From: Burkholderiales bacterium | GTDB lineage: Bacteria > Pseudomonadota > Gammaproteobacteria > Burkholderiales > Burkholderiaceae_F | Direction: 5' to 3' | Length of the DNA stretch: 64,000 nt | Assembly: GCA_020248865.1 (NCBI GenBank) | Contig: JADCGS010000024.1 | Span: 1 to 64,000 of the forward strand | Shown here: piece by piece, positions 1-64,000 of the stretch | Position numbering within the stretch: the first letter of the stretch is position 1 | How the letters are laid out: each line of letters begins with the position of its first letter | Program-made: the position numbers and the translations under genes | Notes under the pieces: model-generated | What the model was told of the DNA's origin: nothing | Seen by the model: only the letters and a program-made list of their open reading frames with translations | Database searches by the model: none

Positions 1-14
1 CGTGCCCGAGGGGG

Positions 15-105
15 CTGCCCAAAGCGCTCCAATCTAGGCGCAAAGCGCAGCCGTAGCTCGGGCTACGGCGAGCATTTGCAACGACGAGTGGGGCGCTTTG
101 GGCAG
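15..105. repeat. Nested palindrome downstream of crtF
   Basis: The outer arms (15-30 and 90-105) are inverted copies of CTGCCCAAAGCGCTCC with one mismatch that still allows a G-T pair. An inner hairpin GCCGTAGC/GCTACGGC lies at 50-69. The whole can fold into a long bulged cruciform just after the crtF stop. It has no T tract, so it may be a dispersed palindromic repeat, an mRNA-stabilising 3' structure or a terminator. Confidence 0.6.
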
Positions 106-140
106 TCACAGCGGGCATGTCGGATTGCCTCTCACCCTCT

Positions 141-1283
141 TCAGACCGACGCCCGCCGGCGCGCGGTCAGCAGGCCGACCTGCAGCGGGGTACGGGTGGG
201 TCGCGGCGTGACCTCGTCGAAACCGGCAGCGCGGATCAGCGCGGCGAGCCGGTCGGCGCTGCGCGGCCGGCCCGGGCCCATGGCGAGCAGGTACAGGCCG
301 AAGTAGGCGGCACCGCTGGGCTCGTCCCGGCCCGGCACCACCATCGGTTCGGCCAGCAGCAGCGTGCCGCCCGGATCGAGTGCGGCATGGGCGGCGTGCA
401 GCAGCGCCAGCACGGTGGCGTCGTCGTGGTCGAAGGCCACCCGGATCAGGGACAGCGCATCGGCGCCGCGCGGCAGCTCGGCGCCGCGGAAGTCGCCGGC
501 GAAGCACTGGGCGCGCCCGGCCAGCCCGGCGGCCGCGAATCCGGCCTGCGCGCGCGCGACCACCGCGGGCAGGTCGTACAGCATCAGCCGCAACTGCGGC
601 GCCCGTGCAGCAGCCGCGCGCAGGAAGCTGCCCTCGCCGCCGCCGACATCGAGCAGGCAGCGATGACGGCCGACCGGATAGGCATCGAGGATCTCGCCGG
701 CGATCAACTGCTGCGTCACCGACATCAGCGTCGAGTACGAAGCCACCTGCGCGGGCGTGAGCTGGGCGGCGGCCGGATTGCCGGAGTAGGTCCAGTAGCG
801 GCCCAGCGCGGTCGGCCGGGTCTGCCCGCGCAGCAGCGCCACGGGGTCGGCGAGATCGGCGTACAGCAGCGCATGGTGCTCGACCATCGCCTGCACGCCG
901 GGCTGGGTGCGCAGCACGGTGCCGAGCAGTCCCGGCGCGTAGCGGCCGGCGGCGTCGCGTTCGACCAGGCGCAGCGCGGTGGCCGCATCGAGCAGGGTCG
1001 CCGCCGCACCCGGCGCCAGCCCCAGGTGCGGGCTCAACTCGTCGGCGCTGCGCGGCGCCTCGGCCAGGAGGTCGAGCACCTTCAACTGCACCACGGCGGC
1101 CAGCACCTGCGAGTAGGTGAAGCCGGCCACGAGGTCGAACAACTGGCGCTCGTAGTGCCGCACCAGCGGCCGCGTCAGCGGAAAGGCCCGCGCCAGCCGC
1201 TGGAAGCGCGGGCTGGTCAGCAGGCGGTCGCGCAGGGTGCGCCACGGCCGTCGCGCAGGCTCGGCAGCAGCCATCTCGGTCAT
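141..1283 (-). CDS. crtF: Hydroxyneurosporene-type O-methyltransferase CrtF
   Basis: Encodes about 380 aa, the usual size for CrtF, which uses SAM to O-methylate the C-1 hydroxyl of hydroxylated acyclic carotenoids in the spheroidene/spirilloxanthin branch. An N-terminal dimerisation winged-helix region (roughly residues 40-130) precedes a class I methyltransferase fold with the SAM loop DVGGGEG at 212-218 and an FDHDD segment further on, where plant and bacterial O-methyltransferases have (L)HDHDD. The ATG at 1283 was chosen because the longer frame to 1484 is only low-complexity Arg/Ala/Gly; an ATG at 1274 is also possible. No good Shine-Dalgarno is visible. It follows crtE on the same strand with a 113-nt gap, the canonical crtE-crtF pair. 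BchU-like methyltransferases are the alternative, but the crtE partner favours CrtF. Confidence 0.85.
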   Translation of the reverse strand: MTEMAAAEPARRPWRTLRDRLLTSPRFQRLARAFPLTRPLVRHYERQLFDLVAGFTYSQVLAAVVQLKVLDLLAEAPRSADELSPHLGLAPGAAATLLDAATALRLVERDAAGRYAPGLLGTVLRTQPGVQAMVEHHALLYADLADPVALLRGQTRPTALGRYWTYSGNPAAAQLTPAQVASYSTLMSVTQQLIAGEILDAYPVGRHRCLLDVGGGEGSFLRAAAARAPQLRLMLYDLPAVVARAQAGFAAAGLAGRAQCFAGDFRGAELPRGADALSLIRVAFDHDDATVLALLHAAHAALDPGGTLLLAEPMVVPGRDEPSGAAYFGLYLLAMGPGRPRSADRLAALIRAAGFDEVTPRPTRTPLQVGLLTARRRASV

Positions 1284-1396
1284 GTCGGGTTCGGCGGTCG
1301 GAAAGTCGGAAGGAGAAAGCCGGGCAGGTCGGGGCGCCGCGCCGGCCGGCCTGTGCCCCGTGGCGCGCGCACCGCGCCGCGCCGGCGCCGCCGTGT

Positions 1397-2263
1397 TCAG
1401 GCCGCCAGGCGCGCCAGCTCCGCCGGCACCAGACGGGCCGACTCCGCCTGCACCAGCGCGCGGAACTGCTCCGCGCCGGGACACTCGGGGATGGCCGCGA
1501 CCGCCTCGTCCATCAGGCGGTCGAAGTAGCGCACGGCCGGGCCGAAGCCGAGCTCGGCGCAGGCATTGGGCCGGCCAAGGGCCTTGTCCTGGCCCACCGG
1601 CTTGCCGAGCTGGGCCGGGTCGGCGGCCACGTCGCGGATGTCGTCGGCGATCTGGTAGGCCTCACCCAGCGCCTCGCCCAGACGGCGCCAGGGCGTCGGA
1701 TCGGCACCCGCGGCCTGCGCTCCGGCAACGGTGGCGGCCACGAACAGCGAGCCGGTCTTCTGCCGCTGGTACTCCAGCAGCGCCACGCGCGGCTCGCACT
1801 CCCAGGCCTGACCGGCCACGATGCCCACCGGCAGCCCGGCCGAGGCGCCGATCGAGCACACCAGCGGCGACAAGCGGCGCGGATGGCCCGCGGCCGCCAG
1901 CGCCAGCACCTGGAACGACAACACGATCAGCGCATCGCCGCCGAGCACCGCCAGGCGCTCGCCGTAGGCCTTGTGCACCGACGGCCGGCCGCGGCGGGTG
2001 GCGGCGTCATCGAAGCACGGCAGGTCGTCGTGCACGAGGGACGCGCAATGCAGCAGCTCGATGGCGGCGGCGGCGGCCTCGGCCAGCGCCGGATCGTCGT
2101 CGCCGCAGGCGCCGGCTACCGCCAGGCACAACTGCGGGCGGATCCGCGCCCCGCCGGGAAAGACCGCGTGCCGCAGCGCCGCCACCAGCTTGGGCGGCGT
2201 GTGGTCATCGGCCAGCGCCAGCGCCCGCTCGAGCGCCCGTTCGATCCTCGTCCTGAAGTCCAT
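1397..2263 (-). CDS. crtE: Geranylgeranyl diphosphate synthase CrtE
   Basis: A 288-aa trans-isoprenyl diphosphate synthase. The first aspartate-rich motif, HDDLPCFDD, is at residues 78-86, and the second, DDIRD, at 207-211; both bind Mg-diphosphate. It would condense FPP (or DMAPP) with IPP to make GGPP for carotenoids and for the phytyl tail of bacteriochlorophyll. The FPP synthase IspA is the close paralogue and cannot be fully excluded by sequence reading, but position directly upstream of crtF and beside bch genes supports CrtE. The start at 2263 (MDFRTRIERA) gives the family N-terminus; the upstream extension to 2338 looks non-coding. A PpsR-like operator lies about 90 bp upstream (2353-2370), suggesting repression under oxygen or high light. 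Confidence 0.88.
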   Translation of the reverse strand: MDFRTRIERALERALALADDHTPPKLVAALRHAVFPGGARIRPQLCLAVAGACGDDDPALAEAAAAAIELLHCASLVHDDLPCFDDAATRRGRPSVHKAYGERLAVLGGDALIVLSFQVLALAAAGHPRRLSPLVCSIGASAGLPVGIVAGQAWECEPRVALLEYQRQKTGSLFVAATVAGAQAAGADPTPWRRLGEALGEAYQIADDIRDVAADPAQLGKPVGQDKALGRPNACAELGFGPAVRYFDRLMDEAVAAIPECPGAEQFRALVQAESARLVPAELARLAA

Positions 2264-2352
2264 CGCGCGCCTTCGGCCGGAGTTGTGAAGTGCCCGCCGG
2301 CTCCTGCAAGGCACCGACGGGTCGGCGGTACTGTTCACCGGCGGCTGGCTAT

Positions 2353-2370
2353 TGTCAAGTTTTGTTGACG
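2353..2370. promoter_or_regulatory. PpsR/CrtJ-like operator upstream of crtE (one mismatch)
   Basis: Reads TGTCA-N8-TGACG, that is TGT-N12-ACG, one base from the palindromic CrtJ/PpsR consensus TGT-N12-ACA. The minus strand reads TTGACA at 2352-2357, a plausible -35 for crtE, so a bound repressor would block polymerase. A further TTGAC/GTCAA inverted pair (2365-2369 and 2380-2384) extends the symmetry. Confidence 0.55.
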
Positions 2371-2419
2371 GCTTATGCTGTCAACTTGCTTTTCCTCGGC
2401 CGCGCCGTGCGCGGATGCC

Positions 2420-3766
2420 ATGGCCCCTCGCCTGCCCGCCGACCATCCACAGCGCCTGCAGCTGGCCGCCGAGGTCCACGCCCGGCCGCCGGCGCGGGTG
2501 CAGTCGCCAGCGGTGATCACGGTTCTGGCGCTGACCGATGCGCCGGCGTCCGAGTCGCTGGCCGCGGTGCGCACGCTGGCGGCGGCCCATGGCGCCACGC
2601 CGGTTGTCAGCAGCGATGCCGCGCACCTGCAGGTGGAACTGGCCGGCGCGCGCGTCAAATGGGAGCGCCACGGCGAGTTCGTCACCCTGACCGTGGTGCA
2701 GGCCGTGGCGCCGCTGACGCTCGTCGACCTGTCCGCGCAGCCGCGCTTTCCGACCGCGCTCGATGCACTGCCGGCCGACTGGCTGGCGGCACTGCCCGGC
2801 CGCACGATGGCCTGCAGCGACGTGCTGCTGCTGCCCTTTGCCGAGACCGGTGAGCCCGAGCTGCAGCCGATGGCGCGCTGGTTCGACGCCGAGGCGATGG
2901 CCGGCTCGCAGGTGCTCGACGAGGCGGCCTGGGTGTTCACCGACTTCGCCGTCAAGGACGAGGGCCGCTCCCGCTGGCTGGCGCTGGACGCCGGCATGGG
3001 CGGCGCGCAGACGGCGCGCGTGGTGCAGCGGATCGCCGAGATCGAGATCTACCGGATGATGGCGCTGCTGGGCTTTCCGCTGGCGCGTGCGGTGTTCCCG
3101 GAGCTGAACCGCATCGAGCAGGAGCTCGAGCGCATCACCGCCGCCACCGCGGCGCTGCATGCCGAGACCAACACGCCGGCCGTGCAGACCGAGGAGCAGC
3201 GCCTGCTCGACGAGCTGAGCCGGCTGGCGAGCGAGGTCGAGCGCTCGGTGGCCACCTCGGCCTTTCGCTTCTCGGCCGCACAGGCCTACTGGGCCATCGT
3301 GCGCGCGCGCCTGGCAGAGTTTCGCGAGCATCGCCTGGGCGAGCTGCGCACCCTCAGCGGCTTCCTGTCGCGGCGCATGTCGCCGGCGATGGACTCCTGC
3401 GCGGCCGCGACCCGGCGCCAGGACGAGATCTCGGCGCGCATCGAGCGCGCCAGCAGCCTGCTGCGGACCCGCGTCGACATCGCCCGCGAGGAGCAGAACC
3501 AGCGCCTGCTGGCGGCCATGGAGCGGCGCGGCACCCAGCAGTTGCGGCTGCAGCAGACGGTCGAAGGGCTGTCGATCGCCGCAGTCACCTACTACGGCGT
3601 CGGGCTCGTCACCTATCTGGCCCGGCCACTGTCGGACTGGTGGCCCGTCGTCAAGCCGGAGGCGGTCACCGCCCTGGCGATTCCGTTGGTGGCGCTGGCG
3701 GTATGGACCGTCCTGCGCCGGATGCGCGCCCGTCTGGCGCTCGATGAAGAAGGAGGCAAGCGATGA
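2420..3766 (+). CDS. DUF3422 family membrane-anchored protein
   Basis: About 448 aa from the ATG at 2420. An ATG at 2375 in frame is possible, but it abuts the crtE operator and would add a non-family leader. The N-terminal signature (DHPQRLQLAAEVHARPPARV) is typical of DUF3422, a conserved proteobacterial family with no established function. The middle is long helical/coiled-coil sequence (about residues 200-390, rich in Glu, Arg and Leu). The C-terminus has two hydrophobic segments separated by a short loop, then a basic tail, suggesting a cytoplasmic coiled-coil protein tethered to the inner membrane. It overlaps the next gene by ATGA (3763-3766), so the two are probably translationally coupled. 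It is divergent from crtE and shares that control region. Confidence 0.8.
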   Translation: MAPRLPADHPQRLQLAAEVHARPPARVQSPAVITVLALTDAPASESLAAVRTLAAAHGATPVVSSDAAHLQVELAGARVKWERHGEFVTLTVVQAVAPLTLVDLSAQPRFPTALDALPADWLAALPGRTMACSDVLLLPFAETGEPELQPMARWFDAEAMAGSQVLDEAAWVFTDFAVKDEGRSRWLALDAGMGGAQTARVVQRIAEIEIYRMMALLGFPLARAVFPELNRIEQELERITAATAALHAETNTPAVQTEEQRLLDELSRLASEVERSVATSAFRFSAAQAYWAIVRARLAEFREHRLGELRTLSGFLSRRMSPAMDSCAAATRRQDEISARIERASSLLRTRVDIAREEQNQRLLAAMERRGTQQLRLQQTVEGLSIAAVTYYGVGLVTYLARPLSDWWPVVKPEAVTALAIPLVALAVWTVLRRMRARLALDEEGGKR

Positions 3767-3984
3767 CTCTGGCGATGGTGGTTTATGTGGTGTTCGGCGC
3801 GATGTTCGGGCTGGCGACCTATGCCAACCGGCATCTGTTCAGCGAGGGCAGCACGCGCAACACGGGCACCGTCAAGCGCGACCCGCTCGACGGGCGGCTT
3901 ACGTGGATGACGCTGAACTCGGTGTTGTGGCCGATGTTCGTGTTCACCGGCACCTACAGCATCCTGCGCCGCCGCCGCCGCTAG
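3763..3984 (+). CDS. Small two-helix membrane protein
   Basis: 73 aa with a strong ribosome binding site (GAAGGAGG, 6 nt before ATG) inside the end of the DUF3422 gene, and a 4-nt ATGA overlap. Hydrophobic helices lie near residues 3-20 and 47-65, joined by a polar loop (ANRHLFSEGSTRNTGTVKRD). It ends in a poly-Arg tail, which by the positive-inside rule would sit in the cytoplasm. I do not recognise a family. The tight coupling suggests it works with the DUF3422 protein. Confidence 0.7.
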   Translation: MTLAMVVYVVFGAMFGLATYANRHLFSEGSTRNTGTVKRDPLDGRLTWMTLNSVLWPMFVFTGTYSILRRRRR

Positions 3985-4163
3985 CCGGCAGACGCCGCGG
4001 CGGACCGTCCCGGTGCCGGGGCGATCCGTCCGCGCCGCAGGCCGCTGGCGCGCGAGGGCCGCCCTCGCGCGTGCTTCGGGCGTGCTTCGGGCGTGCCTCG
4101 TGTATCCATCGCGAGCACCTCGATCCTCCCGCGCCCGACCCACCTGCGCAGCGGCGTGGCGGG

Positions 4164-5027
4164 TCAGTCGAGTGCTGCCGCCAGCACCCGTACCGGGTCC
4201 TCCTCGTGGGCAAGGTGGCCGAGTCCGGCCAACCGCACCAGCGAGGCGCCGGCCACGCGCGCACGCACGCGCTCGGCATCGGCCGGATTCACGGTGCCGT
4301 CGCGCTCGGCCGCCACCAGCCGCAGCGGCACGGTCAGGCGCGGCAGGTCGGCCGCCAGCGGGGCGAGGTCCCAGCCGGCCATCATGTCGAGCGCGCCGGC
4401 CGCGTGGGCACGCGTGCACAGCACCCGCTGATACAGCGCCAGGCCGCGGGCATCGAGGGTCGAGCCGGTGCTGTCGACGAGCTGCCGCACCACCACCGGA
4501 TCGCGTGCGCGCCACGCAAACAGCATCGAGACCACCGGCGTCAGCGTCAGCAGGCGCGCCATCGGCGCGAAGAACACGCCGGCCCAGCCATGGAACGGCA
4601 GCAGCGCGCCGTTCAGGCTGACCAGGCGCGCCGGCGCGATCGTGGCGTCGAGCGCCATGCGGCACAGGATCGCCGCGCCGGCCGAGTGGCCGATGGCCAG
4701 TTCCGGGGTCAGATCCAGTTCACGCAGCAGGCCGGCTACCGCCTGCGCCACGCCGGGCAACGACAGCCGCCGCGGCTGCAGCGCCTCGGTGAAGCCGTGG
4801 CCCGGCAGGTCCGGCGCCACCACCGTGTAACGCTGCGCCAGCAGCGGCATGAAGTCGCGCCAAGAATGCGTGGCCGCGCCGGTGCCGTGCAGCAGCAGTG
4901 CGACCGGGCCCTCGCCCATCACCTGCACGTGCCAGCGCAGGCCCGCGGCTGCGACGAAACGGCTCGCCTGCCGGTGCGGCCAGTCCGCGCCATCGGTGCG
5001 CCAGTCGAGTCGCTCGCTCATCGGCAT
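4164..5027 (-). CDS. bchO: BchO, alpha/beta hydrolase associated with Mg chelatase
   Basis: 287 aa (285 from the internal Met at 5021). An alpha/beta-hydrolase fold with the oxyanion-hole motif HGTGAATHSW, nucleophile elbow GHSAGAA and a C-terminal GHLAHEEDP carrying the catalytic His. The N-terminal DWPHRQASRFV block is characteristic of BchO, described as a magnesium-chelatase accessory protein of unproven chemistry. It is the last gene of the leftward run bchE-bchJ-bchO, with a 130-nt gap from bchJ. Another alpha/beta hydrolase is possible, but location and the N-terminal block make BchO likely. Confidence 0.85.
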   Translation of the reverse strand: MPMSERLDWRTDGADWPHRQASRFVAAAGLRWHVQVMGEGPVALLLHGTGAATHSWRDFMPLLAQRYTVVAPDLPGHGFTEALQPRRLSLPGVAQAVAGLLRELDLTPELAIGHSAGAAILCRMALDATIAPARLVSLNGALLPFHGWAGVFFAPMARLLTLTPVVSMLFAWRARDPVVVRQLVDSTGSTLDARGLALYQRVLCTRAHAAGALDMMAGWDLAPLAADLPRLTVPLRLVAAERDGTVNPADAERVRARVAGASLVRLAGLGHLAHEEDPVRVLAAALD

Positions 5028-5157
5028 TCACGGTAGCAGCAGGAGCACGGTCGGCGGCAGTCCCGGTGGCTCGAAGACTCCGACGCCGGCTTTCCGTCGC
5101 GCGGCGAGCGGATCGGCAGCCGCGGCCGGCCGGGCCGCCCGCAGCGCCGGCGCCGCC

Positions 5158-5760
5158 TCACCAGCGCGCCTCGAACTCGCAGGCTTCGTCGCCGGCGGCT
5201 TCGCAACGCACTTCGACGACCCGGATGCGGCGGTCCACCAGCCGCGTGAGCAGCCGCTCGAAAGTGGCCGCGTAGTAGTCGCACTGGGGCGCTGCCGCCG
5301 GGGCAGTACGGCCAGCGCACAACGGGCAGTGGACGATGCGCAGCCGCAGCGGACGCCCTGGCTGGGCGGTGAAGATCCCGCCGCCGGCAAAGGTCCAGGC
5401 GTGCCGACCGATCGCCGCGAGCAGGACCCGCGCCGCCAGCTGCGACGGCACAGCGTGCAGCACCGCCTGGGCGGCGCGCGGGATGCGGTGCGCCAGCAGG
5501 TAGTCGCCAGTGCGCTCGCCCGCCAGTCGCGCCACGCAGCGCACCGTGGCGGCATCGCATTCGGCACGCAGCGCCTGGTGCAGGCGCTGGACCTCGGCCT
5601 CCTCGACCATCGACGCCGGCGGCGCCGCCAGGTAATGCGCGAGCTGCGCGCGCTCGAACACACGCTGCGCCGCCGCCGCGCCCAGCAGGACCTGCAGCGC
5701 CTGCGCCACCTGCGTGATCGCGTTGGGTCCAATGCGCGCGGCCGGCGCAAGCGCACTCAT
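5158..5760 (-). CDS. bchJ: BchJ, V4R-domain bacteriochlorophyll biosynthesis protein
   Basis: About 200 aa from the ATG at 5760. The C-terminal half is a V4R (4-vinyl reductase-like) domain with the cysteine signature HCPLCAG and a final CEAAGDEACEFEARW block, typical of small-molecule- or porphyrin-binding V4R proteins. BchJ was first linked to 8-vinyl reduction and is now usually regarded as an auxiliary factor that assists BchE or precursor handling. It starts 25 nt after the bchE stop, so the two are one transcript. The in-frame ATG at 5781 overlaps the bchE coding end and is less likely. Confidence 0.85.
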   Translation of the reverse strand: MSALAPAARIGPNAITQVAQALQVLLGAAAAQRVFERAQLAHYLAAPPASMVEEAEVQRLHQALRAECDAATVRCVARLAGERTGDYLLAHRIPRAAQAVLHAVPSQLAARVLLAAIGRHAWTFAGGGIFTAQPGRPLRLRIVHCPLCAGRTAPAAAPQCDYYAATFERLLTRLVDRRIRVVEVRCEAAGDEACEFEARW

Positions 5761-5785
5761 GGCCTCGCCCCCTGCTCGCACCCGC

Positions 5786-7531
5786 TCAGCGCGCCGCGTG
5801 GCGAATCACCTCGGCGGCGAGCATCTCGGCCTGCGGCCGCTGCGCGGCGCCGCCGCCGCACAGGGTGGCCGCGGCGATGGCCGATTGGTCCTGCCGCTTC
5901 GGATCGGCCACCTTGCCCACCACCTCGACGAAGCCGTCGTCGAGCTGCTCCGTGCCGCCGCCGCAGGCCAGAATCGGCGTCTGCACGGTCTCCTCGTCCA
6001 CCCGCAGCGACTTGCGGCCCACCGGCACGCTGGAGAACTCGACGATCTGCTCGCGCGGCAGCTGGCGCTTCTGGTCGAAGCCGAAGTCCACGTTCTTCAG
6101 CGACTGCGGGCCGGTGTAGCCGACGCGGCCCAGATCGTAGAACTTGCGCTCGAAGCCGCTCTTGGCGAAGGCCTTCAGGCAGCCCAGCATGTAGCGGCGC
6201 TTGACGCGGTCGCGGATCCACGGGTACGAGAAGAACGCGCGCTTGAAGTAGAAGCGCCGGTAGTTGTGCATCACGCGGTCGAGCAGTTCGGCCCGTTCCA
6301 TCGCTTCGGGCTTGATGATCGGGGTGACGAAGTTGTACTTCTCGAAGTCGAAGATCTGCACCTTGTCGCCGAGCTCGCGGAACAGGTCCGAAAACGGCCA
6401 CGGCGTGTACATCGCCCAGTTGGCCATGTCGGGCTTCCAGTCCTCGGCCATGCGGTAGGTTTCCTCGAGCGTCTCGCGGGTCTCGTTTTCCAGGCCGACG
6501 ATGAACTGCGCCTCGGCCACGATGCCGGCCTGGCGCAGCAGCGTGATGGCCTTCTTGTTCTGCGCGATCGTCGTTTCCTTGTTGAAGCGGTCGAGCTTGA
6601 GCTGGGCTGCCGCCTCGGTGCCGAGCGACACGTGGATCAGGCCGGCCTTGCGGTACATCGGCAGCAGCGCCTCGTCGCGCAGGACGTCGGTGACGCGGGT
6701 GTTGATGCCCCACAGGACGGGCAGCTTGCGCGCGATCAGCTCCTCGCAGAAGGCGACGAACTTCTTGCGGTGGATGGTGGGCTCCTCGTCGGCGAGGATG
6801 AAGAAGCCCACGTCATGGTCGCGCACCAGCGACTCGATCTCGTCGACCACCTTCCTGGGGTCGCGCACGCGATAGTCGCGCCAGAACTTCCACTGCGAGC
6901 AGAAGCTGCAGGTGAACGGGCAGCCGCGCGCAAAGTTCGGTATCGCCACCCGCTTGCCCATCGGGATGTAGATGTACTTCGGCCAGTCGAGCACCGACCA
7001 GTCGGGCGTGATCGAGTCGAGGTCCTTGACCGGCGCTTCGGCCGGCGTGGCCACGATCTGGCCCGCCTGCGCGTAGGCAATACCCTTGATCTGGCTGCGC
7101 TGCGCCGCGAAGTGGCCGCGCTCGATGGCGCGCACCAGGTTGACGAGGATCGCTTCGCCTTCGCCGCGCGCCACCACGTCGATCCAGGGCGCCTCGGCCA
7201 GCACCTGCCGGTACATGAAGGTGCCGTGGATGCCGCCCAGCACCGTCACCGCCTGCGGATGCTCTTCCTTGGCAATCTGCAGCAAGCGCTCGGCCTTGTA
7301 GATGGCCGGCGTGATGGCGGTGCAGCCGATGAGATCGGGCTTTTCTTCCCGCAGGAGCGCGCGCACCTGCTCCTCGTCCAGCCGCTCGGTCATGGCGTCG
7401 ATGAAGCGCAGGCTGGTGTAGCCCGCCGCCTTCAGCGCACCGGCCAGATAGGCGACCCAGGCGGGCGGCCAGTTGCCGGCAATCTCGGCGCCACCCGAGT
7501 GATAGTTGGGGTGGATAAGAACGATGCGCAT
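5786..7531 (-). CDS. bchE: BchE, anaerobic Mg-protoporphyrin IX monomethyl ester cyclase
   Basis: 581 aa, normal for BchE. An N-terminal cobalamin-binding (B12) domain (residues 1 to about 150, beginning [19 protein letters not shown]) is followed by a radical-SAM core with the [4Fe-4S] motif CPFTCSFC (Cys204, Cys208, Cys211). It forms the isocyclic E ring of bacteriochlorophyll using water-derived oxygen, so it works without O2. The start at 7531 is favoured over 7543 by GGAG about 7 nt upstream and by the family N-terminus. It heads the operon bchE-bchJ-bchO. A perfect TGT-N12-ACA site lies 69 bp upstream (7600-7617). No oxygen-dependent cyclase gene (acsF) is visible in this window. Confidence 0.95.
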
Positions 7532-7599
7532 TCGGGGCTCCATGACGGGAGAGAATCACGGAGCAGCCTAGGCGCGCACAGCACGCTGCCGTTGCCGTA

Positions 7600-7617
7600 T
7601 GTCAACTCTCGCCGACA
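7600..7617. promoter_or_regulatory. PpsR/CrtJ operator upstream of bchE
   Basis: TGTCAACTCTCGCCGACA is an exact TGT-N12-ACA match to the consensus for the aerobic repressor PpsR/CrtJ. On the bchE strand the same bases include TTGACA (7600-7605), a good -35 hexamer, so binding would occlude the promoter. It is located between bchE and the co-directional transporter gene. Confidence 0.65.
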
Positions 7618-7686
7618 CACAGCGCGTCCAACGGGAACGACAGCGGCCCCGCTGCGACCGCCGGACCGCGCCGTCCGTGGCGCCAC

Positions 7687-8661
7687 TCACCCAGCCAGCC
7701 AGTTCGCGTAGCTGTAGTACAGCGGCAGCCCCGCCAGCAGGTTGAAAGGCAGCGTCACCCCCAGCGAAGAAGTCAGGTAGATGCCGGGGTTGGCCTGCGG
7801 CAGCGAGGCCCGGCACGCGGCCGGCGCATCGATGAAGCTGGCGCTGGCGCAGATGGCACCGAAGACGAAGGCGCCGCCGACCGACAGCCCGGCCCAGTGG
7901 CCGAGCGTCACGCCAATGACGCCGTTGACGATGGGCATCAGCACGCCGAAGCCCACCATGAACACGCCGACCTCCTTGAAGGCGCGCGCCTGGCGCGCCG
8001 CGGTAATCCCCATTTCCAGCAGGAACAGCATCAGCATGCCGCGGAACAGCCCTTCGTAGAACGGCTGGATCTGCTGCCACTGCCGGTCGGTGGCGAGGTA
8101 GCCGATCACCATGCCACCGCACAAGAGCAGGATGCCGCGGCCGCGGATCACGCTCATGAACAGCTGCTTGAAATCGATGCCGCCGCCGCTGGCCCGGCCC
8201 ATGGCGATGCGCGCGATCACGAGCGAATAGATGACGCCGAACTCCATCAGCGCCACCATCGCCGCCATGTAGCCCTCGCTCGGCGTGTTCATCGCCTTGG
8301 CAAAGGTCACCGAGGCGAAGAACGTGGCGGTCGACACCGAGCCGTAGTGAGCGGCGATCGCCGCGGCGTTGCTGATGTCGAAGCGGCCGAGCCGGCGCGT
8401 GATGACGTAGACGGCGGTCGGGATGGCAAACACCATGAACAGCGTGATCGCGATCACCGGCAGCACGTCGCCCAGCTCCGCCTTGGCGAGCTCGCGCCCG
8501 CCGGTGATGCCCAACGAGAACAGCAGGTAGATCGCCAGCAGCTTGATCACCGCCTCGGGCAGCTCCAGCTCGCTCTTGACGAAGCCGGCGATGGCGCCGA
8601 GAAGGAAGGCCAGCACGATCGGCTGCAGCAGGTTGGTCGACAGCAGTTCCAGGCCAGGCAC
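7687..8661 (-). CDS. SbtA-family sodium-dependent bicarbonate transporter
   Basis: 324 aa, about ten hydrophobic segments. It matches the SbtA/DUF897 family, including the conserved AAHYGSVSTATF block in the middle and the inverted-repeat-like SASFIDAPAACRASLPQANP region near the C-terminus. Characterised cyanobacterial members take up HCO3- with Na+. No SbtB-like PII partner is encoded next to it. It lies 155 bp upstream of bchE on the same strand and divergent from a LysR regulator, the usual arrangement for a regulator of its neighbour. In a phototroph this would supply inorganic carbon for fixation or anaplerosis; that role is an inference. Confidence 0.85.
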   Translation of the reverse strand: MPGLELLSTNLLQPIVLAFLLGAIAGFVKSELELPEAVIKLLAIYLLFSLGITGGRELAKAELGDVLPVIAITLFMVFAIPTAVYVITRRLGRFDISNAAAIAAHYGSVSTATFFASVTFAKAMNTPSEGYMAAMVALMEFGVIYSLVIARIAMGRASGGGIDFKQLFMSVIRGRGILLLCGGMVIGYLATDRQWQQIQPFYEGLFRGMLMLFLLEMGITAARQARAFKEVGVFMVGFGVLMPIVNGVIGVTLGHWAGLSVGGAFVFGAICASASFIDAPAACRASLPQANPGIYLTSSLGVTLPFNLLAGLPLYYSYANWLAG

Positions 8662-8802
8662 TTTGTTCTCCTTGTTCGCGTAGTCGGGCGCTTGCGGACC
8701 GGATTCTCGATAGAGACGGCTACCAACACAAATTCAACGATTCAAGGCATTCGTTCTGTTTCGATAAACTTTCGAGGTTTGCCCTGCTGCCCGCCCCCCC
8801 CG

Positions 8803-9699
8803 ATGGCCCAGCTCAACTACCACCACCTGCGCTACTTCTGGGCCATTGCCCACCAGCGCAGCCTCACCAAGGCCGCACAGCAACTGCATGTGTCGCAGTC
8901 GGCGCTGTCGATCCAGCTCAAGCAGCTGGAGGAGCGGCTCGGCCATCAGCTGTTCGAGCGGCGCAACCGGCAACTGGTGCTGACCGAGGCTGGGCGCATC
9001 GCGCTGGCCTACGCGGACTCGATCTTCCAGGCCGGCGAGGAACTGATCGGTACGCTCAAGCACCAGGCGCCGCGGCGCCGGCAGGTGCTGCGCGTGGGAT
9101 CGGTGGCCACCCTGTCGCGCAATTTCCAGTTGCAGTTGCTGCGGCCGCTGATCGGCCGCGCGGACGTAGAGCTGGTGCTGCACTCGGCCACGCAGCGCGA
9201 ACTGCTGGCACAACTGGCGGCGCACACACTCGACCTGGTGCTGTCCAACCAGCCGGCGCCGCGCGACGCGGCCACCGGCTGGCACAGCCACCTGCTGGCG
9301 CAGCAGAGCGCCAGCCTGGTGGCGCAGGCCGCGCTCGGCCGCGGCCGGCTGCGCTTCCCGGAGGCGCTGCGCGAGCACCCGGTCGTGCTGCCCGGCACCG
9401 CCAGCAGCCTGCGCGCCGCCTTCGACCTGGCGATGGACCAGGCCGGCATCCGCCCGCAGGTGCTGGCCGAGGTTGACGACATGGCGATGCTGCGCCTGAT
9501 GGCGCGCGAGTCCGCCGGCCTGACACTGCTGCCGCCGGTGGTGGTACGCGACGAGCTGAAGAGCGGCGTGCTGGTGGAACGTTGCCGGATCGCGCAGATG
9601 CAGGAGAGCTTTTTCGCCATCTCGCCCGCCCGCCGTTTTCCCAACCCGCTGGTGCGCGAGCTGCTGGCCAAGCCGCTCACGATGCGGGCGCGGCGCTGA
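8803..9699 (+). CDS. LysR-family regulator, probably of the bicarbonate transporter
   Basis: 298 aa starting MAQLNYHHLRYFWAIAHQ. The N-terminal winged helix-turn-helix (about residues 5-64, with SLTKAAQQLHVSQSALSIQLKQLE) is a classic LysR DNA-binding domain, followed by a periplasmic-binding-like effector domain. The YHHLRYFW start resembles NhaR-type LysR proteins. The frame is open far upstream through the sbtA gene, but the ATG at 8803 is where similarity begins. The 141-bp divergent gap contains ATTCAA direct repeats and a TCGATAAACTTTCGA element where a LysR tetramer could sit. Effector unknown. Confidence 0.9.
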   Translation: MAQLNYHHLRYFWAIAHQRSLTKAAQQLHVSQSALSIQLKQLEERLGHQLFERRNRQLVLTEAGRIALAYADSIFQAGEELIGTLKHQAPRRRQVLRVGSVATLSRNFQLQLLRPLIGRADVELVLHSATQRELLAQLAAHTLDLVLSNQPAPRDAATGWHSHLLAQQSASLVAQAALGRGRLRFPEALREHPVVLPGTASSLRAAFDLAMDQAGIRPQVLAEVDDMAMLRLMARESAGLTLLPPVVVRDELKSGVLVERCRIAQMQESFFAISPARRFPNPLVRELLAKPLTMRARR

Positions 9700-9831
9700 G
9701 CGCCAGGTCGGCGCGCAGGCGCAGCGGGCACGGCCGACGCCGAGCAGCGCGGCAACCGCGGCCGCCGTGCCCGGCCCGCGCAGACCGGCCCGCCCGGCCG
9801 CCGACCACTGCGCCGCGGTTTAGCGGCGGGT

Positions 9832-11610
9832 TCAGCCGCCCGTGGTGGCCGCCAGCGCGCGACTGAGCTGCCGCGCATCCGCGTGCGGCAGCGGCAGGTA
9901 CCGCGCGTCCATCGCCGCCGCCAGGTCGCGCGCACTGGCCTGCGGCCGCGGCGAGGTGTCCACCAGCACCGTGCTGGCACCGCTCATGCGCAGGCGGCGG
10001 GCCGCCGCGCTGGCATCGGCCTGCGCCTGCTCCCGCCCGGGCTGTCCGTTGCGATCGATGTTGGCGCGGCCGTCGGTCATCACCACCACCACCGTCGTCT
10101 CGCCGCGCCGTTGCAGGCCATCGACCAGCGTGTGGGCGGTCTCGATGCCGGCGGCCAGCGGCGTGCCGCCGCCGCCCGGCAACTGGGCCAGCGAGCGCTT
10201 GGCGCGCGTCAGCGAGCGGGTGGGCGGCAGCAGCAGTTGCGCGCCCTGGCCGCGAAACGCGACCAGCGCCACGCGGTCGCGCCGCACGTAGCACTGCGCC
10301 AGCAGCAGCTCGACCGCGCCCTTGGCCTCCGCCAGCCGGTGCAGCGCACTCGACCCCGAGGCGTCCACCACGAACACCGTCGTGGTCGGGCTCGGCTGCT
10401 TGCGCCGGGCGATGCGAAAGTCGTCGCGCCGCACGTCCACGCGCGGCCCGTGCGCCGCCGCGGCGCCGCGCTCGCGCCGGCGCAGGGCCTGCCACGGCGC
10501 CGCCGCTCGCAGCGTCTCGATCACGTCCAGCCGCATGCCGGCCTGCAGCGGCCCGCGCCTTGTGCCGGCCGGGCGGCCCCGCTGGTGTGCGGCCTTCATC
10601 TGTCCGGCCCGGCCCTGCGCGCCGTGGCGGCCGGCCTTGCGCGCCGCGCGCAGCCGCAGCAGCAGATCGGCCGGGATTGCGGCCAGCGCCGCCGCGACCA
10701 CCCGCTCGTCGGGCAGGCGCTCGCCCTGCGACTGCGGCTGCTGGCTGCCGTCCTGCGGCGCGTCCTGGGGCGGCGCCTGCTCGGGCGGCGGCGGCTCCTG
10801 CGCAGCAGCTTGCTCGTCGGCCGGCAGTTGCGTGGCGCGGGCGGCCAGCACCAGGCGCGCAGACAGCTCGATGTCTTCGTCGTCCACAACGTCGCGGCCG
10901 GCGAGCGCGGCGCTGGCGCGCGCCACGGCCAGCGCCATCAGCGGCACACGCAGGGAGCCGATGCCGAAGGCGACAGCGCCGGCACACAGCGCCTCGATGA
11001 GGCGCTCGGGCACGGCCACCTGCGGCAGGCGCGCCCGCGCAGCGGCGATGTCCACCGTCGGCGAGTCGGTGACGGCGCCGCGCGGCAAGGCCGTCAGATC
11101 CAGGTGCAGCGCCAGCCGGTCGGCCAGCGCCTGCGGCGCACGCTCTTCGGCGCCGTCGCCTTCGTCGAGCGCGAGCACGCCGCAGCGCGTCGGCAGCCGC
11201 AGCGCCAGTCCGTCGCGCTCGAGCGCCACTTCGTGCGCGTCGAGCACGGCGGCGATGCGGGCAGCGGTGGCGCTGGAAACACGCTCGGCCATCGGGATCA
11301 CGAGCAGGCCGCCGTCGACCTCGGCCAGCACGCCGCGCGTGAACTGCGGCGCGCCGGCGCGCAGGGTGGCGGCCAGGTCGAGACCGCCCAGCAGGCGGTC
11401 GTCGGCGATCGTCACGGGCATCTTCCGCCACGGCGTGCCGGCGGGCAGCAGCCGCCGCACGAGGTCGATCCAGGCATCGCGCACCGGACCGGCCGCAGCG
11501 CGCAACAGCACCCCGCCCACGCCGGCCGGATCGACCGCCACCACCTGCGCGGCGGCCACCGCGTCCGCCCACAGCGCCTGGGCGCGGGCGTCAGGGGTCG
11601 GCGCCGTCAT
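9832..11610 (-). CDS. bchD: Magnesium chelatase subunit D
   Basis: 592 aa. The N-terminal part is a degenerate AAA+ domain, then a Pro/Gln-rich and acidic linker (about residues 262-297), then a C-terminal von Willebrand A integrin-I domain with the MIDAS residues DASGS, GGGTP and TDGR. With BchI it forms the ATPase motor that drives BchH to insert Mg2+ into protoporphyrin IX, the first committed step to bacteriochlorophyll. It starts 7 nt after the bchI stop, so the two are co-transcribed. No bchH is visible. It converges on the LysR gene; a short hairpin (CCGC-GCGG, near 9811-9827) lies between them. Confidence 0.95.
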   Translation of the reverse strand: MTAPTPDARAQALWADAVAAAQVVAVDPAGVGGVLLRAAAGPVRDAWIDLVRRLLPAGTPWRKMPVTIADDRLLGGLDLAATLRAGAPQFTRGVLAEVDGGLLVIPMAERVSSATAARIAAVLDAHEVALERDGLALRLPTRCGVLALDEGDGAEERAPQALADRLALHLDLTALPRGAVTDSPTVDIAAARARLPQVAVPERLIEALCAGAVAFGIGSLRVPLMALAVARASAALAGRDVVDDEDIELSARLVLAARATQLPADEQAAAQEPPPPEQAPPQDAPQDGSQQPQSQGERLPDERVVAAALAAIPADLLLRLRAARKAGRHGAQGRAGQMKAAHQRGRPAGTRRGPLQAGMRLDVIETLRAAAPWQALRRRERGAAAAHGPRVDVRRDDFRIARRKQPSPTTTVFVVDASGSSALHRLAEAKGAVELLLAQCYVRRDRVALVAFRGQGAQLLLPPTRSLTRAKRSLAQLPGGGGTPLAAGIETAHTLVDGLQRRGETTVVVVMTDGRANIDRNGQPGREQAQADASAAARRLRMSGASTVLVDTSPRPQASARDLAAAMDARYLPLPHADARQLSRALAATTGG

Positions 11611-11617
11611 GCGCGAA

Positions 11618-12655
11618 CTAGCCCGGAAAGACTTCGGCCACCGCGCGCTCCACCCGCGCGGTCGAGCCGGTCTCGTCGAGCGGGTCGCGCCGCAGCCGAT
11701 GGCGCAACGCGATCGGCGCCACCCGCCGCAGATGCTCGTCGCCGACCTTCCTGGCGCCTTCCAGCGCGGCCAGCGCGCGGGCCGCGCGCATCAGCGTGAG
11801 CTCGCCGCGCAGGCCATCGGTGCCGAGCTTCATGCACAGGGTGGCGGCACGCTCGAGCGCCGCATCGGGCACCTCGACCTCGGGCAGGCGCTTGCGGCCA
11901 GCGACGATGCGGCGGCTCACGCGGGCGTCCTCGCCCTGCCAGGCCGCGATGAACGCCGCCGGGTTGCGCTCGAAGGCGTCGCGCCGCTTGACCACCTCGA
12001 TGCGCTGCGCCATGTCGGTCGGCGTCTTGACTTCCACGCTGAGGCCGAAGCGGTCTAGCAGTTGCGGGCGCAGCTCGCCCTCCTCCGGATTGCCGCTGCC
12101 CACGAGCACGAACCGCGCCGGATGGCGGACGCTGAGGCCCTCGCGCTCCACCACGTTCTCGCCGCTGGCGGCCACGTCGAGCAGCACGTCGACCAGGTGG
12201 TCCTCCAGCAGGTTGACCTCGTCGATGTACAGAAAGCCGCGGTTGGCGCGCGCCAGCAGCCCCGGCTCGAAGGCCTTGACCCCCTGTGCCAGCGCGCGCT
12301 CCAGATCGAGCGCGCCAACCACGCGGTCTTCGGTGGCGCCCAGCGGCAGGTCCACCACCGACAGCGGATGGGTGACGCTCTTCAGCTTGATGCCGCCCGC
12401 CGCCTTGCGACCCTCCGGCGCACAGACGCCGCACACGCCGGCGGGCTGGTCGGGAGCGCAGGCGTAAGGGCAGCCCACCACCGCCTTGACCGGCGGCAGC
12501 AGTGCGGCCAGCGCGCGCACCGCGGTCGACTTGCCGGTTCCGCGGTCGCCGAACACGAGCACCCCGCCGATGCCGGGCTCCACGGCAGCCACCAGCAGGG
12601 CGAGCTTCATCTCGTCCTGACCGACGATGGCGGAGAAGGGAAAGGCAGCGGCCAT
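11618..12655 (-). CDS. bchI: Magnesium chelatase ATPase subunit I
   Basis: 345 aa, normal for BchI. AAA+ ATPase with Walker [10 protein letters not shown] at residues 36-44 and Walker [10 protein letters not shown]. The Cys-rich [17 protein letters not shown] insert typical of the family is present. The start at 12655 ([17 protein letters not shown]) gives the family N-terminus; the frame continues upstream but is Arg-rich and non-conserved. It is the first gene of bchI-bchD. The 116-nt gap to the divergent VOC gene contains a GGCAAG/CTTGCC palindrome (12699-12714), but I found no TGT-N12-ACA site, unlike in front of bchE. Confidence 0.95.
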
Positions 12656-12771
12656 GGGCGTGCGCGGCGTGGTTCGACAGCGGCCGATCTTACTGTCAGG
12701 CAAGAACGCTTGCCGCGGTCGTACCCAACCGCTTACATTGTCGCTGCAGTCATCGTCTGGAGCAGCCGCCT

Positions 12772-13149
12772 GTGCCGGTGTCGAATCTGTCCGCGGTCCG
12801 CATCTTCGTCGACGACCTGGCCGCCGCCGCCGGGTTCTACGACCGGCTCCTGGGCGCACCGATGGTGGCCGAACCCGACCTGGGCTTTCTCGTGTACGGC
12901 TGCGGCCCGGCGCAGGTGGTGATCGAGCGGGTCGATGCCAGCGCAGACGCCGAGGATCTCGGGCTGGTGGGCCGCTTCAGCGGCGTGTCGTTCGCGGTCG
13001 GCGACATCGTGGCCGCCTGCGACGGCCTTCGGGGGGACGGCATCGAGGTGAGCGGCGCGCCCGCCCGCCAGTCCTGGGGCGGCTGGCTCGCCACGCTCAC
13101 CGACCCGGCCGGCAACCAAGTGCAACTGGTGCAGTACCCGCCCGACTGA
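12772..13149 (+). CDS. VOC (glyoxalase/bleomycin resistance) superfamily protein
   Basis: 125 aa from a GTG start preceded by GGAG at a 9-nt spacing; no ATG fits. One complete VOC module: [20 protein letters not shown] at the N-terminus and [11 protein letters not shown] at the C-terminus, the paired beta-alpha-beta units that build a divalent-metal site in many dioxygenases, glyoxalases and resistance proteins. Substrate unknown. It is divergent from bchI and convergent with the CopD-like gene, with only 14 nt between the stops. Confidence 0.75.
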
Positions 13150-13163
13150 CGCGGCGTGCCTCG

Positions 13164-13673
13164 CTACAGCAGTGCGCGGCCGACGGTGGCCACGGCGATC
13201 GTGACGATGCCCAGCACGAGGTTCAGCGCCACCAGTTGCCGCACGCGGTCCAGGTGCCGGCCGGCCAGCGGCCAGTCCTGCCCGGCCACCGCGGCCTGCA
13301 GCGCCCGAAACGGCGCGCCGCGGATGAAGGCGAAGATCAGCATCATCGCCACGCCGATGGCAAACATCACGTGGATCGACGGGTGGGCCAGCCGCATGCC
13401 CTCAACGAAGGCGCTCTGTCCGCGCTGCATGGCGCCGGCGGCCGCGCCGATGCCGATGAACATGGCCAGGCCGGTCAGCAGCGTGACCACGACCGCGGCG
13501 ATCACCCAGTTGAAGAAGCGCCGCAGCGCGGCGGCCATCAGGGGCAGGCGCTGGGGCGGGGCCAGCAGTTCCACCGCGCTCGGCCGCACCGCAAAGTGCA
13601 TGACGAACATGCCGCCGACCCAGACGACGACGGCCAGCACGTGGAGGAACAGCAGGACGGCATAGATTCGCAT
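13164..13673 (-). CDS. CopD-like integral membrane protein
   Basis: 169 aa with four strongly hydrophobic helices. The N-terminal LHVLAVVVWVGGMFVMHF segment is typical of the CopD-like family, where conserved His residues in the membrane are thought to bind copper or haem; His residues also appear at HPSIH in helix 3. It follows the metallo-beta-lactamase-fold gene on the same strand after a 69-nt gap, so it is probably the last gene of a parC-led transcript. Function in copper handling is only a family-level suggestion. Confidence 0.7.
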   Translation of the reverse strand: MRIYAVLLFLHVLAVVVWVGGMFVMHFAVRPSAVELLAPPQRLPLMAAALRRFFNWVIAAVVVTLLTGLAMFIGIGAAAGAMQRGQSAFVEGMRLAHPSIHVMFAIGVAMMLIFAFIRGAPFRALQAAVAGQDWPLAGRHLDRVRQLVALNLVLGIVTIAVATVGRALL

Positions 13674-13742
13674 GGCGGTTCGCGGCGGGCGGCAGAAGGA
13701 AGCGCAGGGTACGGGAAAGCAGGCTGTGGCGCGGCGGCACGG

Positions 13743-14903
13743 CTATCGCACGACCCACCTCTGACCGTGCCGCAGCGTGCGGAATTCCTTGGCGGAAACC
13801 CCCATGGCGCGGCGTGCCGCGTCCAGATCGCGCAGCGGCGCATCGAGCGGCTCGTCGGTCATCGGGAAGGTGCCCCAGTGGATGCCGAGCGAGGCGCGGC
13901 TGCCGACGTCGCGGTGGACCTGCACCGCCTCGGCCGGGTCGACGTGCTGCATGCGCATGAACCAGCGTGGCTCGTAGGCGCCGATCGGGATCAGCGCCAG
14001 GTCGATCGGTGCGAAGCGCGCGCCGATGTCGCGAAAGTGCTGTGCCGAGTAGCCGGTGTCGCCGGCGAAGAAAACGCGCAGGCCGGGCCGCCCTTGACGC
14101 GGGGCCGACTCGATGACGAATCCGCCCCACAGCGTGGTCATCGTATCGCCGTAGCGGCGGCGACTCCAGTGCTGCGCCGGCGTCAGCGTGACGGTCAGAC
14201 CGTCCACCTGCAGCGACTGCCACCAGTCGAGCCAGCGCACCGATTGCACTCCGGCCGCCGTGAACCAGCGTTCGAGCCCCAGCGGCACCACGAACAACGG
14301 CGGCCCGCCCGGCTGTGCGGCCAGCGCGGCGATGCTGGCAGCATCGAGATGGTCGTAGTGGTTGTGCGACACCAGCACCACGTCGATGTGCGGCAACTGG
14401 TCGGCGCGCAGCCCGGGCGGCTGCCAGCGCCGCGGCCCGGCCCACTGCACCGGCGAGGCGCGCTCGGAAAACACCGGGTCGGTCAGCACGTTCACGCCCG
14501 CGATCTGCACCAGCGCGGTCGCATGGCCGATCCAGGTCACCGCCAGTGCATCGCGGTTGGCGTGGATTGCCGCCAGCGGCGGCGCCGCCACCGACAGGTC
14601 CACGACCGGAGGCGCGATGGTCAGGCGCGCGCGCTCGCGCTGCCAGCGCAGAAACTCGGCAAACGGCCGCGGCATGTGCGCGGCCGGGTCGATGTTCTGG
14701 AACCCGCCGGGCCGGTGGTGCGCCCGGGTCGGGTCGTAGTGCGGGTTCACGGTCGTGCAGCCGGCCAGCGTCAGCCCGAGCGCGGCCGCGACGCCGCCGA
14801 CCAACGCCCGGCTCGACTGCGCCCGGCTCGACTGCGCCCGGCTCGACTGCGCCCGGCTCGACTGCGCCCGGCTCGACTGCCCCCGGCTCGACTGCGCCCC
14901 CAT
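13743..14903 (-). CDS. Metallo-beta-lactamase-fold lipoprotein (UlaG/NAPE-PLD-like)
   Basis: About 386 aa from the ATG at 14903. The metallo-hydrolase core has HNHYDHLD (the HxHxDH motif), FAGDTGYS and later His residues. The sequence resembles the RomA/UlaG/NAPE-PLD-like group of phospholipase- or lactonase-type hydrolases. The N-terminus is a lipoprotein signal: a tandem (A)QSSR stretch, then a hydrophobic run and the lipobox LAGC. The QSSRA units are encoded by a 15-bp tandem repeat (14806-14895) and form an unusually long, basic n-region. One nucleotide separates the parC stop from this ATG, implying coupled translation. Confidence 0.75.
   Translation of the reverse strand: MGAQSSRGQSSRAQSSRAQSSRAQSSRAQSSRALVGGVAAALGLTLAGCTTVNPHYDPTRAHHRPGGFQNIDPAAHMPRPFAEFLRWQRERARLTIAPPVVDLSVAAPPLAAIHANRDALAVTWIGHATALVQIAGVNVLTDPVFSERASPVQWAGPRRWQPPGLRADQLPHIDVVLVSHNHYDHLDAASIAALAAQPGGPPLFVVPLGLERWFTAAGVQSVRWLDWWQSLQVDGLTVTLTPAQHWSRRRYGDTMTTLWGGFVIESAPRQGRPGLRVFFAGDTGYSAQHFRDIGARFAPIDLALIPIGAYEPRWFMRMQHVDPAEAVQVHRDVGSRASLGIHWGTFPMTDEPLDAPLRDLDAARRAMGVSAKEFRTLRHGQRWVVR
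14806..14895. repeat. 15-bp tandem repeat, six copies, in a signal-peptide region
   Basis: Five perfect copies of GCCCGGCTCGACTGC plus a sixth with one change (14881-14895). On the coding (minus) strand each unit reads out as five residues (Gln-Ser-Ser-Arg-Ala). The unit is a multiple of three, so copy-number change would keep the lipoprotein frame and alter only the length of its basic n-region. Confidence 0.95.
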
Positions 14904-14904
14904 G

Positions 14905-17238
14905 TCACGCCGGGGGCGCCGGCGGCGGCAGGCGCTTGCGCAGCGCCGGCTCCTTGAGCCGGCTCTTGAGCAGCACGCCCTTGCGCGCACGGTGGCCGGC
15001 ATACTCGGCCAGCGCGGCGCCAGCCAGTTCGACCTCGGTCGCCTGGCCGCCGCGGCCCAGCCCCGCCACCCGCACGCCGAGCTTGCCGCAAGCCACGGCC
15101 GCCCGCATCTTTTCGCCAGCCTCCAGCGCCATCAGCGTCACGCCACGGCCGCCGCCGGGCTGTTGCTTGATCTCGCCCAGACCGAACACCAGCAGCCGGC
15201 CCTTTTCCGACAGGCATGCAATGCGGTCGTCGGCGGCTGCATCGACCGGCGCCGGGCGCAGCGGCACCGCGCCCTCCTCCACCGTGATGAACTGCTTGCC
15301 GCCCTTCTGGCGCGACAGCAGGTTGTCGAGGCCACAGAGGAAACCGAAGCCGGCGCTGGTCGACAGCAGCAGTTGCTGGGTGCCTGGCCCGGCGATATAG
15401 GCGACCAGCCGCGAGCCCGCCTCCAGCTCGATCATCGACGACAGTGGCAGGCCATCGCCGCGCGCCGAGGGCAACTGCGCCACCGGCACGCTGTAGACGC
15501 GGCCGTTGGAGCCGAAGGCCAGCAGATGGTCCACCGTGCGGCACTCGTAGGCGCCGTACAGGCCATCGCCGGCTCTGAAGCTCATCTGCGTGGCGTCGTG
15601 CCCGTGGCCCTGGCGCGCGCGCACGAAGCCCTTGTCCGACACCACCACCGTCACCGGCTCGTCGATGACCCGGGTCTCCACGGCAGCGCGTTCGGCCGCC
15701 TCGATCAGCGTGCGCCGCGGGTCGGCGAATCGCTTTGCGTCTTCGTCGAACTCGCGGCCGACCTGGCGCCGCAGGGCCGCTTCCGAGCCGAGCAGCTTCT
15801 GCAGCGTTTCCTCGTCGCGGGCCAGTTGCGCCAGCTCCTGCTCGATCCGGATACCTTCGAGCCGGGCCAACTGGCGCAGCCGGATCTCCAGGATGTCCTC
15901 GGCCTGGCGCTCCGACAGCCTGAACGCCCGCATCAGCTCCGGCTTGGGCTCGTCGGCGTTGCGGATCAGCCGGATCACCTGGTCGATGTTGAGCAGGACC
16001 TGCCGGCGGCCTTCCAGAATGTGAATGCGGTCCTGCACCCGGGCGAGCCGGTGCTGCGAGCGGCGCCGCACCGTCTCGGTCCGGAAGTCGATCCACTCGT
16101 GCAGGATCTGCGGCAGCGTCTTCTGCCGCGGCCGCCCGTCGCGGCCGATCATCACGAGGTTGATCGGCACGCTGGTCTCGAGCGAGGTCTGCGCCAGCAG
16201 CAGGTTGGCGAACTCCTCGCGGTCGACCTTGCTGGTGCGCGGCTCGAACACCAGCCGCACCGCGGCCTCCTTGCCCGACTCGTCGCGCACCGAGTCCAGC
16301 ACCGACAGCACCAGTGCCTTGGTCTGCTGCTGCTCGGGCGTGAGCGATTTCTTGCCGGCCCTGACCTTCGGGTTGGTCAGCTCCTCGATTTCCTCCAGCA
16401 CCCTCTGGCTGCTGGCGCCGGGCGGCAGTTCGGTCACCACCAGTTGCCACTGGCCGCGCGCCAGGTCCTCGAACCGGTAGCGGGCGCGCGCCTTGAGCGA
16501 ACCGCGGCCGCTGCAATAGCAGTCGCGGATGGCGGCCGCCGCGGAGATGATCTGGCCGCCGCCGGGAAAGTCGGGCCCCGGCAGTTCGGCCATCAGCTCG
16601 TCGACCCCGGCCTGCGGGTTTCTCAGTGCCACCTGCAGGGCGCCCACCACCTCGCGCAGGTTGTGCGACGGAATCTCGGTGGCCATACCCACCGCAATGC
16701 CGCTGGCGCCGTTGAGCAGCACGAACGGCAGCCGGGCCGGCAGCAGCAGCGGCTCCTGCAGGGTGCCGTCGTAAGTGGGGCCGAATTCGACCGTGCCTTC
16801 GTCGAGCTCGTCGAGCAGCAGGCGCGCGATCGGCGTCAGGCGCGCCTCGGTGTAGCGCATCGCGGCCGCGCCGTCGCCATCGCGCGAACCGAAGTTGCCC
16901 TGGCCGTCGATCAGCGGATAGCGCAGCGAGAAGCCCTGCGCCATGCGCACCAGCGCGTCGTAGGCCGCCGAGTCGCCGTGCGGGTGGAACTTGCCGAGCA
17001 CGTCGCCAACCACGCGCGCGCTCTTGACCGGCTTGGCGTTGGCCGCCAGCCCCATCTCGTTCATCGCGTACAGGATGCGCCGCTGCACCGGCTTCTGGCC
17101 GTCGCACACGTCGGGCAGCGCGCGGCCCTTGACCACACTCACCGCATAGTCGAGGTAGGCGCGCTGCGCAAAGGCGGCCAGCGTCAGCGACGCGTCCGCG
17201 GCGCCGGCATCGGCGAAGAGGGATTGCTGTTCTGCCAT
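14905..17238 (-). CDS. parC: DNA topoisomerase IV subunit A
   Basis: 777 aa. N-terminal breakage-reunion domain with the catalytic tyrosine in [13 protein letters not shown] (Tyr129), and a C-terminal beta-pinwheel. ParC rather than GyrA is indicated by length and by absence of the GyrA-box QRRGGKG; the C-terminal domain is the shorter ParC type. The quinolone-determining region reads [12 protein letters not shown], with Ser90 and Asp94 at the positions of E. coli Ser80 and Glu84, so there is no sign of target resistance at Ser80. With ParE (not seen here) it decatenates daughter chromosomes. The start at 17238 is preferred over 17289 from the family N-terminus. It leads a probable operon with the lipoprotein and CopD-like genes. 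Confidence 0.95.
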
Positions 17239-17570
17239 GGGGAAATCTTGCTGCCGGGCGCCGGCCGTGGCGCTGTGAAGGACGCGCATGTTACTTGGCG
17301 CAGCCGGCGGACGACGGATGCGCGCCGCACCGGCTCGCGAGCAGGACGAGACCCGCGCCGGAAGGGCAGAAGGCCCGCCCGGCCTCGATCCGGTTGCGCC
17401 GATCCGGCGTCTCGTTCCGGGCTGTGCCGTCGCCGCCCTCCGCGGTGCCCGGACCTGCGGTTATGGTCGCCGCTGTGCGCGTGTTGACGCAGGGACGGCA
17501 CGCGCGCTGTCCGCCCCGCGCAGGCGAGCGCTCCTCGGCGACACGCGCCCTCTACAAGGTACCGGGCGCG
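17239..17570. other. 332-bp gap without a recognised gene
   Basis: Lies between the stop of the fibronectin/propeller lipoprotein and parC, both leftward. I see no ORF with family features and no convincing hairpin with a T tract. The parC promoter should be here, but no clear -35/-10 pair stands out. Confidence 0.5.
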
Positions 17571-18776
17571 CTACTCGGACGACAGCACCACGCCGCCAGA
17601 CCCCACCGCCACGTAGCCGAACGTGGCGCGCATCACGGCAAGCAGGTTGGCGGAGCTGCCGGAGTTCTGCGCCGTCCAGGCGAGACCGTCCGCGCTGGTG
17701 TAGATGGCACCGCCGGCGCCGACCGCCACGCCCTGCGAGGCGACCGTAGCGGAGCGGACATTGACCGGCCCGATGCTCGGGCGCGCGGTCCAGGTCGTGC
17801 CATCAGGACTGGTGACGAGCGCCCCGTCATCGCCCAGGGCGATGAACAGGCCGAAGCCCAGTGCCAGCGCGCGCAGATTGGCCGTGGTGTTCGAGGTCGC
17901 TGCCGTCCAGGTGAGGCCGTCGCTGCTGGTGAGAATCACACCGCCGTCGCCCACTGCCACGAAAAGCGAGCTGAAGGTCACGCGGCGCAGGTTGGCCGTG
18001 GTACCCGACGTCGCCGGCGTGAAGGTGGTGCCGTCGGTGCTGGTGACGATGGTGCCGCCATTGCCGACGGCCACGAAGCGGCCGCTGCCGACGGCAATGC
18101 TGTTCAGCGTGGCCGTGGTGCCCGAGGTGCGCGTGGCCCAGGTGGCCGCCGCGTCGCTACTGCCCACCACGGTGCCGTCGGCGCCGACCGCAATGTAGGC
18201 GATACCGCTGACGATCACGTCGTTCAGGTCGGCGGTCGTGCCGGAGGTCAGGGCGGTGTAGGCGCGGCCGTCGGTGATCGGGCTGCTGAAGATCTTGCCA
18301 CCGGTCCCGACCAGCACGTAGGGAGAGCCAAACGCTGCGCCACGCAGCTCGGCCGCGTCGAGTGAGGTGCCGGCGACCCACTCCGCGCCGGCCAGCCGGG
18401 GCGTAGCGCTCAGGGTGGCCGAGGCCGGACCGCCCGGGCCGCCCTGGGTGCGGCCATTGATGGTGAACGAGTAGATTTGACCGTTGCGCAGGCCGCTGAT
18501 GACCGCAGGCGATACGGCATTGCGCTGCACGCCGGCGCCGGGCAGGTTGACCCAGCTATCGACCGTCAGACCGGTGCCGGGCGCGAAGAAGATCCAGTAG
18601 TCCACGCCAGCCTGGCCATTGAAGGTCACGGTGACCCGCCCATCGCCTGCCTTGACGGCGACATTGGTCGGCGCAGCGGCCGGATCGCCCTTGCTGCCGC
18701 CACAGGCGGCCAGCGTGGTCGCCGCCAGGATTGCCGCCACGGCCGTGAGTGAGCGCAGGCGCTTGAGGACTTCCAT
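17571..18776 (-). CDS. Lipoprotein with fibronectin III-like domain and YCF48-like propeller
   Basis: 401 aa. The signal peptide ends in the lipobox LAAC at about residues 22-25. A fibronectin type III-like module follows (about residues 35-125; APTNVAVKAGDGRVTVTF at its start). The rest is six or seven repeats of about 42 residues with SSDGLTWT...SGTTANL...FVAVGDGG cores, as in YCF48/photosynthesis-stability-factor-like or sialidase-type beta-propellers. It is probably an outer-membrane-anchored surface or periplasmic protein with a binding role; no catalytic residues can be named. The start at 18776 gives the signal peptide directly; the frame upstream is antisense to the DUF4124 gene. Confidence 0.75.
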   Translation of the reverse strand: MEVLKRLRSLTAVAAILAATTLAACGGSKGDPAAAPTNVAVKAGDGRVTVTFNGQAGVDYWIFFAPGTGLTVDSWVNLPGAGVQRNAVSPAVISGLRNGQIYSFTINGRTQGGPGGPASATLSATPRLAGAEWVAGTSLDAAELRGAAFGSPYVLVGTGGKIFSSPITDGRAYTALTSGTTADLNDVIVSGIAYIAVGADGTVVGSSDAAATWATRTSGTTATLNSIAVGSGRFVAVGNGGTIVTSTDGTTFTPATSGTTANLRRVTFSSLFVAVGDGGVILTSSDGLTWTAATSNTTANLRALALGFGLFIALGDDGALVTSPDGTTWTARPSIGPVNVRSATVASQGVAVGAGGAIYTSADGLAWTAQNSGSSANLLAVMRATFGYVAVGSGGVVLSSE

Positions 18777-18835
18777 CGTTGCCTTTCGGGGGGGATACAC
18801 CGGAAACCGTACCGGATCCGCGATTCTAGTGACTA

Positions 18836-18867
18836 AGGAGGAGCCGGCCTTAGGAGGAGCCGGCCTT
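18836..18867. repeat. 16-bp tandem duplication
   Basis: AGGAGGAGCCGGCCTT occurs twice head to tail in the divergent gap between the lipoprotein gene and the DUF4124 gene. The unit contains an SD-like AGGAGG but is 54 nt or more from the downstream ATG, so it does not set a start. Confidence 0.8.
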
Positions 18868-18920
18868 GCGCACCGGCGGCCGTACCGGTAGCTTGCCTGC
18901 CGGAATACTGGGAGATCCCA

Positions 18921-19436
18921 ATGTCGCTGCGACTCCGTCGGCCTTTGCTGGCCGCCCTGTACGTCGGCCTGCTTGCCGCCGCTTCGAGCGCCTGGTCCCA
19001 GGCGCGCGTCATCTACAAGGTGCAGTTGCCCGACGGGCGCATTGAGTTCACCGACCAGGTGCCCCGAGGTGCGAAGGTTCTGGAGACCATCCAGCCGCGC
19101 GAGGGCAACCGGATGCAGCCGCTTGCCCGCCCGGCACCGCCGCCGCAGCCGCAGCCGACTGGCCCCGGCGGCCAACCGCTGCCGGGTACCCCTGCCGTCA
19201 GTGCAATCGACGCTGCCATGCAGGAGGTGCAGGAGGCCGAACGCGTGCTGGCCGAGGCCCGCCGCGCACGCGATCAGGGCCGCGAGCCGCTGGAGGCCGA
19301 ACGCCAGGGCCTGAAGGGCGGCGGCATGCGCACCCTGCCAACCTACGACGAGCGGCAGCGCGCGCTCGACGACGCAGTCGCCGCCGCCGAGGAGCGCGTG
19401 CGGCGCGCCTACGAAGCCCGCAACGTCGCACGCTGA
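18921..19436 (+). CDS. Periplasmic DUF4124-like protein
   Basis: 171 aa. Signal peptide of about 26 residues ending ...SSAWSQA. Then a short DUF4124-type module (VIYKVQLPDGRIEFTDQVP), a beta-strand unit common in exported proteobacterial proteins. A Pro-rich spacer (about 70-95) and a highly charged, coiled-coil C-terminal half follow, including AEERVRRAYEARNVAR. Function unknown; such proteins are often envelope-associated. It is divergent from the propeller lipoprotein and 59 nt upstream of the MFS gene on the same strand. Confidence 0.75.
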   Translation: MSLRLRRPLLAALYVGLLAAASSAWSQARVIYKVQLPDGRIEFTDQVPRGAKVLETIQPREGNRMQPLARPAPPPQPQPTGPGGQPLPGTPAVSAIDAAMQEVQEAERVLAEARRARDQGREPLEAERQGLKGGGMRTLPTYDERQRALDDAVAAAEERVRRAYEARNVAR

Positions 19437-19495
19437 GGCGTTGCCGGCCCCCGCGCGGCCCACGCTCGAACCGCCGGCACCGTAAGCTGCCGCGG

Positions 19496-20731
19496 ATGGA
19501 ACGCGCGCCTGCCCCCGCCGAAAACGTGATCGACGGCCCGCCCGCCTGGCGCCGGCTGGCCGCCGCGCTGGCGCTGGGCACGCTCGGCGGCGTGGGCATG
19601 TGGTCGGTCGTGGTGGCGCTGCCCGCGGTGCAGGCCGACTTCGGCGTCGACCGCGGCACCGCCTCGCTGCCCTACACGCTGCTGATGGTGGGTTTCGGGC
19701 TCGGCGGCATCCTGATGGGGCGGCTGACCGACCGTTACGGCGTGGCGCGGCCGCTGGCCGGCGCCATCGTCGCGCTGGCCGCGGGCTATGTGCTGGCCGG
19801 GCTGGCGCCGAGCCTGGCCCTGTTCGCGCTCGCGCATGGCGTGCTGATCGGCGCGCTCGGCGCCTCGGCCTTCTTCGGCCCGCTGATGGCCGACACCTCG
19901 CACTGGTTTGCGCGGCGGCGCGGGCTGGCGGTGTCCGTCGTGGCCTGCGGCAACTACCTCGCGGGCACGCTGTGGCCGCCGGTGGTGCAGCACCTGATCG
20001 AGACCGTCGGCTGGCGCCAGGCGCACATCGGCATCGGCGTCTTCTGCCTCGTCACCATGCTGCCGCTGACGCTGGCCATGCGGCGCGCCGCGCCGCACCT
20101 GCAGGCCGGCGCCGGCGCAGCAGCCGGCGCGGCGGGGTCGCGGCCGCTCGGGCTGTCGCCCAATGCGCTGCAGGGCCTGCTGACTGTCGCCGGCGTGGCC
20201 TGCTGCGTGGCCATGGCGATGCCGCAGGTCCACATCGTGGCCTACTGCGGCGACCTCGGCTACGGCGCGGCCGCCGGCGCGCAGATGCTGTCGCTGATGC
20301 TGGGCTTCGGCATCGTCAGCCGGCTTGCCTCGGGCTGGATCGCCGACCGCATCGGCGGCCTGCGCACCCTGCTGCTGGGCTCGTTCCTGCAGGGCGTGGC
20401 GCTGCTCCTGTACATCCCCTTCAACGATCTGTGGTCGCTGTACGTCATCTCGGCGCTGTTCGGGCTGTTCCAGGGCGGCATCGTGCCCAGCTACGCGATC
20501 ATCGTGCGCGAGCACTTCGCACCCAAAGAGGCCGGCAGCCGCGTCGGCCTGTGCGTGATGGCCACCCTGTTCGGCATGGCCTTCGGCGGCTGGCTGTCGG
20601 GCGAGATCTTCGACCTCACCGGCTCCTACACGGCCGCCTTCGTCAACGGCCTGCTGTGGAACCTGGTGAATCTATCGGTGGTGCTGTGGCTGCTGCGGCG
20701 GCCAGGCGCGCGGCGGCTGGCTGCTGCCTGA
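19496..20731 (+). CDS. MFS transporter (monocarboxylate/oxalate-formate antiporter type)
   Basis: 411 aa with twelve predicted hydrophobic helices in two halves joined by a loop near residues 205-225. The loop-2/3 MFS motif reads GRLTDRYGVARPL, and the second half has the equivalent GWIADRIGGLRTLLLG. Overall pattern resembles MCT or OxlT-like carboxylate carriers. Substrate is not determined. It is convergent with the SulP gene; the intervening 137 bp contains a perfect CCGGCCG/CGGCCGG hairpin. Confidence 0.8.
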   Translation: MERAPAPAENVIDGPPAWRRLAAALALGTLGGVGMWSVVVALPAVQADFGVDRGTASLPYTLLMVGFGLGGILMGRLTDRYGVARPLAGAIVALAAGYVLAGLAPSLALFALAHGVLIGALGASAFFGPLMADTSHWFARRRGLAVSVVACGNYLAGTLWPPVVQHLIETVGWRQAHIGIGVFCLVTMLPLTLAMRRAAPHLQAGAGAAAGAAGSRPLGLSPNALQGLLTVAGVACCVAMAMPQVHIVAYCGDLGYGAAAGAQMLSLMLGFGIVSRLASGWIADRIGGLRTLLLGSFLQGVALLLYIPFNDLWSLYVISALFGLFQGGIVPSYAIIVREHFAPKEAGSRVGLCVMATLFGMAFGGWLSGEIFDLTGSYTAAFVNGLLWNLVNLSVVLWLLRRPGARRLAAA

Positions 20732-20837
20732 GCGACCGGCCGCGCGCTTCCCGCGCCGGTCTCGAGGCAGGAGCGCCGCGCACCCGCACCCCGCCCGTCG
20801 CCGGCACCGTGGCGCAATCCAGCAGGACCGGTCCCCG

Positions 20838-20856
20838 CCGGCCGCAGTTCGGCCGG
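20838..20856. terminator. GC-rich hairpin between convergent genes
   Basis: CCGGCCG-cagtt-CGGCCGG is a perfect 7-bp stem with a 5-nt loop, 107 bp after the MFS stop and 13 bp before the SulP stop. There is no T tract on either strand, so a terminator role is only suggested by position. Confidence 0.35.
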
Positions 20857-20868
20857 TCGCCGGCCGGG

Positions 20869-23127
20869 CTATCCGGCCGCCCGACGCCACGCGGCGGTGG
20901 CATCGCGCAGGCGCACGGCCAGGGTCAGTGCCAGGTTGCGATACAGCCGCGCCGCGATCGCCGGGGCCTCGCTTTCGAGCGCCTGCATCGCCGCGACCGG
21001 CAGTACGCACACGCGGCTCGGCTCGTCGGCCACCGCATCGGCCGAGCGACCGCCGCCATCGAGCACGGCCAGCTCGCCGAAGGTCATGCCGGGCGAGTAG
21101 CTGAAGAACCGCTGCTGCCGCGACGAATCGAGAATCGAGACCGAGCCGGCACTCAGCACATACAGCGCATCGCCGGCATCGCCCTGGGCGAACACGCGCT
21201 CGCCGGTGCCAAGCTCGCGCTCGGGCATGCGCGAGCGCACGAACTCGAAGTCGGCGGCGTCGAGGCCGGCAAACAGTTGGCACTGCGCCAGCGGCACCGG
21301 CGTACCCACGGGCGGCAGTCCGGCGGCCGCCAGCAGCGCCCGTTCGCTGGCCTCGATGGCGCGGTCGGCGTCTTCGTGCAACGACCAAGGCGGGCGCGCC
21401 GGTGTTGGCGCACCCGCCGCGCCGAGCATGCCGTGCGCTCGCAACGCTGCGCCGTGCCGGTTGTCGGCAGTCACGCCGGCCAAACGCAGCGCCATGCCGC
21501 GCGTCGCGAGCAGGTCTTGCAGCCGGCCGAGCATCACCGCACCCGAGGCATCGACGGTACTGACGCGGCGCAGGTCGAGCACCAGCGAAGTCGGCGGCGG
21601 GCCGGCGGCGCTTGCGCGCACCCGCGTCTCGACCTCGAGTTCGAGGCGGTCGACATTGCCGAAGAAGAGAGCCCCTTCGAGTTCGAGCACCTGGATGCCG
21701 GCGCGTGCGCCCGCCAGGGCCTGCTCCTGCACCGGCCCGTAGACGCGCCGGCTCGGGATGGCGGCGGCCGTGTAATGCAGCCGCACCAGCGACCGGTTCA
21801 GCGCACGCACCAGGACCACGAACGACAGGAGCACGCCGAGCGCGACTGCGGCGACGAAGCCCCAGATCACCGTAACACCGCACACGACTGCCACCACCAC
21901 CAGGCTCAGGCGACGGTCGGTGACGTTGCCGGCCTCGACCGCGCCGTCGCGCCCGCGCAGCAGGGCCAGCGACCACGGGTCCACCAGGCGCCAGGCCAGC
22001 ATCAGGAGCAGGCCGGCCACCACCGGCTTCGGGCAGCGCTCGATCACCGGCAGCCCGATCACGAACACTGCCGCCAGCAGCAAGCTGCCGATGACGACCG
22101 CGCCCGCGGTACTCCCGCCGCCGCTCAGGGTGGCGAGGGCACGCAGCCGCATGTAAGCCACCGGCAGGGCCCCGAACAGGCCGAGCACCGCGTTGACCAG
22201 GCCCACCGCAGCGAGCGCGCGGTTGGGGTCGGAGCGGGTCTGCATGCGCTGGTCGACCGTGGCCAGGTTCAGCACCGTCTCGAGCGAGCCCAGGAGGGCG
22301 AGCAGCAGCGCCGTCGACAACACCACCCCGGCGTGGCGCTCCAGCAGCGCGAAGCCGGACTCGCCGAACAGCGGCGCCAGCGCGGTCGGCAGCGGCACCG
22401 TTGCCTGCAGCGGTCCGACCATGGCCACCCCGAGCCCCGCACCCGGCGCCGGCGCGCCCACTGCAAGGTCGATCGCCCACACGGCCGCGATCGCCAGCAC
22501 CAGCGCCACCAGGTAGGCCGGCCAGCGCGGCGCCAGGCGGCCCACCACGGCCACCAGCGCCACGGTACCGACAACCACGGCCAGCGCGGCCGGCTGCCAT
22601 GCGGCCAGCGCCGCCGCGCCGTCGCGCTGCAGTTGCGCGACCGACAGGCCCAGGGCCGGCGCCAACTGCGACAGCGCGATCATCACCGCCACGCCGTTCA
22701 TGAAGCCGGCCAGCACCGGCTGCGGCACGTAGCGCACGAGGCTGCCCACGCCCAGCAGCCCCATCAGCGTCTGCAGTACGCCCGACGCCAGCACCGTGAT
22801 CCCGACGAGCGCCCACAGCAGCATGAGTCCGCCGGCGCTGCCCGGCTGCAGCATCGGATCGCGCAGCCAGACCGCCACCGCGGCTGCCACGATCAGGCAG
22901 GAGCTCGCGGTCGGCGAGGCCGACGGCAGGGCTGCCCGGCTCAGCAGCGCCAACAGCACGCCGCCGACGACGACGCTGAACACCGACGCCGCAAGGCCAG
23001 CCTGCGTCGCCGCCGCGCCGAGCATGCCGAAAGCGATGAAGCCGTAGCTCAGCGTGAACGGCAGCATCGCCGCAGTGGCCTGCAGGCCGCCGCGCCACTC
23101 ACCGGCACCAAAGGAAAACCTTTTCAC
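20869..23127 (-). CDS. SulP-family anion transporter with STAS and cNMP domains
   Basis: About 752 aa from a GTG at 23127 (VKRFSFGAGEWRGGLQ). The N-terminal SulP membrane domain (about residues 10-410, 10 or more helices) is followed by a STAS domain (about 440-560, with DLRRVSTVDASGAVML) and a C-terminal cyclic-nucleotide-binding domain (about 610-735, with GERVFAQGDAGDALYVLSAGSV and GELAVLDGGGRSADAVA). SulP proteins move sulfate, bicarbonate or dicarboxylates; the STAS domain regulates, and the cNMP domain suggests nucleotide gating. The membrane region resembles BicA/SulP transporters, but I cannot assign the ion. The weak GGGGG ribosome site makes the start uncertain (ATG alternative at 23238). 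Confidence 0.8.
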   Translation of the reverse strand: MKRFSFGAGEWRGGLQATAAMLPFTLSYGFIAFGMLGAAATQAGLAASVFSVVVGGVLLALLSRAALPSASPTASSCLIVAAAVAVWLRDPMLQPGSAGGLMLLWALVGITVLASGVLQTLMGLLGVGSLVRYVPQPVLAGFMNGVAVMIALSQLAPALGLSVAQLQRDGAAALAAWQPAALAVVVGTVALVAVVGRLAPRWPAYLVALVLAIAAVWAIDLAVGAPAPGAGLGVAMVGPLQATVPLPTALAPLFGESGFALLERHAGVVLSTALLLALLGSLETVLNLATVDQRMQTRSDPNRALAAVGLVNAVLGLFGALPVAYMRLRALATLSGGGSTAGAVVIGSLLLAAVFVIGLPVIERCPKPVVAGLLLMLAWRLVDPWSLALLRGRDGAVEAGNVTDRRLSLVVVAVVCGVTVIWGFVAAVALGVLLSFVVLVRALNRSLVRLHYTAAAIPSRRVYGPVQEQALAGARAGIQVLELEGALFFGNVDRLELEVETRVRASAAGPPPTSLVLDLRRVSTVDASGAVMLGRLQDLLATRGMALRLAGVTADNRHGAALRAHGMLGAAGAPTPARPPWSLHEDADRAIEASERALLAAAGLPPVGTPVPLAQCQLFAGLDAADFEFVRSRMPERELGTGERVFAQGDAGDALYVLSAGSVSILDSSRQQRFFSYSPGMTFGELAVLDGGGRSADAVADEPSRVCVLPVAAMQALESEAPAIAARLYRNLALTLAVRLRDATAAWRRAAG

Positions 23128-23771
23128 GCGCCCCCCGCGTCCGGCGCAGCCGCGCGGCGGCGGAACACGATCATCGACGCGGCGCGGCCCGACCGATCGC
23201 CGCCGCCGCGGCCCCGTAGCTGACCTGGCCGCAGGCACTGCAAGGGCTGCGCACCTGCGAAGGTTGCGCCAGATGCGCCAACCCGCGCTCGCCGTGGTGC
23301 GAAGGCTGCATCGCGCGCGCTGTCGCCCGGCCGGGCGCGGCCGCCTTCGCGAAAGTCGAAGACGACAGCGGGTGGACGGTGTGCGGTCATGCCGATGGAG
23401 AGTTGGGCGGAGCGGATGCTACATCGGCGCAAACGCTGCACCGGCGCTCGCAGGGCAACACGACAGAGCCGGCGTCCTCGCTGCGCAGGCCAGTTTACGG
23501 GCGACCTCGGCACCGCGCCACGATGCCGCTGCGCTGTACCCCATCAGCCAGCCGGCGCAAGCGCTGCGATGGCCGGCCTGTGCCACGCGCAGCACGCCGT
23601 ACCGCAAGGGCCTTTGCGCGCCATATACAACAGAGGCATTCCCGAAACGGCGCAAGCGGCGGGCGGCGCGCAAACCTGCTCACGATCACGCCGTCATCGA
23701 CGGGCCATCTCCGTGTAATCCTTTTCAAGCAACCTCCCGCCGTCTTTCCCTTGCCTGCCTGCGGAGTGCCC
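23128..23771. other. 644-bp gap without a recognised gene
   Basis: Separates the leftward SulP gene from the rightward delta-60 lipoprotein gene. Frames are open in places, but the translations are Arg/Ala/Cys-rich shadows with no family feature. A TATACA at 23624-23629 could be a -10 for the downstream gene, but there is no good -35. Nothing else is seen. Confidence 0.5.
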
Positions 23772-25832
23772 ATGAATACACTTGAACGAATGCTGATCGT
23801 TAGCCTGGCCGCCGCGCTTGTCGGCGGTTGCGGCGGAAGCGACGAGAGAGTTCCATCGGCCGATCAGGCCCTGCGTCCTGAAGCCGCGGCGGCGACGCCG
23901 GGGGCGGGCTCCGAACTGTCCTTGCGGACGACCGGGCCGGTCGCGATCTCGTCGCGCGCAGCACGCCCCGCGCAGTCTCCGACGTCCGTCGGTCAGGGGT
24001 CGGCGTCGTCCGACGCTCGTGTTCTTTCCTCGGCGCGGAGCACCAGCGCCAATCCACGCTCCATGATGGCGCCGCAGGCCTCCGTCCCCTTGACCAGTGG
24101 CTGGATGGTCTCCGGCACCTTGGCCACGGGACTGGTGCCCGAAGTGGACGAGCAGCAACCGACCTACGCAGCCTGGGTCGGTCGCGTGACGGCGGGCGGC
24201 GCCGTCGACAGCGGCTTCGCGGGCGGGGGCTTCGTCTACCTTCCTCAGGGGTTCATCAAGGCCGAGGGTACGGCCCTCGCGGTCGACTCCAGCGGCCGCA
24301 CCCTGCTGGCTGTCACCGCACTCAACGAGTCGCGAACGTCGGTCGTCCGGCTGCTGCGACTGACCACGGCGGGCCAGCTCGACGGCAGCTTTGGGAGCGG
24401 TGGCGTGGCCGAGGTCGCCGGAGGCACTCGCGCAGCGCGCATCGCGCGGATAAGCGTGCTCGACAGCGGTCAGATTCTCGTCTTCGGCGATCGCCTCGCG
24501 GTATCCCCCGGCTTTTCCCGCTCGCCTTTCCTGGCCGCGTTCACCAGCAACGGATCGAAGGACGCCTCCTTTGGCTCTGACGGGACCTGGTCGCTCGGGG
24601 GCTTGAGTCCGTCCGGACGCGCCATCGACATGGATCGCGACGCCTCGGGTCGGCTACTCGTGTTGGTTGCGGCCGTTTCCGGGTCGGAGGGTGCCACGGC
24701 GGACGTCCTTCGGATATTGCCGGGCGGAACGCTGGACGCGAGCTTTGGGACGGGCGGCGTCGCACGGCTGCGCCTGACCAACTCCGCCTCGGTGCCGTTC
24801 GGCCTCGGTGCGCGGAGCGACGGTGGACTGATCGTGGCCGGCTCGGCCATCTCCGCCGCAGCCGGAACCACCGCGACCCGCCGGGTCTTTTTCGCCCGTC
24901 TCGGAAGCTCCGGGACGCTCGACACCTCCTTCGGCACCAACGGCTATGCGGTCATCACAACGCAGGCCGCAGTTCTGGAACCCTTGGGGGCCGTGATCCC
25001 GCCGACCGGCAGTGTCGCGCTCGTCGGCAATGCGGCCGAGGCCGGCCAGGGCCGTCCGCTGCTGGCAGCGGTCCTGAGCTCCGGCCAGCCCGACACCACG
25101 CTGGGGCCCTCCGGCTACAAGCTCCTCTCGGACCCCTTGCTGGACCAGCGACGCGTCCTGTCCGCCGTCCCGTCGGCCGACCGTCGCGGCCTGTTTCTCA
25201 ACGCGCTCAAGATCGAACGTGCCTCCGCGGCCATGCCGGTGCTCGAACTGGTCTCGGTGAACAATGTCACGCGCGACGACACACCGGCCGGCGTCAAGAC
25301 TTGTGTCGGCCCGTTTGCTGGTCTCGGCAAGCCCGTGGTGGAGATACGCGGCGGCAAACCCGGAGCGGCGGAATGGGAGTTCGGGCTGGGCGCGGACACG
25401 CAGAGCGCCGCGAAGTTCGTGAAGGGTGAACACACCTGGCAAAGCGGCGCATGGCTGCCTTTCTCCTTGATCATCAATGCGCAAGGCAACGCCACGCTGA
25501 CCTACGGCAGCACAACACTCCAATACGCGGCTACCCAGGCCGGACCGATCGGCGTCGGCAACGCGGTACGCATCTACATAAAAGCCTCGGGTACGACTCC
25601 GCCTTCGTCGGTCGCTGTGCGAGTGGTTCGCATCAATGACCACAGCGGTTTGAGCCTGGCCGCCAACACGGCCCCGAATTCGACCGCCTTCAGCGATGCG
25701 TCGCTCGCACTGTCTTTCCCGGCGTCGGCGACGAGCCTGCAGGTCGATGGCGAGGTTCAACTGAATTTCGTGGGCACCGTTCCCTCAGGGTCGAGACTCG
25801 GCGCCACGGTGACCACCGGCAACTGCAACTGA
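23772..25832 (+). CDS. Delta-60-repeat lipoprotein
   Basis: 686 aa from the ATG at 23772 (MNTLERMLIVSLAAALVGGC), which gives a signal peptide with lipobox GGC. A Ser/Ala-rich linker (to about residue 110) leads to repeats of about 55-60 residues with cores like LDGSFGSGGVAEV, KDASFGSDGTWSL, LDASFGTGGVARL and LDTSFGTNGYAV, the delta-60 repeat seen in predicted beta-propeller surface proteins. The final roughly 190 residues are a separate beta-rich domain (from TCVGPFAGLGKPVVEIRGG) that I do not recognise. The gene overlaps the next one by the TGATG junction at 25830-25834. Likely an outer-membrane-anchored binding or adhesin-like protein; no enzyme motif is visible. Confidence 0.75.
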   Translation: MNTLERMLIVSLAAALVGGCGGSDERVPSADQALRPEAAAATPGAGSELSLRTTGPVAISSRAARPAQSPTSVGQGSASSDARVLSSARSTSANPRSMMAPQASVPLTSGWMVSGTLATGLVPEVDEQQPTYAAWVGRVTAGGAVDSGFAGGGFVYLPQGFIKAEGTALAVDSSGRTLLAVTALNESRTSVVRLLRLTTAGQLDGSFGSGGVAEVAGGTRAARIARISVLDSGQILVFGDRLAVSPGFSRSPFLAAFTSNGSKDASFGSDGTWSLGGLSPSGRAIDMDRDASGRLLVLVAAVSGSEGATADVLRILPGGTLDASFGTGGVARLRLTNSASVPFGLGARSDGGLIVAGSAISAAAGTTATRRVFFARLGSSGTLDTSFGTNGYAVITTQAAVLEPLGAVIPPTGSVALVGNAAEAGQGRPLLAAVLSSGQPDTTLGPSGYKLLSDPLLDQRRVLSAVPSADRRGLFLNALKIERASAAMPVLELVSVNNVTRDDTPAGVKTCVGPFAGLGKPVVEIRGGKPGAAEWEFGLGADTQSAAKFVKGEHTWQSGAWLPFSLIINAQGNATLTYGSTTLQYAATQAGPIGVGNAVRIYIKASGTTPPSSVAVRVVRINDHSGLSLAANTAPNSTAFSDASLALSFPASATSLQVDGEVQLNFVGTVPSGSRLGATVTTGNCN

Positions 25833-25843
25833 TGGAGTCGTCG

Positions 25844-27748
25844 ATGAAAAAACTCTCTTTCCGCAATTCTTACCGTGCGTGCGCATCGGCAGTCGTCGCG
25901 CTGTCGACCTGTGCGGCCGCGCTGTTGCTGCCAACCGGCGGGGCCCAGGCGAACGGTTACGTGGCCGCTCCGCCTCCTGCTCCACATGCGAGAACAGCCC
26001 AGCGATCGACGGCGGCTCCCGAGCAGGTAGGGGCCATTTCCTCTTTCACGCTCTCGACCTCGGCCGACCACGGCTTTGCTGCGCCGCCGCTCCTTCCCGG
26101 GAACCCGTCTGCCGCTGACCCCGGAGCTCGCCAGGACTTCTGCCCCGGCGGTGCCGTGTCGGTGGTGGTAGGGCTTGTTCCTTGGTGCACCAACGCAACG
26201 TGGCTGGGCGGGGGCATGAACATCGTCCAGGGGTCCAAGCTCATGTACGAGCATAGCTGGGTGTCGCCGCGCGCCATGGCCTGGAAGCAACATCGGCAGC
26301 TTTGCGACAACATGAGCGGAAACTACTGCTATGGCGGCTTCTGGTTAGCCAATACGCATGTGGTGGGACACCGCGCCGAGCGAGCGGCAGCACCCGAGAA
26401 CACGATGGAGGCGCTGCTGCACGCAGTGAAGTACGGCGTCCCGGTGGAAATCGACTTCATGCTGGCCGAGGATGGCGAGGTGATCGGACTGCATGACGCC
26501 ATCTACGACTACTCGGAACACGGGTCGAGCTACCACTGCCATCGCGTCATACTTGTCGCGGCCCCCTGGGCGATACGCAAGACCTGCTCCATGGACTTCG
26601 GCTTGCGGGATTATTACGTTCCGATCGCAACGCTCGACGAGGTCATGGAAGCTTTCCAGACCTACCAGGCGCAGACGCGAGGCGGCTTGCCGTCCCTGTT
26701 TCTGGAGTTGAAATTGCCGACCGCTCCTTACATTTACAAGGACGCAGAGCTCCTGGGCGGTTGGGCCGCTTATTACGTTCAGCAGAGCGGGTTGTCGAGC
26801 AAGGTCTGGTTTACCTCTCTCAGTGCGCAGGCCGTGACAAGCGCAAAGAACGGAGGCGGCCAGACGGTTCTGGTGAGGAATCCGGCGGGTCTTGGTGGAC
26901 CGATTTCGGCAGCGGACTTCGTCGCGGCCATCGACGAGGCGGCGGCGGGTAACCACAAGGGCCTGATGTTCGACGTCACCGCGCTTTTCGAGAGGTCCGA
27001 CGGCCTGTACGAGACGGCAAAGAAAAATCACGCAACATGGCAAAGCCAAGTTACCTGGTCGCTCATTACAAGCTGGTCGTCGAATGGCGCTGCCGGCTCC
27101 GCTCCCGACTATGACGTTTTCTCCAAGCTTTCCTGGGATGCCGGAATGAGCTTTATGTCTCGTCTGAACGCCAAACCACCGAAGGACTCGATTCCCCCGG
27201 AAGATGGCGAGTGGTTCAAGCCGCCGCCGGCCAGCTCAAACGTCTACGGTGTCTGCGGCAGAGATATGCCGCTGCCGTGCCTGTACGGCGGTCCTACGGT
27301 GTCCAATGCGCCAAAGCGCACCGCACATGGAAGTTACGGCCTGGGTCGGGTGTTCGTGAAGGAGACGAGCGAGTACGCCTCGGTAGCGGACTTCCATAAC
27401 AACAAGGAGCCTTTGCCGCCTCCCACGCTGCGCATGTACGAGTTGCGCGAGTACGCCGCATCAAAGGGCGTGAAGATTGGTGCTTACTGGTCCGACCTTT
27501 CCTTGAGTGGCGGCATGAAGCGCCCGGCGACGCCCGAAGAAACGAAACTCTGCGCCGACAATTACCCCGTCTGTGGTTTTGAGGTCTTCGACGTCAAACT
27601 CCAAGGCGGCCGCTACATCGGGCACGCCGTCGTCTTCGACCTGGACTTCATGCTGGTGGACGATCTGGCCAAGACCAAGGTGCAATGGGAGTGGTTGAGG
27701 GCGAAAGAGCTCAAGGCCAACCATCTGGCCAGCGACATCTGGAACTGA
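25844..27748 (+). CDS. Exported glycerophosphodiester phosphodiesterase-like protein
   Basis: 634 aa from the ATG at 25844, preceded by GGAG at 6 nt; the ATG at 25832 overlapping the previous stop is an alternative. A long signal region is followed by a GDPD/PI-PLC-like TIM barrel. GHRAERAAAPENT supplies His176, Arg177 and Glu185-Asn186, EIDFMLAEDGE supplies Glu202 and Asp204, and GLHD supplies His217, the usual GDPD metal and catalytic set. The protein is about twice the length of a minimal GDPD, with an N-terminal Cys-bearing extension and a C-terminal part containing several more Cys that may form disulfides outside the cytoplasm. Base composition is visibly more AT-rich than that of the neighbours. 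It would cleave glycerophosphodiesters or a related phosphodiester. Confidence 0.75.
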   Translation: MKKLSFRNSYRACASAVVALSTCAAALLLPTGGAQANGYVAAPPPAPHARTAQRSTAAPEQVGAISSFTLSTSADHGFAAPPLLPGNPSAADPGARQDFCPGGAVSVVVGLVPWCTNATWLGGGMNIVQGSKLMYEHSWVSPRAMAWKQHRQLCDNMSGNYCYGGFWLANTHVVGHRAERAAAPENTMEALLHAVKYGVPVEIDFMLAEDGEVIGLHDAIYDYSEHGSSYHCHRVILVAAPWAIRKTCSMDFGLRDYYVPIATLDEVMEAFQTYQAQTRGGLPSLFLELKLPTAPYIYKDAELLGGWAAYYVQQSGLSSKVWFTSLSAQAVTSAKNGGGQTVLVRNPAGLGGPISAADFVAAIDEAAAGNHKGLMFDVTALFERSDGLYETAKKNHATWQSQVTWSLITSWSSNGAAGSAPDYDVFSKLSWDAGMSFMSRLNAKPPKDSIPPEDGEWFKPPPASSNVYGVCGRDMPLPCLYGGPTVSNAPKRTAHGSYGLGRVFVKETSEYASVADFHNNKEPLPPPTLRMYELREYAASKGVKIGAYWSDLSLSGGMKRPATPEETKLCADNYPVCGFEVFDVKLQGGRYIGHAVVFDLDFMLVDDLAKTKVQWEWLRAKELKANHLASDIWN

Positions 27749-27780
27749 CTGCTGCCACTGGGTCCTCCATTGACGTGCGC

Positions 27781-27872
27781 CGCTGCGGAGTTGCCATCAC
27801 CGCAGCGGCGTCCCGGCTGACGCAGCTCTCCACAAGCGCCGCCGCGGCGGGCCACTGGGCCCGCCGCGGCGG
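27781..27872. terminator. Two strong hairpins after the GDPD-like gene
   Basis: The first is CGCTGCGG/CCGCAGCG (27781-27788 with 27800-27807). The second is a perfect 15-bp stem (27839-27853 with 27858-27872) around the loop ACTG. Both lie 33-124 nt after the stop. Neither has a T tract, so termination would be intrinsic-poor or Rho-assisted; mRNA 3'-end protection is the alternative. Confidence 0.5.
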
Positions 27873-27972
27873 TCGCTTCACGTCCGCACCGGCTCGAACG
27901 AGCCGCACGCTACGGCAGCGCCCCTGCCTGCCACCGATGTCACCATCGGGTCACACGCTGGCCCTAGCTTTC

Positions 27973-27988
27973 GTGAAAACGTTTTCAC
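27973..27988. promoter_or_regulatory. Perfect 16-bp LacI-family operator
   Basis: GTGAAAACGTTTTCAC is an exact palindrome with the central CG step and AACGTT core typical of LacI/PurR/CcpA-family operators. It lies 50 bp before the LacI-type regulator ATG and is probably its own operator, also controlling the downstream transporter genes. Confidence 0.8.
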
Positions 27989-28038
27989 CGGGCACCTTTT
28001 CGACTATGTTCCCCGCCCAGGCTCTGCAACCACGGAAC

Positions 28039-29076
28039 ATGACCCGCGATCCGCCGCGCAGCAACGAACGCACCGTCACCATGGTCGACGTGGCGCGTCA
28101 TGCAAGGGTTTCCGTAGCCACGGTGTCGCGCGTCCTGAACACGCCCGAGCGGGTTGCGGCGGACAAGTCGGCCGCCGTGCGGGAGGCGGTCCGCGAGCTC
28201 GAGTTCAGGCCCAATCTGGCCGGTCGAACCCTGCGCGCCGCCCGCACGCGCATCCTTGGCGTCGTGCTGCCGACCCTGTCGCATCCGGTGTTTGCGGAGT
28301 GCCTGCACGGCATCGAGGTCAGCGCGCGGGAACGCGGCTACTCGATCTCGATCGCCACCACCGGCTACGAGCCCGCGCAGGAGCATCAGGCAAGCGAGAT
28401 GCTGTTGCAGCGGCGGGTCGATGCCATGGTGCTCACCGTCGCCGATGCGCGGCACAGCCGGGTGCTCGACAAGCTCGACGCCGAGGCAGTGCCGTACGTG
28501 CTCGTCTACAACCAGTTGGGACGCACGCACAGCCGCCGATCCACCGTGTCGGTCGACAATCGCGCGGCGGCGCGCCAGATGGTCGAGCACCTGATCGGCC
28601 TGGGCCACCGCCGGATCCTCATGCTGGCGGGCAACGTCCGCCAGTCGGACCGCAGTCGGCAGCGTGTGCAAGGCTACGGCGACGCGATGCGCGCGGCCGG
28701 CCTGACTCCGCTGGCGCCGATCGAGCTGGCATTCATGGCGCCCGACGCAACCGCGCATCTGGGAAACGCCATCCGCAGCGATGCACCGACAGCGCTGTTC
28801 TGCTCGAGCGACCAGCTCGCGCTGCTGGCCATCCGCGATCTGGCGGCGCTCGGGGTCGCCGTGCCCGCCGACATCTCGGTCGCCGGGTTCGACGGCACCT
28901 CGCTGTCCGCGTTGATGGTGCCGCCGCTGACCACGGTGGTGCAACCGTCCATCGCGCTCGGTCGGGCCGCGGTCGAGCGGGCGATCGCCCTGCTGGACGG
29001 CACCCGGATCGCGCAGCCCACCGTCCTGTCCCACGAGTTACGTCCCGGCGCGACGGCCGCGCCGCCGCGACCGTAG
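28039..29076 (+). CDS. LacI-family transcriptional regulator
   Basis: 345 aa from the ATG at 28039. The N-terminal helix-turn-helix and hinge (TMVDVARHARVSVATVSRVLN, residues 14-34, then RPNLAGRTLR) are classic LacI/GalR. The C-terminal two-lobed ligand domain includes VSVDNRAAARQMVEHLIGLGHRRI and PADISVAGFDGTSLSALMVPPLTTV. Closest in style are GntR/IdnR-type members. It is 44 nt upstream of the transporter binding-protein gene on the same strand, so it is likely autoregulated and co-regulates the ABC operon through the palindrome at 27973-27988. An ATG at 28081 is a shorter alternative that trims only the N-terminal arm. Confidence 0.9.
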   Translation: MTRDPPRSNERTVTMVDVARHARVSVATVSRVLNTPERVAADKSAAVREAVRELEFRPNLAGRTLRAARTRILGVVLPTLSHPVFAECLHGIEVSARERGYSISIATTGYEPAQEHQASEMLLQRRVDAMVLTVADARHSRVLDKLDAEAVPYVLVYNQLGRTHSRRSTVSVDNRAAARQMVEHLIGLGHRRILMLAGNVRQSDRSRQRVQGYGDAMRAAGLTPLAPIELAFMAPDATAHLGNAIRSDAPTALFCSSDQLALLAIRDLAALGVAVPADISVAGFDGTSLSALMVPPLTTVVQPSIALGRAAVERAIALLDGTRIAQPTVLSHELRPGATAAPPRP

Positions 29077-29120
29077 TACCCCGGCCGACCATCGCTCCAA
29101 TTTGCGCACGAGAGGAACCC

Positions 29121-30146
29121 ATGCACGCTCAACGCCGCCACTTCATGCAAACCGCCGCCGCCCTGGGCGCGGCCACCGCGCTGCCCGCGCTTGCCCAGGC
29201 GCAGTCGGCGCAGCGGGCCATCTGCTACAACTGCCCGCCCGAGTGGGCCGACTGGGGCGGGATGCTGCGTCTGATCAATCAGAAGCTCGGCATCGCGGTC
29301 CCGCCCGACAACAAGAACTCGGGCCAGTCGCTCGCCGCGCTGATCGCCGAGCGAGCCAATCCGGTGGCCGACGTCGTCTACCTCGGCGGCCAGGTGGGAC
29401 CGGCGGCGCGCGAAGCGGGGGTCATCACGGCCTACCGGCCGCAGCGCTTCGACCAGATCCCGGCGGGCCTGAAGGACCCCGAGGGCTTCTGGTTCACGAT
29501 TCACTCCGGCACGCTGGGCTTTTTCGTCAACACCGCTGCGCTGCGCGGCAAACCGGTGCCGCGCGGCTGGAAGGACCTGCTGAAGCCCGACTATCGCGGC
29601 CTGGTGGGTTACCTGAACCCGGCCAGCGCCGCCGTGGGTCAGGTCGGCGTGATCACGGCCAACCTGGCGCTGGGCGGCAGCTACGAGAACCTGGACGCCG
29701 GCATCGGCTTCTTCAAGCAGTTGCAGGCCAATCAGCCGATCGTGCCGACACAGACCGCCTACGCGCGCGTGCTCTCCGGCGAGATCCCGATCCTGCTGGA
29801 CTACGACTTCAACGCCTACCGGGGCAAGTTCACCGACAAGGCGCCCGTAGAGTTCGTGATCCCGCAGGAGGGCACCCAGCAACTGCCCTACGTGATGGCG
29901 CTGGTGGCCCGCGGGCCCAACCCCGAGCAGGGCCGCCGCATGCTCGACTTCGTGCTCAGCGACGAGGGCCAGCGGCACTGGGCCAATGCATACCTGCGCC
30001 CGGTGTTTCCGGCGGCGATGAGCGCCGAGGTGAAGTCCCGCTTCCTGCCGGATGCCGAGTACGCTCGGGCGCGGCCGCTCGACGTGTTCAAGCTGGCCGC
30101 CGCGGCCAAGGTCATCGGCGAGCGCTACGCAAAGGAAGTGAGTTGA
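29121..30146 (+). CDS. ABC transporter substrate-binding protein
   Basis: 341 aa. The N-terminus QRRHFMQTAAALGAATALPALAQA is a twin-arginine-type (Tat) signal with AQA cleavage. The mature part is a two-lobe binding protein of the AfuA/PotD/2-aminoethylphosphonate cluster; GTLGFFVNTAALRGKPVPRGWKDLLKP and GLVGYLNPASAAVGQ are typical of that group, whose ligands include Fe3+, polyamines, thiamine and phosphate esters. A GAGGAA ribosome site precedes the ATG. First of five tightly linked genes. The ligand is inferred from the phosphodiesterase at the operon end to be a phosphodiester or phosphate ester; Fe3+ is less likely in that context. Confidence 0.85.
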   Translation: MHAQRRHFMQTAAALGAATALPALAQAQSAQRAICYNCPPEWADWGGMLRLINQKLGIAVPPDNKNSGQSLAALIAERANPVADVVYLGGQVGPAAREAGVITAYRPQRFDQIPAGLKDPEGFWFTIHSGTLGFFVNTAALRGKPVPRGWKDLLKPDYRGLVGYLNPASAAVGQVGVITANLALGGSYENLDAGIGFFKQLQANQPIVPTQTAYARVLSGEIPILLDYDFNAYRGKFTDKAPVEFVIPQEGTQQLPYVMALVARGPNPEQGRRMLDFVLSDEGQRHWANAYLRPVFPAAMSAEVKSRFLPDAEYARARPLDVFKLAAAAKVIGERYAKEVS

Positions 30147-30186
30147 GGGTCGCCGCGCGCCGCGCGCGCGGACGCAGGGAGGCGAG

Positions 30187-31005
30187 TTGACCACGGATCG
30201 CACGGCACTGACCGTACTGCTGCTGCCGGCGGCCGTGGTCTTCGTCGCCTTTTTCCTGCTGCCGCTGGCCAACCTGGCGCTGCTCGGCGGCAGCGGCAAG
30301 CTCGGGTGGGCCGCCTACCTGGCGGTACTCACCGAGGAGCGCTACCTGCGCAGCCTGATTGCCACGGTACTGCTGGCCGGCGCGACCACCGTTGCCACCC
30401 TGATCGTCTCCGGAGTGGCCGGGGTGTTCCTGAGCCGCAACCGGTTTCGAGGCCGGGCCCTGTTGACCGCGATGCTGACCTTGCCGCTGGCCTTCCCAGG
30501 CGTGGTCATCGGATTCATGGTGATCATGCTTGGCGGGCGGCAGGGACTGGTTCCCGAGGTCACCGATCGCCTGTTCGGTGAGCGGCTGGTGTTTGCCTAC
30601 TCCATGGTCGGCCTGTTCATCGGCTACCTGTACTTCTCGATCCCGCGCACCATTCTCACGGTGATGGCCGCGGCCGAGAAGCTCGACCCGCGCCTGGAAG
30701 AGGCAGCCCGCTCGCTGGGCGCCAGCCCGGTGCGCGTGGTGCGCGACATTCTGTTGCCCGGTCTGCAGCCGGCCCTGCTGGCCGCCGGCGCCATCTGTTT
30801 CGCCACCGCCATGGGCGCCTTCGGCACCGCCTTCACGCTGGCGACCAAGATCAACGTGCTGCCGATGGTCATCTACACCGAGTTCACGCTGCAGGCCAAC
30901 GTGGCCATGGCGGCCGCGCTGTCCTTCGTGCTCGGCGCCATCACCTGGGCGGTACTGGCGGTGGCGCGCACCGTTTCGGGTTCCACCGTGGCGGCGGCCG
31001 GCTGA
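30187..31005 (+). CDS. ABC transporter permease 1
   Basis: 272 aa, six hydrophobic segments. The cytoplasmic coupling (EAA) loop reads EEAARSLGASPVRVVRDILLP. It starts with TTG at 30187, supported by GGGAGG about 4 nt upstream. Its stop overlaps the next ATG (ATGA at 31002-31008 region), so the two permeases are translationally coupled. Family: binding-protein-dependent transport inner membrane components of the PotB/AfuB/PhnU kind. Confidence 0.88.
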   Translation: MTTDRTALTVLLLPAAVVFVAFFLLPLANLALLGGSGKLGWAAYLAVLTEERYLRSLIATVLLAGATTVATLIVSGVAGVFLSRNRFRGRALLTAMLTLPLAFPGVVIGFMVIMLGGRQGLVPEVTDRLFGERLVFAYSMVGLFIGYLYFSIPRTILTVMAAAEKLDPRLEEAARSLGASPVRVVRDILLPGLQPALLAAGAICFATAMGAFGTAFTLATKINVLPMVIYTEFTLQANVAMAAALSFVLGAITWAVLAVARTVSGSTVAAAG

Positions 31006-31811
31006 TGCAGTCGCGCTCGCCCTACTTCTGGCCGCTGCTGGCGTTCACGCTCAGCGTCTGCGCGTTCCTGATCGTGCCGGTGGTCATGTCGATGCTGGCC
31101 GGGGTGACGCGCAACTACTTCATCGGCGTGCAAAGCGGCCTGACCCTGGAGTGGGTGATCAAGGTGTGGACCGATTACCGGCACACGGTGTTCCGCTCGA
31201 TTCAGATTGCGCTGGCCTGCCTGGCCTGCACGCTGCTGCTCGGCGTTCCGGCGGCCTACGTGCTGGCACGCAAGAGCAACGCCTTCACCCGCGCGATCGA
31301 GGAGCTGCTCGTGATGCCCGTCGCCGTGCCCGGATTGGCGACCGCGCTGGCGCTGATCGTCACCTACGGCGGCTGGGGCGAGTTCCGGCGCAGCTGGGTG
31401 TTCATCCTCGTCGGTCACGTCCTGTTCACGCTGCCCTTCATGGTCCGCAGCGTGCTCGCGGTGCTGGCGTCGATCGACCTGCGCACCCTGGAGGAAGGCG
31501 CACGCAGCCTCGGCGCCAGTTTCACGCAGCGCTTCTTCGGCATCGTGCTGCCCAATGCGCGGGCCGGCATTCTCGCCGGCGCCCTGATGGTGGTCACGCT
31601 GTCCCTGGGCGAGTTCAACATGACGCTGCTGCTGCACACGCCGCTGACGCCCACGCTGCCGGTCGGGCTGGCCGACGCCTATGCCTCGCTGCGGCTGGAA
31701 GTCGGCTCGGCCTACACCCTGATCTTCTTCGTCATCATCATTCCGTTGCTGATCGCCATGCAGTGGGCCTCGCAGCCGATCGCACGCACTTCAGCCAAAC
31801 CGACACGATGA
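31005..31811 (+). CDS. ABC transporter permease 2
   Basis: 268 aa, six hydrophobic segments, with the coupling loop EEGARSLGASFTQRFFGIVLP. It pairs with permease 1 to form the membrane channel (PotC/PhnV-like second subunit). It overlaps the upstream stop and the downstream ATG (ATGA at 31808-31811), consistent with stoichiometric coupled translation. Confidence 0.88.
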   Translation: MQSRSPYFWPLLAFTLSVCAFLIVPVVMSMLAGVTRNYFIGVQSGLTLEWVIKVWTDYRHTVFRSIQIALACLACTLLLGVPAAYVLARKSNAFTRAIEELLVMPVAVPGLATALALIVTYGGWGEFRRSWVFILVGHVLFTLPFMVRSVLAVLASIDLRTLEEGARSLGASFTQRFFGIVLPNARAGILAGALMVVTLSLGEFNMTLLLHTPLTPTLPVGLADAYASLRLEVGSAYTLIFFVIIIPLLIAMQWASQPIARTSAKPTR

Positions 31812-32836
31812 CCGGCATCCCGATCCAGTTGCAGCAGTGCGGCAAGACGTTTCCCGACGGCACGCGGGCCCTGCATCCCGTCGACCTGGAAATCGCCGCC
31901 GGCGAGACCATCGTCCTGCTCGGCCCGTCAGGCTGCGGCAAGACGACGATGCTGCGCATCATCGCGGGACTCGAAGCGCCCGACCCCGGCGGCCGCGTCC
32001 GCTTTGGCGCCGACGAGGTCACGGCAGTGCCGATCGAGAAGCGCAACGTGGGCATGGTGTTCCAGAGCTACGCGCTGTTTCCCAATCTCACCGTGGCCGG
32101 CAATATCGAGTACGGCCTGAAGATCCGCCGGCTGCCGGTTGCCGAGCGCAGCGCCCGCCTGCAGGAGATGCTTGCCATGATGCGCATCGAGCCGCTGGCA
32201 AACCGCCGCATCGACCAGCTTTCCGGCGGCCAGCGGCAGCGGGTTGCGCTGGCCCGTGCGATTGCCCCGCGACCGCGGGTGCTGCTGCTCGACGAGCCCC
32301 TCACCGCGCTCGATGCCAAGCTGCGCGAAGACCTGCGGCTGGAGATCGACCGCCTGCTGCGCTCGCTGAACATTACCGCCGTGTATGTCACCCACGACCA
32401 GGCCGAGGCGATGTCGCTGGGCGACCGCATCGCGGTCATGGACCATGGACGCATCGCACAGATCGGCACGCCGCAGGACATCTACTTCCGTCCGGCGAGC
32501 GCCTACGTGGCCGACTTCGTCGGCACCATGAACCGCGTGACCGGGTCGCCGGCAGACGGGCGCCTGATGTTCGCCGCCGGCCATGTTCCGACCACCAGCA
32601 ACGCAAGCGAAATCATGTTTCGCCCCGAGGATCTTCGGCTGGTGGACCGCGACCAGGCGCAGTTCAGCGGCCGCGTGATCAGCAGCTTCTTCCTGGGCGA
32701 TCACACCCGCATCGTGATCGACGCGGGCCTGACCGATCCCATCGTGGCCCGCGTCCAGCAGCGGGTCGCTCTGCGCAACGGCGACCCGGTGCACTGCCGG
32801 GTCGACCCGGACGCAATCCTGAACCTCCCCGCCTGA
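31808..32836 (+). CDS. ABC transporter ATP-binding subunit
   Basis: 342 aa. Walker A GPSGCGKTT (39-47), Q-loop in GMVFQSYALFPN, signature LSGGQRQR, Walker B LLLDEPLTALD and switch His in VTHDQAEAMSLGD. A C-terminal TOBE-like domain (from about residue 235, VGTMNRVTG onward) marks it as a PotA/UgpC/FbpC-type importer ATPase. It powers the importer formed by the two preceding permeases. One nucleotide separates its stop from the phosphodiesterase ATG. Confidence 0.92.
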   Translation: MTGIPIQLQQCGKTFPDGTRALHPVDLEIAAGETIVLLGPSGCGKTTMLRIIAGLEAPDPGGRVRFGADEVTAVPIEKRNVGMVFQSYALFPNLTVAGNIEYGLKIRRLPVAERSARLQEMLAMMRIEPLANRRIDQLSGGQRQRVALARAIAPRPRVLLLDEPLTALDAKLREDLRLEIDRLLRSLNITAVYVTHDQAEAMSLGDRIAVMDHGRIAQIGTPQDIYFRPASAYVADFVGTMNRVTGSPADGRLMFAAGHVPTTSNASEIMFRPEDLRLVDRDQAQFSGRVISSFFLGDHTRIVIDAGLTDPIVARVQQRVALRNGDPVHCRVDPDAILNLPA

Positions 32837-32837
32837 C

Positions 32838-33653
32838 ATGATCCTCTGCCAGATCAGCGACCTGCACATCAAGCCCGGGCGACGGCTCGCCTACGGCATT
32901 GTCGACACCGCCGCGATGCTCGAGCAGTGCGTGCGCGCGATCCTCGACCTGGCGCAGCCGCCCGACGCCGTCATCGCCACCGGCGACCTCGTGGACCTGG
33001 GCCGGCCCGAGGAATACGGGCTGCTGCGGGAGCTGCTGGCCCCCGTGCCAATGCCGCTGTACCTGCTGCCCGGCAATCACGACGAGCGGTCGTCGCTGCG
33101 CGCCAGCTTCCCCGAGCATGGTTACCTGCGGCAATGGCAGCCGTTCGTGCAGTACGCGATCGAGGATCACCCGGTGCGCCTGGTCGCGCTCGACACCGTG
33201 GTGCCCGGCCGCGGCGATGGCGCGCTGTGCCGCGAGCGTCTCGACTGGCTGGACCGGTGTCTGTCGGAGCAGCCGCGGCGGCCGACGATCGTCGCCCTGC
33301 ACCATCCGCCGTTTGCCACCGGCATTGGCCACATGGACCGCATCGGCCTCGCGGGGGCCGACGGGCTGCGCGACGTCATCGAGCGGCACCCGCAGGTCGA
33401 GCGCCTCATCGCCGGGCACCTGCATCGACCCATCACGGTGCGCTTCGGGGGCACGGTCGCCAGCACCTGTCCCAGCCCCGCGCACCAGGTGGCGCTCGAC
33501 CTGGCCCACGATGCCGCCGACGACTTCGTGTTGGAGCCTCCGGCCTACCAGCTTCATCTGTGGACCGGCGGCAGCCTCGTCACGCACACGGCCTACGTGG
33601 GCGAGTTTGCCGGGCCGTTCCCGTTCCGCGAGAACGGGCGCCTGATCGACTAG
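32838..33653 (+). CDS. Class III cyclic-nucleotide/glycerophospho-diesterase (GpdQ/CpdA-like)
   Basis: 271 aa calcineurin-like metallophosphoesterase. The five metal-binding blocks are in order: DLH (Asp8, His10), ATGDLVD, PGNHDE, ALHHPP and AGHLHR. This pattern is that of class III phosphodiesterases such as GpdQ (broad glycerophosphodiesterase) and CpdA (cAMP phosphodiesterase). Being the last gene of an importer operon (1-nt gap to the ATPase gene) favours intracellular hydrolysis of the imported phosphodiester over cAMP control. No signal peptide, so cytoplasmic. Confidence 0.82.
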   Translation: MILCQISDLHIKPGRRLAYGIVDTAAMLEQCVRAILDLAQPPDAVIATGDLVDLGRPEEYGLLRELLAPVPMPLYLLPGNHDERSSLRASFPEHGYLRQWQPFVQYAIEDHPVRLVALDTVVPGRGDGALCRERLDWLDRCLSEQPRRPTIVALHHPPFATGIGHMDRIGLAGADGLRDVIERHPQVERLIAGHLHRPITVRFGGTVASTCPSPAHQVALDLAHDAADDFVLEPPAYQLHLWTGGSLVTHTAYVGEFAGPFPFRENGRLID

Positions 33654-33807
33654 CCGCGGCGGCCCGAGGCCGCATGCGCAGTGCCGGATGGGTCGAGTTC
33701 GGGCGGACGGCTTACCGGTCGCCCATGCCTGCGGCTCTCCTGACTGACGTGGCGCGAACAGTCCGCGAGTCGGCGAGTCGGCGCGTCGGCGCCTGGGTTG
33801 GGCCAGG

Positions 33808-33841
33808 AAATAAAAAGGGCCCGGGCAATTTGCCCAGGCCC
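33808..33841 (-). terminator. Rho-independent terminator of the gltX-tRNA-Ala-tRNA-Glu unit
   Basis: On the minus strand: GGGCCTGGGCAA-loop-TTGCCCGGGCCC (one mismatch in a 12-bp stem) followed by TTTTTATTT. It starts about 10 nt after the tRNA-Glu 3' end and is a textbook intrinsic terminator. Confidence 0.9.
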
Positions 33842-33850
33842 TCCATGTGC

Positions 33851-33926
33851 TGGCGTCCCCTAGGGGATTCGAACCCCTGTTACAACCGTGAAAGGGTCGT
33901 GTCCTAGGCCTCTAGACGAAGGGGAC
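33851..33926 (-). tRNA. tRNA-Glu (TTC)
   Basis: 76 nt read leftward. Begins GTCCCCTTCGTCTAGAGG, anticodon loop CTTTCAC with TTC, T-loop GGTTCGAATCC, acceptor closed by GGGGAC, and CCA encoded (TGG at 33851-33853 on the plus strand). It lies 63 nt downstream of tRNA-Ala and just before the terminator. Confidence 0.97.
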
Positions 33927-33989
33927 TGAACCGGTTGGTGTTGCCGTGCTGCCGGGTACTGCGCGCCGCAACTGCGGCGGTGTTCGAGG

Positions 33990-34065
<76 letters not shown>

Positions 34066-34116
34066 ATCCGCGAGATGCGAATTATAGCCACAGCGGGCAG
34101 CCCGTCCAAGTCAGAG

Positions 34117-35523
34117 TCAGGGCAGGCGCGGCAGCACGGCAGCCAGGCGCGACTGCACCGCCGTGCGGCCGAACAGATGCAGCACCGCATCGAGCGACGG
34201 CGTCTGCGCCCGGCCGGTGACGGCCACGCGGATCGGCACCGCCACCTGCGGCATCTTCACGCTGAGTTCGCCGACGATCTCCTTCAGCAGCGCATTGAGC
34301 GCCGCCTTGTCCCAGGCGACCGTGTCCACGCGCCCGGCAAACGCGCGTACCGCGGCCGCACCGGCGCCGCGCAGGTGCTCGGCCAACAGCGCCTCGCTGA
34401 CCCCGTGCGGGCCGTAGAACAGCATCGCCTCGTCGGCCAGTTCGTTGAGCGTGCGGGCGCGCTGCTTGAGCAGCGCCACCACATCGACCAGCGCCGGTCC
34501 GGCGAGCACTGCGCCCAGCCGCTCCAGCCGCGGCGCCACCAGCTCGGCCAGCCGCGCATCGGCGGCCTCCTTCATGTACTCGCCGTTGAGCCAGAGCAGC
34601 TTGTCGAGGTTGTACTGGGCCGGCGCGCGGTTCACGTGCGCCAGATCGAACCACTGCGCCAGTTGCGCGCGGCCGAACTTCTCGTCGTCGCCGTGGCTCC
34701 AGCCCAGGCGTGCCAGGTAGTTGAACACCGCCTCGGGCAGGAATCCGTCGTCCCGGTACTGCAGCACGCTGACGGTGCCGTGGCGCTTGGACAGCTTCTG
34801 CCCGTCGGGGCCGAGGATCATCGGCAGATGGCCGAACTGCGGCAGCGGCACGCCGGGGCCGAGGATGGCGCGGTAGATGTTGATCTGGCGCGGTGTGTTG
34901 TTGACGTGGTCGTCGCCGCGCAGCACATGCGTGATGCGCATGTCGATGTCGTCCACCACCACGGCGAAGTTGTAGGTGGGCATGCCGTCGCCGCGCGCAA
35001 TCACCAGATCGTCGAGCTCGGCGTTGCCGACCACGATCGGACCCTTGACCAGGTCGTTCCAGGCAACGTCGCCGTGGTCCGGGTTGCGAAAGCGCACCAC
35101 CGGCGCCACGCCCGCCGGCGGCGTGCGGCCGGCCGCGTTCTCGGGGCGCCAGCGGCCGTCATAGCGCGGCTTCTCGCCGCGCGCCATCTGCTGTTCGCGC
35201 AGCGCCTCCAGCTCGTCCTTGCTGGCGTAGCAGCGGTAGGCCTTGCCCTCGGCCAGCAGGCGGTCGATCACCTCGCGGTAGCGCGCCAGCCGGTCGGTCT
35301 GCCGCACCGGGCCCTCGTCGTACTCGAGGTCGAGCCAGCGCATCGACTCGAGAATGACCGCCACCGCCGCCTCGGTGGAGCGCTCCAGGTCGGTGTCTTC
35401 GATGCGCAGGATGAACTGGCCGCCGTGGCGGCGCGCATAGGCCCAGCAGAACAGCGCCGTGCGCGCCGTGCCCAGGTGCAGCATGCCGGTAGGGCTGGGG
35501 GCGATGCGGGTGCGGACGGTCAT
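34117..35523 (-). CDS. gltX: Glutamyl-tRNA synthetase
   Basis: 468 aa, normal for a bacterial class I GluRS. The HIGH-type motif is PTGMLHLGTAR near residue 11 and the KMSKS-type motif is KLSKR near 240; the Rossmann fold, connective region and all-helical anticodon-binding domain are complete. It charges tRNA-Glu, a copy of which is encoded just downstream in the same transcript. Upstream, the integrative element (35588-44011) has been inserted between gltX and tRNA-Val. Confidence 0.96.
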   Translation of the reverse strand: MTVRTRIAPSPTGMLHLGTARTALFCWAYARRHGGQFILRIEDTDLERSTEAAVAVILESMRWLDLEYDEGPVRQTDRLARYREVIDRLLAEGKAYRCYASKDELEALREQQMARGEKPRYDGRWRPENAAGRTPPAGVAPVVRFRNPDHGDVAWNDLVKGPIVVGNAELDDLVIARGDGMPTYNFAVVVDDIDMRITHVLRGDDHVNNTPRQINIYRAILGPGVPLPQFGHLPMILGPDGQKLSKRHGTVSVLQYRDDGFLPEAVFNYLARLGWSHGDDEKFGRAQLAQWFDLAHVNRAPAQYNLDKLLWLNGEYMKEAADARLAELVAPRLERLGAVLAGPALVDVVALLKQRARTLNELADEAMLFYGPHGVSEALLAEHLRGAGAAAVRAFAGRVDTVAWDKAALNALLKEIVGELSVKMPQVAVPIRVAVTGRAQTPSLDAVLHLFGRTAVQSRLAAVLPRLP

Positions 35524-35587
35524 CAGGTTGTGTGCAGCGCCGATGAAAAAGCCCGCGCATCAGAACAATGGGCGGGCTCGAAAACAC

Positions 35588-35635
35588 TGGTGGGTGGTAC
35601 AGGGTTCGAACCTGTGACCCCTGCCGTGTGAAGGC
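35588..35635. repeat. attL: 48-bp copy of the tRNA-Val 3' end
   Basis: Identical over 48 bp to 43964-44011 and includes the CCA end, T-arm and anticodon region of tRNA-Val. The 5' half of the tRNA is missing here, so this is the displaced, non-functional copy. Confidence 0.95.
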
Positions 35636-35730
35636 GGAAGAGCGGATTTCTGCGGATGCGGGCGGATGCTGTTTTCACTCTGAGAGGCTTCGTTACGGTT
35701 CGCCAAAATCCGCCCGGTTCCGCTATCGCT

Positions 35731-35760
35731 TTGCCGTATCATTGCCGTATGGCATACGGG
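35731..35760. repeat. Left arm-type repeat (TTGCCGTA motif)
   Basis: Two TTGCCGTAT units followed by GGCATACGGG, with the palindrome CCGTATGGCATACGG. A similar 30-bp block with the same spacing occurs at the right end (43911-43940). It lies 7 bp upstream of the integrase ATG. Likely integrase arm-binding or operator sites; this is inferred from position and repetition. Confidence 0.5.
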
Positions 35761-35767
35761 ATGGTCA

Positions 35768-36898
35768 ATGGATAGCAAGACAAAGCGGGCCAAACTCACG
35801 CCGCGGCGTGAGCCCTACTGGACTCGGCTGCGGGCCGGCGGGCACGTAGGCTACCGGAAGATGGCCGAGGGCGACGGCACCTGGATCGCCAAGCACCGCG
35901 GCGCCGACGGCATGCGCCAGTACAAGTCGCTGGGGGGCATCGCTGCGGATGGCAAGCGCGACCCGTTCGATATCGCCAGCAAGCTCGCGCTCGCCTGGTT
36001 AGAGCAGCTGGACGCGGGCATCGCAGCCGCGGGCACCGTGGCCGATGCCTGCCGCGCGTATGTCGCGGCGCTCAAGATCGACCGACCCAAGGCGTCGACC
36101 GATGCCGAGGGCCGCTTCAAGCGCCTGCTCTACAGCGCAGCGCTGGGCCGCGTGCCGCTCGAGCGGCTGCAAGCCCGCGACGTGCGCGCCTGGCTAGATG
36201 CGCAGGTGCCGGGCGATGATGAAGATGATCCCGACGCACAGCGCCGCGCGAAAGACAGCGCGAACCGGAACCTGACGGCGCTCAAGGCGGCGCTGAATCT
36301 CGCCTATCGGGACAAGCTGATCGCCAGCGACCATGCCTGGCGCACCGTCAAGCCCTACAGCGGCGTCGCAGGACGTCGGACGATGGTTCTGGCACCAGCG
36401 CAGCGAAAGGCGCTCCTGGCGGCTGCTGACAAGCCCCTGCGGCACTTTCTGCAGGCGGCCATGCTGACCGGCGCGCGGCCGGGCGAGCTGGCCGCGGCGA
36501 CCGTTGCCGACTTCGACCCGCGGGCCGGCACGCTGCGCCTGGTCGGCAAGACGGGAGCACGCACGGTGCCGGTGTCGACGCAGATGGCGAAGCTGGCCAA
36601 GGCATGCTGCAAGGACCGCATCGGCAAGGCGCCGCTGTTCGACCGCGGCGACGGGAAGGCCTGGGAACGCTTCTACTGGCGCGACAAGGTACAGAACGCG
36701 GCCAAGGCGGCGCATCTGCCGGGCGCGAGCATGTACGCGCTGCGGCATACCGCCATCACCGAGATGGTGCTTGGCGGGCTCGACCTGCTGATGGTGGCGC
36801 GTCTCACCGGCACGTCGGTCGCGATGATCGACAAGCACTACGGCCACCTGGCACAGAAGGCCGCCGCAGCGGCGCTTAACCGCGTAAGGCTCGCGTGA
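35768..36898 (+). CDS. int: Tyrosine recombinase integrase
   Basis: 376 aa. An N-terminal arm-binding region, a SAM-like core-binding domain (about 88-190) and a catalytic domain with Arg237 (TGARPGE), Lys261, Arg326 in YALRHT and the nucleophile Tyr358 in DKHYGHL. Two usual His positions are replaced: Tyr for His in the YALRH box and Thr in LTGTS, variants that occur in many phage integrases, so it may well be active. Sited 133 bp inside attL, it should catalyse insertion into and excision from tRNA-Val. Its stop overlaps the next gene's start (ATGATGA). Confidence 0.95.
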   Translation: MDSKTKRAKLTPRREPYWTRLRAGGHVGYRKMAEGDGTWIAKHRGADGMRQYKSLGGIAADGKRDPFDIASKLALAWLEQLDAGIAAAGTVADACRAYVAALKIDRPKASTDAEGRFKRLLYSAALGRVPLERLQARDVRAWLDAQVPGDDEDDPDAQRRAKDSANRNLTALKAALNLAYRDKLIASDHAWRTVKPYSGVAGRRTMVLAPAQRKALLAAADKPLRHFLQAAMLTGARPGELAAATVADFDPRAGTLRLVGKTGARTVPVSTQMAKLAKACCKDRIGKAPLFDRGDGKAWERFYWRDKVQNAAKAAHLPGASMYALRHTAITEMVLGGLDLLMVARLTGTSVAMIDKHYGHLAQKAAAAALNRVRLA

Positions 36899-37434
36899 TG
36901 AGCCCGCAACAGCGCACCGCCTTAGAGCATGCCTTTCAAGACCTGCGGCGCTGGTACGAGCCGCGGCCCAGGCGCGCCGTGTACTACGAGCTGCGGAGAG
37001 CGAGCACTCAACTGCAAGCAGCCCTGCGCGAGTTTGACAACGAGACGTCGCTGTCAACCCAGCTCCTGCTCGCACTGCTACAAGCCGTCAAACTGCGACC
37101 GCAGGCTGACATTTTTCAGGATCTGCAGCGCACCGCTGAGTTGCTGCGGCAGATCGAGGCTGCGCTCGACGTGCGGGCCCCAAAGGGGCCGGAACCCGAT
37201 CACGAGGTCAGGGCGTGGGTTCTCTTAGCCGCCGACGCATGGGTGACCTTCACGGGCCAGCTACCGACAACCGGCACGGGCTGGATTGAAAGCTTCGGCC
37301 GCCACGTTGCGGATAGCGAGTTCTTGACGGCGCTACGTCTGTTCGCAAAAGAACATGACGTCCCTATCGTGACGCGCGACGCCTTGCGCGACCTGCTGCC
37401 GGCCTGGGAGGAACGCCACCGCGGGGGGCAATAG
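36895..37434 (+). CDS. Unknown element protein
   Basis: 179 aa (or 178 from the second ATG at 36898), overlapping the integrase stop. Mostly helical, charged, without signal peptide or membrane segment; the C-terminal part ends DALRDLLPAWEERHRGGQ. I do not recognise a family. Coupling to the integrase suggests a role in maintenance, excision or control of the element, but nothing in the sequence shows this. Confidence 0.6.
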   Translation: MMSPQQRTALEHAFQDLRRWYEPRPRRAVYYELRRASTQLQAALREFDNETSLSTQLLLALLQAVKLRPQADIFQDLQRTAELLRQIEAALDVRAPKGPEPDHEVRAWVLLAADAWVTFTGQLPTTGTGWIESFGRHVADSEFLTALRLFAKEHDVPIVTRDALRDLLPAWEERHRGGQ

Positions 37435-37520
37435 GCGCGGCATTTGCCCCCGTGCATTGTCCGCTTGCCGCCTCTACTGTCCGTCCGTCGCCGCAGTGTT
37501 GCGGCATCACGGAGGCGGAC

Positions 37521-37712
37521 ATGCACAAGCTGGCTTACTCACTGCCCGAGGCGCAAGAGCTTTGCGGCCTGGGCCGAACGATCCTCTACGAAAGCATCCA
37601 ACGCGGCGAGCTGCCAATCATCAAGGTCGGCAAGCGCACGCTGGTGTCGGATGAGGCGCTGCGCAAGTTCCTGAAAGACCGCGAGGCGGTCGCACCGCGG
37701 GCTGGCAAATGA
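37521..37712 (+). CDS. AlpA/excisionase-like helix-turn-helix protein
   Basis: 63 aa from the ATG at 37521, with GGAGG 5 nt upstream. LPEAQELCGLGRTILYESIQRGELPIIKVGKRTLVSDEALRKFL is a MerR-like winged-helix of the AlpA/Xis (DNA-binding excisionase) family: recognition helix, then a KVGKRT wing. Such proteins direct excision or activate the integrase in P4-type elements. The frame is open further upstream (to 37452), but that part lacks family features. Confidence 0.8.
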   Translation: MHKLAYSLPEAQELCGLGRTILYESIQRGELPIIKVGKRTLVSDEALRKFLKDREAVAPRAGK

Positions 37713-37792
37713 CAGTCACCCGCGGCCTAGCCAACCTTCGACACGTGCTGGCGATCGGCCGCGAGCGTGCCGCGCAAGTGGTGGCCGCATGA
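37709..37792 (+). CDS. 27-aa coupled mini-ORF
   Basis: ATG overlaps the excisionase-like stop (ATGA), and its own TGA overlaps the next ATG (ATGA at 37789). Translation MTVTRGLANLRHVLAIGRER... is short and basic. It may be a real micro-protein or only a translational bridge between its neighbours. Confidence 0.35.
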   Translation: MTVTRGLANLRHVLAIGRERAAQVVAA

Positions 37793-38073
37793 CCCGCGCC
37801 GCCGAAGAACGCTTCGGATCGGTGGCGAAGATCTCTTCGCGCAGCAGCGCTAGCGGCTGCCAGAGCCGCGCCGCCGAAGAACGCACCGCCGACCTACGCG
37901 CCGATGCCGAGGCCGTGCGCGCTCACCTGGCCGAAGCCGCGAAGGCTATCTGCGCTGCATTCCTCTACTGCGAGCAATCGCGCCCCGAGGTGTTTCGCGA
38001 GCGCTTGCGCTGCGCCCAGGTTGCGATCGCGCGGGCCGACTGCGCCCTGCTCGACCTGGGCCGCCCGGACTGA
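37789..38073 (+). CDS. Small unknown element protein
   Basis: 94 aa, helical, with the middle rich in Ala/Glu (ADLRADAEAVRAHLAEAAKAICAAFLYCEQ). No known domain. Translationally coupled to the preceding mini-ORF. A hairpin with poly-A/T flanks (38082-38115) follows its stop, so it probably ends a transcription unit. Confidence 0.5.
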   Translation: MTRAAEERFGSVAKISSRSSASGCQSRAAEERTADLRADAEAVRAHLAEAAKAICAAFLYCEQSRPEVFRERLRCAQVAIARADCALLDLGRPD

Positions 38074-38081
38074 CCAAGAAA

Positions 38082-38115
38082 AAGCCGGCGCAGCGCACTA
38101 GACGCAGGCCGGCTT
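38082..38115. terminator. AAGCCGGC...GCCGGCTT hairpin
   Basis: A perfect 8-bp stem with an 18-nt loop, preceded by AAAAA. On the minus strand this gives a stem followed by Ts, and the plus strand ends in TT only. It is typical of intergenic hairpins in betaproteobacterial phages; direction uncertain. Confidence 0.45.
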
Positions 38116-38128
38116 AAAGGAATCGCAC

Positions 38129-38446
38129 ATGAATGATAACCGCCAACCTTGTGCCGCCTGCTATGGGCCGCTCGGGTCAGACGTACCGCACTACGCGCGA
38201 CTCTGCCGGCCCTGCTTCACTCAGGCCAAGCGGCGCGAGACTGCCGAGTTGCAGCGGCGCATCGAAGCACTGGAAGCCGAGGTCGAACGGCTGCGTGGTC
38301 GAGCGGCGCCCGTAATCGACGCGACGATGTTGCGGCGGCTGATCCAGTTGTGCCACCCCGACAAGCACAGCGGCTGTGAAGCCGCGGCCACGGCTACCAG
38401 ATGGTTGATCGAGCAGCGCGACGCGGCGCGGAGGGTGGCCGCGTGA
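38129..38446 (+). CDS. Zinc-finger protein with J-domain-like C-terminus
   Basis: 105 aa with AGGAA 8 nt before the ATG. N-terminal CAAC...CRPC spacing (CxxC-x17-CxxC) is a treble-clef or zinc-ribbon type metal site. A short coiled coil (ETAELQRRIEALEAEVERL) follows, then LIQLCHPDKHSG...ATRWLIEQRDAAR, which carries the HPD tripeptide of J domains within a helical frame. This would be an abbreviated DnaJ-like cochaperone; a chance HPD is possible. Its stop overlaps the GTG of the primase gene (GTGA), indicating coupling. Confidence 0.6.
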   Translation: MNDNRQPCAACYGPLGSDVPHYARLCRPCFTQAKRRETAELQRRIEALEAEVERLRGRAAPVIDATMLRRLIQLCHPDKHSGCEAAATATRWLIEQRDAARRVAA

Positions 38447-39927
38447 TCGACCTCAACCACTACGCGATACCGCCCGAACTGCGCGCGCGCTTTGTTGCCG
38501 CGATCCGCGAGGGCCGCGACCAAGCGGTTGACGACTTCGCCCGCGCGATCTTTATCGAACTGCAGAAGGCCGGCGCCGCGAATGGGTCCGATGTGGCCGA
38601 CGTGCTGCTGGCGGGGTCGGAGGCCGCGATGGTTGCGGCAGAAGTCACCGTCGCCGACTTCGTGGCCTACCTGCCTGCACACAACTACATCTTCACGCCG
38701 ACGCGCGAGCCGTGGCCGGCGTCCAGTGTCGATTCGCGGCTGCCGTGGCTGAAGGACGACGGCGGAAAGAATGTCAAGCCATCGACGTGGCTGGATCAAA
38801 ACAGGCCGGTCGAGCAGATGGCATGGGTGCCGGGTAGGCCGATGCTGATCAAGGACAACCTGCTCTCCGCCGGTGGGTGGATTCATCGACCCGGCTGCAC
38901 GACGTTCAACCTGTACCGCCCGCCGACTATCGCAGCCGGCGATCGAAACGATGTCGCACCGTGGGTCAACCACATCGACATGATCTACGGCGATAGTGCG
39001 GAACACATCATCACCTGGCTGGCGCACCGGGTGCAGAAGCCGGCGGAGAAGATCAACCACGCGCTCGTGCTTGGCGGCGCTCAAGGGATCGGTAAGGACA
39101 CGATCCTAGAACCGGTGAAGCACGCGGTCGGGCCTTGGAACTGGTTCGAGGTGTCGCCGATGCAGGTGCTCGGCCGGTTCAATGGCTTCGTGAAGTCGGT
39201 GATCCTGCGGGTGTCGGAGGCGCGCGACCTGGGTGACGTTGATCGCTTCGCCTTCTATGACCACATGAAGGTGTACACCGCGGCACCGCCGGACGTGCTC
39301 AGGTGCGACGAAAAGAATCTCCGCGAGCACGATGTCCTGAACGTGTGCGGCGTGGTGATCACCAGCAACCACAAGTCCGACGGCATCTACCTGCCGCCCG
39401 ACGATCGGCGCCACTACGTCGCCTGGTCAAGCCTGACCAAAGACGACTTCGCGCCGGACTACTGGCGCACCCTGTACGGCTGGTACGCCAACGGCGGGAC
39501 CGCCAATGTCGCTGCGTACCTCATGGCGCTGGACATCAGCCGGTTCGACCCGAAGGCACCGCCGCCCAAGACGGACGCCTTTTACGAGATCGTGAACGCC
39601 AACCGATCGCCAGAGGCCGCCGAACTCGCCGATGTCATCGATGCCTGCGGCTGGCCGCCGGCCGTCACGCTGGACACGATCATCGGCATCGCCGCCACGG
39701 TGCAGCGCCACGACTTGGCCGACTTCCTAAAGGACCGCAAGAACCGCCGGGCGATCCCGCACCGCCTGGAGGACGCCGGCTACGTACCGGTCAGGAACCC
39801 GGACGACAAGCGGGACGGGCAGTGGCGGATCGATGGCAAGCGGCAGACAGCCTACGCGCGGCAGAACCTCTTAACCCGCGACCGGATCGCCGCCGTCCAA
39901 GCGCTCCAAGATCGGTCATGTCGGTGA
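38443..39927 (+). CDS. Phage-type primase/SF3 helicase (DUF5906-like)
   Basis: 494 aa from a GTG overlapping the previous stop. The central ATPase has Walker A GGAQGIGKDT and the surrounding NHALVLGG...ILEPVKHAVGP...VVITSNHKSDGIYLPPDDRRHYV pattern typical of DUF5906/D5-like helicase domains of phage and satellite replication proteins. The C-terminus (AGYVPVRNPDDKRDGQWRIDGKRQ) is a small winged-helix-like module. A separate N-terminal primase polymerase domain is not evident, so it may act as helicase only. The final codons and stop lie in the left arm of a 35-bp inverted repeat. It is expected to drive replication of the excised element. Confidence 0.82.
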   Translation: MIDLNHYAIPPELRARFVAAIREGRDQAVDDFARAIFIELQKAGAANGSDVADVLLAGSEAAMVAAEVTVADFVAYLPAHNYIFTPTREPWPASSVDSRLPWLKDDGGKNVKPSTWLDQNRPVEQMAWVPGRPMLIKDNLLSAGGWIHRPGCTTFNLYRPPTIAAGDRNDVAPWVNHIDMIYGDSAEHIITWLAHRVQKPAEKINHALVLGGAQGIGKDTILEPVKHAVGPWNWFEVSPMQVLGRFNGFVKSVILRVSEARDLGDVDRFAFYDHMKVYTAAPPDVLRCDEKNLREHDVLNVCGVVITSNHKSDGIYLPPDDRRHYVAWSSLTKDDFAPDYWRTLYGWYANGGTANVAAYLMALDISRFDPKAPPPKTDAFYEIVNANRSPEAAELADVIDACGWPPAVTLDTIIGIAATVQRHDLADFLKDRKNRRAIPHRLEDAGYVPVRNPDDKRDGQWRIDGKRQTAYARQNLLTRDRIAAVQALQDRSCR

Positions 39928-40053
39928 TGTCGGTGATTTTCTATCTTGATCCACAGCTTTTCACTCGCGCGTGCGGGCTTCTTGATTGGTGGAGGGGGGT
40001 CGATAGGGCTATGGATGGAGATAGAAAATCACCGACATCACCGACACGACCGA
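39912..40053. repeat. 35-bp inverted repeat at the primase 3' end
   Basis: Arms 39912-39946 and 40019-40053 are inverted copies with one mismatch (built on TCGGTGATG units), separated by 72 bp containing a TCTTGATCCACAG segment. The left arm includes the primase stop codon. It could be a replication origin, a regulatory hairpin or the scar of an inverted duplication. Confidence 0.9.
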
Positions 40054-40225
40054 CACCGAGCGGGTGGGCTACGTGCCGGTCCACAACCGCAACGCGAGTG
40101 ACGGCCTGTGGAAGATCGGCGGCCGCCGGCAGGCGGTCTACGGCCGCGCGATGGTGGTCAGCCGTGAAGCTGACAATAAGAGGGGCAGCTTCTTCGCCCT
40201 CGGAAAAGCCCGTGCAACCCATTGA
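40025..40225 (+). pseudogene. Diverged duplicate of the primase C-terminal module
   Basis: In one frame without a start codon, the translation runs TERVGYVPVHNRNASDGLWKIGGRRQAVYGR and then diverges. It aligns with the primase C-terminus AGYVPVRNPDDKRDGQWRIDGKRQ (shared GYVPV-N, DG-W-I-G-RQ). A TAG at 40022-40024 precedes it, so it is a fragment created by duplication or by recombination with a related element. It begins inside the right arm of the inverted repeat. Confidence 0.65.
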
Positions 40226-40313
40226 TTTGATGGGTCCCTCTTGGGGCATGGCCGAGCGGGTAATTCGCACTCCGATCTGTCCCCGCTCACGAAGTTTTCA
40301 TAGGGGGGGTAAG

Positions 40314-40690
40314 TTGACAGCCTCTCTAGAGGACAAGTTCAGGCAAGTCGACGTTGCAGAGTTTCTCGGTGTGTCTGAAAAGACGGTCAGCGAGTGGGCG
40401 TCTGAAGGATTATTCGACGGCTGCGCGACGTTTGCGGATGCGCTGCGGGCGGTTTATCGCCGGCTGCGGCCACCGGGCAACGCACAGCTCACTCGGTCGC
40501 CGATGCTCGCGACGATATGCCGCAAGCCCTGCGCGGCAGGCGTGGCCGCAGCCGCTTCTATCGCCACGTCGAGGCACTGCGCGCGGCCGGCGCCGTGCGC
40601 GTCGAAGCCGTCCGAAAAGCCAATCGGCACGCCGTCGAGTTCAGGCGTCAATTCGCCTATGCCACCCGCGCCACGCGCTAGACGTTCACG
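40314..40690 (+). pseudogene. HTH protein remnant, possibly small-terminase-like, frame-disrupted
   Basis: From a TTG at 40314, the frame encodes KFRQVDVAEFLGVSEKTVSEWASEGLFDGCATFADALRAVYRRLR, a helix-turn-helix like those of Nu1-type small terminases. Beyond about 40480 the frame becomes low-complexity. A different frame (ATG 40517 to TAG 40681) reads RGRSRFYRHVEALRAAGAVRVEA, reminiscent of phage replication proteins with an FYRHxxxLRAAG box. I read this as one frameshifted or two fused remnants. A single intact 158-aa ORF to 40787 is the less likely alternative. Confidence 0.4.
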
Positions 40691-40809
40691 GGTCCTTCCT
40701 GGGGCACCCCTGCTACGGCTGCGAAACGACCGCGGATTTGCGCTAGTCACAGCATTTTTGGGTAGGTTAATTTCATCAATCGGTTAAGTGGTCTCGATAG
40801 GCGATACCT

Positions 40810-41283
40810 ATGAAACAGAAGGACCTTGCGGAAGCCTTGGGAATCAGCGCGGCGATGGTTAGCCGGCTGAAACACCAAGGCATGCCCACGCACTCGGTCG
40901 AGGCCGCCCGCCGCTGGCGTGAGCGCCACCTCGATCCGGCGCGCGTCGTCGGCCAGCGCGTCGACTACCCGCGGCCCGCTGCACCGCCGCCGGAGCCTGA
41001 CGTTGCCGCGCGCGTGGACCTGGTGCGCGCGCTGATGCAGCTGGCCGCGGCAGACTTCGACCAACACGCCGACAATCTGCGCCGAGCGATGCGGCTGGTG
41101 CCACCCGATGCGCGGGCGCAGATCACCGTCGACATGGACGTGTTCACGCGGCTGCTGCCGGCCAACCTGACCGAGGTCATCGAGCCCGACCATGAGGTCT
41201 GCGCGGCGCAGTCGGATGCCGAAGCCGAAATCGCCGGGCTGTTCCTGTACTCGCTCGCGTGCGGCGAGCTGGAGCTGCAATGA
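40810..41283 (+). CDS. HTH DNA-binding protein (small-terminase/Nu1-like N-terminus)
   Basis: 157 aa. MKQKDLAEALGISAAMVSRLKHQGMPTHSVEAARRWRERHLDP is an HTH followed by a short basic arm, the layout of phage Nu1-type DNA-packaging or control proteins. The remainder is helical and Ala-rich (DLVRALMQLAAADFDQHADNLRRAM). If it is a small terminase subunit, no large subunit is present to partner it; it could equally be a transcription regulator. It overlaps the next ORF by ATGA. Confidence 0.6.
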   Translation: MKQKDLAEALGISAAMVSRLKHQGMPTHSVEAARRWRERHLDPARVVGQRVDYPRPAAPPPEPDVAARVDLVRALMQLAAADFDQHADNLRRAMRLVPPDARAQITVDMDVFTRLLPANLTEVIEPDHEVCAAQSDAEAEIAGLFLYSLACGELELQ

Positions 41284-41393
41284 CGCCGGCCGAGACGGCC
41301 GAAGATATTGAGATCGTCGAGGCGACGGTGGCGGAGTTGCGCAACATCGCCTACCGCGCGGTGCTCGCTGAGGTTGATGGCACCGATGCTTGA
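41280..41393 (+). CDS. 37-aa coupled mini-ORF
   Basis: Starts in the ATGA overlap with the HTH gene. Translation MTPAETAEDIEIVEATVAEL... is acidic and helical. Its 3' end overlaps the next mini-ORF (41386). Typical of micro-genes between phage genes, but no family is recognised. Confidence 0.45.
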   Translation: MTPAETAEDIEIVEATVAELRNIAYRAVLAEVDGTDA

Positions 41394-41490
41394 GATCGCA
41401 CAGCGCGCCCTGGCGTCGGCAGGGCCCGGTCCAGTGAGACAGGCAGGCCCGCCGGAACGGTTCGACGATGAGTCCGATTCAGCCGTCTGA
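41386..41490 (+). CDS. 34-aa overlapping mini-ORF
   Basis: Begins MLEIAQRALASAGPGPVRQA, overlaps the preceding mini-ORF by 8 nt and the next gene by 23 nt. It may be a real peptide or only a reinitiation path to the gene at 41468. Confidence 0.35.
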   Translation: MLEIAQRALASAGPGPVRQAGPPERFDDESDSAV

Positions 41491-41929
41491 ACTGCGCGCG
41501 CTCGCTGCCTCGCTTGCTCGCCTCGAGCTGCAGCTCGAGGAGGCGGCGGAAGCCGAGCGGACTGCTGCCGCAGAACGACGCGAGATCCTCGAGCTGCTGC
41601 GCGGTAGCGGGCGGATGGTCAAGGGCGCGTCGATCGACGCGCCAGTTTCCCGCCTAGCGCGTGCCATCGCTGCCGGCTACGGCAAGCAGTTCCAGTGCGG
41701 GGAGCTATTGACCTGGTGCCGCAGTGCGCCTCAGACGCCGGAGCGACGTGCGGTACGCGAGGCGGTCGCCCAGCTGCTCGGCTGCGCGCCCGCCACTCTT
41801 GTTGGGGACGAGCACGACGCGCGCCGGCTCGGGATTCAGTTGTCCAAGCACAAGCGCGCCTTCGTTCGCTTCACTGAGCGCGGAGGCTCCGCGATCTGGG
41901 TGCTTGGCGAGCGGGACTCGGGGGAGTGA
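41468..41929 (+). CDS. Unknown coiled-coil protein upstream of the capsid gene
   Basis: 153 aa. An N-terminal coiled coil (LAASLARLELQLEEAAEAERTAAAERREILELL) and a C-terminal globular part ending KRAFVRFTERGGSAIWVLGERD, which resembles small HTH or replication-type folds seen in phage accessory proteins. Position just upstream of the capsid gene (58-nt gap) suggests a scaffold-like or regulatory role, but no motif proves it. Confidence 0.55.
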   Translation: MSPIQPSELRALAASLARLELQLEEAAEAERTAAAERREILELLRGSGRMVKGASIDAPVSRLARAIAAGYGKQFQCGELLTWCRSAPQTPERRAVREAVAQLLGCAPATLVGDEHDARRLGIQLSKHKRAFVRFTERGGSAIWVLGERDSGE

Positions 41930-41987
41930 GTCCCCCTGCCCCATGCGCCGGCCACGTAGTCTGCGCTCCGTTACTCACGGAGGGGCC

Positions 41988-43115
41988 ATGAACAACGACT
42001 CGACCGTTTTTCCTCATCTCCCGCAACGCCAAGCGCTTGAGTTCGTGCTGCCTGGCGAGCGAAGCATTCCGCTCTGCTCCCAGGTTCCGCTGTCCGAGCG
42101 AGAGATCTCCGGGTATTCAATCCGCAATGCGATCAAGGCAGCGCTTACGGGCAACTGGTCAAAAGCCGGGTTCGAGCGGTCGGTAACGATGTCCACGCTG
42201 CAAGGTCTCGGGGACGCCGACATGGCGTCCAATCGCCTGATCGTGCCGGCAGCTGTGCTGGCGCGCGACCTGGTGGCCGGTACGGGCTCCGCAGGCGGCT
42301 TCCTGGTCAACACCGAAATGCGCGGCGTTCTCGACGCGCTGCGGCCGCGGCTAGTCGCCGCCCGCCTCGGTGCGCAAGTCATCACCGGGCTGCGTAACAA
42401 CGTCACCTATGCGCGGAATGCCGGCTCACTGACACTCACATGGCAGGCGACCGAAGGCACGCCGGCAGTGGAGACCGAGAACTTCAACACCGGGCAGATC
42501 GCGCTCACACCCAAGACCGTGACCGGCCTTGTCGAGGCCTCGCGTGTCTTCCAGTTGCTCACCTTGGACGTGGGCGAGGCAATGATCCTGCGCGAGTTGC
42601 GTCTGGGCGTTGCTGCCGGCGTGGATGCGGCGGCGTTCGGTGGCACCGGCGCTTCGGGGCAGCCGACTGGTCTTCTCAATACGGCAGGTATCGGCACATT
42701 CAATGGTGCGTCGATCACCTACGCCAACTTGCTCGAGGCGCAGACCGACGTGCTGTCCGCCAACGCGCTGACGGAGGGCGGCCGGGTCGCGTTCACTTGC
42801 CGCCCCGCCGTCGCGTCGGTGCTGGCACAGCGGCAAGGCTTCAACGCCTCGTCACCGCCGTGCTGGGTTGGCCCGCTTGCTGAGGGCCAGTTGATTGGCT
42901 GCCCGGCGATCACCAGCATATTCCCTCCGGCCGCGACGCTGGTAGCCGGCGACTTCGCGCAAATGATGCTTGCGGAGTGGGGCGCGGGTCTCGACGTTCG
43001 CGTCGATCCATACACGGGCTTTCTGAGTGGGCGCGTTGGCCTGGCCGCATCGCTGTCGGTCGACGTGGGCGTGGCGTGGCCGCAGGCCTTCTCTGTCGCA
43101 ACCAGCGTGAGCTAA
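41988..43115 (+). CDS. HK97-type major capsid protein
   Basis: 375 aa with a strong ribosome site (GGAGG, 4 nt before the ATG). The N-terminal roughly 100 residues look like a delta/scaffold region, followed by RDLVAGTGSAGGFLVNTEMRGVLDALRP at the start of the mature-type fold. Further on are ATEGTPAVETENFNTGQIALTPKTVTGLVEASR (E-loop and P-domain transition) and FGGTGASGQPTGLLNT, hallmarks of HK97-like capsids. Neither a maturation protease nor a portal gene is adjacent, which is unusual. It would self-assemble a small shell or subvert a helper phage's packaging. Confidence 0.85.
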   Translation: MNNDSTVFPHLPQRQALEFVLPGERSIPLCSQVPLSEREISGYSIRNAIKAALTGNWSKAGFERSVTMSTLQGLGDADMASNRLIVPAAVLARDLVAGTGSAGGFLVNTEMRGVLDALRPRLVAARLGAQVITGLRNNVTYARNAGSLTLTWQATEGTPAVETENFNTGQIALTPKTVTGLVEASRVFQLLTLDVGEAMILRELRLGVAAGVDAAAFGGTGASGQPTGLLNTAGIGTFNGASITYANLLEAQTDVLSANALTEGGRVAFTCRPAVASVLAQRQGFNASSPPCWVGPLAEGQLIGCPAITSIFPPAATLVAGDFAQMMLAEWGAGLDVRVDPYTGFLSGRVGLAASLSVDVGVAWPQAFSVATSVS

Positions 43116-43117
43116 CC

Positions 43118-43351
43118 ATGACCACGATTCGAGTTCGAGTACTGCGCCGCTTCATCATCGCCGGTGGCCAGGCCGCAGAGGTCGGCGATCAAGTCGATCT
43201 TCCGGCCGCCGTGGCCGGGGAGGCCCTGCGCACCTGTAAGGCCGTCCTGGTTGACGCATCAGACGCCAAGCGACTCCATGCGGAAGTAGAGAAGGACGGC
43301 GCCGACACCGTGCGTCGATTGGGACCGGCGCCGCGGGGCATCCGCGGATGA
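43118..43351 (+). CDS. Small unknown protein after the capsid gene
   Basis: 77 aa beginning MTTIRVRVLRRFIIAGGQAAEVGDQVDLPAAVAGEALRTCKAVLVD, 2 nt after the capsid stop. The short beta-rich opening followed by an Asp/Lys-rich tail is common in small proteins next to phage head genes; I cannot name it. Co-translation with the capsid is likely. Confidence 0.6.
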   Translation: MTTIRVRVLRRFIIAGGQAAEVGDQVDLPAAVAGEALRTCKAVLVDASDAKRLHAEVEKDGADTVRRLGPAPRGIRG

Positions 43352-43963
43352 CTGCACACAAGCGCGCGGCGTCGAGCTGCAACAGCGGCGCGCGCTTGGG
43401 CCCTTGGGCCGTCACTTTTATGTCGCAGCACCGCGCGCGCCGCGCAAGCGCTATCTCCTTTAACGGCCGTGGCAGGCCATCGGGATTCGGCGCCGCATTG
43501 TCCGCAGGGCCCCGCCACGCGCGAGCGGGTCGAGCGGACTCCCCTAGACCGGGTGCTTCAAGAAGAAGTCAGTGCGCTCGAATAGCGCAGATCGGCGCGT
43601 GCTCCGCCAGCTCGCCTTTCTGCACGCACAAGTCGACCGAGAACTAGTGCGCCTGGCGGCGCCCGACGATGTTCGCCAGGCCATCGACGAGTCCCTCTCA
43701 GGCTGCCCGGCTGGCGCCGCAAGATCATCAACCGGGAATGCTGGCGGCTGACCGGTGGCCATGCGGGCCGGTTTGAGGCGCTGCGCGCGGTGGTAACTGC
43801 TGCCGTTGCGAACGGCGCCACCATCAAGGCAGCGCTGCAGCCGCGTCGGCCACCAGCATGACGTTGGCTAGCGGCTGCGTCGGCCCGCCTGCACTAGAAA
43901 GCCCCACATGTTGCCGTACTGATGCCGTAAGGCAACGGGGACATTCGCTAAGTCATTGATTTT
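43352..43963. other. Right end of the element, no confident gene (612 bp)
   Basis: Contains an ORF from an ATGA overlap (43348-43647) that lacks family features, a GTG-started 59-aa frame (43572-43751, with RRVLRQLAFLHAQVDRELVRLAAP), and a further open stretch in another frame (GWRRKIINRECWRLTGGHAGRF). The frame shifts between these suggest decayed genes. The right arm-type repeat lies at 43911-43940. Confidence 0.5.
43911..43940. repeat. Right arm-type repeat
   Basis: TTGCCGTA...TGCCGTAAGGCAACGGGG matches the left block (35731-35760) at 1-8, 13-19 and 21-24, 24 bp inside attR. Probable integrase or Xis arm sites, inferred from symmetry. Confidence 0.5.
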
Positions 43964-44011
43964 TGGTGGGTGGTACAGGGTTCGAACCTGTGACCCCTGC
44001 CGTGTGAAGGC
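43964..44011. repeat. attR: 48-bp repeat restoring tRNA-Val
   Basis: Identical to 35588-35635. This copy supplies the 3' part of the functional tRNA-Val. Confidence 0.95.
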
Positions 44012-44038
44012 AGTGCTCTACCGCTGAGCTAACCACCC
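43964..44038 (-). tRNA. tRNA-Val (CAC)
   Basis: 75 nt read leftward: GGGTGGTTAGCTCAGCGG start, anticodon stem CTGCC/GGCAG with loop TTCACAC (anticodon CAC), T-arm ACAGGTTCGAACCCTGT, acceptor ACCACCC and encoded CCA. It is the integration target; the element restored its 3' end so the gene stays intact. Before insertion it would have lain just upstream of gltX. Confidence 0.95.
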
Positions 44039-44194
44039 GGGTCGGGTTGCCGAGGCAGCGCGCTTCATGAGCGCCTCAAACCGCTGCAGCATCGACCGTC
44101 GATTCTACACTGGGCGAACCGTGCACTCGCTGCTGCACCCGGCCCCGCACCTGCACCCGTACCCGCCCGCGACCGCCCTGCGCCTGCTGCCGCC

Positions 44195-45727
44195 ATGAAC
44201 CTCGCCCATCTGCTCCTGCGCACCGCCGCGCGCCAGCCGCATCAGGCCGCCGTAGTGGAGCCTGGGCGCTGCCATCTGAGCTACGCGCAACTGGCGCAGC
44301 GCACGCTGGCGCTGGCCGGCGCGCTGCGGCGCCGGCTCGGGCTGGCCCCGGGCCAGAGCGTGGCACTGGTCCTGCAGAACAACGCGGCCTATGTAGAGCT
44401 GCTGTTTGCCTGCTGGGCCGCGCAACTGGCGGCCATTCCGGTCAACGTGAAACTGCACCCCCGCGAGGTGGCCTGGATTCTGGACGACGCGCAGGCCGCG
44501 GTCGTGTTCATGACGGCGGAGGTCGACAGCGGCGCCATCGCGGCGGCGCGCGCGAGCGGTCGCAGCACCTTCATCGACGTCGACGGCACCGACTACGCGG
44601 CGCTGCTGCAGCACGTACCGATCCCGGCGCCGCCGCCGGCCGCGCCGGCCGACCTCGCCTGGCTGTTCTACACCAGCGGCACCACCGGCCGGCCCAAGGG
44701 CGTGATGCTCAGCCACCGCAACCTGGTTGCCATGGCGCTCAACTACCTGGCCAACGTGGACGCCGCGCGCCCCGGCGAGCACCTGCTGCACGCCGCGCCC
44801 ATGTCGCACGGCTCGGGCCTGTACATCGTGCCCAACGTCGCCGCCGGCGCAACGCAGCTCGTGCCGGCCAGCCGCGGCTTCGACGAGGCCGAGATCGACG
44901 CGCTGCTGGCAGACACCACCGGCGTGAAGTTGTTTGCCGCGCCCACCATGGTGATGCGGCTGGTGGAGCGGCTGCGCGGCGACGCGCGGGGACTGAAGCA
45001 GATCGTCTACGGCGGAGGTCCGATGTACGTGGCCGACTGCCGCCGCGCGCTGGCCCGCCTGGGGCCGCGGCTGGTGCAGATCTACGGCCAGGGCGAGAGC
45101 CCCATGACCATCACCGTGCTGCGTGCCGAGGAGCATCTGGGCGAAGAGCCGGAGTGCTCGCGGCGCCTGGGCTCGGTGGGCCGCGCGCAGACCGGCGTGC
45201 AGGTGGCCGTGGTGGACGAGGCCAGCCGGCCGCTGCCTGCGGACGCCACCGGCGAGGTGGCGGTGCGCGGCGACCCCGTCATGCTCGGCTACCTGAACAA
45301 CCCGGCGGCCACCGCCAGCGCGATCGTCGACGGCTGGCTGCGCACCGGCGACCTCGGCCGGCTCGATGCACAGGGCTATCTCACGCTGGTGGACCGCAGC
45401 AAGGACCTCATCATCTCCGGCGGCAGCAACATCTACCCGCGCGAGGTGGAAGAAGCGCTGCTGCAGCACCCGATGGTGCGGGAGGTGGCGGTGGTGGGCG
45501 AGCGCGACGCCGCGTGGGGCGAGAGCGTGGTGGCGGTGGTGGTGCTGCAGCCCGGCGCGGCGCCGGAGGCGGCCGCGGCCAGAGCGGCGCTCGATGCGCA
45601 CTGCCTGGCGACGATCGCGCGCTTCAAGCGGCCCAAACGCTATGTGTTCGTGGACAGCCTGCCCAAGAACGCCACCGGCAAGGTGCTCAAGCGGGAGCTG
45701 CGGGAGCGGCTGGGCAGCGGACGCTGA
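44195..45727 (+). CDS. Acyl-CoA synthetase (AMP-forming)
   Basis: 510 aa ANL-superfamily adenylating enzyme. P-loop-like A3 motif LFYTSGTTGRPKGVMLSHRNL, A5-like IYGQGESPMT, A7-like GWLRTGDLGRLDAQGYLTLVDR, A8 SKDLIISGGSNIYPREVE and the terminal catalytic Lys in NATGKVLKREL. It activates a fatty or aryl carboxylic acid through acyl-AMP to its CoA thioester; the acyl group cannot be read from sequence. A single-gene unit, convergent with dnaQ across a MITE-like repeat. Confidence 0.9.
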   Translation: MNLAHLLLRTAARQPHQAAVVEPGRCHLSYAQLAQRTLALAGALRRRLGLAPGQSVALVLQNNAAYVELLFACWAAQLAAIPVNVKLHPREVAWILDDAQAAVVFMTAEVDSGAIAAARASGRSTFIDVDGTDYAALLQHVPIPAPPPAAPADLAWLFYTSGTTGRPKGVMLSHRNLVAMALNYLANVDAARPGEHLLHAAPMSHGSGLYIVPNVAAGATQLVPASRGFDEAEIDALLADTTGVKLFAAPTMVMRLVERLRGDARGLKQIVYGGGPMYVADCRRALARLGPRLVQIYGQGESPMTITVLRAEEHLGEEPECSRRLGSVGRAQTGVQVAVVDEASRPLPADATGEVAVRGDPVMLGYLNNPAATASAIVDGWLRTGDLGRLDAQGYLTLVDRSKDLIISGGSNIYPREVEEALLQHPMVREVAVVGERDAAWGESVVAVVVLQPGAAPEAAAARAALDAHCLATIARFKRPKRYVFVDSLPKNATGKVLKRELRERLGSGR

Positions 45728-45738
45728 TCGGACACCAG

Positions 45739-45980
45739 CCCGGATGTTTCACCAGGTCGCCCCCGTGCTTTCACGATCGGCCTCTGCAAGCCGCGGCGGC
45801 AGCCTGCACTCGGCCCGAGCCACTTTGGACGGCCGGGGCTAAGCGGGTTTGCGCGGCGGTCGCGCGGCCATCTCGCTCAAGCGTTCGCCGATGCCTACGG
45901 GCATCGGCTGCGCCCCTCTCGCGCAATCTGGCTCGCACGCGCATCCGCGCAAATCCCGCGTCCCTGATGAAACATCCGGG
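45739..45980. mobile_element. MITE-like element filling the gap between convergent genes
   Basis: Terminal inverted repeats of 18 bp with one mismatch: CCCGGATGTTTCACCAGG (45739-45756) and its inverse at 45963-45980. Inside is a perfect 9-bp hairpin GCCGATGCC-tacg-GGCATCGGC (45887-45908). Length is 242 bp, with no ORF of note. It starts 12 bp after the acyl-CoA synthetase stop and ends 1 bp before the dnaQ stop. The ends resemble those of IS1380-type elements by memory only; no target duplication is obvious. Confidence 0.7.
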
Positions 45981-45981
45981 G

Positions 45982-46695
45982 CTAGCCGGCGGCCACCACC
46001 GCCAGGGCGGCCGCCCGGAACACCACCACGCCCTTGCTCTCCTTGGCAATGCCGTCGAGCAGCGCCTCGTGCGCGGCCAGCTCGGCGGGCGTGGCGGCCA
46101 GCACGATGAGGCCGGCGGCATCGATCGGGCCGCTGTCCTCCGCCCCGCCGGCAGGCGCCAGATCGATGACCAGGGTGTCCTGGCCGCGCGTCATGGCCAG
46201 GTACACGTCGGCCAGCAGGCCGGCGTCGAGCAGCGCGCCGTGCAGCGTGCGGTGCGCGTTGCCGACCGCATAGCGCTCGCACAGCGCATCGAGCGAGTTG
46301 CGCTTGCCCGGGTGCAGTTCGCGCGCCAGCGTCAGCGAGTCGGTGATCCGGGCGCAGTGGCTGGCAAAGGGCGGCTTGCCCAGCCGCGCCAGCTCGGCGT
46401 CGAGGAACTCGAGGTCGAAGGGCGCGTTGTGGATGATGACCTCGGCATCGGCCACGAAGGCCAGCAGGTCGTCGGCCACCCCGGCAAACCGGGGCTTGTC
46501 GCGCAGGAACTCCTCGGTCAGGCCATGCACCTGCAGCGCGCCCTCGTCGCTGGCGCGCTCCGGGTTGATGTAGTGGTGCAGGCGCCGCTCGGTCAGCCGG
46601 CGGCCGACGATCTCCAGGCAGCCGATCTCGATGATCCGGTGGCCCTCGCGCGCCTCCAGGCCCGTGGTCTCGGTGTCGAGGATGACCTGGCGCAT
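45982..46695 (-). CDS. dnaQ: DNA polymerase III epsilon (proofreading) subunit
   Basis: 237 aa DEDDh exonuclease. ExoI LDTETTGLE (Asp7, Glu9), ExoII NAPFDLEFLD, ExoIII HRTLHGALLDAGLLADVY with the catalytic His. C-terminal tail shorter and Ala-rich. In many betaproteobacteria it sits next to rnhA; here the RND pair separates them. It begins 21 nt after the RND stop and may be co-transcribed. Confidence 0.92.
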   Translation of the reverse strand: MRQVILDTETTGLEAREGHRIIEIGCLEIVGRRLTERRLHHYINPERASDEGALQVHGLTEEFLRDKPRFAGVADDLLAFVADAEVIIHNAPFDLEFLDAELARLGKPPFASHCARITDSLTLARELHPGKRNSLDALCERYAVGNAHRTLHGALLDAGLLADVYLAMTRGQDTLVIDLAPAGGAEDSGPIDAAGLIVLAATPAELAAHEALLDGIAKESKGVVVFRAAALAVVAAG

Positions 46696-46716
46696 GGCCG
46701 TACCGCCGTCGGCCGC

Positions 46717-49700
46717 CTACTCGGCCGCCGACGGCGCGGCCGGCTGCTCGATCTGGCCGGCGCGCACGTGCACGCCGCGGTCGAGCCACTGCCGCATGAG
46801 GGTGTAGACGACCGGCACCACGTACAGCGTGAGCACGGTGCCCAGCGTCAGGCCGCCGACGATCACCCAGCCGATCTGCTGGCGGCTCTCGGCACCGGCG
46901 CCGGCGGCCAGTGCCAGCGGCACGGCGCCCAGCACCATGGCGCCGGTGGTCATCAAGATGGGCCGCAGGCGCAGCACGCTGGCGTGCTTGACCGCCGCAA
47001 ACAGTTCCTCGCCGCGCTCGCGCAACTGGTTTGAGAACTCCACGATCAGGATGCCGTGCTTGGTGATGAGGCCCACCAGCGTCACCAGTCCGATCTGGCT
47101 GTAGATGTTCATGGTGCCCCCGGCCCACCAGAGCGCCAGCAGCGCGCCGGTCATCGACAGCGGCACCGACAGCATGATCACGAACGGGTCGGCAAAGCTC
47201 TCGAACTGCGCGGCGAGCACCAGGTAGATGAAGACCAGCGCCAGCACGAACACCAGGTAGATGCTGCCGCGGGCGTCGCGGAACTCGCGGCTCTGGCCGT
47301 TCAGGTCGGTCAGCGTGCCCTGCGGCAGCACGCGCCGGGCGGTCTCGTCCATGGTCTGCAGCGCCTGGCCGAGCGTATAGCCGGGCGCCACCTGGCCGCT
47401 GATGGTCACGGCGCGCAGCCGCTGGAAGTGGTTGAGGCTCTGCGGCGCCACGCCCTCCTTGACGTCGACCACGTTGGACAGCTGCACCATGCTGCCGTCG
47501 CGCGCGCGCACGTAGATGTCGCTGATGTCGTTGGGCGTGCTGCGGTCGCGCGGGGCCACCTGCACCATGACGTCGTACTGCTCGCCCTCGTTCTTGAAGC
47601 GCGTGACCTGGCGGCCGCCCAGCATGGTCTGCAGCGTGAGGCCCACGTTCTGCACCGACACGCCCACGTCGGCCAGCTTGTCGCGGTTGACTTCCACCCG
47701 CAGCTCGGGCGTGTTCAGGCGCAGGTCGGTCTGCAGGTTCTGCACGCCGGGGTACTTGGCCATCTCGCCGATGAACTGGTTGACCAGACGGTCGAGCTCG
47801 GCGTACGGGATCTGCGCCATGATCACGTATTCGATCGGCAGCGAGCGGAACGACTGCCCGAGCGAGGGCGGACTGACCGCGAAGGCGATCACGCCGGGCA
47901 ACTGGGCGAAGCGCTGGTTCAGCTCGCGCGCGATGTCCTGCTGCTTGCGGCTGCGCTCCTCCCAGGGTTTGAGGCGCAGGATGGCGTTGCCGTCGGTCAC
48001 GGTCGGGAACCCCGCCACCGCGTTGTAGGCCGAGCGCTCCTGGATCGTCTCGTACATGGTCTCGATCGAGCGCAGCGCCTCGCTGGTGTACTGGACGGTG
48101 GCTCCCTGGGGCGCCTGCACCCGGCCAAACACCACCGAGCGGTCCTCGATCGGCGCCAGCTCGGAGCGGAGCAGCGTGAACAGCCACACGCCGGCAGCCA
48201 CCACCACCAACCAGCCGAGCAGCACGGTCCAGCGCCGCTCGAGCACCCAGGCGAGCGAGCGCGCATAACCGTTGGTCAGGCCATTGAGGAAGCGGTCAAT
48301 CGCCCGGTACACCGCCCCGTGCTTTTCCTCGTGCCTGAGCAGCTTGCTGCACATCATCGGCGACAGCGTCAGCGCCACGAAGCCCGATACCAGCACCGCG
48401 CCGGCCAGCGCCAGCGCAAACTCGACGAACAGGCGCCCGGTGCGGCCGGTGGAGAAAGCCAGCGGCGCGAATACCGCCACCAGCGTCAGCGTCATGGCGA
48501 TCACCGCGAAGCCGATCTCCTTGGTGCCCTTGATGGCCGCCTGCACGCGGTCCATGCCTTCCTCGATGTTGCGGTAGATGTTCTCCAGCACGACGATGGC
48601 GTCATCGACCACCAGGCCGATGGCCAGCACCATCGCCAGCAGGGTCAGCGTGTTGATGGTGAAACCGAACGCGTACATCAGCGCGAAGGCGCCGACCAGC
48701 GACACCGGGATGGTCACCAGCGGGATCAGCGTGGCGCGCAGGTTGCGCAGGAAGAAGAAGATCACCAGCACCACCAGGATCACCGCTTCGCCGATGGTGC
48801 GAAACACGTTGTCGATCGAGCGCTGGATGAACACCGAGCTGTCGTACGAGACGGTCAGGCGCATGCCCGTGGGCAGGGTCTCGTTGATCTTGTCGACCTC
48901 GGACCACACCGCCTGCGACAGCTCGAGCGGGTTGCCGGTGGCCTGCTTGATCACGCCCATGTTGATCGCCGGCTCGCCGTTGAAGCGGGCGATCACGCGC
49001 TCGTCGCGCGCGCCCTGGCGCACGCTGGCCACGTCGCGCAGCCGCACCGGGTAGCCGCTGACGTTGGCCACGATGATGTTCTCGAACTCGCGCACCGTCT
49101 GCAGGTCGGTGGCCGCGACGATGTTGAACTCGCGCTGGCGCGACTCGATGCGCCCGGACGGCAGCTCGACGTTCTGCCGCCGCACCGCCTCCTCGACGTC
49201 CTGCACCGTCAGCCGGTAGCCGGCCAGGCGGTCGCGGTCCACCTCCACGCGCATGCTGACGCGCCGCTCGCCGAAGATGCGCACGTCGGCCGCGCCGGGC
49301 AGCACCGACAGCCGCGGCCGCACGTAGCGGTTCAGGTAGTCGGACACCTCCATGGCGCTGCGCCCGCCAGTGGTGACCGACATCCAGATGATCGGGAACG
49401 AGTCGGCCTCGACCTTGGCGATCACCGGCTCGTCGACGTTATCAGGCAGGCGGGCGCGCACGCGCGCCACCTTGTCGCGCACGTCGGCCGCCGCCGAGTC
49501 CGGGTCGCGCGTGATGCGGAAGCGCACGTCGATGTCCGAGCGCTCCGAGCGCGAGCGCGAGGTCATCAGCTCCACGCCCTCGATGCCGGCCAGCGAGTCC
49601 TCCAGCACCTTGGTGATCTGCGACTCGATCACCTCGGCCGACGCGCCCGGGTAGGTGGTGGAGACGCTGACGATCGGCTCGTCGATCTTCGGGTACTCGC

Positions 49701-49803
49701 GCACCCCGAGGCGCTCGTAGGACACGACGCCGATCACCACGACCAGCAGCGACAGCACGGTGGCCAGCACGGGCCGGCGGATGCACAGTTCGAACAGGCT
49801 CAT
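46717..49803 (-). CDS. RND efflux pump inner-membrane transporter (HAE1 type)
   Basis: 1028 aa, standard AcrB/MexB size. Twelve membrane helices with two large periplasmic loops; the proton-relay segment GLVVDDAIVVLENIYRN in helix 4 carries the essential Asp-Asp pair, placing it in the hydrophobe/amphiphile efflux family rather than the heavy-metal (CzcA) one. It starts 53 nt downstream of the membrane fusion gene. No TolC-like outer-membrane partner and no regulator are seen nearby. Substrates unknown. Confidence 0.93.
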   Translation of the reverse strand: MSLFELCIRRPVLATVLSLLVVVIGVVSYERLGVREYPKIDEPIVSVSTTYPGASAEVIESQITKVLEDSLAGIEGVELMTSRSRSERSDIDVRFRITRDPDSAAADVRDKVARVRARLPDNVDEPVIAKVEADSFPIIWMSVTTGGRSAMEVSDYLNRYVRPRLSVLPGAADVRIFGERRVSMRVEVDRDRLAGYRLTVQDVEEAVRRQNVELPSGRIESRQREFNIVAATDLQTVREFENIIVANVSGYPVRLRDVASVRQGARDERVIARFNGEPAINMGVIKQATGNPLELSQAVWSEVDKINETLPTGMRLTVSYDSSVFIQRSIDNVFRTIGEAVILVVLVIFFFLRNLRATLIPLVTIPVSLVGAFALMYAFGFTINTLTLLAMVLAIGLVVDDAIVVLENIYRNIEEGMDRVQAAIKGTKEIGFAVIAMTLTLVAVFAPLAFSTGRTGRLFVEFALALAGAVLVSGFVALTLSPMMCSKLLRHEEKHGAVYRAIDRFLNGLTNGYARSLAWVLERRWTVLLGWLVVVAAGVWLFTLLRSELAPIEDRSVVFGRVQAPQGATVQYTSEALRSIETMYETIQERSAYNAVAGFPTVTDGNAILRLKPWEERSRKQQDIARELNQRFAQLPGVIAFAVSPPSLGQSFRSLPIEYVIMAQIPYAELDRLVNQFIGEMAKYPGVQNLQTDLRLNTPELRVEVNRDKLADVGVSVQNVGLTLQTMLGGRQVTRFKNEGEQYDVMVQVAPRDRSTPNDISDIYVRARDGSMVQLSNVVDVKEGVAPQSLNHFQRLRAVTISGQVAPGYTLGQALQTMDETARRVLPQGTLTDLNGQSREFRDARGSIYLVFVLALVFIYLVLAAQFESFADPFVIMLSVPLSMTGALLALWWAGGTMNIYSQIGLVTLVGLITKHGILIVEFSNQLRERGEELFAAVKHASVLRLRPILMTTGAMVLGAVPLALAAGAGAESRQQIGWVIVGGLTLGTVLTLYVVPVVYTLMRQWLDRGVHVRAGQIEQPAAPSAAE

Positions 49804-49856
49804 GGTCGGTGTCCGTGGTCGTGGTCGGCGCGCCGTACCCGCGTGGCGGTGCCCGC

Positions 49857-51140
49857 CTACTTGGCCGCCGCCGCGCCGCCCGGGCCGTCGGCCTTGCGGG
49901 GGGCCGTCTTGCCGTCGGCCGGCGGCGCCCCCGCGGCACCTGCCCCGCCCGCAGCGCCGTTGCCGCGCGGCGCATCGCCGAGCACCCTTACCGGCTGGCC
50001 GTCGCGCTGCACACGCATGCCGGCCACGATGATGCGGTCGCCGGCCTGCACGTTGTCGAGCAGTTCGACCTGGCCGTCGCGCCGCACGCCCAGCCGCACC
50101 GGCACCCGCTGCGCCCTGCCATCGGCCGCCACGCGGAAAACGAAGAAGCGGTCGCCCTGCGGGACGATGGCCTCCTCCGGCACCATGAAGGCCTCGGGGC
50201 GGTCACCGACGACTACGCGCACGCGCGCGAACATGCCCGGCCGCAGGCGGCCGTCGGAGTTGCCGAGCGAGGCGCGCAGCTCCAGCGAGCGGCCGTTGGC
50301 GTCGATCCGCGGATTGATCGCCTCAATGCTGCCGCGGTAGGTGGTGCCCGGCAGCGCGTCGGCCGCCACCTCCACCGGCAGGCCAACCTTCATTTGCGTG
50401 AAGAAGCGCTCGGGCACGCGGAAGTCGACCTTCAGGGTCCGGATGTCCTCGATGTTGACGATGTCGGTGCCGTCGCGCAGCACGTCGCCGACATTGACCG
50501 CGCGGATGCCCACCACGCCGTCGAACGGGGCCAGCACCCGCATTTTGGACAGCCGCGCCTGCGCCAGTTGCAGCCGCGCCTGCAGGACCGCCACGTTGCT
50601 CTCGGCCTGGTCCTGCGCGCTGCTGCTGACGAAGTTCCTGGCGGCCAGGTCCTCGGTACGCTTGAGGCTGCTTTGCGCCAGCGCCAGTTCGGCCTTGGCC
50701 TGGGCGACCTCGGCCTCATTGAACGAAGCGTCCAGGCCGATCAGCAGTTGCCCCCGCTTGACCGCCTGCCCGTCGCGAAAGCCGATGGTCTCCACGCGAC
50801 CGGTGACCTCGGTACGCAGCATCACGCTCTGGTTGGCGCGCAGCGTGCCCACCGCGCCCAGGTCTTCCTGCACGCGGCTGGCCTTGAGGGTCACCACCTC
50901 GACCGGCGCCGGCGGCGGGCCCTTGCCCGCGGCCTTGGCGTCGGCCTTGGCGTCGCCCTTGCCGTCGGTACCCTTGGGGGCGGCCTTCGCATCGGCCGAC
51001 TTCGCATCGGCCGCCTTGGTTTGCGCCGACTTCGGCTCGCCCGCGCCGATATCGGCGCCGCGGTTGTTGACGATGTAGGCGACGACGCCGGCGATCAGCA
51101 GGCCGCCGACCGCCACGAGGGTCACAGTACGCTTTTGCAT
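49857..51140 (-). CDS. RND membrane fusion (periplasmic adaptor) protein
   Basis: 427 aa from the ATG at 51140 (MQKRTVTLVAVGGLLIAGVVAYIV), with one N-terminal membrane anchor. A low-complexity Ala/Lys/Asp spacer (about 33-72, repeats such as ADAKSADAKAAPKG) is followed by lipoyl/alpha-hairpin/beta-barrel parts: LRTEVTGRVETIGFRDGQAVKRGQLL, then QARLSKMRVLAPFDGVVG. The C-terminus is again Gly/Ala/Pro-rich. It links the RND transporter to an outer-membrane channel. The ATG at 51197 would add a non-conserved leader. Confidence 0.9.
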   Translation of the reverse strand: MQKRTVTLVAVGGLLIAGVVAYIVNNRGADIGAGEPKSAQTKAADAKSADAKAAPKGTDGKGDAKADAKAAGKGPPPAPVEVVTLKASRVQEDLGAVGTLRANQSVMLRTEVTGRVETIGFRDGQAVKRGQLLIGLDASFNEAEVAQAKAELALAQSSLKRTEDLAARNFVSSSAQDQAESNVAVLQARLQLAQARLSKMRVLAPFDGVVGIRAVNVGDVLRDGTDIVNIEDIRTLKVDFRVPERFFTQMKVGLPVEVAADALPGTTYRGSIEAINPRIDANGRSLELRASLGNSDGRLRPGMFARVRVVVGDRPEAFMVPEEAIVPQGDRFFVFRVAADGRAQRVPVRLGVRRDGQVELLDNVQAGDRIIVAGMRVQRDGQPVRVLGDAPRGNGAAGGAGAAGAPPADGKTAPRKADGPGGAAAAK

Positions 51141-51246
51141 TCGAAATGAGCCAGGGCGACGCGTGCGCGGCCGTTGCGGCCCGCCCGAGCGCGGCAAGTG
51201 CGCGACTGTAGCACCGGGGGCCTGCGGCCGCGGCCGCGCCTGCGGC

Positions 51247-51750
51247 TCAGCGCCCGATCTTCTCGATGCCGCGGTTGGCGAGCTGGTCGGCGCGCTCGTT
51301 GCCTTCGATGCCCGCGTGGCCCTTGACCCAGCGCCAGTGGATCTCGTGCGCCTGCCGCAACTGTTCCAGCCGCTGCCACAGGTCGACGTTCTTCACCGGC
51401 TTGTTGTCGGCGGTGCGCCAGTTGCGCCGCTGCCAGTTGGGCAGCCACTGCGTGATGCCCAGGTGCACGTACTGCGAGTCCGTGTGCAGGACCACGCGAC
51501 AGCGACGCTTCAGCGAGGCCAGCGCCTCGATCACCGCGGTCAGCTCCATGCGGTTGTTGGTGGTGGCCGGCTCGCCGCCGAACAGTTCCTTCTCGTGGCC
51601 GCCGGCCTTCAGCCAGGCGCCCCAGCCGCCGGGGCCGGGGTTGCCCTTGCAGGCGCCGTCGGTCCAGACCTCCACTTCGGTCAGGGTGTCCTCGTCGGCG
51701 GCCGCCGCGCCGCCGGCCGCCGTGAGCCGGATGCTGCGCGCATGCCTCAC
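51247..51750 (-). CDS. rnhA: Ribonuclease HI
   Basis: 167 aa from a GTG at 51750 that overlaps the methyltransferase stop (GTGA). DEDD catalytic residues: [34 protein letters not shown] and GNERADQLA. It removes RNA from RNA-DNA hybrids. The N-terminal roughly 23 residues ([13 protein letters not shown]...) precede the usual start, so a downstream start cannot be excluded, but no ATG is available. The adaptor gene begins 106 nt downstream. Confidence 0.88.
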
Positions 51751-52715
51751 ACCGGACCTCCGCGGCGCGCGCGCGGCCGTGACGACAGGGCGCCGCCGGC
51801 GAGCCGGCTGCCCGGCTCGTCGTTGGCGCTGGCCGCAGCGCCGCGCACGCGCGCCGAGACGGCCTCGCCGTCGGGAACGACCTCGGGTGCGAAGCGCGGC
51901 GCGGGCGAAAACGACGGCGAGGCCGCCGGCACCAGCACCGGCCGCAGTTCCTCGCGGCGGCGGCGCACGGAGCCCACCATGCGCATGCCGCGCACGCGCT
52001 TGACCGCCGTGACCATGTACAGCGAGCCCAGCACCGGCCACCAGCGGTCGCCGGCGCGCTCGCAGAAGTTCCAGCGGGCGAGCCACTTGTCGGTGCGCAC
52101 CGACGGCACGTAGCAGCCGAAGCGGCCGCGGTTCACCTCGAACGACAGCAGCTTGAGCCAGTCCTTGATCCGGTGCAGGCTGATGAACTGCGCCTCGCGC
52201 GGCAGATAGGAGGCAGCACCCAGGCGCGTGAGCGCCTGCCGCAGGCCCCACAGGCTGGCCGGGTTAAAGCCGGTGATCACGACATGGCCCTCGGGCACCA
52301 GGACGCGGTCGACCTCGCGCAGCACCTGGTGCGGCTCGCCGGCAAACTCGAGGATGTGCGGCATCACCACCAGGTCGATCGACTGGGTGGCGAACGGCAG
52401 CTCCTCGTAGCGGTTGACTACGGCCAGCCGGCACGGGTGTCCGGCGCCCGGCTCCGGCGCCAGGCCGCGGTCGGCCGCGCGGATGCGCAGCGGCATGCGG
52501 TTTTCGCGCAGCGCGTCGAGCTCCGGCAGGCCGAGCTGCAGCGCGTGGTAGCCGAAGATGTCGGAGACTGCCGCGTCCAGGTGCTGTTGCTCCCATTGCA
52601 GCATGTAGCGCCCCGGCGGCGAGCGCAGGAAGTCCGACCACAGCACGGCCGGCCCGCCCGCCCCGTCGAGGTCGGGCGGCAGTCCGTGGCCGGGGAACAG
52701 CGGGTCGGTGTCCAT
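51747..52715 (-). CDS. Class I SAM-dependent methyltransferase
   Basis: 322 aa. [40 protein letters not shown] is the motif post-I to post-II region of UbiE/BioC-like methyltransferases; the N-terminal SAM loop is less obvious. The C-terminal 80 residues are Arg/Pro/Ala-rich and poorly structured. The gene order gloB-(divergent) methyltransferase-rnhA is a recurrent betaproteobacterial arrangement. Substrate unknown. Coupled to rnhA by GTGA. Confidence 0.8.
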
Positions 52716-52850
52716 GCCGCTTAGGATTCGGGGGTCGGAATTGAGCGCCGCAGGTTACGGGTCCGGGATTCAGGATGCAGGCCCGCGCACCGCACCGCCG
52801 GGCCATTGGCGGCGCCTCCGTCCGACCCGCCCGGCTGCCCCCTCCAAACC

Positions 52851-53612
52851 ATGGACATCGTTCCCATCCCCGCCTTCGGCGACAACTACCTTTGGTTGCT
52901 GGCAAGCCAAGGCCGCGCGGCGATCGTCGATCCCGGCGACCCGGCGCCGGTGCAGCGCGAGCTGACGCGTCGCGGCCTGACGCTGGAGACAATTCTAGTC
53001 ACCCACCACCACGGCGACCATGTCGGCGGCGTTGCGACGCTGGCCGGCGCCACCGGGGCGCGCGTGTACGGGCCCCGCGGCGAGGACATTCCGGCGCGCC
53101 AGGTCGCGCTCGGCGAGCCCGCTGCGATCGAGGTGCTGGGCGTGGCGCTGCACGTGCTCGACGTGCCGGGTCACACGCGCGGGCACATCGCCTATCACGC
53201 GCCGGCGCTGCACGCGCTGTTCTGCGGCGACACCCTGTTTGCGGGCGGTTGCGGCCGCCTGTTCGAGGGTACCCCGGCGCAGATGGTCGCCTCGCTCGCC
53301 AAGCTGGCCGCCCTGCCGGGTGCCACGCGCGTGTACTGCGCCCACGAGTACACGCTGTCCAACCTGCGCTTTGCGCTGGCCGCCGAGCCCGGCAACGCCG
53401 CGCTGCGCGCACGGCAGCAGCACTGCGCGGCGCAGCGCGCGCGCGGCGAGCCGACCGTGCCGTCCACGATCGCCGAGGAACTGGCCACCAACCCGTTCAT
53501 GCGCTGCGACGAGCCGGCGCTGCGCGCGGCGGCCGAGGCGCGCCGGCCCGGCGCCGGCCGGACCCGGGTCGACACCTTCGCCGTGCTGCGGGAGTGGAAA
53601 AACGGGTTCTGA
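52851..53612 (+). CDS. gloB: Hydroxyacylglutathione hydrolase (glyoxalase II)
   Basis: 253 aa, family size. Starts MDIVPIPAFGDNYLWLL, has the dinuclear metal motif THHHGDHVGG (51-60), HTRGHIAYH and CGDTLFAGGCGRLFEG, and the C-terminal helical domain with substrate-binding residues (AHEYTLSNLRFA). It hydrolyses S-D-lactoylglutathione to D-lactate and glutathione, the second step of methylglyoxal detoxification. The start at 52851 matches the family; a longer frame begins at 52806. Confidence 0.94.
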   Translation: MDIVPIPAFGDNYLWLLASQGRAAIVDPGDPAPVQRELTRRGLTLETILVTHHHGDHVGGVATLAGATGARVYGPRGEDIPARQVALGEPAAIEVLGVALHVLDVPGHTRGHIAYHAPALHALFCGDTLFAGGCGRLFEGTPAQMVASLAKLAALPGATRVYCAHEYTLSNLRFALAAEPGNAALRARQQHCAAQRARGEPTVPSTIAEELATNPFMRCDEPALRAAAEARRPGAGRTRVDTFAVLREWKNGF

Positions 53613-53622
53613 AGGCCGGCGC

Positions 53623-53725
53623 AGCGCACCGATCCAGCGCACCGATCCAGCGCGCCGATCCGGTACGGCGGTCCAGCGCACCCATCCAGCCGACCGATTC
53701 AGCGGACCGATCCCGCGGGCCGACC
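53623..53725. repeat. Degenerate short repeats between gloB and mltD
   Basis: Imperfect copies of a unit of about 12-13 bp built on GC(A/G)CCGATCCAG recur through the gap (CGCACCGATCCAG, CGCACCGATCCAG, CGCGCCGATCCGG, CGACCGATTCAG, GGACCGATCCCG). No ORF or hairpin with a T tract. Possibly slippage-generated. Confidence 0.7.
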
Positions 53726-53829
53726 GGCTGCCGTGACCCGGGCGGCTGCCGGGCACGCCTTGCCTATACTCGGCGCCTTCCCGAACGAAGCCGGGTCGCG
53801 CCCCGCCGCGCGCCCCGAAGCCGCCGCTG

Positions 53830-55479
53830 ATGAAGCCTGCCCGGATTCTTCGTTTCTGCCTGTGCGCCCTTGGTCTGTCGCTGGCCGCCGCCAGCGCGCA
53901 GCAGCCAGCCGAGGTGGCCGCATCGGCTGCCGCACCGGCTGCCGCATCGGCTGCCGCGCCGGACGCCAGAACGGACGCCGAAGCACTGCCGGCGGTCTCG
54001 ACGCCCCCCGCCACCGACCCGCTTGGCAATCTGCTGCGGGAAGTGTCTCCGGCCATGGCCATGACCGGACCGGTGCCGCTGGCGCCGCCGCCGGGCACCC
54101 CGGGCGAGGCACGCCCCCACCACGACCCCAGCATCAACCTGTGGGAGCGCATCCGCCGCGGCTTTGCGATGCCCGACCTCACCGGGCCGCGGGTGACGGC
54201 GGCCACCCGCTGGTACGCGAGCCAGGGCCAGTACCTGGACCGCATGACCGCGCGCGCCAGCCTCTATCTGTTCCATATCGTCGAGGAGATCGAGAAACGC
54301 GGCATGCCAACCGAACTGGCGCTGCTGCCGTTCGTCGAGAGCGCCATGCAGCCGGAAGCGGTGTCGCATGCCAAGGCGGCCGGGCTGTGGCAGTTCATCC
54401 CCTCCACCGGCAAGATCTACTCGCTCGAGCAGAACCTGTGGAAGGACGAGCGGCGCGACGTGATCCACTCCACCCGCGCCGCGCTCGACTACCTGCAGAA
54501 GCTGTACGGCGACTTCGGCGACTGGCATCTGGCCCTGGCCGCCTACAACATGGGCGAGGGCGGGCTGGCGCGTGCCATCGAGCGCAACCGCCGGGCCCGC
54601 CAGCCGACCGACTATTCGAGCCTGCGCATTCCGCTGGAGACGCAGGGCTACGTGCCCAAGCTGCAGGCGGTCAAGAACATCGTGCGCGAGCCGGCGCGCT
54701 TCGGCATCGAGCTGGCCGACATCCCCAACGAGCCGTACTTCGTGGTGGTGCCCAAGACGCGCGACATCGACCTGGGCACCGCGGCGCGGTTGGCGCAGAT
54801 GCCGATGGACGAGTTCCGCGCGCTCAATCCGTCGTTCAACCGGCCGGTGATCCCGGGTGTCCTGCAGCCCAACATCCTGCTGCCGGCCGACCGGGCCGAG
54901 ATCTTCACCGGCAACCTGGCCGCCTGGGAGGCCACCGGCCAGCCGCTTGCCAGCTGGACCGGCTACACGCTGCAGCCCGGCGAGACCCTGGCGCAGGTCG
55001 CGCGCCGCGCGGGCGTGAGCGAAGCGCAACTGCGCGAGGCCAACCGCGTGCCGCCGCGCTTCCGGCTCGCGTCCGGCTCCACCATCCTGATCCCGCGCGA
55101 CGAGACGATGGCCGACGACATCCCGGCGGCGTTGGTCAATGCGTCGTTCGCGCTGCTGCCCGAGCACGCCAACCTGCGGCAGGTCACCTACCGGGTGCGC
55201 CGTGGCGACACCCTGCGCGCCGTGGCCGCACGCTGGAACGTCAGGCCCGAGGAGATCGTCGCCTGGAACAACCTGCGCGGCGAAACGCTGTTTGCCGGGC
55301 AGCGCCTGACGCTCACCGTGCCGCGGGCGCCGGCGCGCCCGGCGGCGGCCCCGCGCGCCGCGCAACCGCGGCAGCCGGCCGCGGCGCCGGCCACCGCGTC
55401 CTCCGGTTCAAGCCCAACGCGCCCCGGCGCCGCGGCTGCGGCGCGGCCGGTGGCCCACACCGGCGCGCGACCGCATTAG
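53830..55479 (+). CDS. mltD: Membrane-bound lytic murein transglycosylase D-like, two LysM domains
   Basis: 549 aa. Signal peptide ([24 protein letters not shown]), Ala-rich linker, then an SLT family 1 domain (about 140-280) with the catalytic Glu in [28 protein letters not shown] and [11 protein letters not shown]. Two LysM modules follow: [18 protein letters not shown] (about 378-425) and [18 protein letters not shown] (about 455-500). The C-terminus is Ala/Pro-rich. It cleaves the MurNAc-GlcNAc bond of peptidoglycan in the periplasm. Unlike E. coli MltD no clear lipobox Cys is seen at the cleavage site. Confidence 0.9.
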
Positions 55480-55585
55480 CCATCGGCCAGCCGCGCCCGC
55501 CGCAGCCGGCGCCACAATGGCGCACCCGCAGCGGCGCGCCGCCGACCCGACCCCCACCGACCACCCGACTGCGCAAGGACGCTTC

Positions 55586-56380
55586 ATGGGCTTTCTCTCC
55601 GGCAAACGCATCCTGATCACCGGCCTGCTGTCCAACCGCTCCATCGCCTACGGCATCGCGCGGGCCTGCCGGCGCGAGGGCGCCGAGCTGGCTTTCACTT
55701 ACGTGGGCGAGCGCTTCGAGGGACGCATCCGCGAATTCGCGCAGGAGCTCGGCTCCGAGCAGGTGTTCCCGTGCGACGTCGGCGACGACGCGCAGATCGC
55801 AGCACTCGCGCAGGACCTGGGCGCGCGCTGGGACAGCCTCGACGGGCTGGTGCACTCGATCGGCTTTGCGCCGCGCGAGGCCATCGCCGGCGACTTTCTC
55901 GACGGGCTGACGCGCGAGAACTTCCGCATCGCGCACGACATTTCGGCCTACAGCTTTCCGGCGCTGGCCAAGGCGCTGCTGCCGCTGATGGAGGGCCGGC
56001 CGGGGGCGCTGCTGACCCTGACCTACCTGGGCGCCGAGCGCGTGGTGCCGGCCTACAACACGATGGGCCTGGCCAAGGCCTCGCTCGAGGCGAGCGTGCG
56101 CTACCTGGCGGCCAGCCTGGGGCCGCGCGGCCTGCGCGTCAATGGCATCTCGGCCGGCCCGATCAAGACGCTCGCCGCCGCCGGCATCAAGGGCTTCTCG
56201 CGCATGCTCGACTACAACGAGAAGGTCGCGCCGCTGCGCCGCAACGTCACCATCGACGAGGTCGGCAACACGGCGGCCTTCCTGCTCAGCGACCTGGCCT
56301 CCGGCATCACCGGCGAGATCACCTACGTCGACGGCGGCTTCAACGCCGTGGCGATGGCCGACCTCGGCGAGGCGAGCTAG
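55586..56380 (+). CDS. fabI: Enoyl-[acyl-carrier-protein] reductase (NADH)
   Basis: 264 aa short-chain dehydrogenase fold. FabI features: [25 protein letters not shown] at the N-terminus, HSIGFAPRE, catalytic Tyr147, Tyr157 and Lys164 in [23 protein letters not shown], and the C-terminal [10 protein letters not shown]. It catalyses the last reduction of each fatty-acid elongation cycle. Gly at the GFAP position and the overall sites look like triclosan-sensitive FabI. The start at 55586 (AAGGA about 8 nt upstream) is preferred over 55517. Confidence 0.95.
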
Positions 56381-56464
56381 CTGCCTGCGCCCGGCCCGCA
56401 CCCGGCCCGCACCCGGCCTGCGCCCACCTCCCGCCCGCCTCACACCCGGTCCGCGCTCCCGCCG

Positions 56465-57430
56465 ATGCCCCGCCCCACCCGGCCGCGCGTGGCGCTGGTC
56501 ACGCCCTACGGTGCACGCACCAACAACGGCAACTGGCACACCGCCGCCCGCTGGGCGCGCTTTCTCGCGCCGCTGGCGCAGGTGCAGCTGTGCACGCGCT
56601 GGGACGGCGGCGCGGCCGACACGCTGATCGCCCTGCACGCGCGCCGCTCGGCCGACAGCATCGCCGCCTTTGCGGCCGCCCACCCGCAGCAACCGCTCAT
56701 CGTGGTGCTGACCGGCACCGACGTGTACCGCGACATCGACCGCGACCCGGCGGCGCAGCGCTCGCTGCAGCAGGCCACGACGCTGGTGGCGCTCAACGCG
56801 CTGGCGCCGCAGCGCTTGCCGCCGCCGCTGCGCGCCAAGGCGGTGCTCATCCCGCAGTCGGCGCGCGCGCTGGCGCCAGGGCGCAAGGTGCAGCGGTACT
56901 TCGACGTGGCCATCGTCGGCCACCTGCGGCCGGAGAAGAACCCGCAGCTCGTCTGGCGCGTGGCCGCGCAACTGCCCGCCGATACCCACATCCGCCTCTG
57001 GCATGCCGGCGCCGCCCTCGATGCGGCGCTGGGCCGGCAGGCGCGCGCCGCCGCGCGCGCGCAGCCGCATTACCGCTGGCTCGGCAACCTGCCGCGAGCG
57101 CAGGCGCGCCAACTGATGCGCCGCTGTCATCTGCTGCTGCATCCGTCGCACATGGAGGGCGGGGCGCAGGCGGTCATCGAGGCGGTGACGGCGCACACGC
57201 CGGTGCTGGCCAGCCGCATCGACGGCAACGTGGGCCTGCTCGGCGCCGGCTACGGCGGCTACTTCGCGCCCGACGACGCCGATCAGGCCACCGCGCTGCT
57301 GCTGGCCGCCGCCCACGCGCCACGACTGCTGGCACGCCTGGCGCGCCAGTGCCGCCAGGCGGCGCGCGAGTTCAGTCCGGCGCGCGAGGCCGCCCGCGTG
57401 CGCGCCCTGCTGGCGCCGCTGCGGCGATAA
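56465..57430 (+). CDS. senB: Selenosugar synthase SenB-like glycosyltransferase
   Basis: 321 aa GT4-type glycosyltransferase. The N-terminal VALVTPYGARTNNGNWHTAARWARFLAPLAQVQLCTRWDGG resembles the TIGR04348/SenB group. C-terminal donor-site region: VGHLRPEKNPQLVWRVA...YRWLGNLPRAQARQLMRRCHLLLHPSHMEGGAQAVIEAV, with the EGGAQAVIEA sugar-nucleotide motif. In selenoneine biosynthesis SenB joins selenophosphate to UDP-GlcNAc to make a selenosugar. The adjoining selD, 30 nt downstream, supports this. SenA is not in the window. If the SenB call is wrong it is a related GT4 enzyme. Confidence 0.8.
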   Translation: MPRPTRPRVALVTPYGARTNNGNWHTAARWARFLAPLAQVQLCTRWDGGAADTLIALHARRSADSIAAFAAAHPQQPLIVVLTGTDVYRDIDRDPAAQRSLQQATTLVALNALAPQRLPPPLRAKAVLIPQSARALAPGRKVQRYFDVAIVGHLRPEKNPQLVWRVAAQLPADTHIRLWHAGAALDAALGRQARAAARAQPHYRWLGNLPRAQARQLMRRCHLLLHPSHMEGGAQAVIEAVTAHTPVLASRIDGNVGLLGAGYGGYFAPDDADQATALLLAAAHAPRLLARLARQCRQAAREFSPAREAARVRALLAPLRR

Positions 57431-57460
57431 TCGGCCACGTTGGCCGCCCAGGAGTTCCCG

Positions 57461-58510
57461 ATGAACGCCCCCGAGTCCCCCAAGATCCGCCTGACTTCGT
57501 TCTCGCACGGTGGCGGCTGCGGCTGCAAGATCGCCCCCGGCGTGCTGTCGGAAATCCTGAAGAACGCCGGCGGCGTGGTGCCGCCGCAGTTGCTGGTGGG
57601 CATCGAGACGGCCGACGACGCCGCCGTCTACCAGCTCAACGACGAGCAGGCGCTGATCGCCACCACCGACTTCTTCATGCCGATCGTCGACGACCCGTTC
57701 GACTTCGGCCGGATTGCCGCCACCAACGCCATCTCCGACGTCTATGCGATGGGCGGCACGCCGATCATGGCGCTGGCCCTGCTGGCCATGCCGGTCAACC
57801 AGCTGCCGCTGGAGGTGATCCGCCGGATCATCGAGGGCGGCGAGTCGGTCTGCACCGCCGCCGGCATTCCGATCGCCGGCGGCCACACCATCGACTCGGT
57901 GGAGCCGATCTACGGCCTGGTGGCCCTCGGCCTGGTGCACCCGAAGAAGGTCAAGAAGAACTCCGATGCCCGCGCCGGCGACGTGCTGGTGCTCGGCAAG
58001 CCGCTCGGCGTGGGCGTGTACTCGGCGGCGCTCAAGAAGGAGCAGCTCGACGCGGCCGGCTACGCGCAGATGATCGCCAGCACGACCCAGCTCAACACGC
58101 CGGGCCGCTGGCTGTCCGACCTGGCCGGCGTGCATGCGCTGACCGACGTCACCGGCTTCGGTCTGCTCGGCCACCTGCTCGAGATGGCGCGCGGCGCGCG
58201 ACTGCATGCGCGCATCCGCTGGGCCGACGTGCCGCTGCTGCCCGGCGTGCAGGACCTGGCAGCGCAGGGCTTTATCACCGGCGCCTCGGGCCGTAACTGG
58301 GCCGGCTACGGTGCGCAGGTGCGGCTGCTGCGCGAAGACCCGGTCGCGCAGGCGCTGCTGACCGACCCGCAGACCTCCGGCGGCCTGCTGGTCGCCTGCA
58401 CGCCCGAGGCAGTCGACGCAGTGCTGCGCCGGTTCCACGCCGAGGGGTTCGAGCGCGCCACCGTGATCGGCGAACTCACGGCCGGCCCGGCCGGTGTGAC
58501 GGTCGAGTAG
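57461..58510 (+). CDS. selD: Selenide, water dikinase (selenophosphate synthetase)
   Basis: 349 aa PurM/SelD fold. The Gly-rich N-terminus HGGGCGCK holds the catalytic Cys20 and Lys23; further on is ADDAAVYQLNDEQALIATTDFFMPIVDDPFDFGRIAATNAISDVYAMGG with the Mg/ATP-binding Asp residues. It uses ATP and selenide to make selenophosphate. The start at 57461 has AGGAG at 7 nt; a TTG at 57440 is weaker. It serves SenB next door, and possibly selU- or selA-dependent pathways elsewhere. Confidence 0.93.
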   Translation: MNAPESPKIRLTSFSHGGGCGCKIAPGVLSEILKNAGGVVPPQLLVGIETADDAAVYQLNDEQALIATTDFFMPIVDDPFDFGRIAATNAISDVYAMGGTPIMALALLAMPVNQLPLEVIRRIIEGGESVCTAAGIPIAGGHTIDSVEPIYGLVALGLVHPKKVKKNSDARAGDVLVLGKPLGVGVYSAALKKEQLDAAGYAQMIASTTQLNTPGRWLSDLAGVHALTDVTGFGLLGHLLEMARGARLHARIRWADVPLLPGVQDLAAQGFITGASGRNWAGYGAQVRLLREDPVAQALLTDPQTSGGLLVACTPEAVDAVLRRFHAEGFERATVIGELTAGPAGVTVE

Positions 58511-58824
58511 AACCCGGCGGCGGCGCGCCTGCCCGGCTTGCCACCGTCCGCCTGCGGCCGGCGCCCTCGTCCCAGGCGACCTCGTGTCGGCAGCGCCCGC
58601 CGGCCGCCGGTGGCCCACTTCGCCACCGTCTTGTCCCTTCGCTACCGGCTCCCCCTTCGCCGCGGGCTCTGTCCTGCGCCACCGACCCCCGCCGCGGGTA
58701 CCCCGCGCAGGGGCCCCTTAGCGCGCTCGGGTGAGTGGCGCCGCGTCCACAAGTGCTGCGCGCACCGCGCCGGCCCGCATAATCGTGCTGTTTCAGCGCC
58801 CAACGAAGTCGCCTCCCGCCGCCC
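58511..58824. other. 314-bp gap without a recognised gene
   Basis: Lies between selD and the exporter adaptor gene. A CATAAT at 58777-58782 region could be a -10 for the exporter operon, without a clear -35. No double-glycine-leader peptide ORF was found here. Confidence 0.4.
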
Positions 58825-60081
58825 ATGCGCAAGCTGTTCCGCCAGGAAGCGATCGATGCGCAGCGCCAGAAAGCCCTGGGCGAGGTCTCCACCGCGCGCC
58901 CGGTGCCCGCCTGGATCTTCACGCTGCTGGCCGTCGGCATCGCCGGCGTGCTGATCGCCTTCGCGTTCCTGGGCGAGTACACGCGGCGCGAGCGGGTCGA
59001 GGGCTTTCTGGCGCTCGACACCGGCGCCGCGCGCATCCTCGCGCCGGAGGCCGGCACCCTGGTCGAGCTGCTGGTCAAGGAAGGCGACCCGGTCGAGGCC
59101 GGCGCGCCGATCGCGCGGCTGTCGAGCGAGCGCGGCACCGCCTCCGGCGCCACCGCCTCGGAGCTGGTGCAGCGCGAGCTCAAGGAGCGCCTGTCCACCG
59201 TGGACAGCGAGAAGGAGCAGGCGCGCCTGCTGGCGCAGCAGCAGGCCGAGGCCCTGCGCCGGCGCATCGGCGACCTGCAGAAGGAGATGGAACAGCTCGA
59301 CCTGGAGCTGCGCCTGGCGCTGGCGCGCGTGGAGTCGGCGCGCGAGGAGGTGCAGCGCACGCAGCGGCTGGTCGACGAGAAGTTCGTGTCCGACGTGGCG
59401 CTGATCGACAAGCGCAACGTGCTGCTCGACCAACAGAGCCGGCTCGCCGCGCTGCGGCGCCAGCGCTCCGGAATCGAGCGCGACCTGGGTGCGGCGCGCG
59501 CCGAGCTGCCCACCATCGAGACGCGCGCCCGCCAGACCGGGGAGCAACTGGCGCGGCAGCGCAGCGAGCTGCAGCAGGGCCTGGTGCAGGAAGAAACCCG
59601 CCGCAGCAACGTGCTGGTGGCGCCGGTGGCCGGGGTGGTCACCAACATCGCCATCGCGCGCGGCGAGTCGGTGGCCGCCGACATGCCGATCGCCACCATC
59701 CTGCCGCGCGGCAGCGGTCTGCACGTGCAACTGCTGGTGCCCACCCGCGCGATCGGCTTCGTGCAGCCCGGCAACGAGGTGGTGCTGCGCTACGACGCCT
59801 TTCCGTTCCAGCGCTTCGGCCAGCACCGCGGCACGGTCGAGCGCGTCGGCCGCAGCGTCTGGTCGGCCGGCGAGAAGATCGGGCCGGTGACCGTGCGCGA
59901 ACCGGTGTATCGCGTCGACGTGAAGCTCGAACGCCAGACCGTGAGCGCCGGCGGCCAGGAGATGCAGTTGATGCCCGGCATGCTGGTCGGCGCCGACATC
60001 CTGCAGGAAAAGCGCACCGTGTTCGAGTGGGTGTTCGAGCCGGTAATTGAGCTGCGCGCGCGGCTGGCGGGGGCCTCATGA
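58825..60081 (+). CDS. HlyD/CvaA-type membrane fusion protein for a peptide exporter
   Basis: 418 aa. One N-terminal membrane segment (VPAWIFTLLAVGIAGVLIAFAFL, about 27-49), a lipoyl half (GAARILAPEAGTLVELLVKEGDPVEAGAPIARL), a long coiled-coil hairpin (about 110-250) and the second lipoyl/beta-barrel half (VLVAPVAGVVTNIAIARGESVAADMP). This is the layout of CvaA/RaxA-like adaptors for C39-peptidase exporters. Its stop overlaps the 67-aa ORF (ATGA). Confidence 0.88.
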   Translation: MRKLFRQEAIDAQRQKALGEVSTARPVPAWIFTLLAVGIAGVLIAFAFLGEYTRRERVEGFLALDTGAARILAPEAGTLVELLVKEGDPVEAGAPIARLSSERGTASGATASELVQRELKERLSTVDSEKEQARLLAQQQAEALRRRIGDLQKEMEQLDLELRLALARVESAREEVQRTQRLVDEKFVSDVALIDKRNVLLDQQSRLAALRRQRSGIERDLGAARAELPTIETRARQTGEQLARQRSELQQGLVQEETRRSNVLVAPVAGVVTNIAIARGESVAADMPIATILPRGSGLHVQLLVPTRAIGFVQPGNEVVLRYDAFPFQRFGQHRGTVERVGRSVWSAGEKIGPVTVREPVYRVDVKLERQTVSAGGQEMQLMPGMLVGADILQEKRTVFEWVFEPVIELRARLAGAS

Positions 60082-60277
60082 ATCCCAGTCGCAGTGTTGC
60101 CACCAAGACCCCTTGGCACGGGTTGGGAGAACACGAGGGGGACAACGCTGCGCGTTGGCCGGTTGGCCGCGGTTGGCCTCCCCGGCAATGCCGGGGCCCC
60201 GTAGCCCCCTCGCTCGTCCATCAGCGGCCATGCCGCATGCCGGCGCAGTCCGAGGTACGCGCGCGCCGTTGGGACGA

Positions 60278-60281
<4 letters not shown>
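60078..60281 (+). CDS. 67-aa ORF coupled on both sides to exporter genes
   Basis: ATG sits in an ATGA overlap with the adaptor stop; its TGA overlaps the exporter's ATG in GAATGATG. Translation MNPSRSVATKTPWHGLGEHE... is basic, Trp/Pro-rich and has no signal peptide and no clear GG or GA leader for the C39 peptidase. A perfect CCCCGGCA/TGCCGGGG hairpin lies inside. It could be a translational bridge, an unusual substrate, or a non-coding ORF whose junctions fit by chance. Confidence 0.35.
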
Positions 60282-62395
<2,114 letters not shown>

Positions 62396-62537
62396 TCGAA
62401 GGCCGGCGCCGGGCTGGCTGCACCGCCCCCGTACCTTCGCACAAGGCGCACGAGGTGCGAGAGGCGCTCGAGGTGCGCCAGCAGCGAAGGACAGCGCAAT
62501 CCGCGCGGCGAACCCGCGCGGCGGGGCGACTCGGCGG

Positions 62538-64000
62538 TCAGATCCCGGCCAGGCCGCCCGAGTCCTTGGCCTGCTGCAGCGCCTCGGCGATCTTCCTGCG
62601 GGCGCGGATGAACGGCGAGTCCTGCGCGTCGACGCCGAGAAAGCCATCGAGGTCCGCGTGCTCGGCCGCCAGCCGCCGCACCAGGGCAATGAACCTGGTC
62701 GTCATGCCCGGGTCGAACTTGGTGCCCGCCGCGGCCTCGATCTCCTGCAGCGCGCGGTCGAAGGACAGCGCCGGTCGATACGGCCGGTCGTGGGTCATGG
62801 CGTCGAACGAGTCGACCAGCGCCACGATGCGGGCCGCCTCGGGGATCGCCTCCATAGCCAGCCCGTCCGCATAGCCCGACCCATCCCATTTTTCATGGTG
62901 ATGTCGCGCCACGTCGGCCGCCATCTGGATGTGCGGCAATCCGCTGCGTGCGAGCAGCTCGGCGCCGATGCTGGCGTGCCTCTGCACGAGCGACCGCTGG
63001 TCCGGATCGATCACGCCGCGCTTGGCGATGATCGCCTCCGGCACGCCGATCTTGCCGATGTCGTGCAGGCGCGCCGACATCTCGATCATGAAACAGGTGT
63101 CCTCGTCGTGCCCCAGCTCCGCGCCGAGCAGCGCCGACAGCTTGCCGACGCGGAAGACGTGCTCGCCGGACGGATCTTCGATCAGCTCTGCGGCGATCGC
63201 CTGACGCACGAGCAGGGCGGTCTGCGCAACGAAACGCTCCCGGTTCAGCGTTGCGTCCTGAGCGCCCGCCGCCGTCGTCGGCTGGACCTGCGCAACATCG
63301 AAGCCGAGGCGTTCCAGGTGCATCCGGTTGTGGACCAGCGCGCGCTCCTGCTGCGTCTTGCGGGTCACGTTGAGCAGTTCGCGCAGGTGGATCAGCGCCA
63401 GTTGCGGCTTGCCGGCGTAATCGTGGGCCTTGACCATCGCGATCAGGGCGTCGCGCAGCGAGAACTTGAACACCCGGGCCTGCTGCAGCGCCGACTGCAG
63501 CCGCGTCAGGCCGATGTCGGTCCTGCCGGCGTAGACCTCGTACAGGCCCTCGGCGATCATCGCAGCCTGCTCGGCTCGCTGCGAGTGCGAGCGGCTGGCG
63601 TAGTCGCGGGCGGCTTCGCAGTGCGCCTGCGCGGCCGCCAGATCGTCCAGTTCGAGCTGGAGCCGGGACAAGGTTGCCTCCACGTTTACCCGGTGCAGGA
63701 GCTCATTGGCCGACCCTGGCGACCCGAGCGCCTGCACGGCCGCGCCGGCGCTCCTCAGGCCGGTCGCAAAGTCTTCCGTGTGCAGCGAGGCCACCGCGAT
63801 GTTGCTCAGGGCCGGGCCGGTCAGCGGCTGCAGGGCGGGCTCCCGGCTGGCCAGGGCAAGGGTCCGGCGGAAGCAGCGGATGGCGTCCGCGTACTGCGCG
63901 GAGTACAGGAGGGACACGCCAAGGTTGTTCCACACCGATCCCTCGGCCAGCAGGTCCTGGGTCCGGTGCGCCAGGTCGAGCGCCGAGGCGTAGCACTCCA
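62538..64000 (-). CDS. TPR/HD-GYP protein, truncated by the window edge
   Basis: Stop at 62538. Open to the right edge with in-frame residues upstream of the GTG at 63935 (ECYASALDLAHRTQDLLAEGSV), so the true start lies beyond 64000. The N-terminal part is TPR-like helical repeats (LGVSLLYSAQYADAIRCFRRTLALA). The C-terminal part is an HD-GYP phosphodiesterase: HVFRVGKL, MSARLHDIGKIGVPE, QRHASIGAELL, HHHEKWDGSGY and DSFDAMTHDRPYRPA. The GYP motif reads GYA, a variation that leaves the metal ligands intact. It probably hydrolyses cyclic di-GMP, with the TPR as sensor or partner module. Confidence 0.88.
   Translation of the reverse strand, partial: ECYASALDLAHRTQDLLAEGSVWNNLGVSLLYSAQYADAIRCFRRTLALASREPALQPLTGPALSNIAVASLHTEDFATGLRSAGAAVQALGSPGSANELLHRVNVEATLSRLQLELDDLAAAQAHCEAARDYASRSHSQRAEQAAMIAEGLYEVYAGRTDIGLTRLQSALQQARVFKFSLRDALIAMVKAHDYAGKPQLALIHLRELLNVTRKTQQERALVHNRMHLERLGFDVAQVQPTTAAGAQDATLNRERFVAQTALLVRQAIAAELIEDPSGEHVFRVGKLSALLGAELGHDEDTCFMIEMSARLHDIGKIGVPEAIIAKRGVIDPDQRSLVQRHASIGAELLARSGLPHIQMAADVARHHHEKWDGSGYADGLAMEAIPEAARIVALVDSFDAMTHDRPYRPALSFDRALQEIEAAAGTKFDPGMTTRFIALVRRLAAEHADLDGFLGVDAQDSPFIRARRKIAEALQQAKDSGGLAGI

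Follow-up and report, generated by a model that had tools for sequence, protein, structure and literature searches.

Satellites that encode a capsid protein have been described from several lineages. The late gene most often found in the PICIs of Gram-negative bacteria is that of the major capsid protein, present in 21 of 29 reference elements, and this gene is not needed for transfer (PMC10111431). EcCICFT073 carries capsid and decoration genes and yet is packaged at phage size; when its capsid gene c1499 is deleted, interference is kept and the packaged DNA is phage-sized (PMC6092414). PmCI172, which has a capsid homologue, forms small heads (PMC6092414), and Ccm of SaPIbov5, an HK97-fold capsid homologue, fills the pentamers and yields small isometric heads (PMC8569155). 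Mycobacterial candidate PICIs, phiRv1 and phiRv2 among them, were identified by the combination of an integrase and a capsid gene (PMC10654092). That satellites can carry a capsid gene but no head module is thus already known, as these descriptions show (PMC10111431, PMC6092414, PMC8569155, PMC10654092). The first-pass annotation of the locus analysed here had assumed that known satellites either use other remodelling proteins or carry a whole head module; this premise is wrong, and the lone-capsid satellite that it proposed as a different economy has already been described in other systems (PMC10111431, PMC8569155).

The locus occupies positions 35588-44011 of a 64,000-nucleotide window (contig JADCGS010000024.1 of a Burkholderiales bacterium). 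That it is a phage satellite carrying a capsid gene on its own is well supported, and the same plan is found elsewhere. Like the Gram-negative PICIs (PMC6092414, PMC10111431), it combines an integrase, AlpA and a replication gene followed by a putative iteron origin with rightward transcription, and it further resembles them in its lone capsid gene, the accompanying TerS-like gene (found in some PICIs), insertion at a tRNA or gene, and small size. The integrase at one end, the att repeats, the AlpA-type regulator and the co-directional genes are all PICI features. It differs from those PICIs in its DUF5906 replication protein, in a capsid that stems from a protease-capsid fusion of VP882 type and in a host outside the Enterobacteriaceae and Pasteurellaceae covered by that study, and its induction by a helper is presumed. 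With SaPIbov5 (PMC8569155) it shares a satellite-coded HK97-fold capsid homologue as the only such head gene; SaPIbov5, however, is Gram-positive and cos-type, whereas this element has a TerS-like gene, and head-size redirection is proven for Ccm and only inferred here. The small integrated elements phiRv1, phiRv2 and the other mycobacterial candidates (PMC10654092) also pair an integrase with a major capsid gene, but they are actinobacterial, and the comparison here covers these two genes. A satellite-coded capsid and small terminase are likewise found in cfPICIs and in Mulch/Flayer (PMC10690885), which in addition carry a portal and a large terminase, and in cfPICIs also a protease and connectors. 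None of these was found here; of the complete head and packaging module of the cfPICI type, the element has only a capsid and a TerS-like gene.

Boundaries and early genes

The 8.4-kb element is bounded by perfect 48-bp direct repeats (35588..35635 and 43964..44011), which cannot be extended by one base on either side. The left copy duplicates the 3' part of tRNA-Val; the right one belongs to an intact tRNA-Val(CAC) gene, the attachment gene, on the minus strand (43964..44038; ARAGORN and Rfam), of which it forms the 3' part. The repeats and their exact ends had been correctly placed in the first-pass annotation, and its gene list (tyrosine integrase, AlpA-like protein, DUF5906 protein and full-length HK97 capsid) is borne out by a family match for each. 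All main genes between the att copies read rightward, on the plus strand. In scans against Pfam, PHROGs, PADLOC and NCBIfam, the predicted proteins of the element matched no portal, large terminase, protease, tail or lysis gene, in agreement with the absences noted earlier, and no Sid/Psu capsid modifier family of P4-like satellites appeared among the matches. No plasmid copy of the element was found, and promoter and terminator scans gave signals at or below chance. The congeneric genomes G040 and G041 have a tRNA-Val site that is 97-99% identical and lacks the element. The joined query for the empty site failed to align over the junction, since in these congeners other genes (approximately 1.3 kb and 3.3 kb, respectively) separate the tRNA-Val site from gltX.

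The tyrosine integrase (35768..36898, plus strand; the start may be 35861) matches PF00589 (E 1.7e-11) and phrog_1 (E 6e-41). It is no marker of satellites, since its relatives bear other cargo. The same integrase family adjoins tRNA-Val(CAC) in Lysobacter and Caballeronia (L023 9705-18397 and L028 9710-10791, respectively), and the Lysobacter island has an apparent type I restriction-modification system in place of phage genes. A 179-aa protein without family match (36895..37434, plus strand) is defined by its position between int and alpA, and a protein of similar size fills the same gap in the relatives L012 and L030. The AlpA-like, excisionase-type HTH protein (37452..37712, plus strand; the start may be 37521) matches PF12728 (HTH_17, E 2e-7) and the NCBIfam excisionase model TIGR01764 (E 1e-6). 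Its match to PADLOC mad1 was rejected as evidence of a defence gene, being a generic HTH match, and was the only hit of the element's proteins to PADLOC defence families. Two further plus-strand ORFs follow, one of 94 aa (37789..38073), recognised by reading frame and coding score, and one of 105 aa (38129..38446), with weak family matches, possibly encoding a small zinc-ribbon or coiled-coil protein.

Replication protein and iteron array

A DUF5906 primase/helicase-type replication protein is encoded at 38443..39927 on the plus strand (the ORF opens at 38401; PF19263, E 2.6e-8), and its relatives are 57-61% identical. An inverted repeat made up of TCACCGACA units is found at its stop codon; the two arms, of 46 nt each, are 91% complementary, and the double iteron unit has four matches against 0.01 expected. 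The resulting structure (39912..40053), two inverted arrays of 9-bp iterons flanking a 50-bp core, is likely the replication origin, judging from its sequence. It resembles the arrangement in Gram-negative PICIs, where two iteron sets surround an AT-rich region right after the replication gene (PMC6092414), and both the iterons and the position after the replication gene are present here. Array cores were lower in GC than their own locus in all ten cases measured, although the core of this element is only slightly lower (0.60 versus 0.66 element-wide).

Comparable inverted repeats occur at or just past the primase stop in L029, L031, L032, L034, L035, L036, L037, L039 and L040, and L033, a near copy of L032, brings the relatives with an array to ten. 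In L038 the repeated unit is different, and no array was seen in L030. A scan of viral contigs with the iteron pattern returned, beyond known members, mostly unrelated phages or simple repeats. The replication module is shared with phages, since a large terminase follows the primase in L029, L034 and L040 and L039 is part of a 47-kb phage. The first-pass annotation had allowed for homologous elements with full head modules in the same slot; no full head module was seen between these boundaries, although a large terminase does follow the same replication module in the three loci just named.

Packaging-type and capsid genes, and their relatives

The protein encoded at 40810..41283 (plus strand), described earlier simply as an HTH protein, does have an HTH and further resembles Nu1-type small terminases (phrog_57, E 6e-8); the match covers residues 1-62 only, that is, the N-terminal HTH, and we treat the gene as a putative small terminase. 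It has phrog_57 counterparts in L011, before the capsid gene (E 1.8e-7), and in L035, before a protease gene (E 2e-21). The stretch between primase and TerS has been rearranged, because it contains a 38-residue fragment duplicating the primase C-terminus (40055..40168, plus strand; profile positions 446-483, E 1e-7) and an apparently broken TerS-like HTH fragment (40314..40481, plus strand; phrog_57, E 4e-5). This mid-element recombination leaves the main genes untouched. The fragments sit just past the iteron array, a position that would fit recombination between elements at the origin.

The gene at 41988..43115 (plus strand) encodes an HK97-fold major capsid protein homologue without a protease part (PF05065, E 1e-21; TIGR01554, E 1.6e-21; phrog_617, E 8e-44). 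Its ORF is complete, a clear GGAGG site precedes the start at 41988, and the PF05065 match spans profile positions 1-278 of 280. The protease-capsid profile phrog_617 is matched only at positions 273-624 of 626; the homologous phage proteins have 602-661 aa with an extra N-terminal part, and the satellite protein retains the conserved segment ahead of the capsid domain. These alignments identify the gene as the capsid part of a protease-capsid fusion known from phages. Viral contigs searched with the capsid gave no usable relatives, and a structure model built from five distant homologues had a mean pLDDT of 33. Upstream lies a gene for a predicted all-helical 153-aa protein without family match (41468..41929, plus strand), whose single-sequence model (mean pLDDT 72) has a long N-terminal helix (residues 6-46 at >85). 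Downstream, a 77-aa ORF (43118..43351, plus strand) corresponds by position and weak alignment to a small ORF located after the capsid gene of related phages. In L014 (1685-5549), a related capsid gene is split in two reading frames and lies next to, and upstream of, TerS-like and large terminase genes.

The first-pass annotation had suggested a search for the same gene order within tRNA-Val boundaries. A capsid gene without portal recurs in L012, L011, L036 and L030; L012 is at tRNA-Ser and L036 in an apparently split host gene. L012 (genome G429) encodes integrase, AlpA, helicase, HNH, TerS (phrog_83, E 6e-17), capsid and tape measure (phrog_2854, E 8e-57) proteins, and an exact 15-bp repeat (TGGCGGAGAGGCAGG), with copies at 2179 and 11785, falls on the 3' end of tRNA-Ser. 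The interval 2179-11799 thus delimits a 9.6-kb satellite-like element without portal or large terminase, in which a tape measure would be unusual for a satellite. In L011 (G272), a TerS-like gene, a gene for a 110-aa protein and a capsid gene occur with no portal between them, and the contig ends beyond TerS. L036 (675-11367) combines an integrase and a primase with a single capsid gene and a single baseplate hub gene (phrog_177, E 6e-43), and its contig holds both pieces of an apparent host cyclase gene interrupted by the element; capsid and hub genes are on the minus strand. The viral contig L030 (1-13414), with a terminal repeat of 127 bp, can be read as a circle of 13,287 bp (13.3 kb) that carries integrase, AlpA-like, SSB and primase genes and a protease-capsid gene spanning the contig ends; among the eight of its proteins that were scanned, neither a portal nor a large terminase was recognised. 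L032/L033, L035 and L038 are short contigs with protease and/or capsid genes after the primase.

Expected helper and possible roles of the capsid homologue

In the capsid tree, the satellite protein groups with that of the prophage L013 in the congener G041 (support 88/82), on a branch twice as long (1.23 versus 0.62). This prophage encodes Nu1 (PF07471), a gpA terminase (PF05876, PF20454), a lambda-type portal (PF05136) and a protease-capsid fusion. We expect the helper to be a phage of the lambda/VP882 type that resembles the G041 prophage in having a gpA-class large terminase, a portal of lambda type and a capsid fused to its protease. A gpA terminase, a lambda-type portal and another HK97 capsid gene are absent from the host assembly (95% complete).

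We hold with about even confidence that the element is a PICI-like satellite in which the terminase of such a helper is redirected by the satellite's own TerS and the capsid homologue is built into the helper shell, probably reducing its size. By analogy with PICI biology, integrase and AlpA would excise the element from tRNA-Val once a helper is active, and the DUF5906 protein would replicate it from the conserved array just downstream, the presumed origin. The Nu1-like TerS may then steer the helper's gpA-class terminase to satellite DNA; the capsid homologue, freed from the protease fusion, would enter the helper shell and may make the assembled head smaller, the effect that Ccm has in SaPIbov5. 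Portal, protease, large terminase, tail and lysis functions would come from the helper. The PICI-like reading is favoured by the exact att repeats at an intact tRNA, by an order of integrase, AlpA, replication gene and iteron array, read rightward, that is the plan given for Gram-negative PICIs (PMC6092414), by the TerS-like match, which has its parallels in L011 and L035 ahead of capsid or protease genes, and by the complete capsid ORF with its good ribosome site. The recurrence of the portal-less plan in L012, L011, L036 and L030, the grouping of the capsid with its counterpart in a complete prophage of a congener (88/82) and the precedents of Ccm and PmCI172 argue in the same direction. Of the roles that the first-pass annotation suggested for the capsid (building its own shell, redirecting helper packaging or acting as a decoy) and those considered here, the best experimental precedent favours head-size redirection. 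Against this reading stand the confinement of the TerS match to the HTH, the broken TerS-like and primase fragments, which indicate rearrangement, a host assembly without a helper of the expected type, and EcCICFT073, which without its capsid gene still transfers and interferes, packaged at phage size (PMC6092414).

By that same analogy such a capsid gene can be dispensable, and it is possible, though rather unlikely, that the element is a PICI-like satellite whose capsid is a captured helper late gene unneeded for transfer, concatemers entering full-size helper heads as in EcCICFT073. The phage-size packaging and retained interference of c1499 deletions (PMC6092414) are in keeping with this, and the long capsid branch could reflect relaxed constraint, whereas the complete ORF with its strong ribosome site and the retention of capsid genes in otherwise different relatives speak against it. 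That the satellite capsid alone forms a small shell around the helper portal, with the helper protease acting in trans, is decidedly unlikely: the protein is full-length with its conserved segment ahead of the capsid domain, and cfPICIs do make heads from their own capsid genes, but Ccm by itself cannot form shells (PMC8569155) and the fused protease is absent here. Loss of large terminase, portal, protease and tail from a prophage, leaving an immobile derivative, is improbable; TerS, capsid and small ORF do follow the order of VP882-type phages and broken fragments lie at 40055-40481, but the att repeats are perfect, the integrase, AlpA, primase and capsid frames are intact, the gene order is of PICI type and the same plan occurs at unrelated integration sites. 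Very improbable is an anti-phage decoy, in which the capsid poisons helper assembly within what is mainly a defence island. Suppression of helper multiplication by capsid homologues is indeed known, for example from Ccm (PMC8569155), yet no defence family was matched save by the generic HTH of AlpA, and a pure decoy needs no integration, replication or packaging-type genes.

A broader and speculative proposal, which we regard as unlikely, is that some of the elements with DUF5906 and iteron arrays form a separate satellite family, which combines individual virion parts from phages (TerS and capsid, protease-capsid alone, or capsid and baseplate hub), in which the freed capsid builds a whole small shell around the helper portal, so that the head would be swapped and the packaging motor would not. 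The conserved iteron array after DUF5906 primases may serve to find capsid-carrying satellites like the present one, which would escape a search based on complete head modules. The analysis adds a PICI-like satellite with clear boundaries and a capsid gene, for which phages of VP882/lambda type, with their protease-capsid fusion, are the likely helpers, and it raises the testable question of whether a satellite capsid is able to enter the shell without the fused protease.
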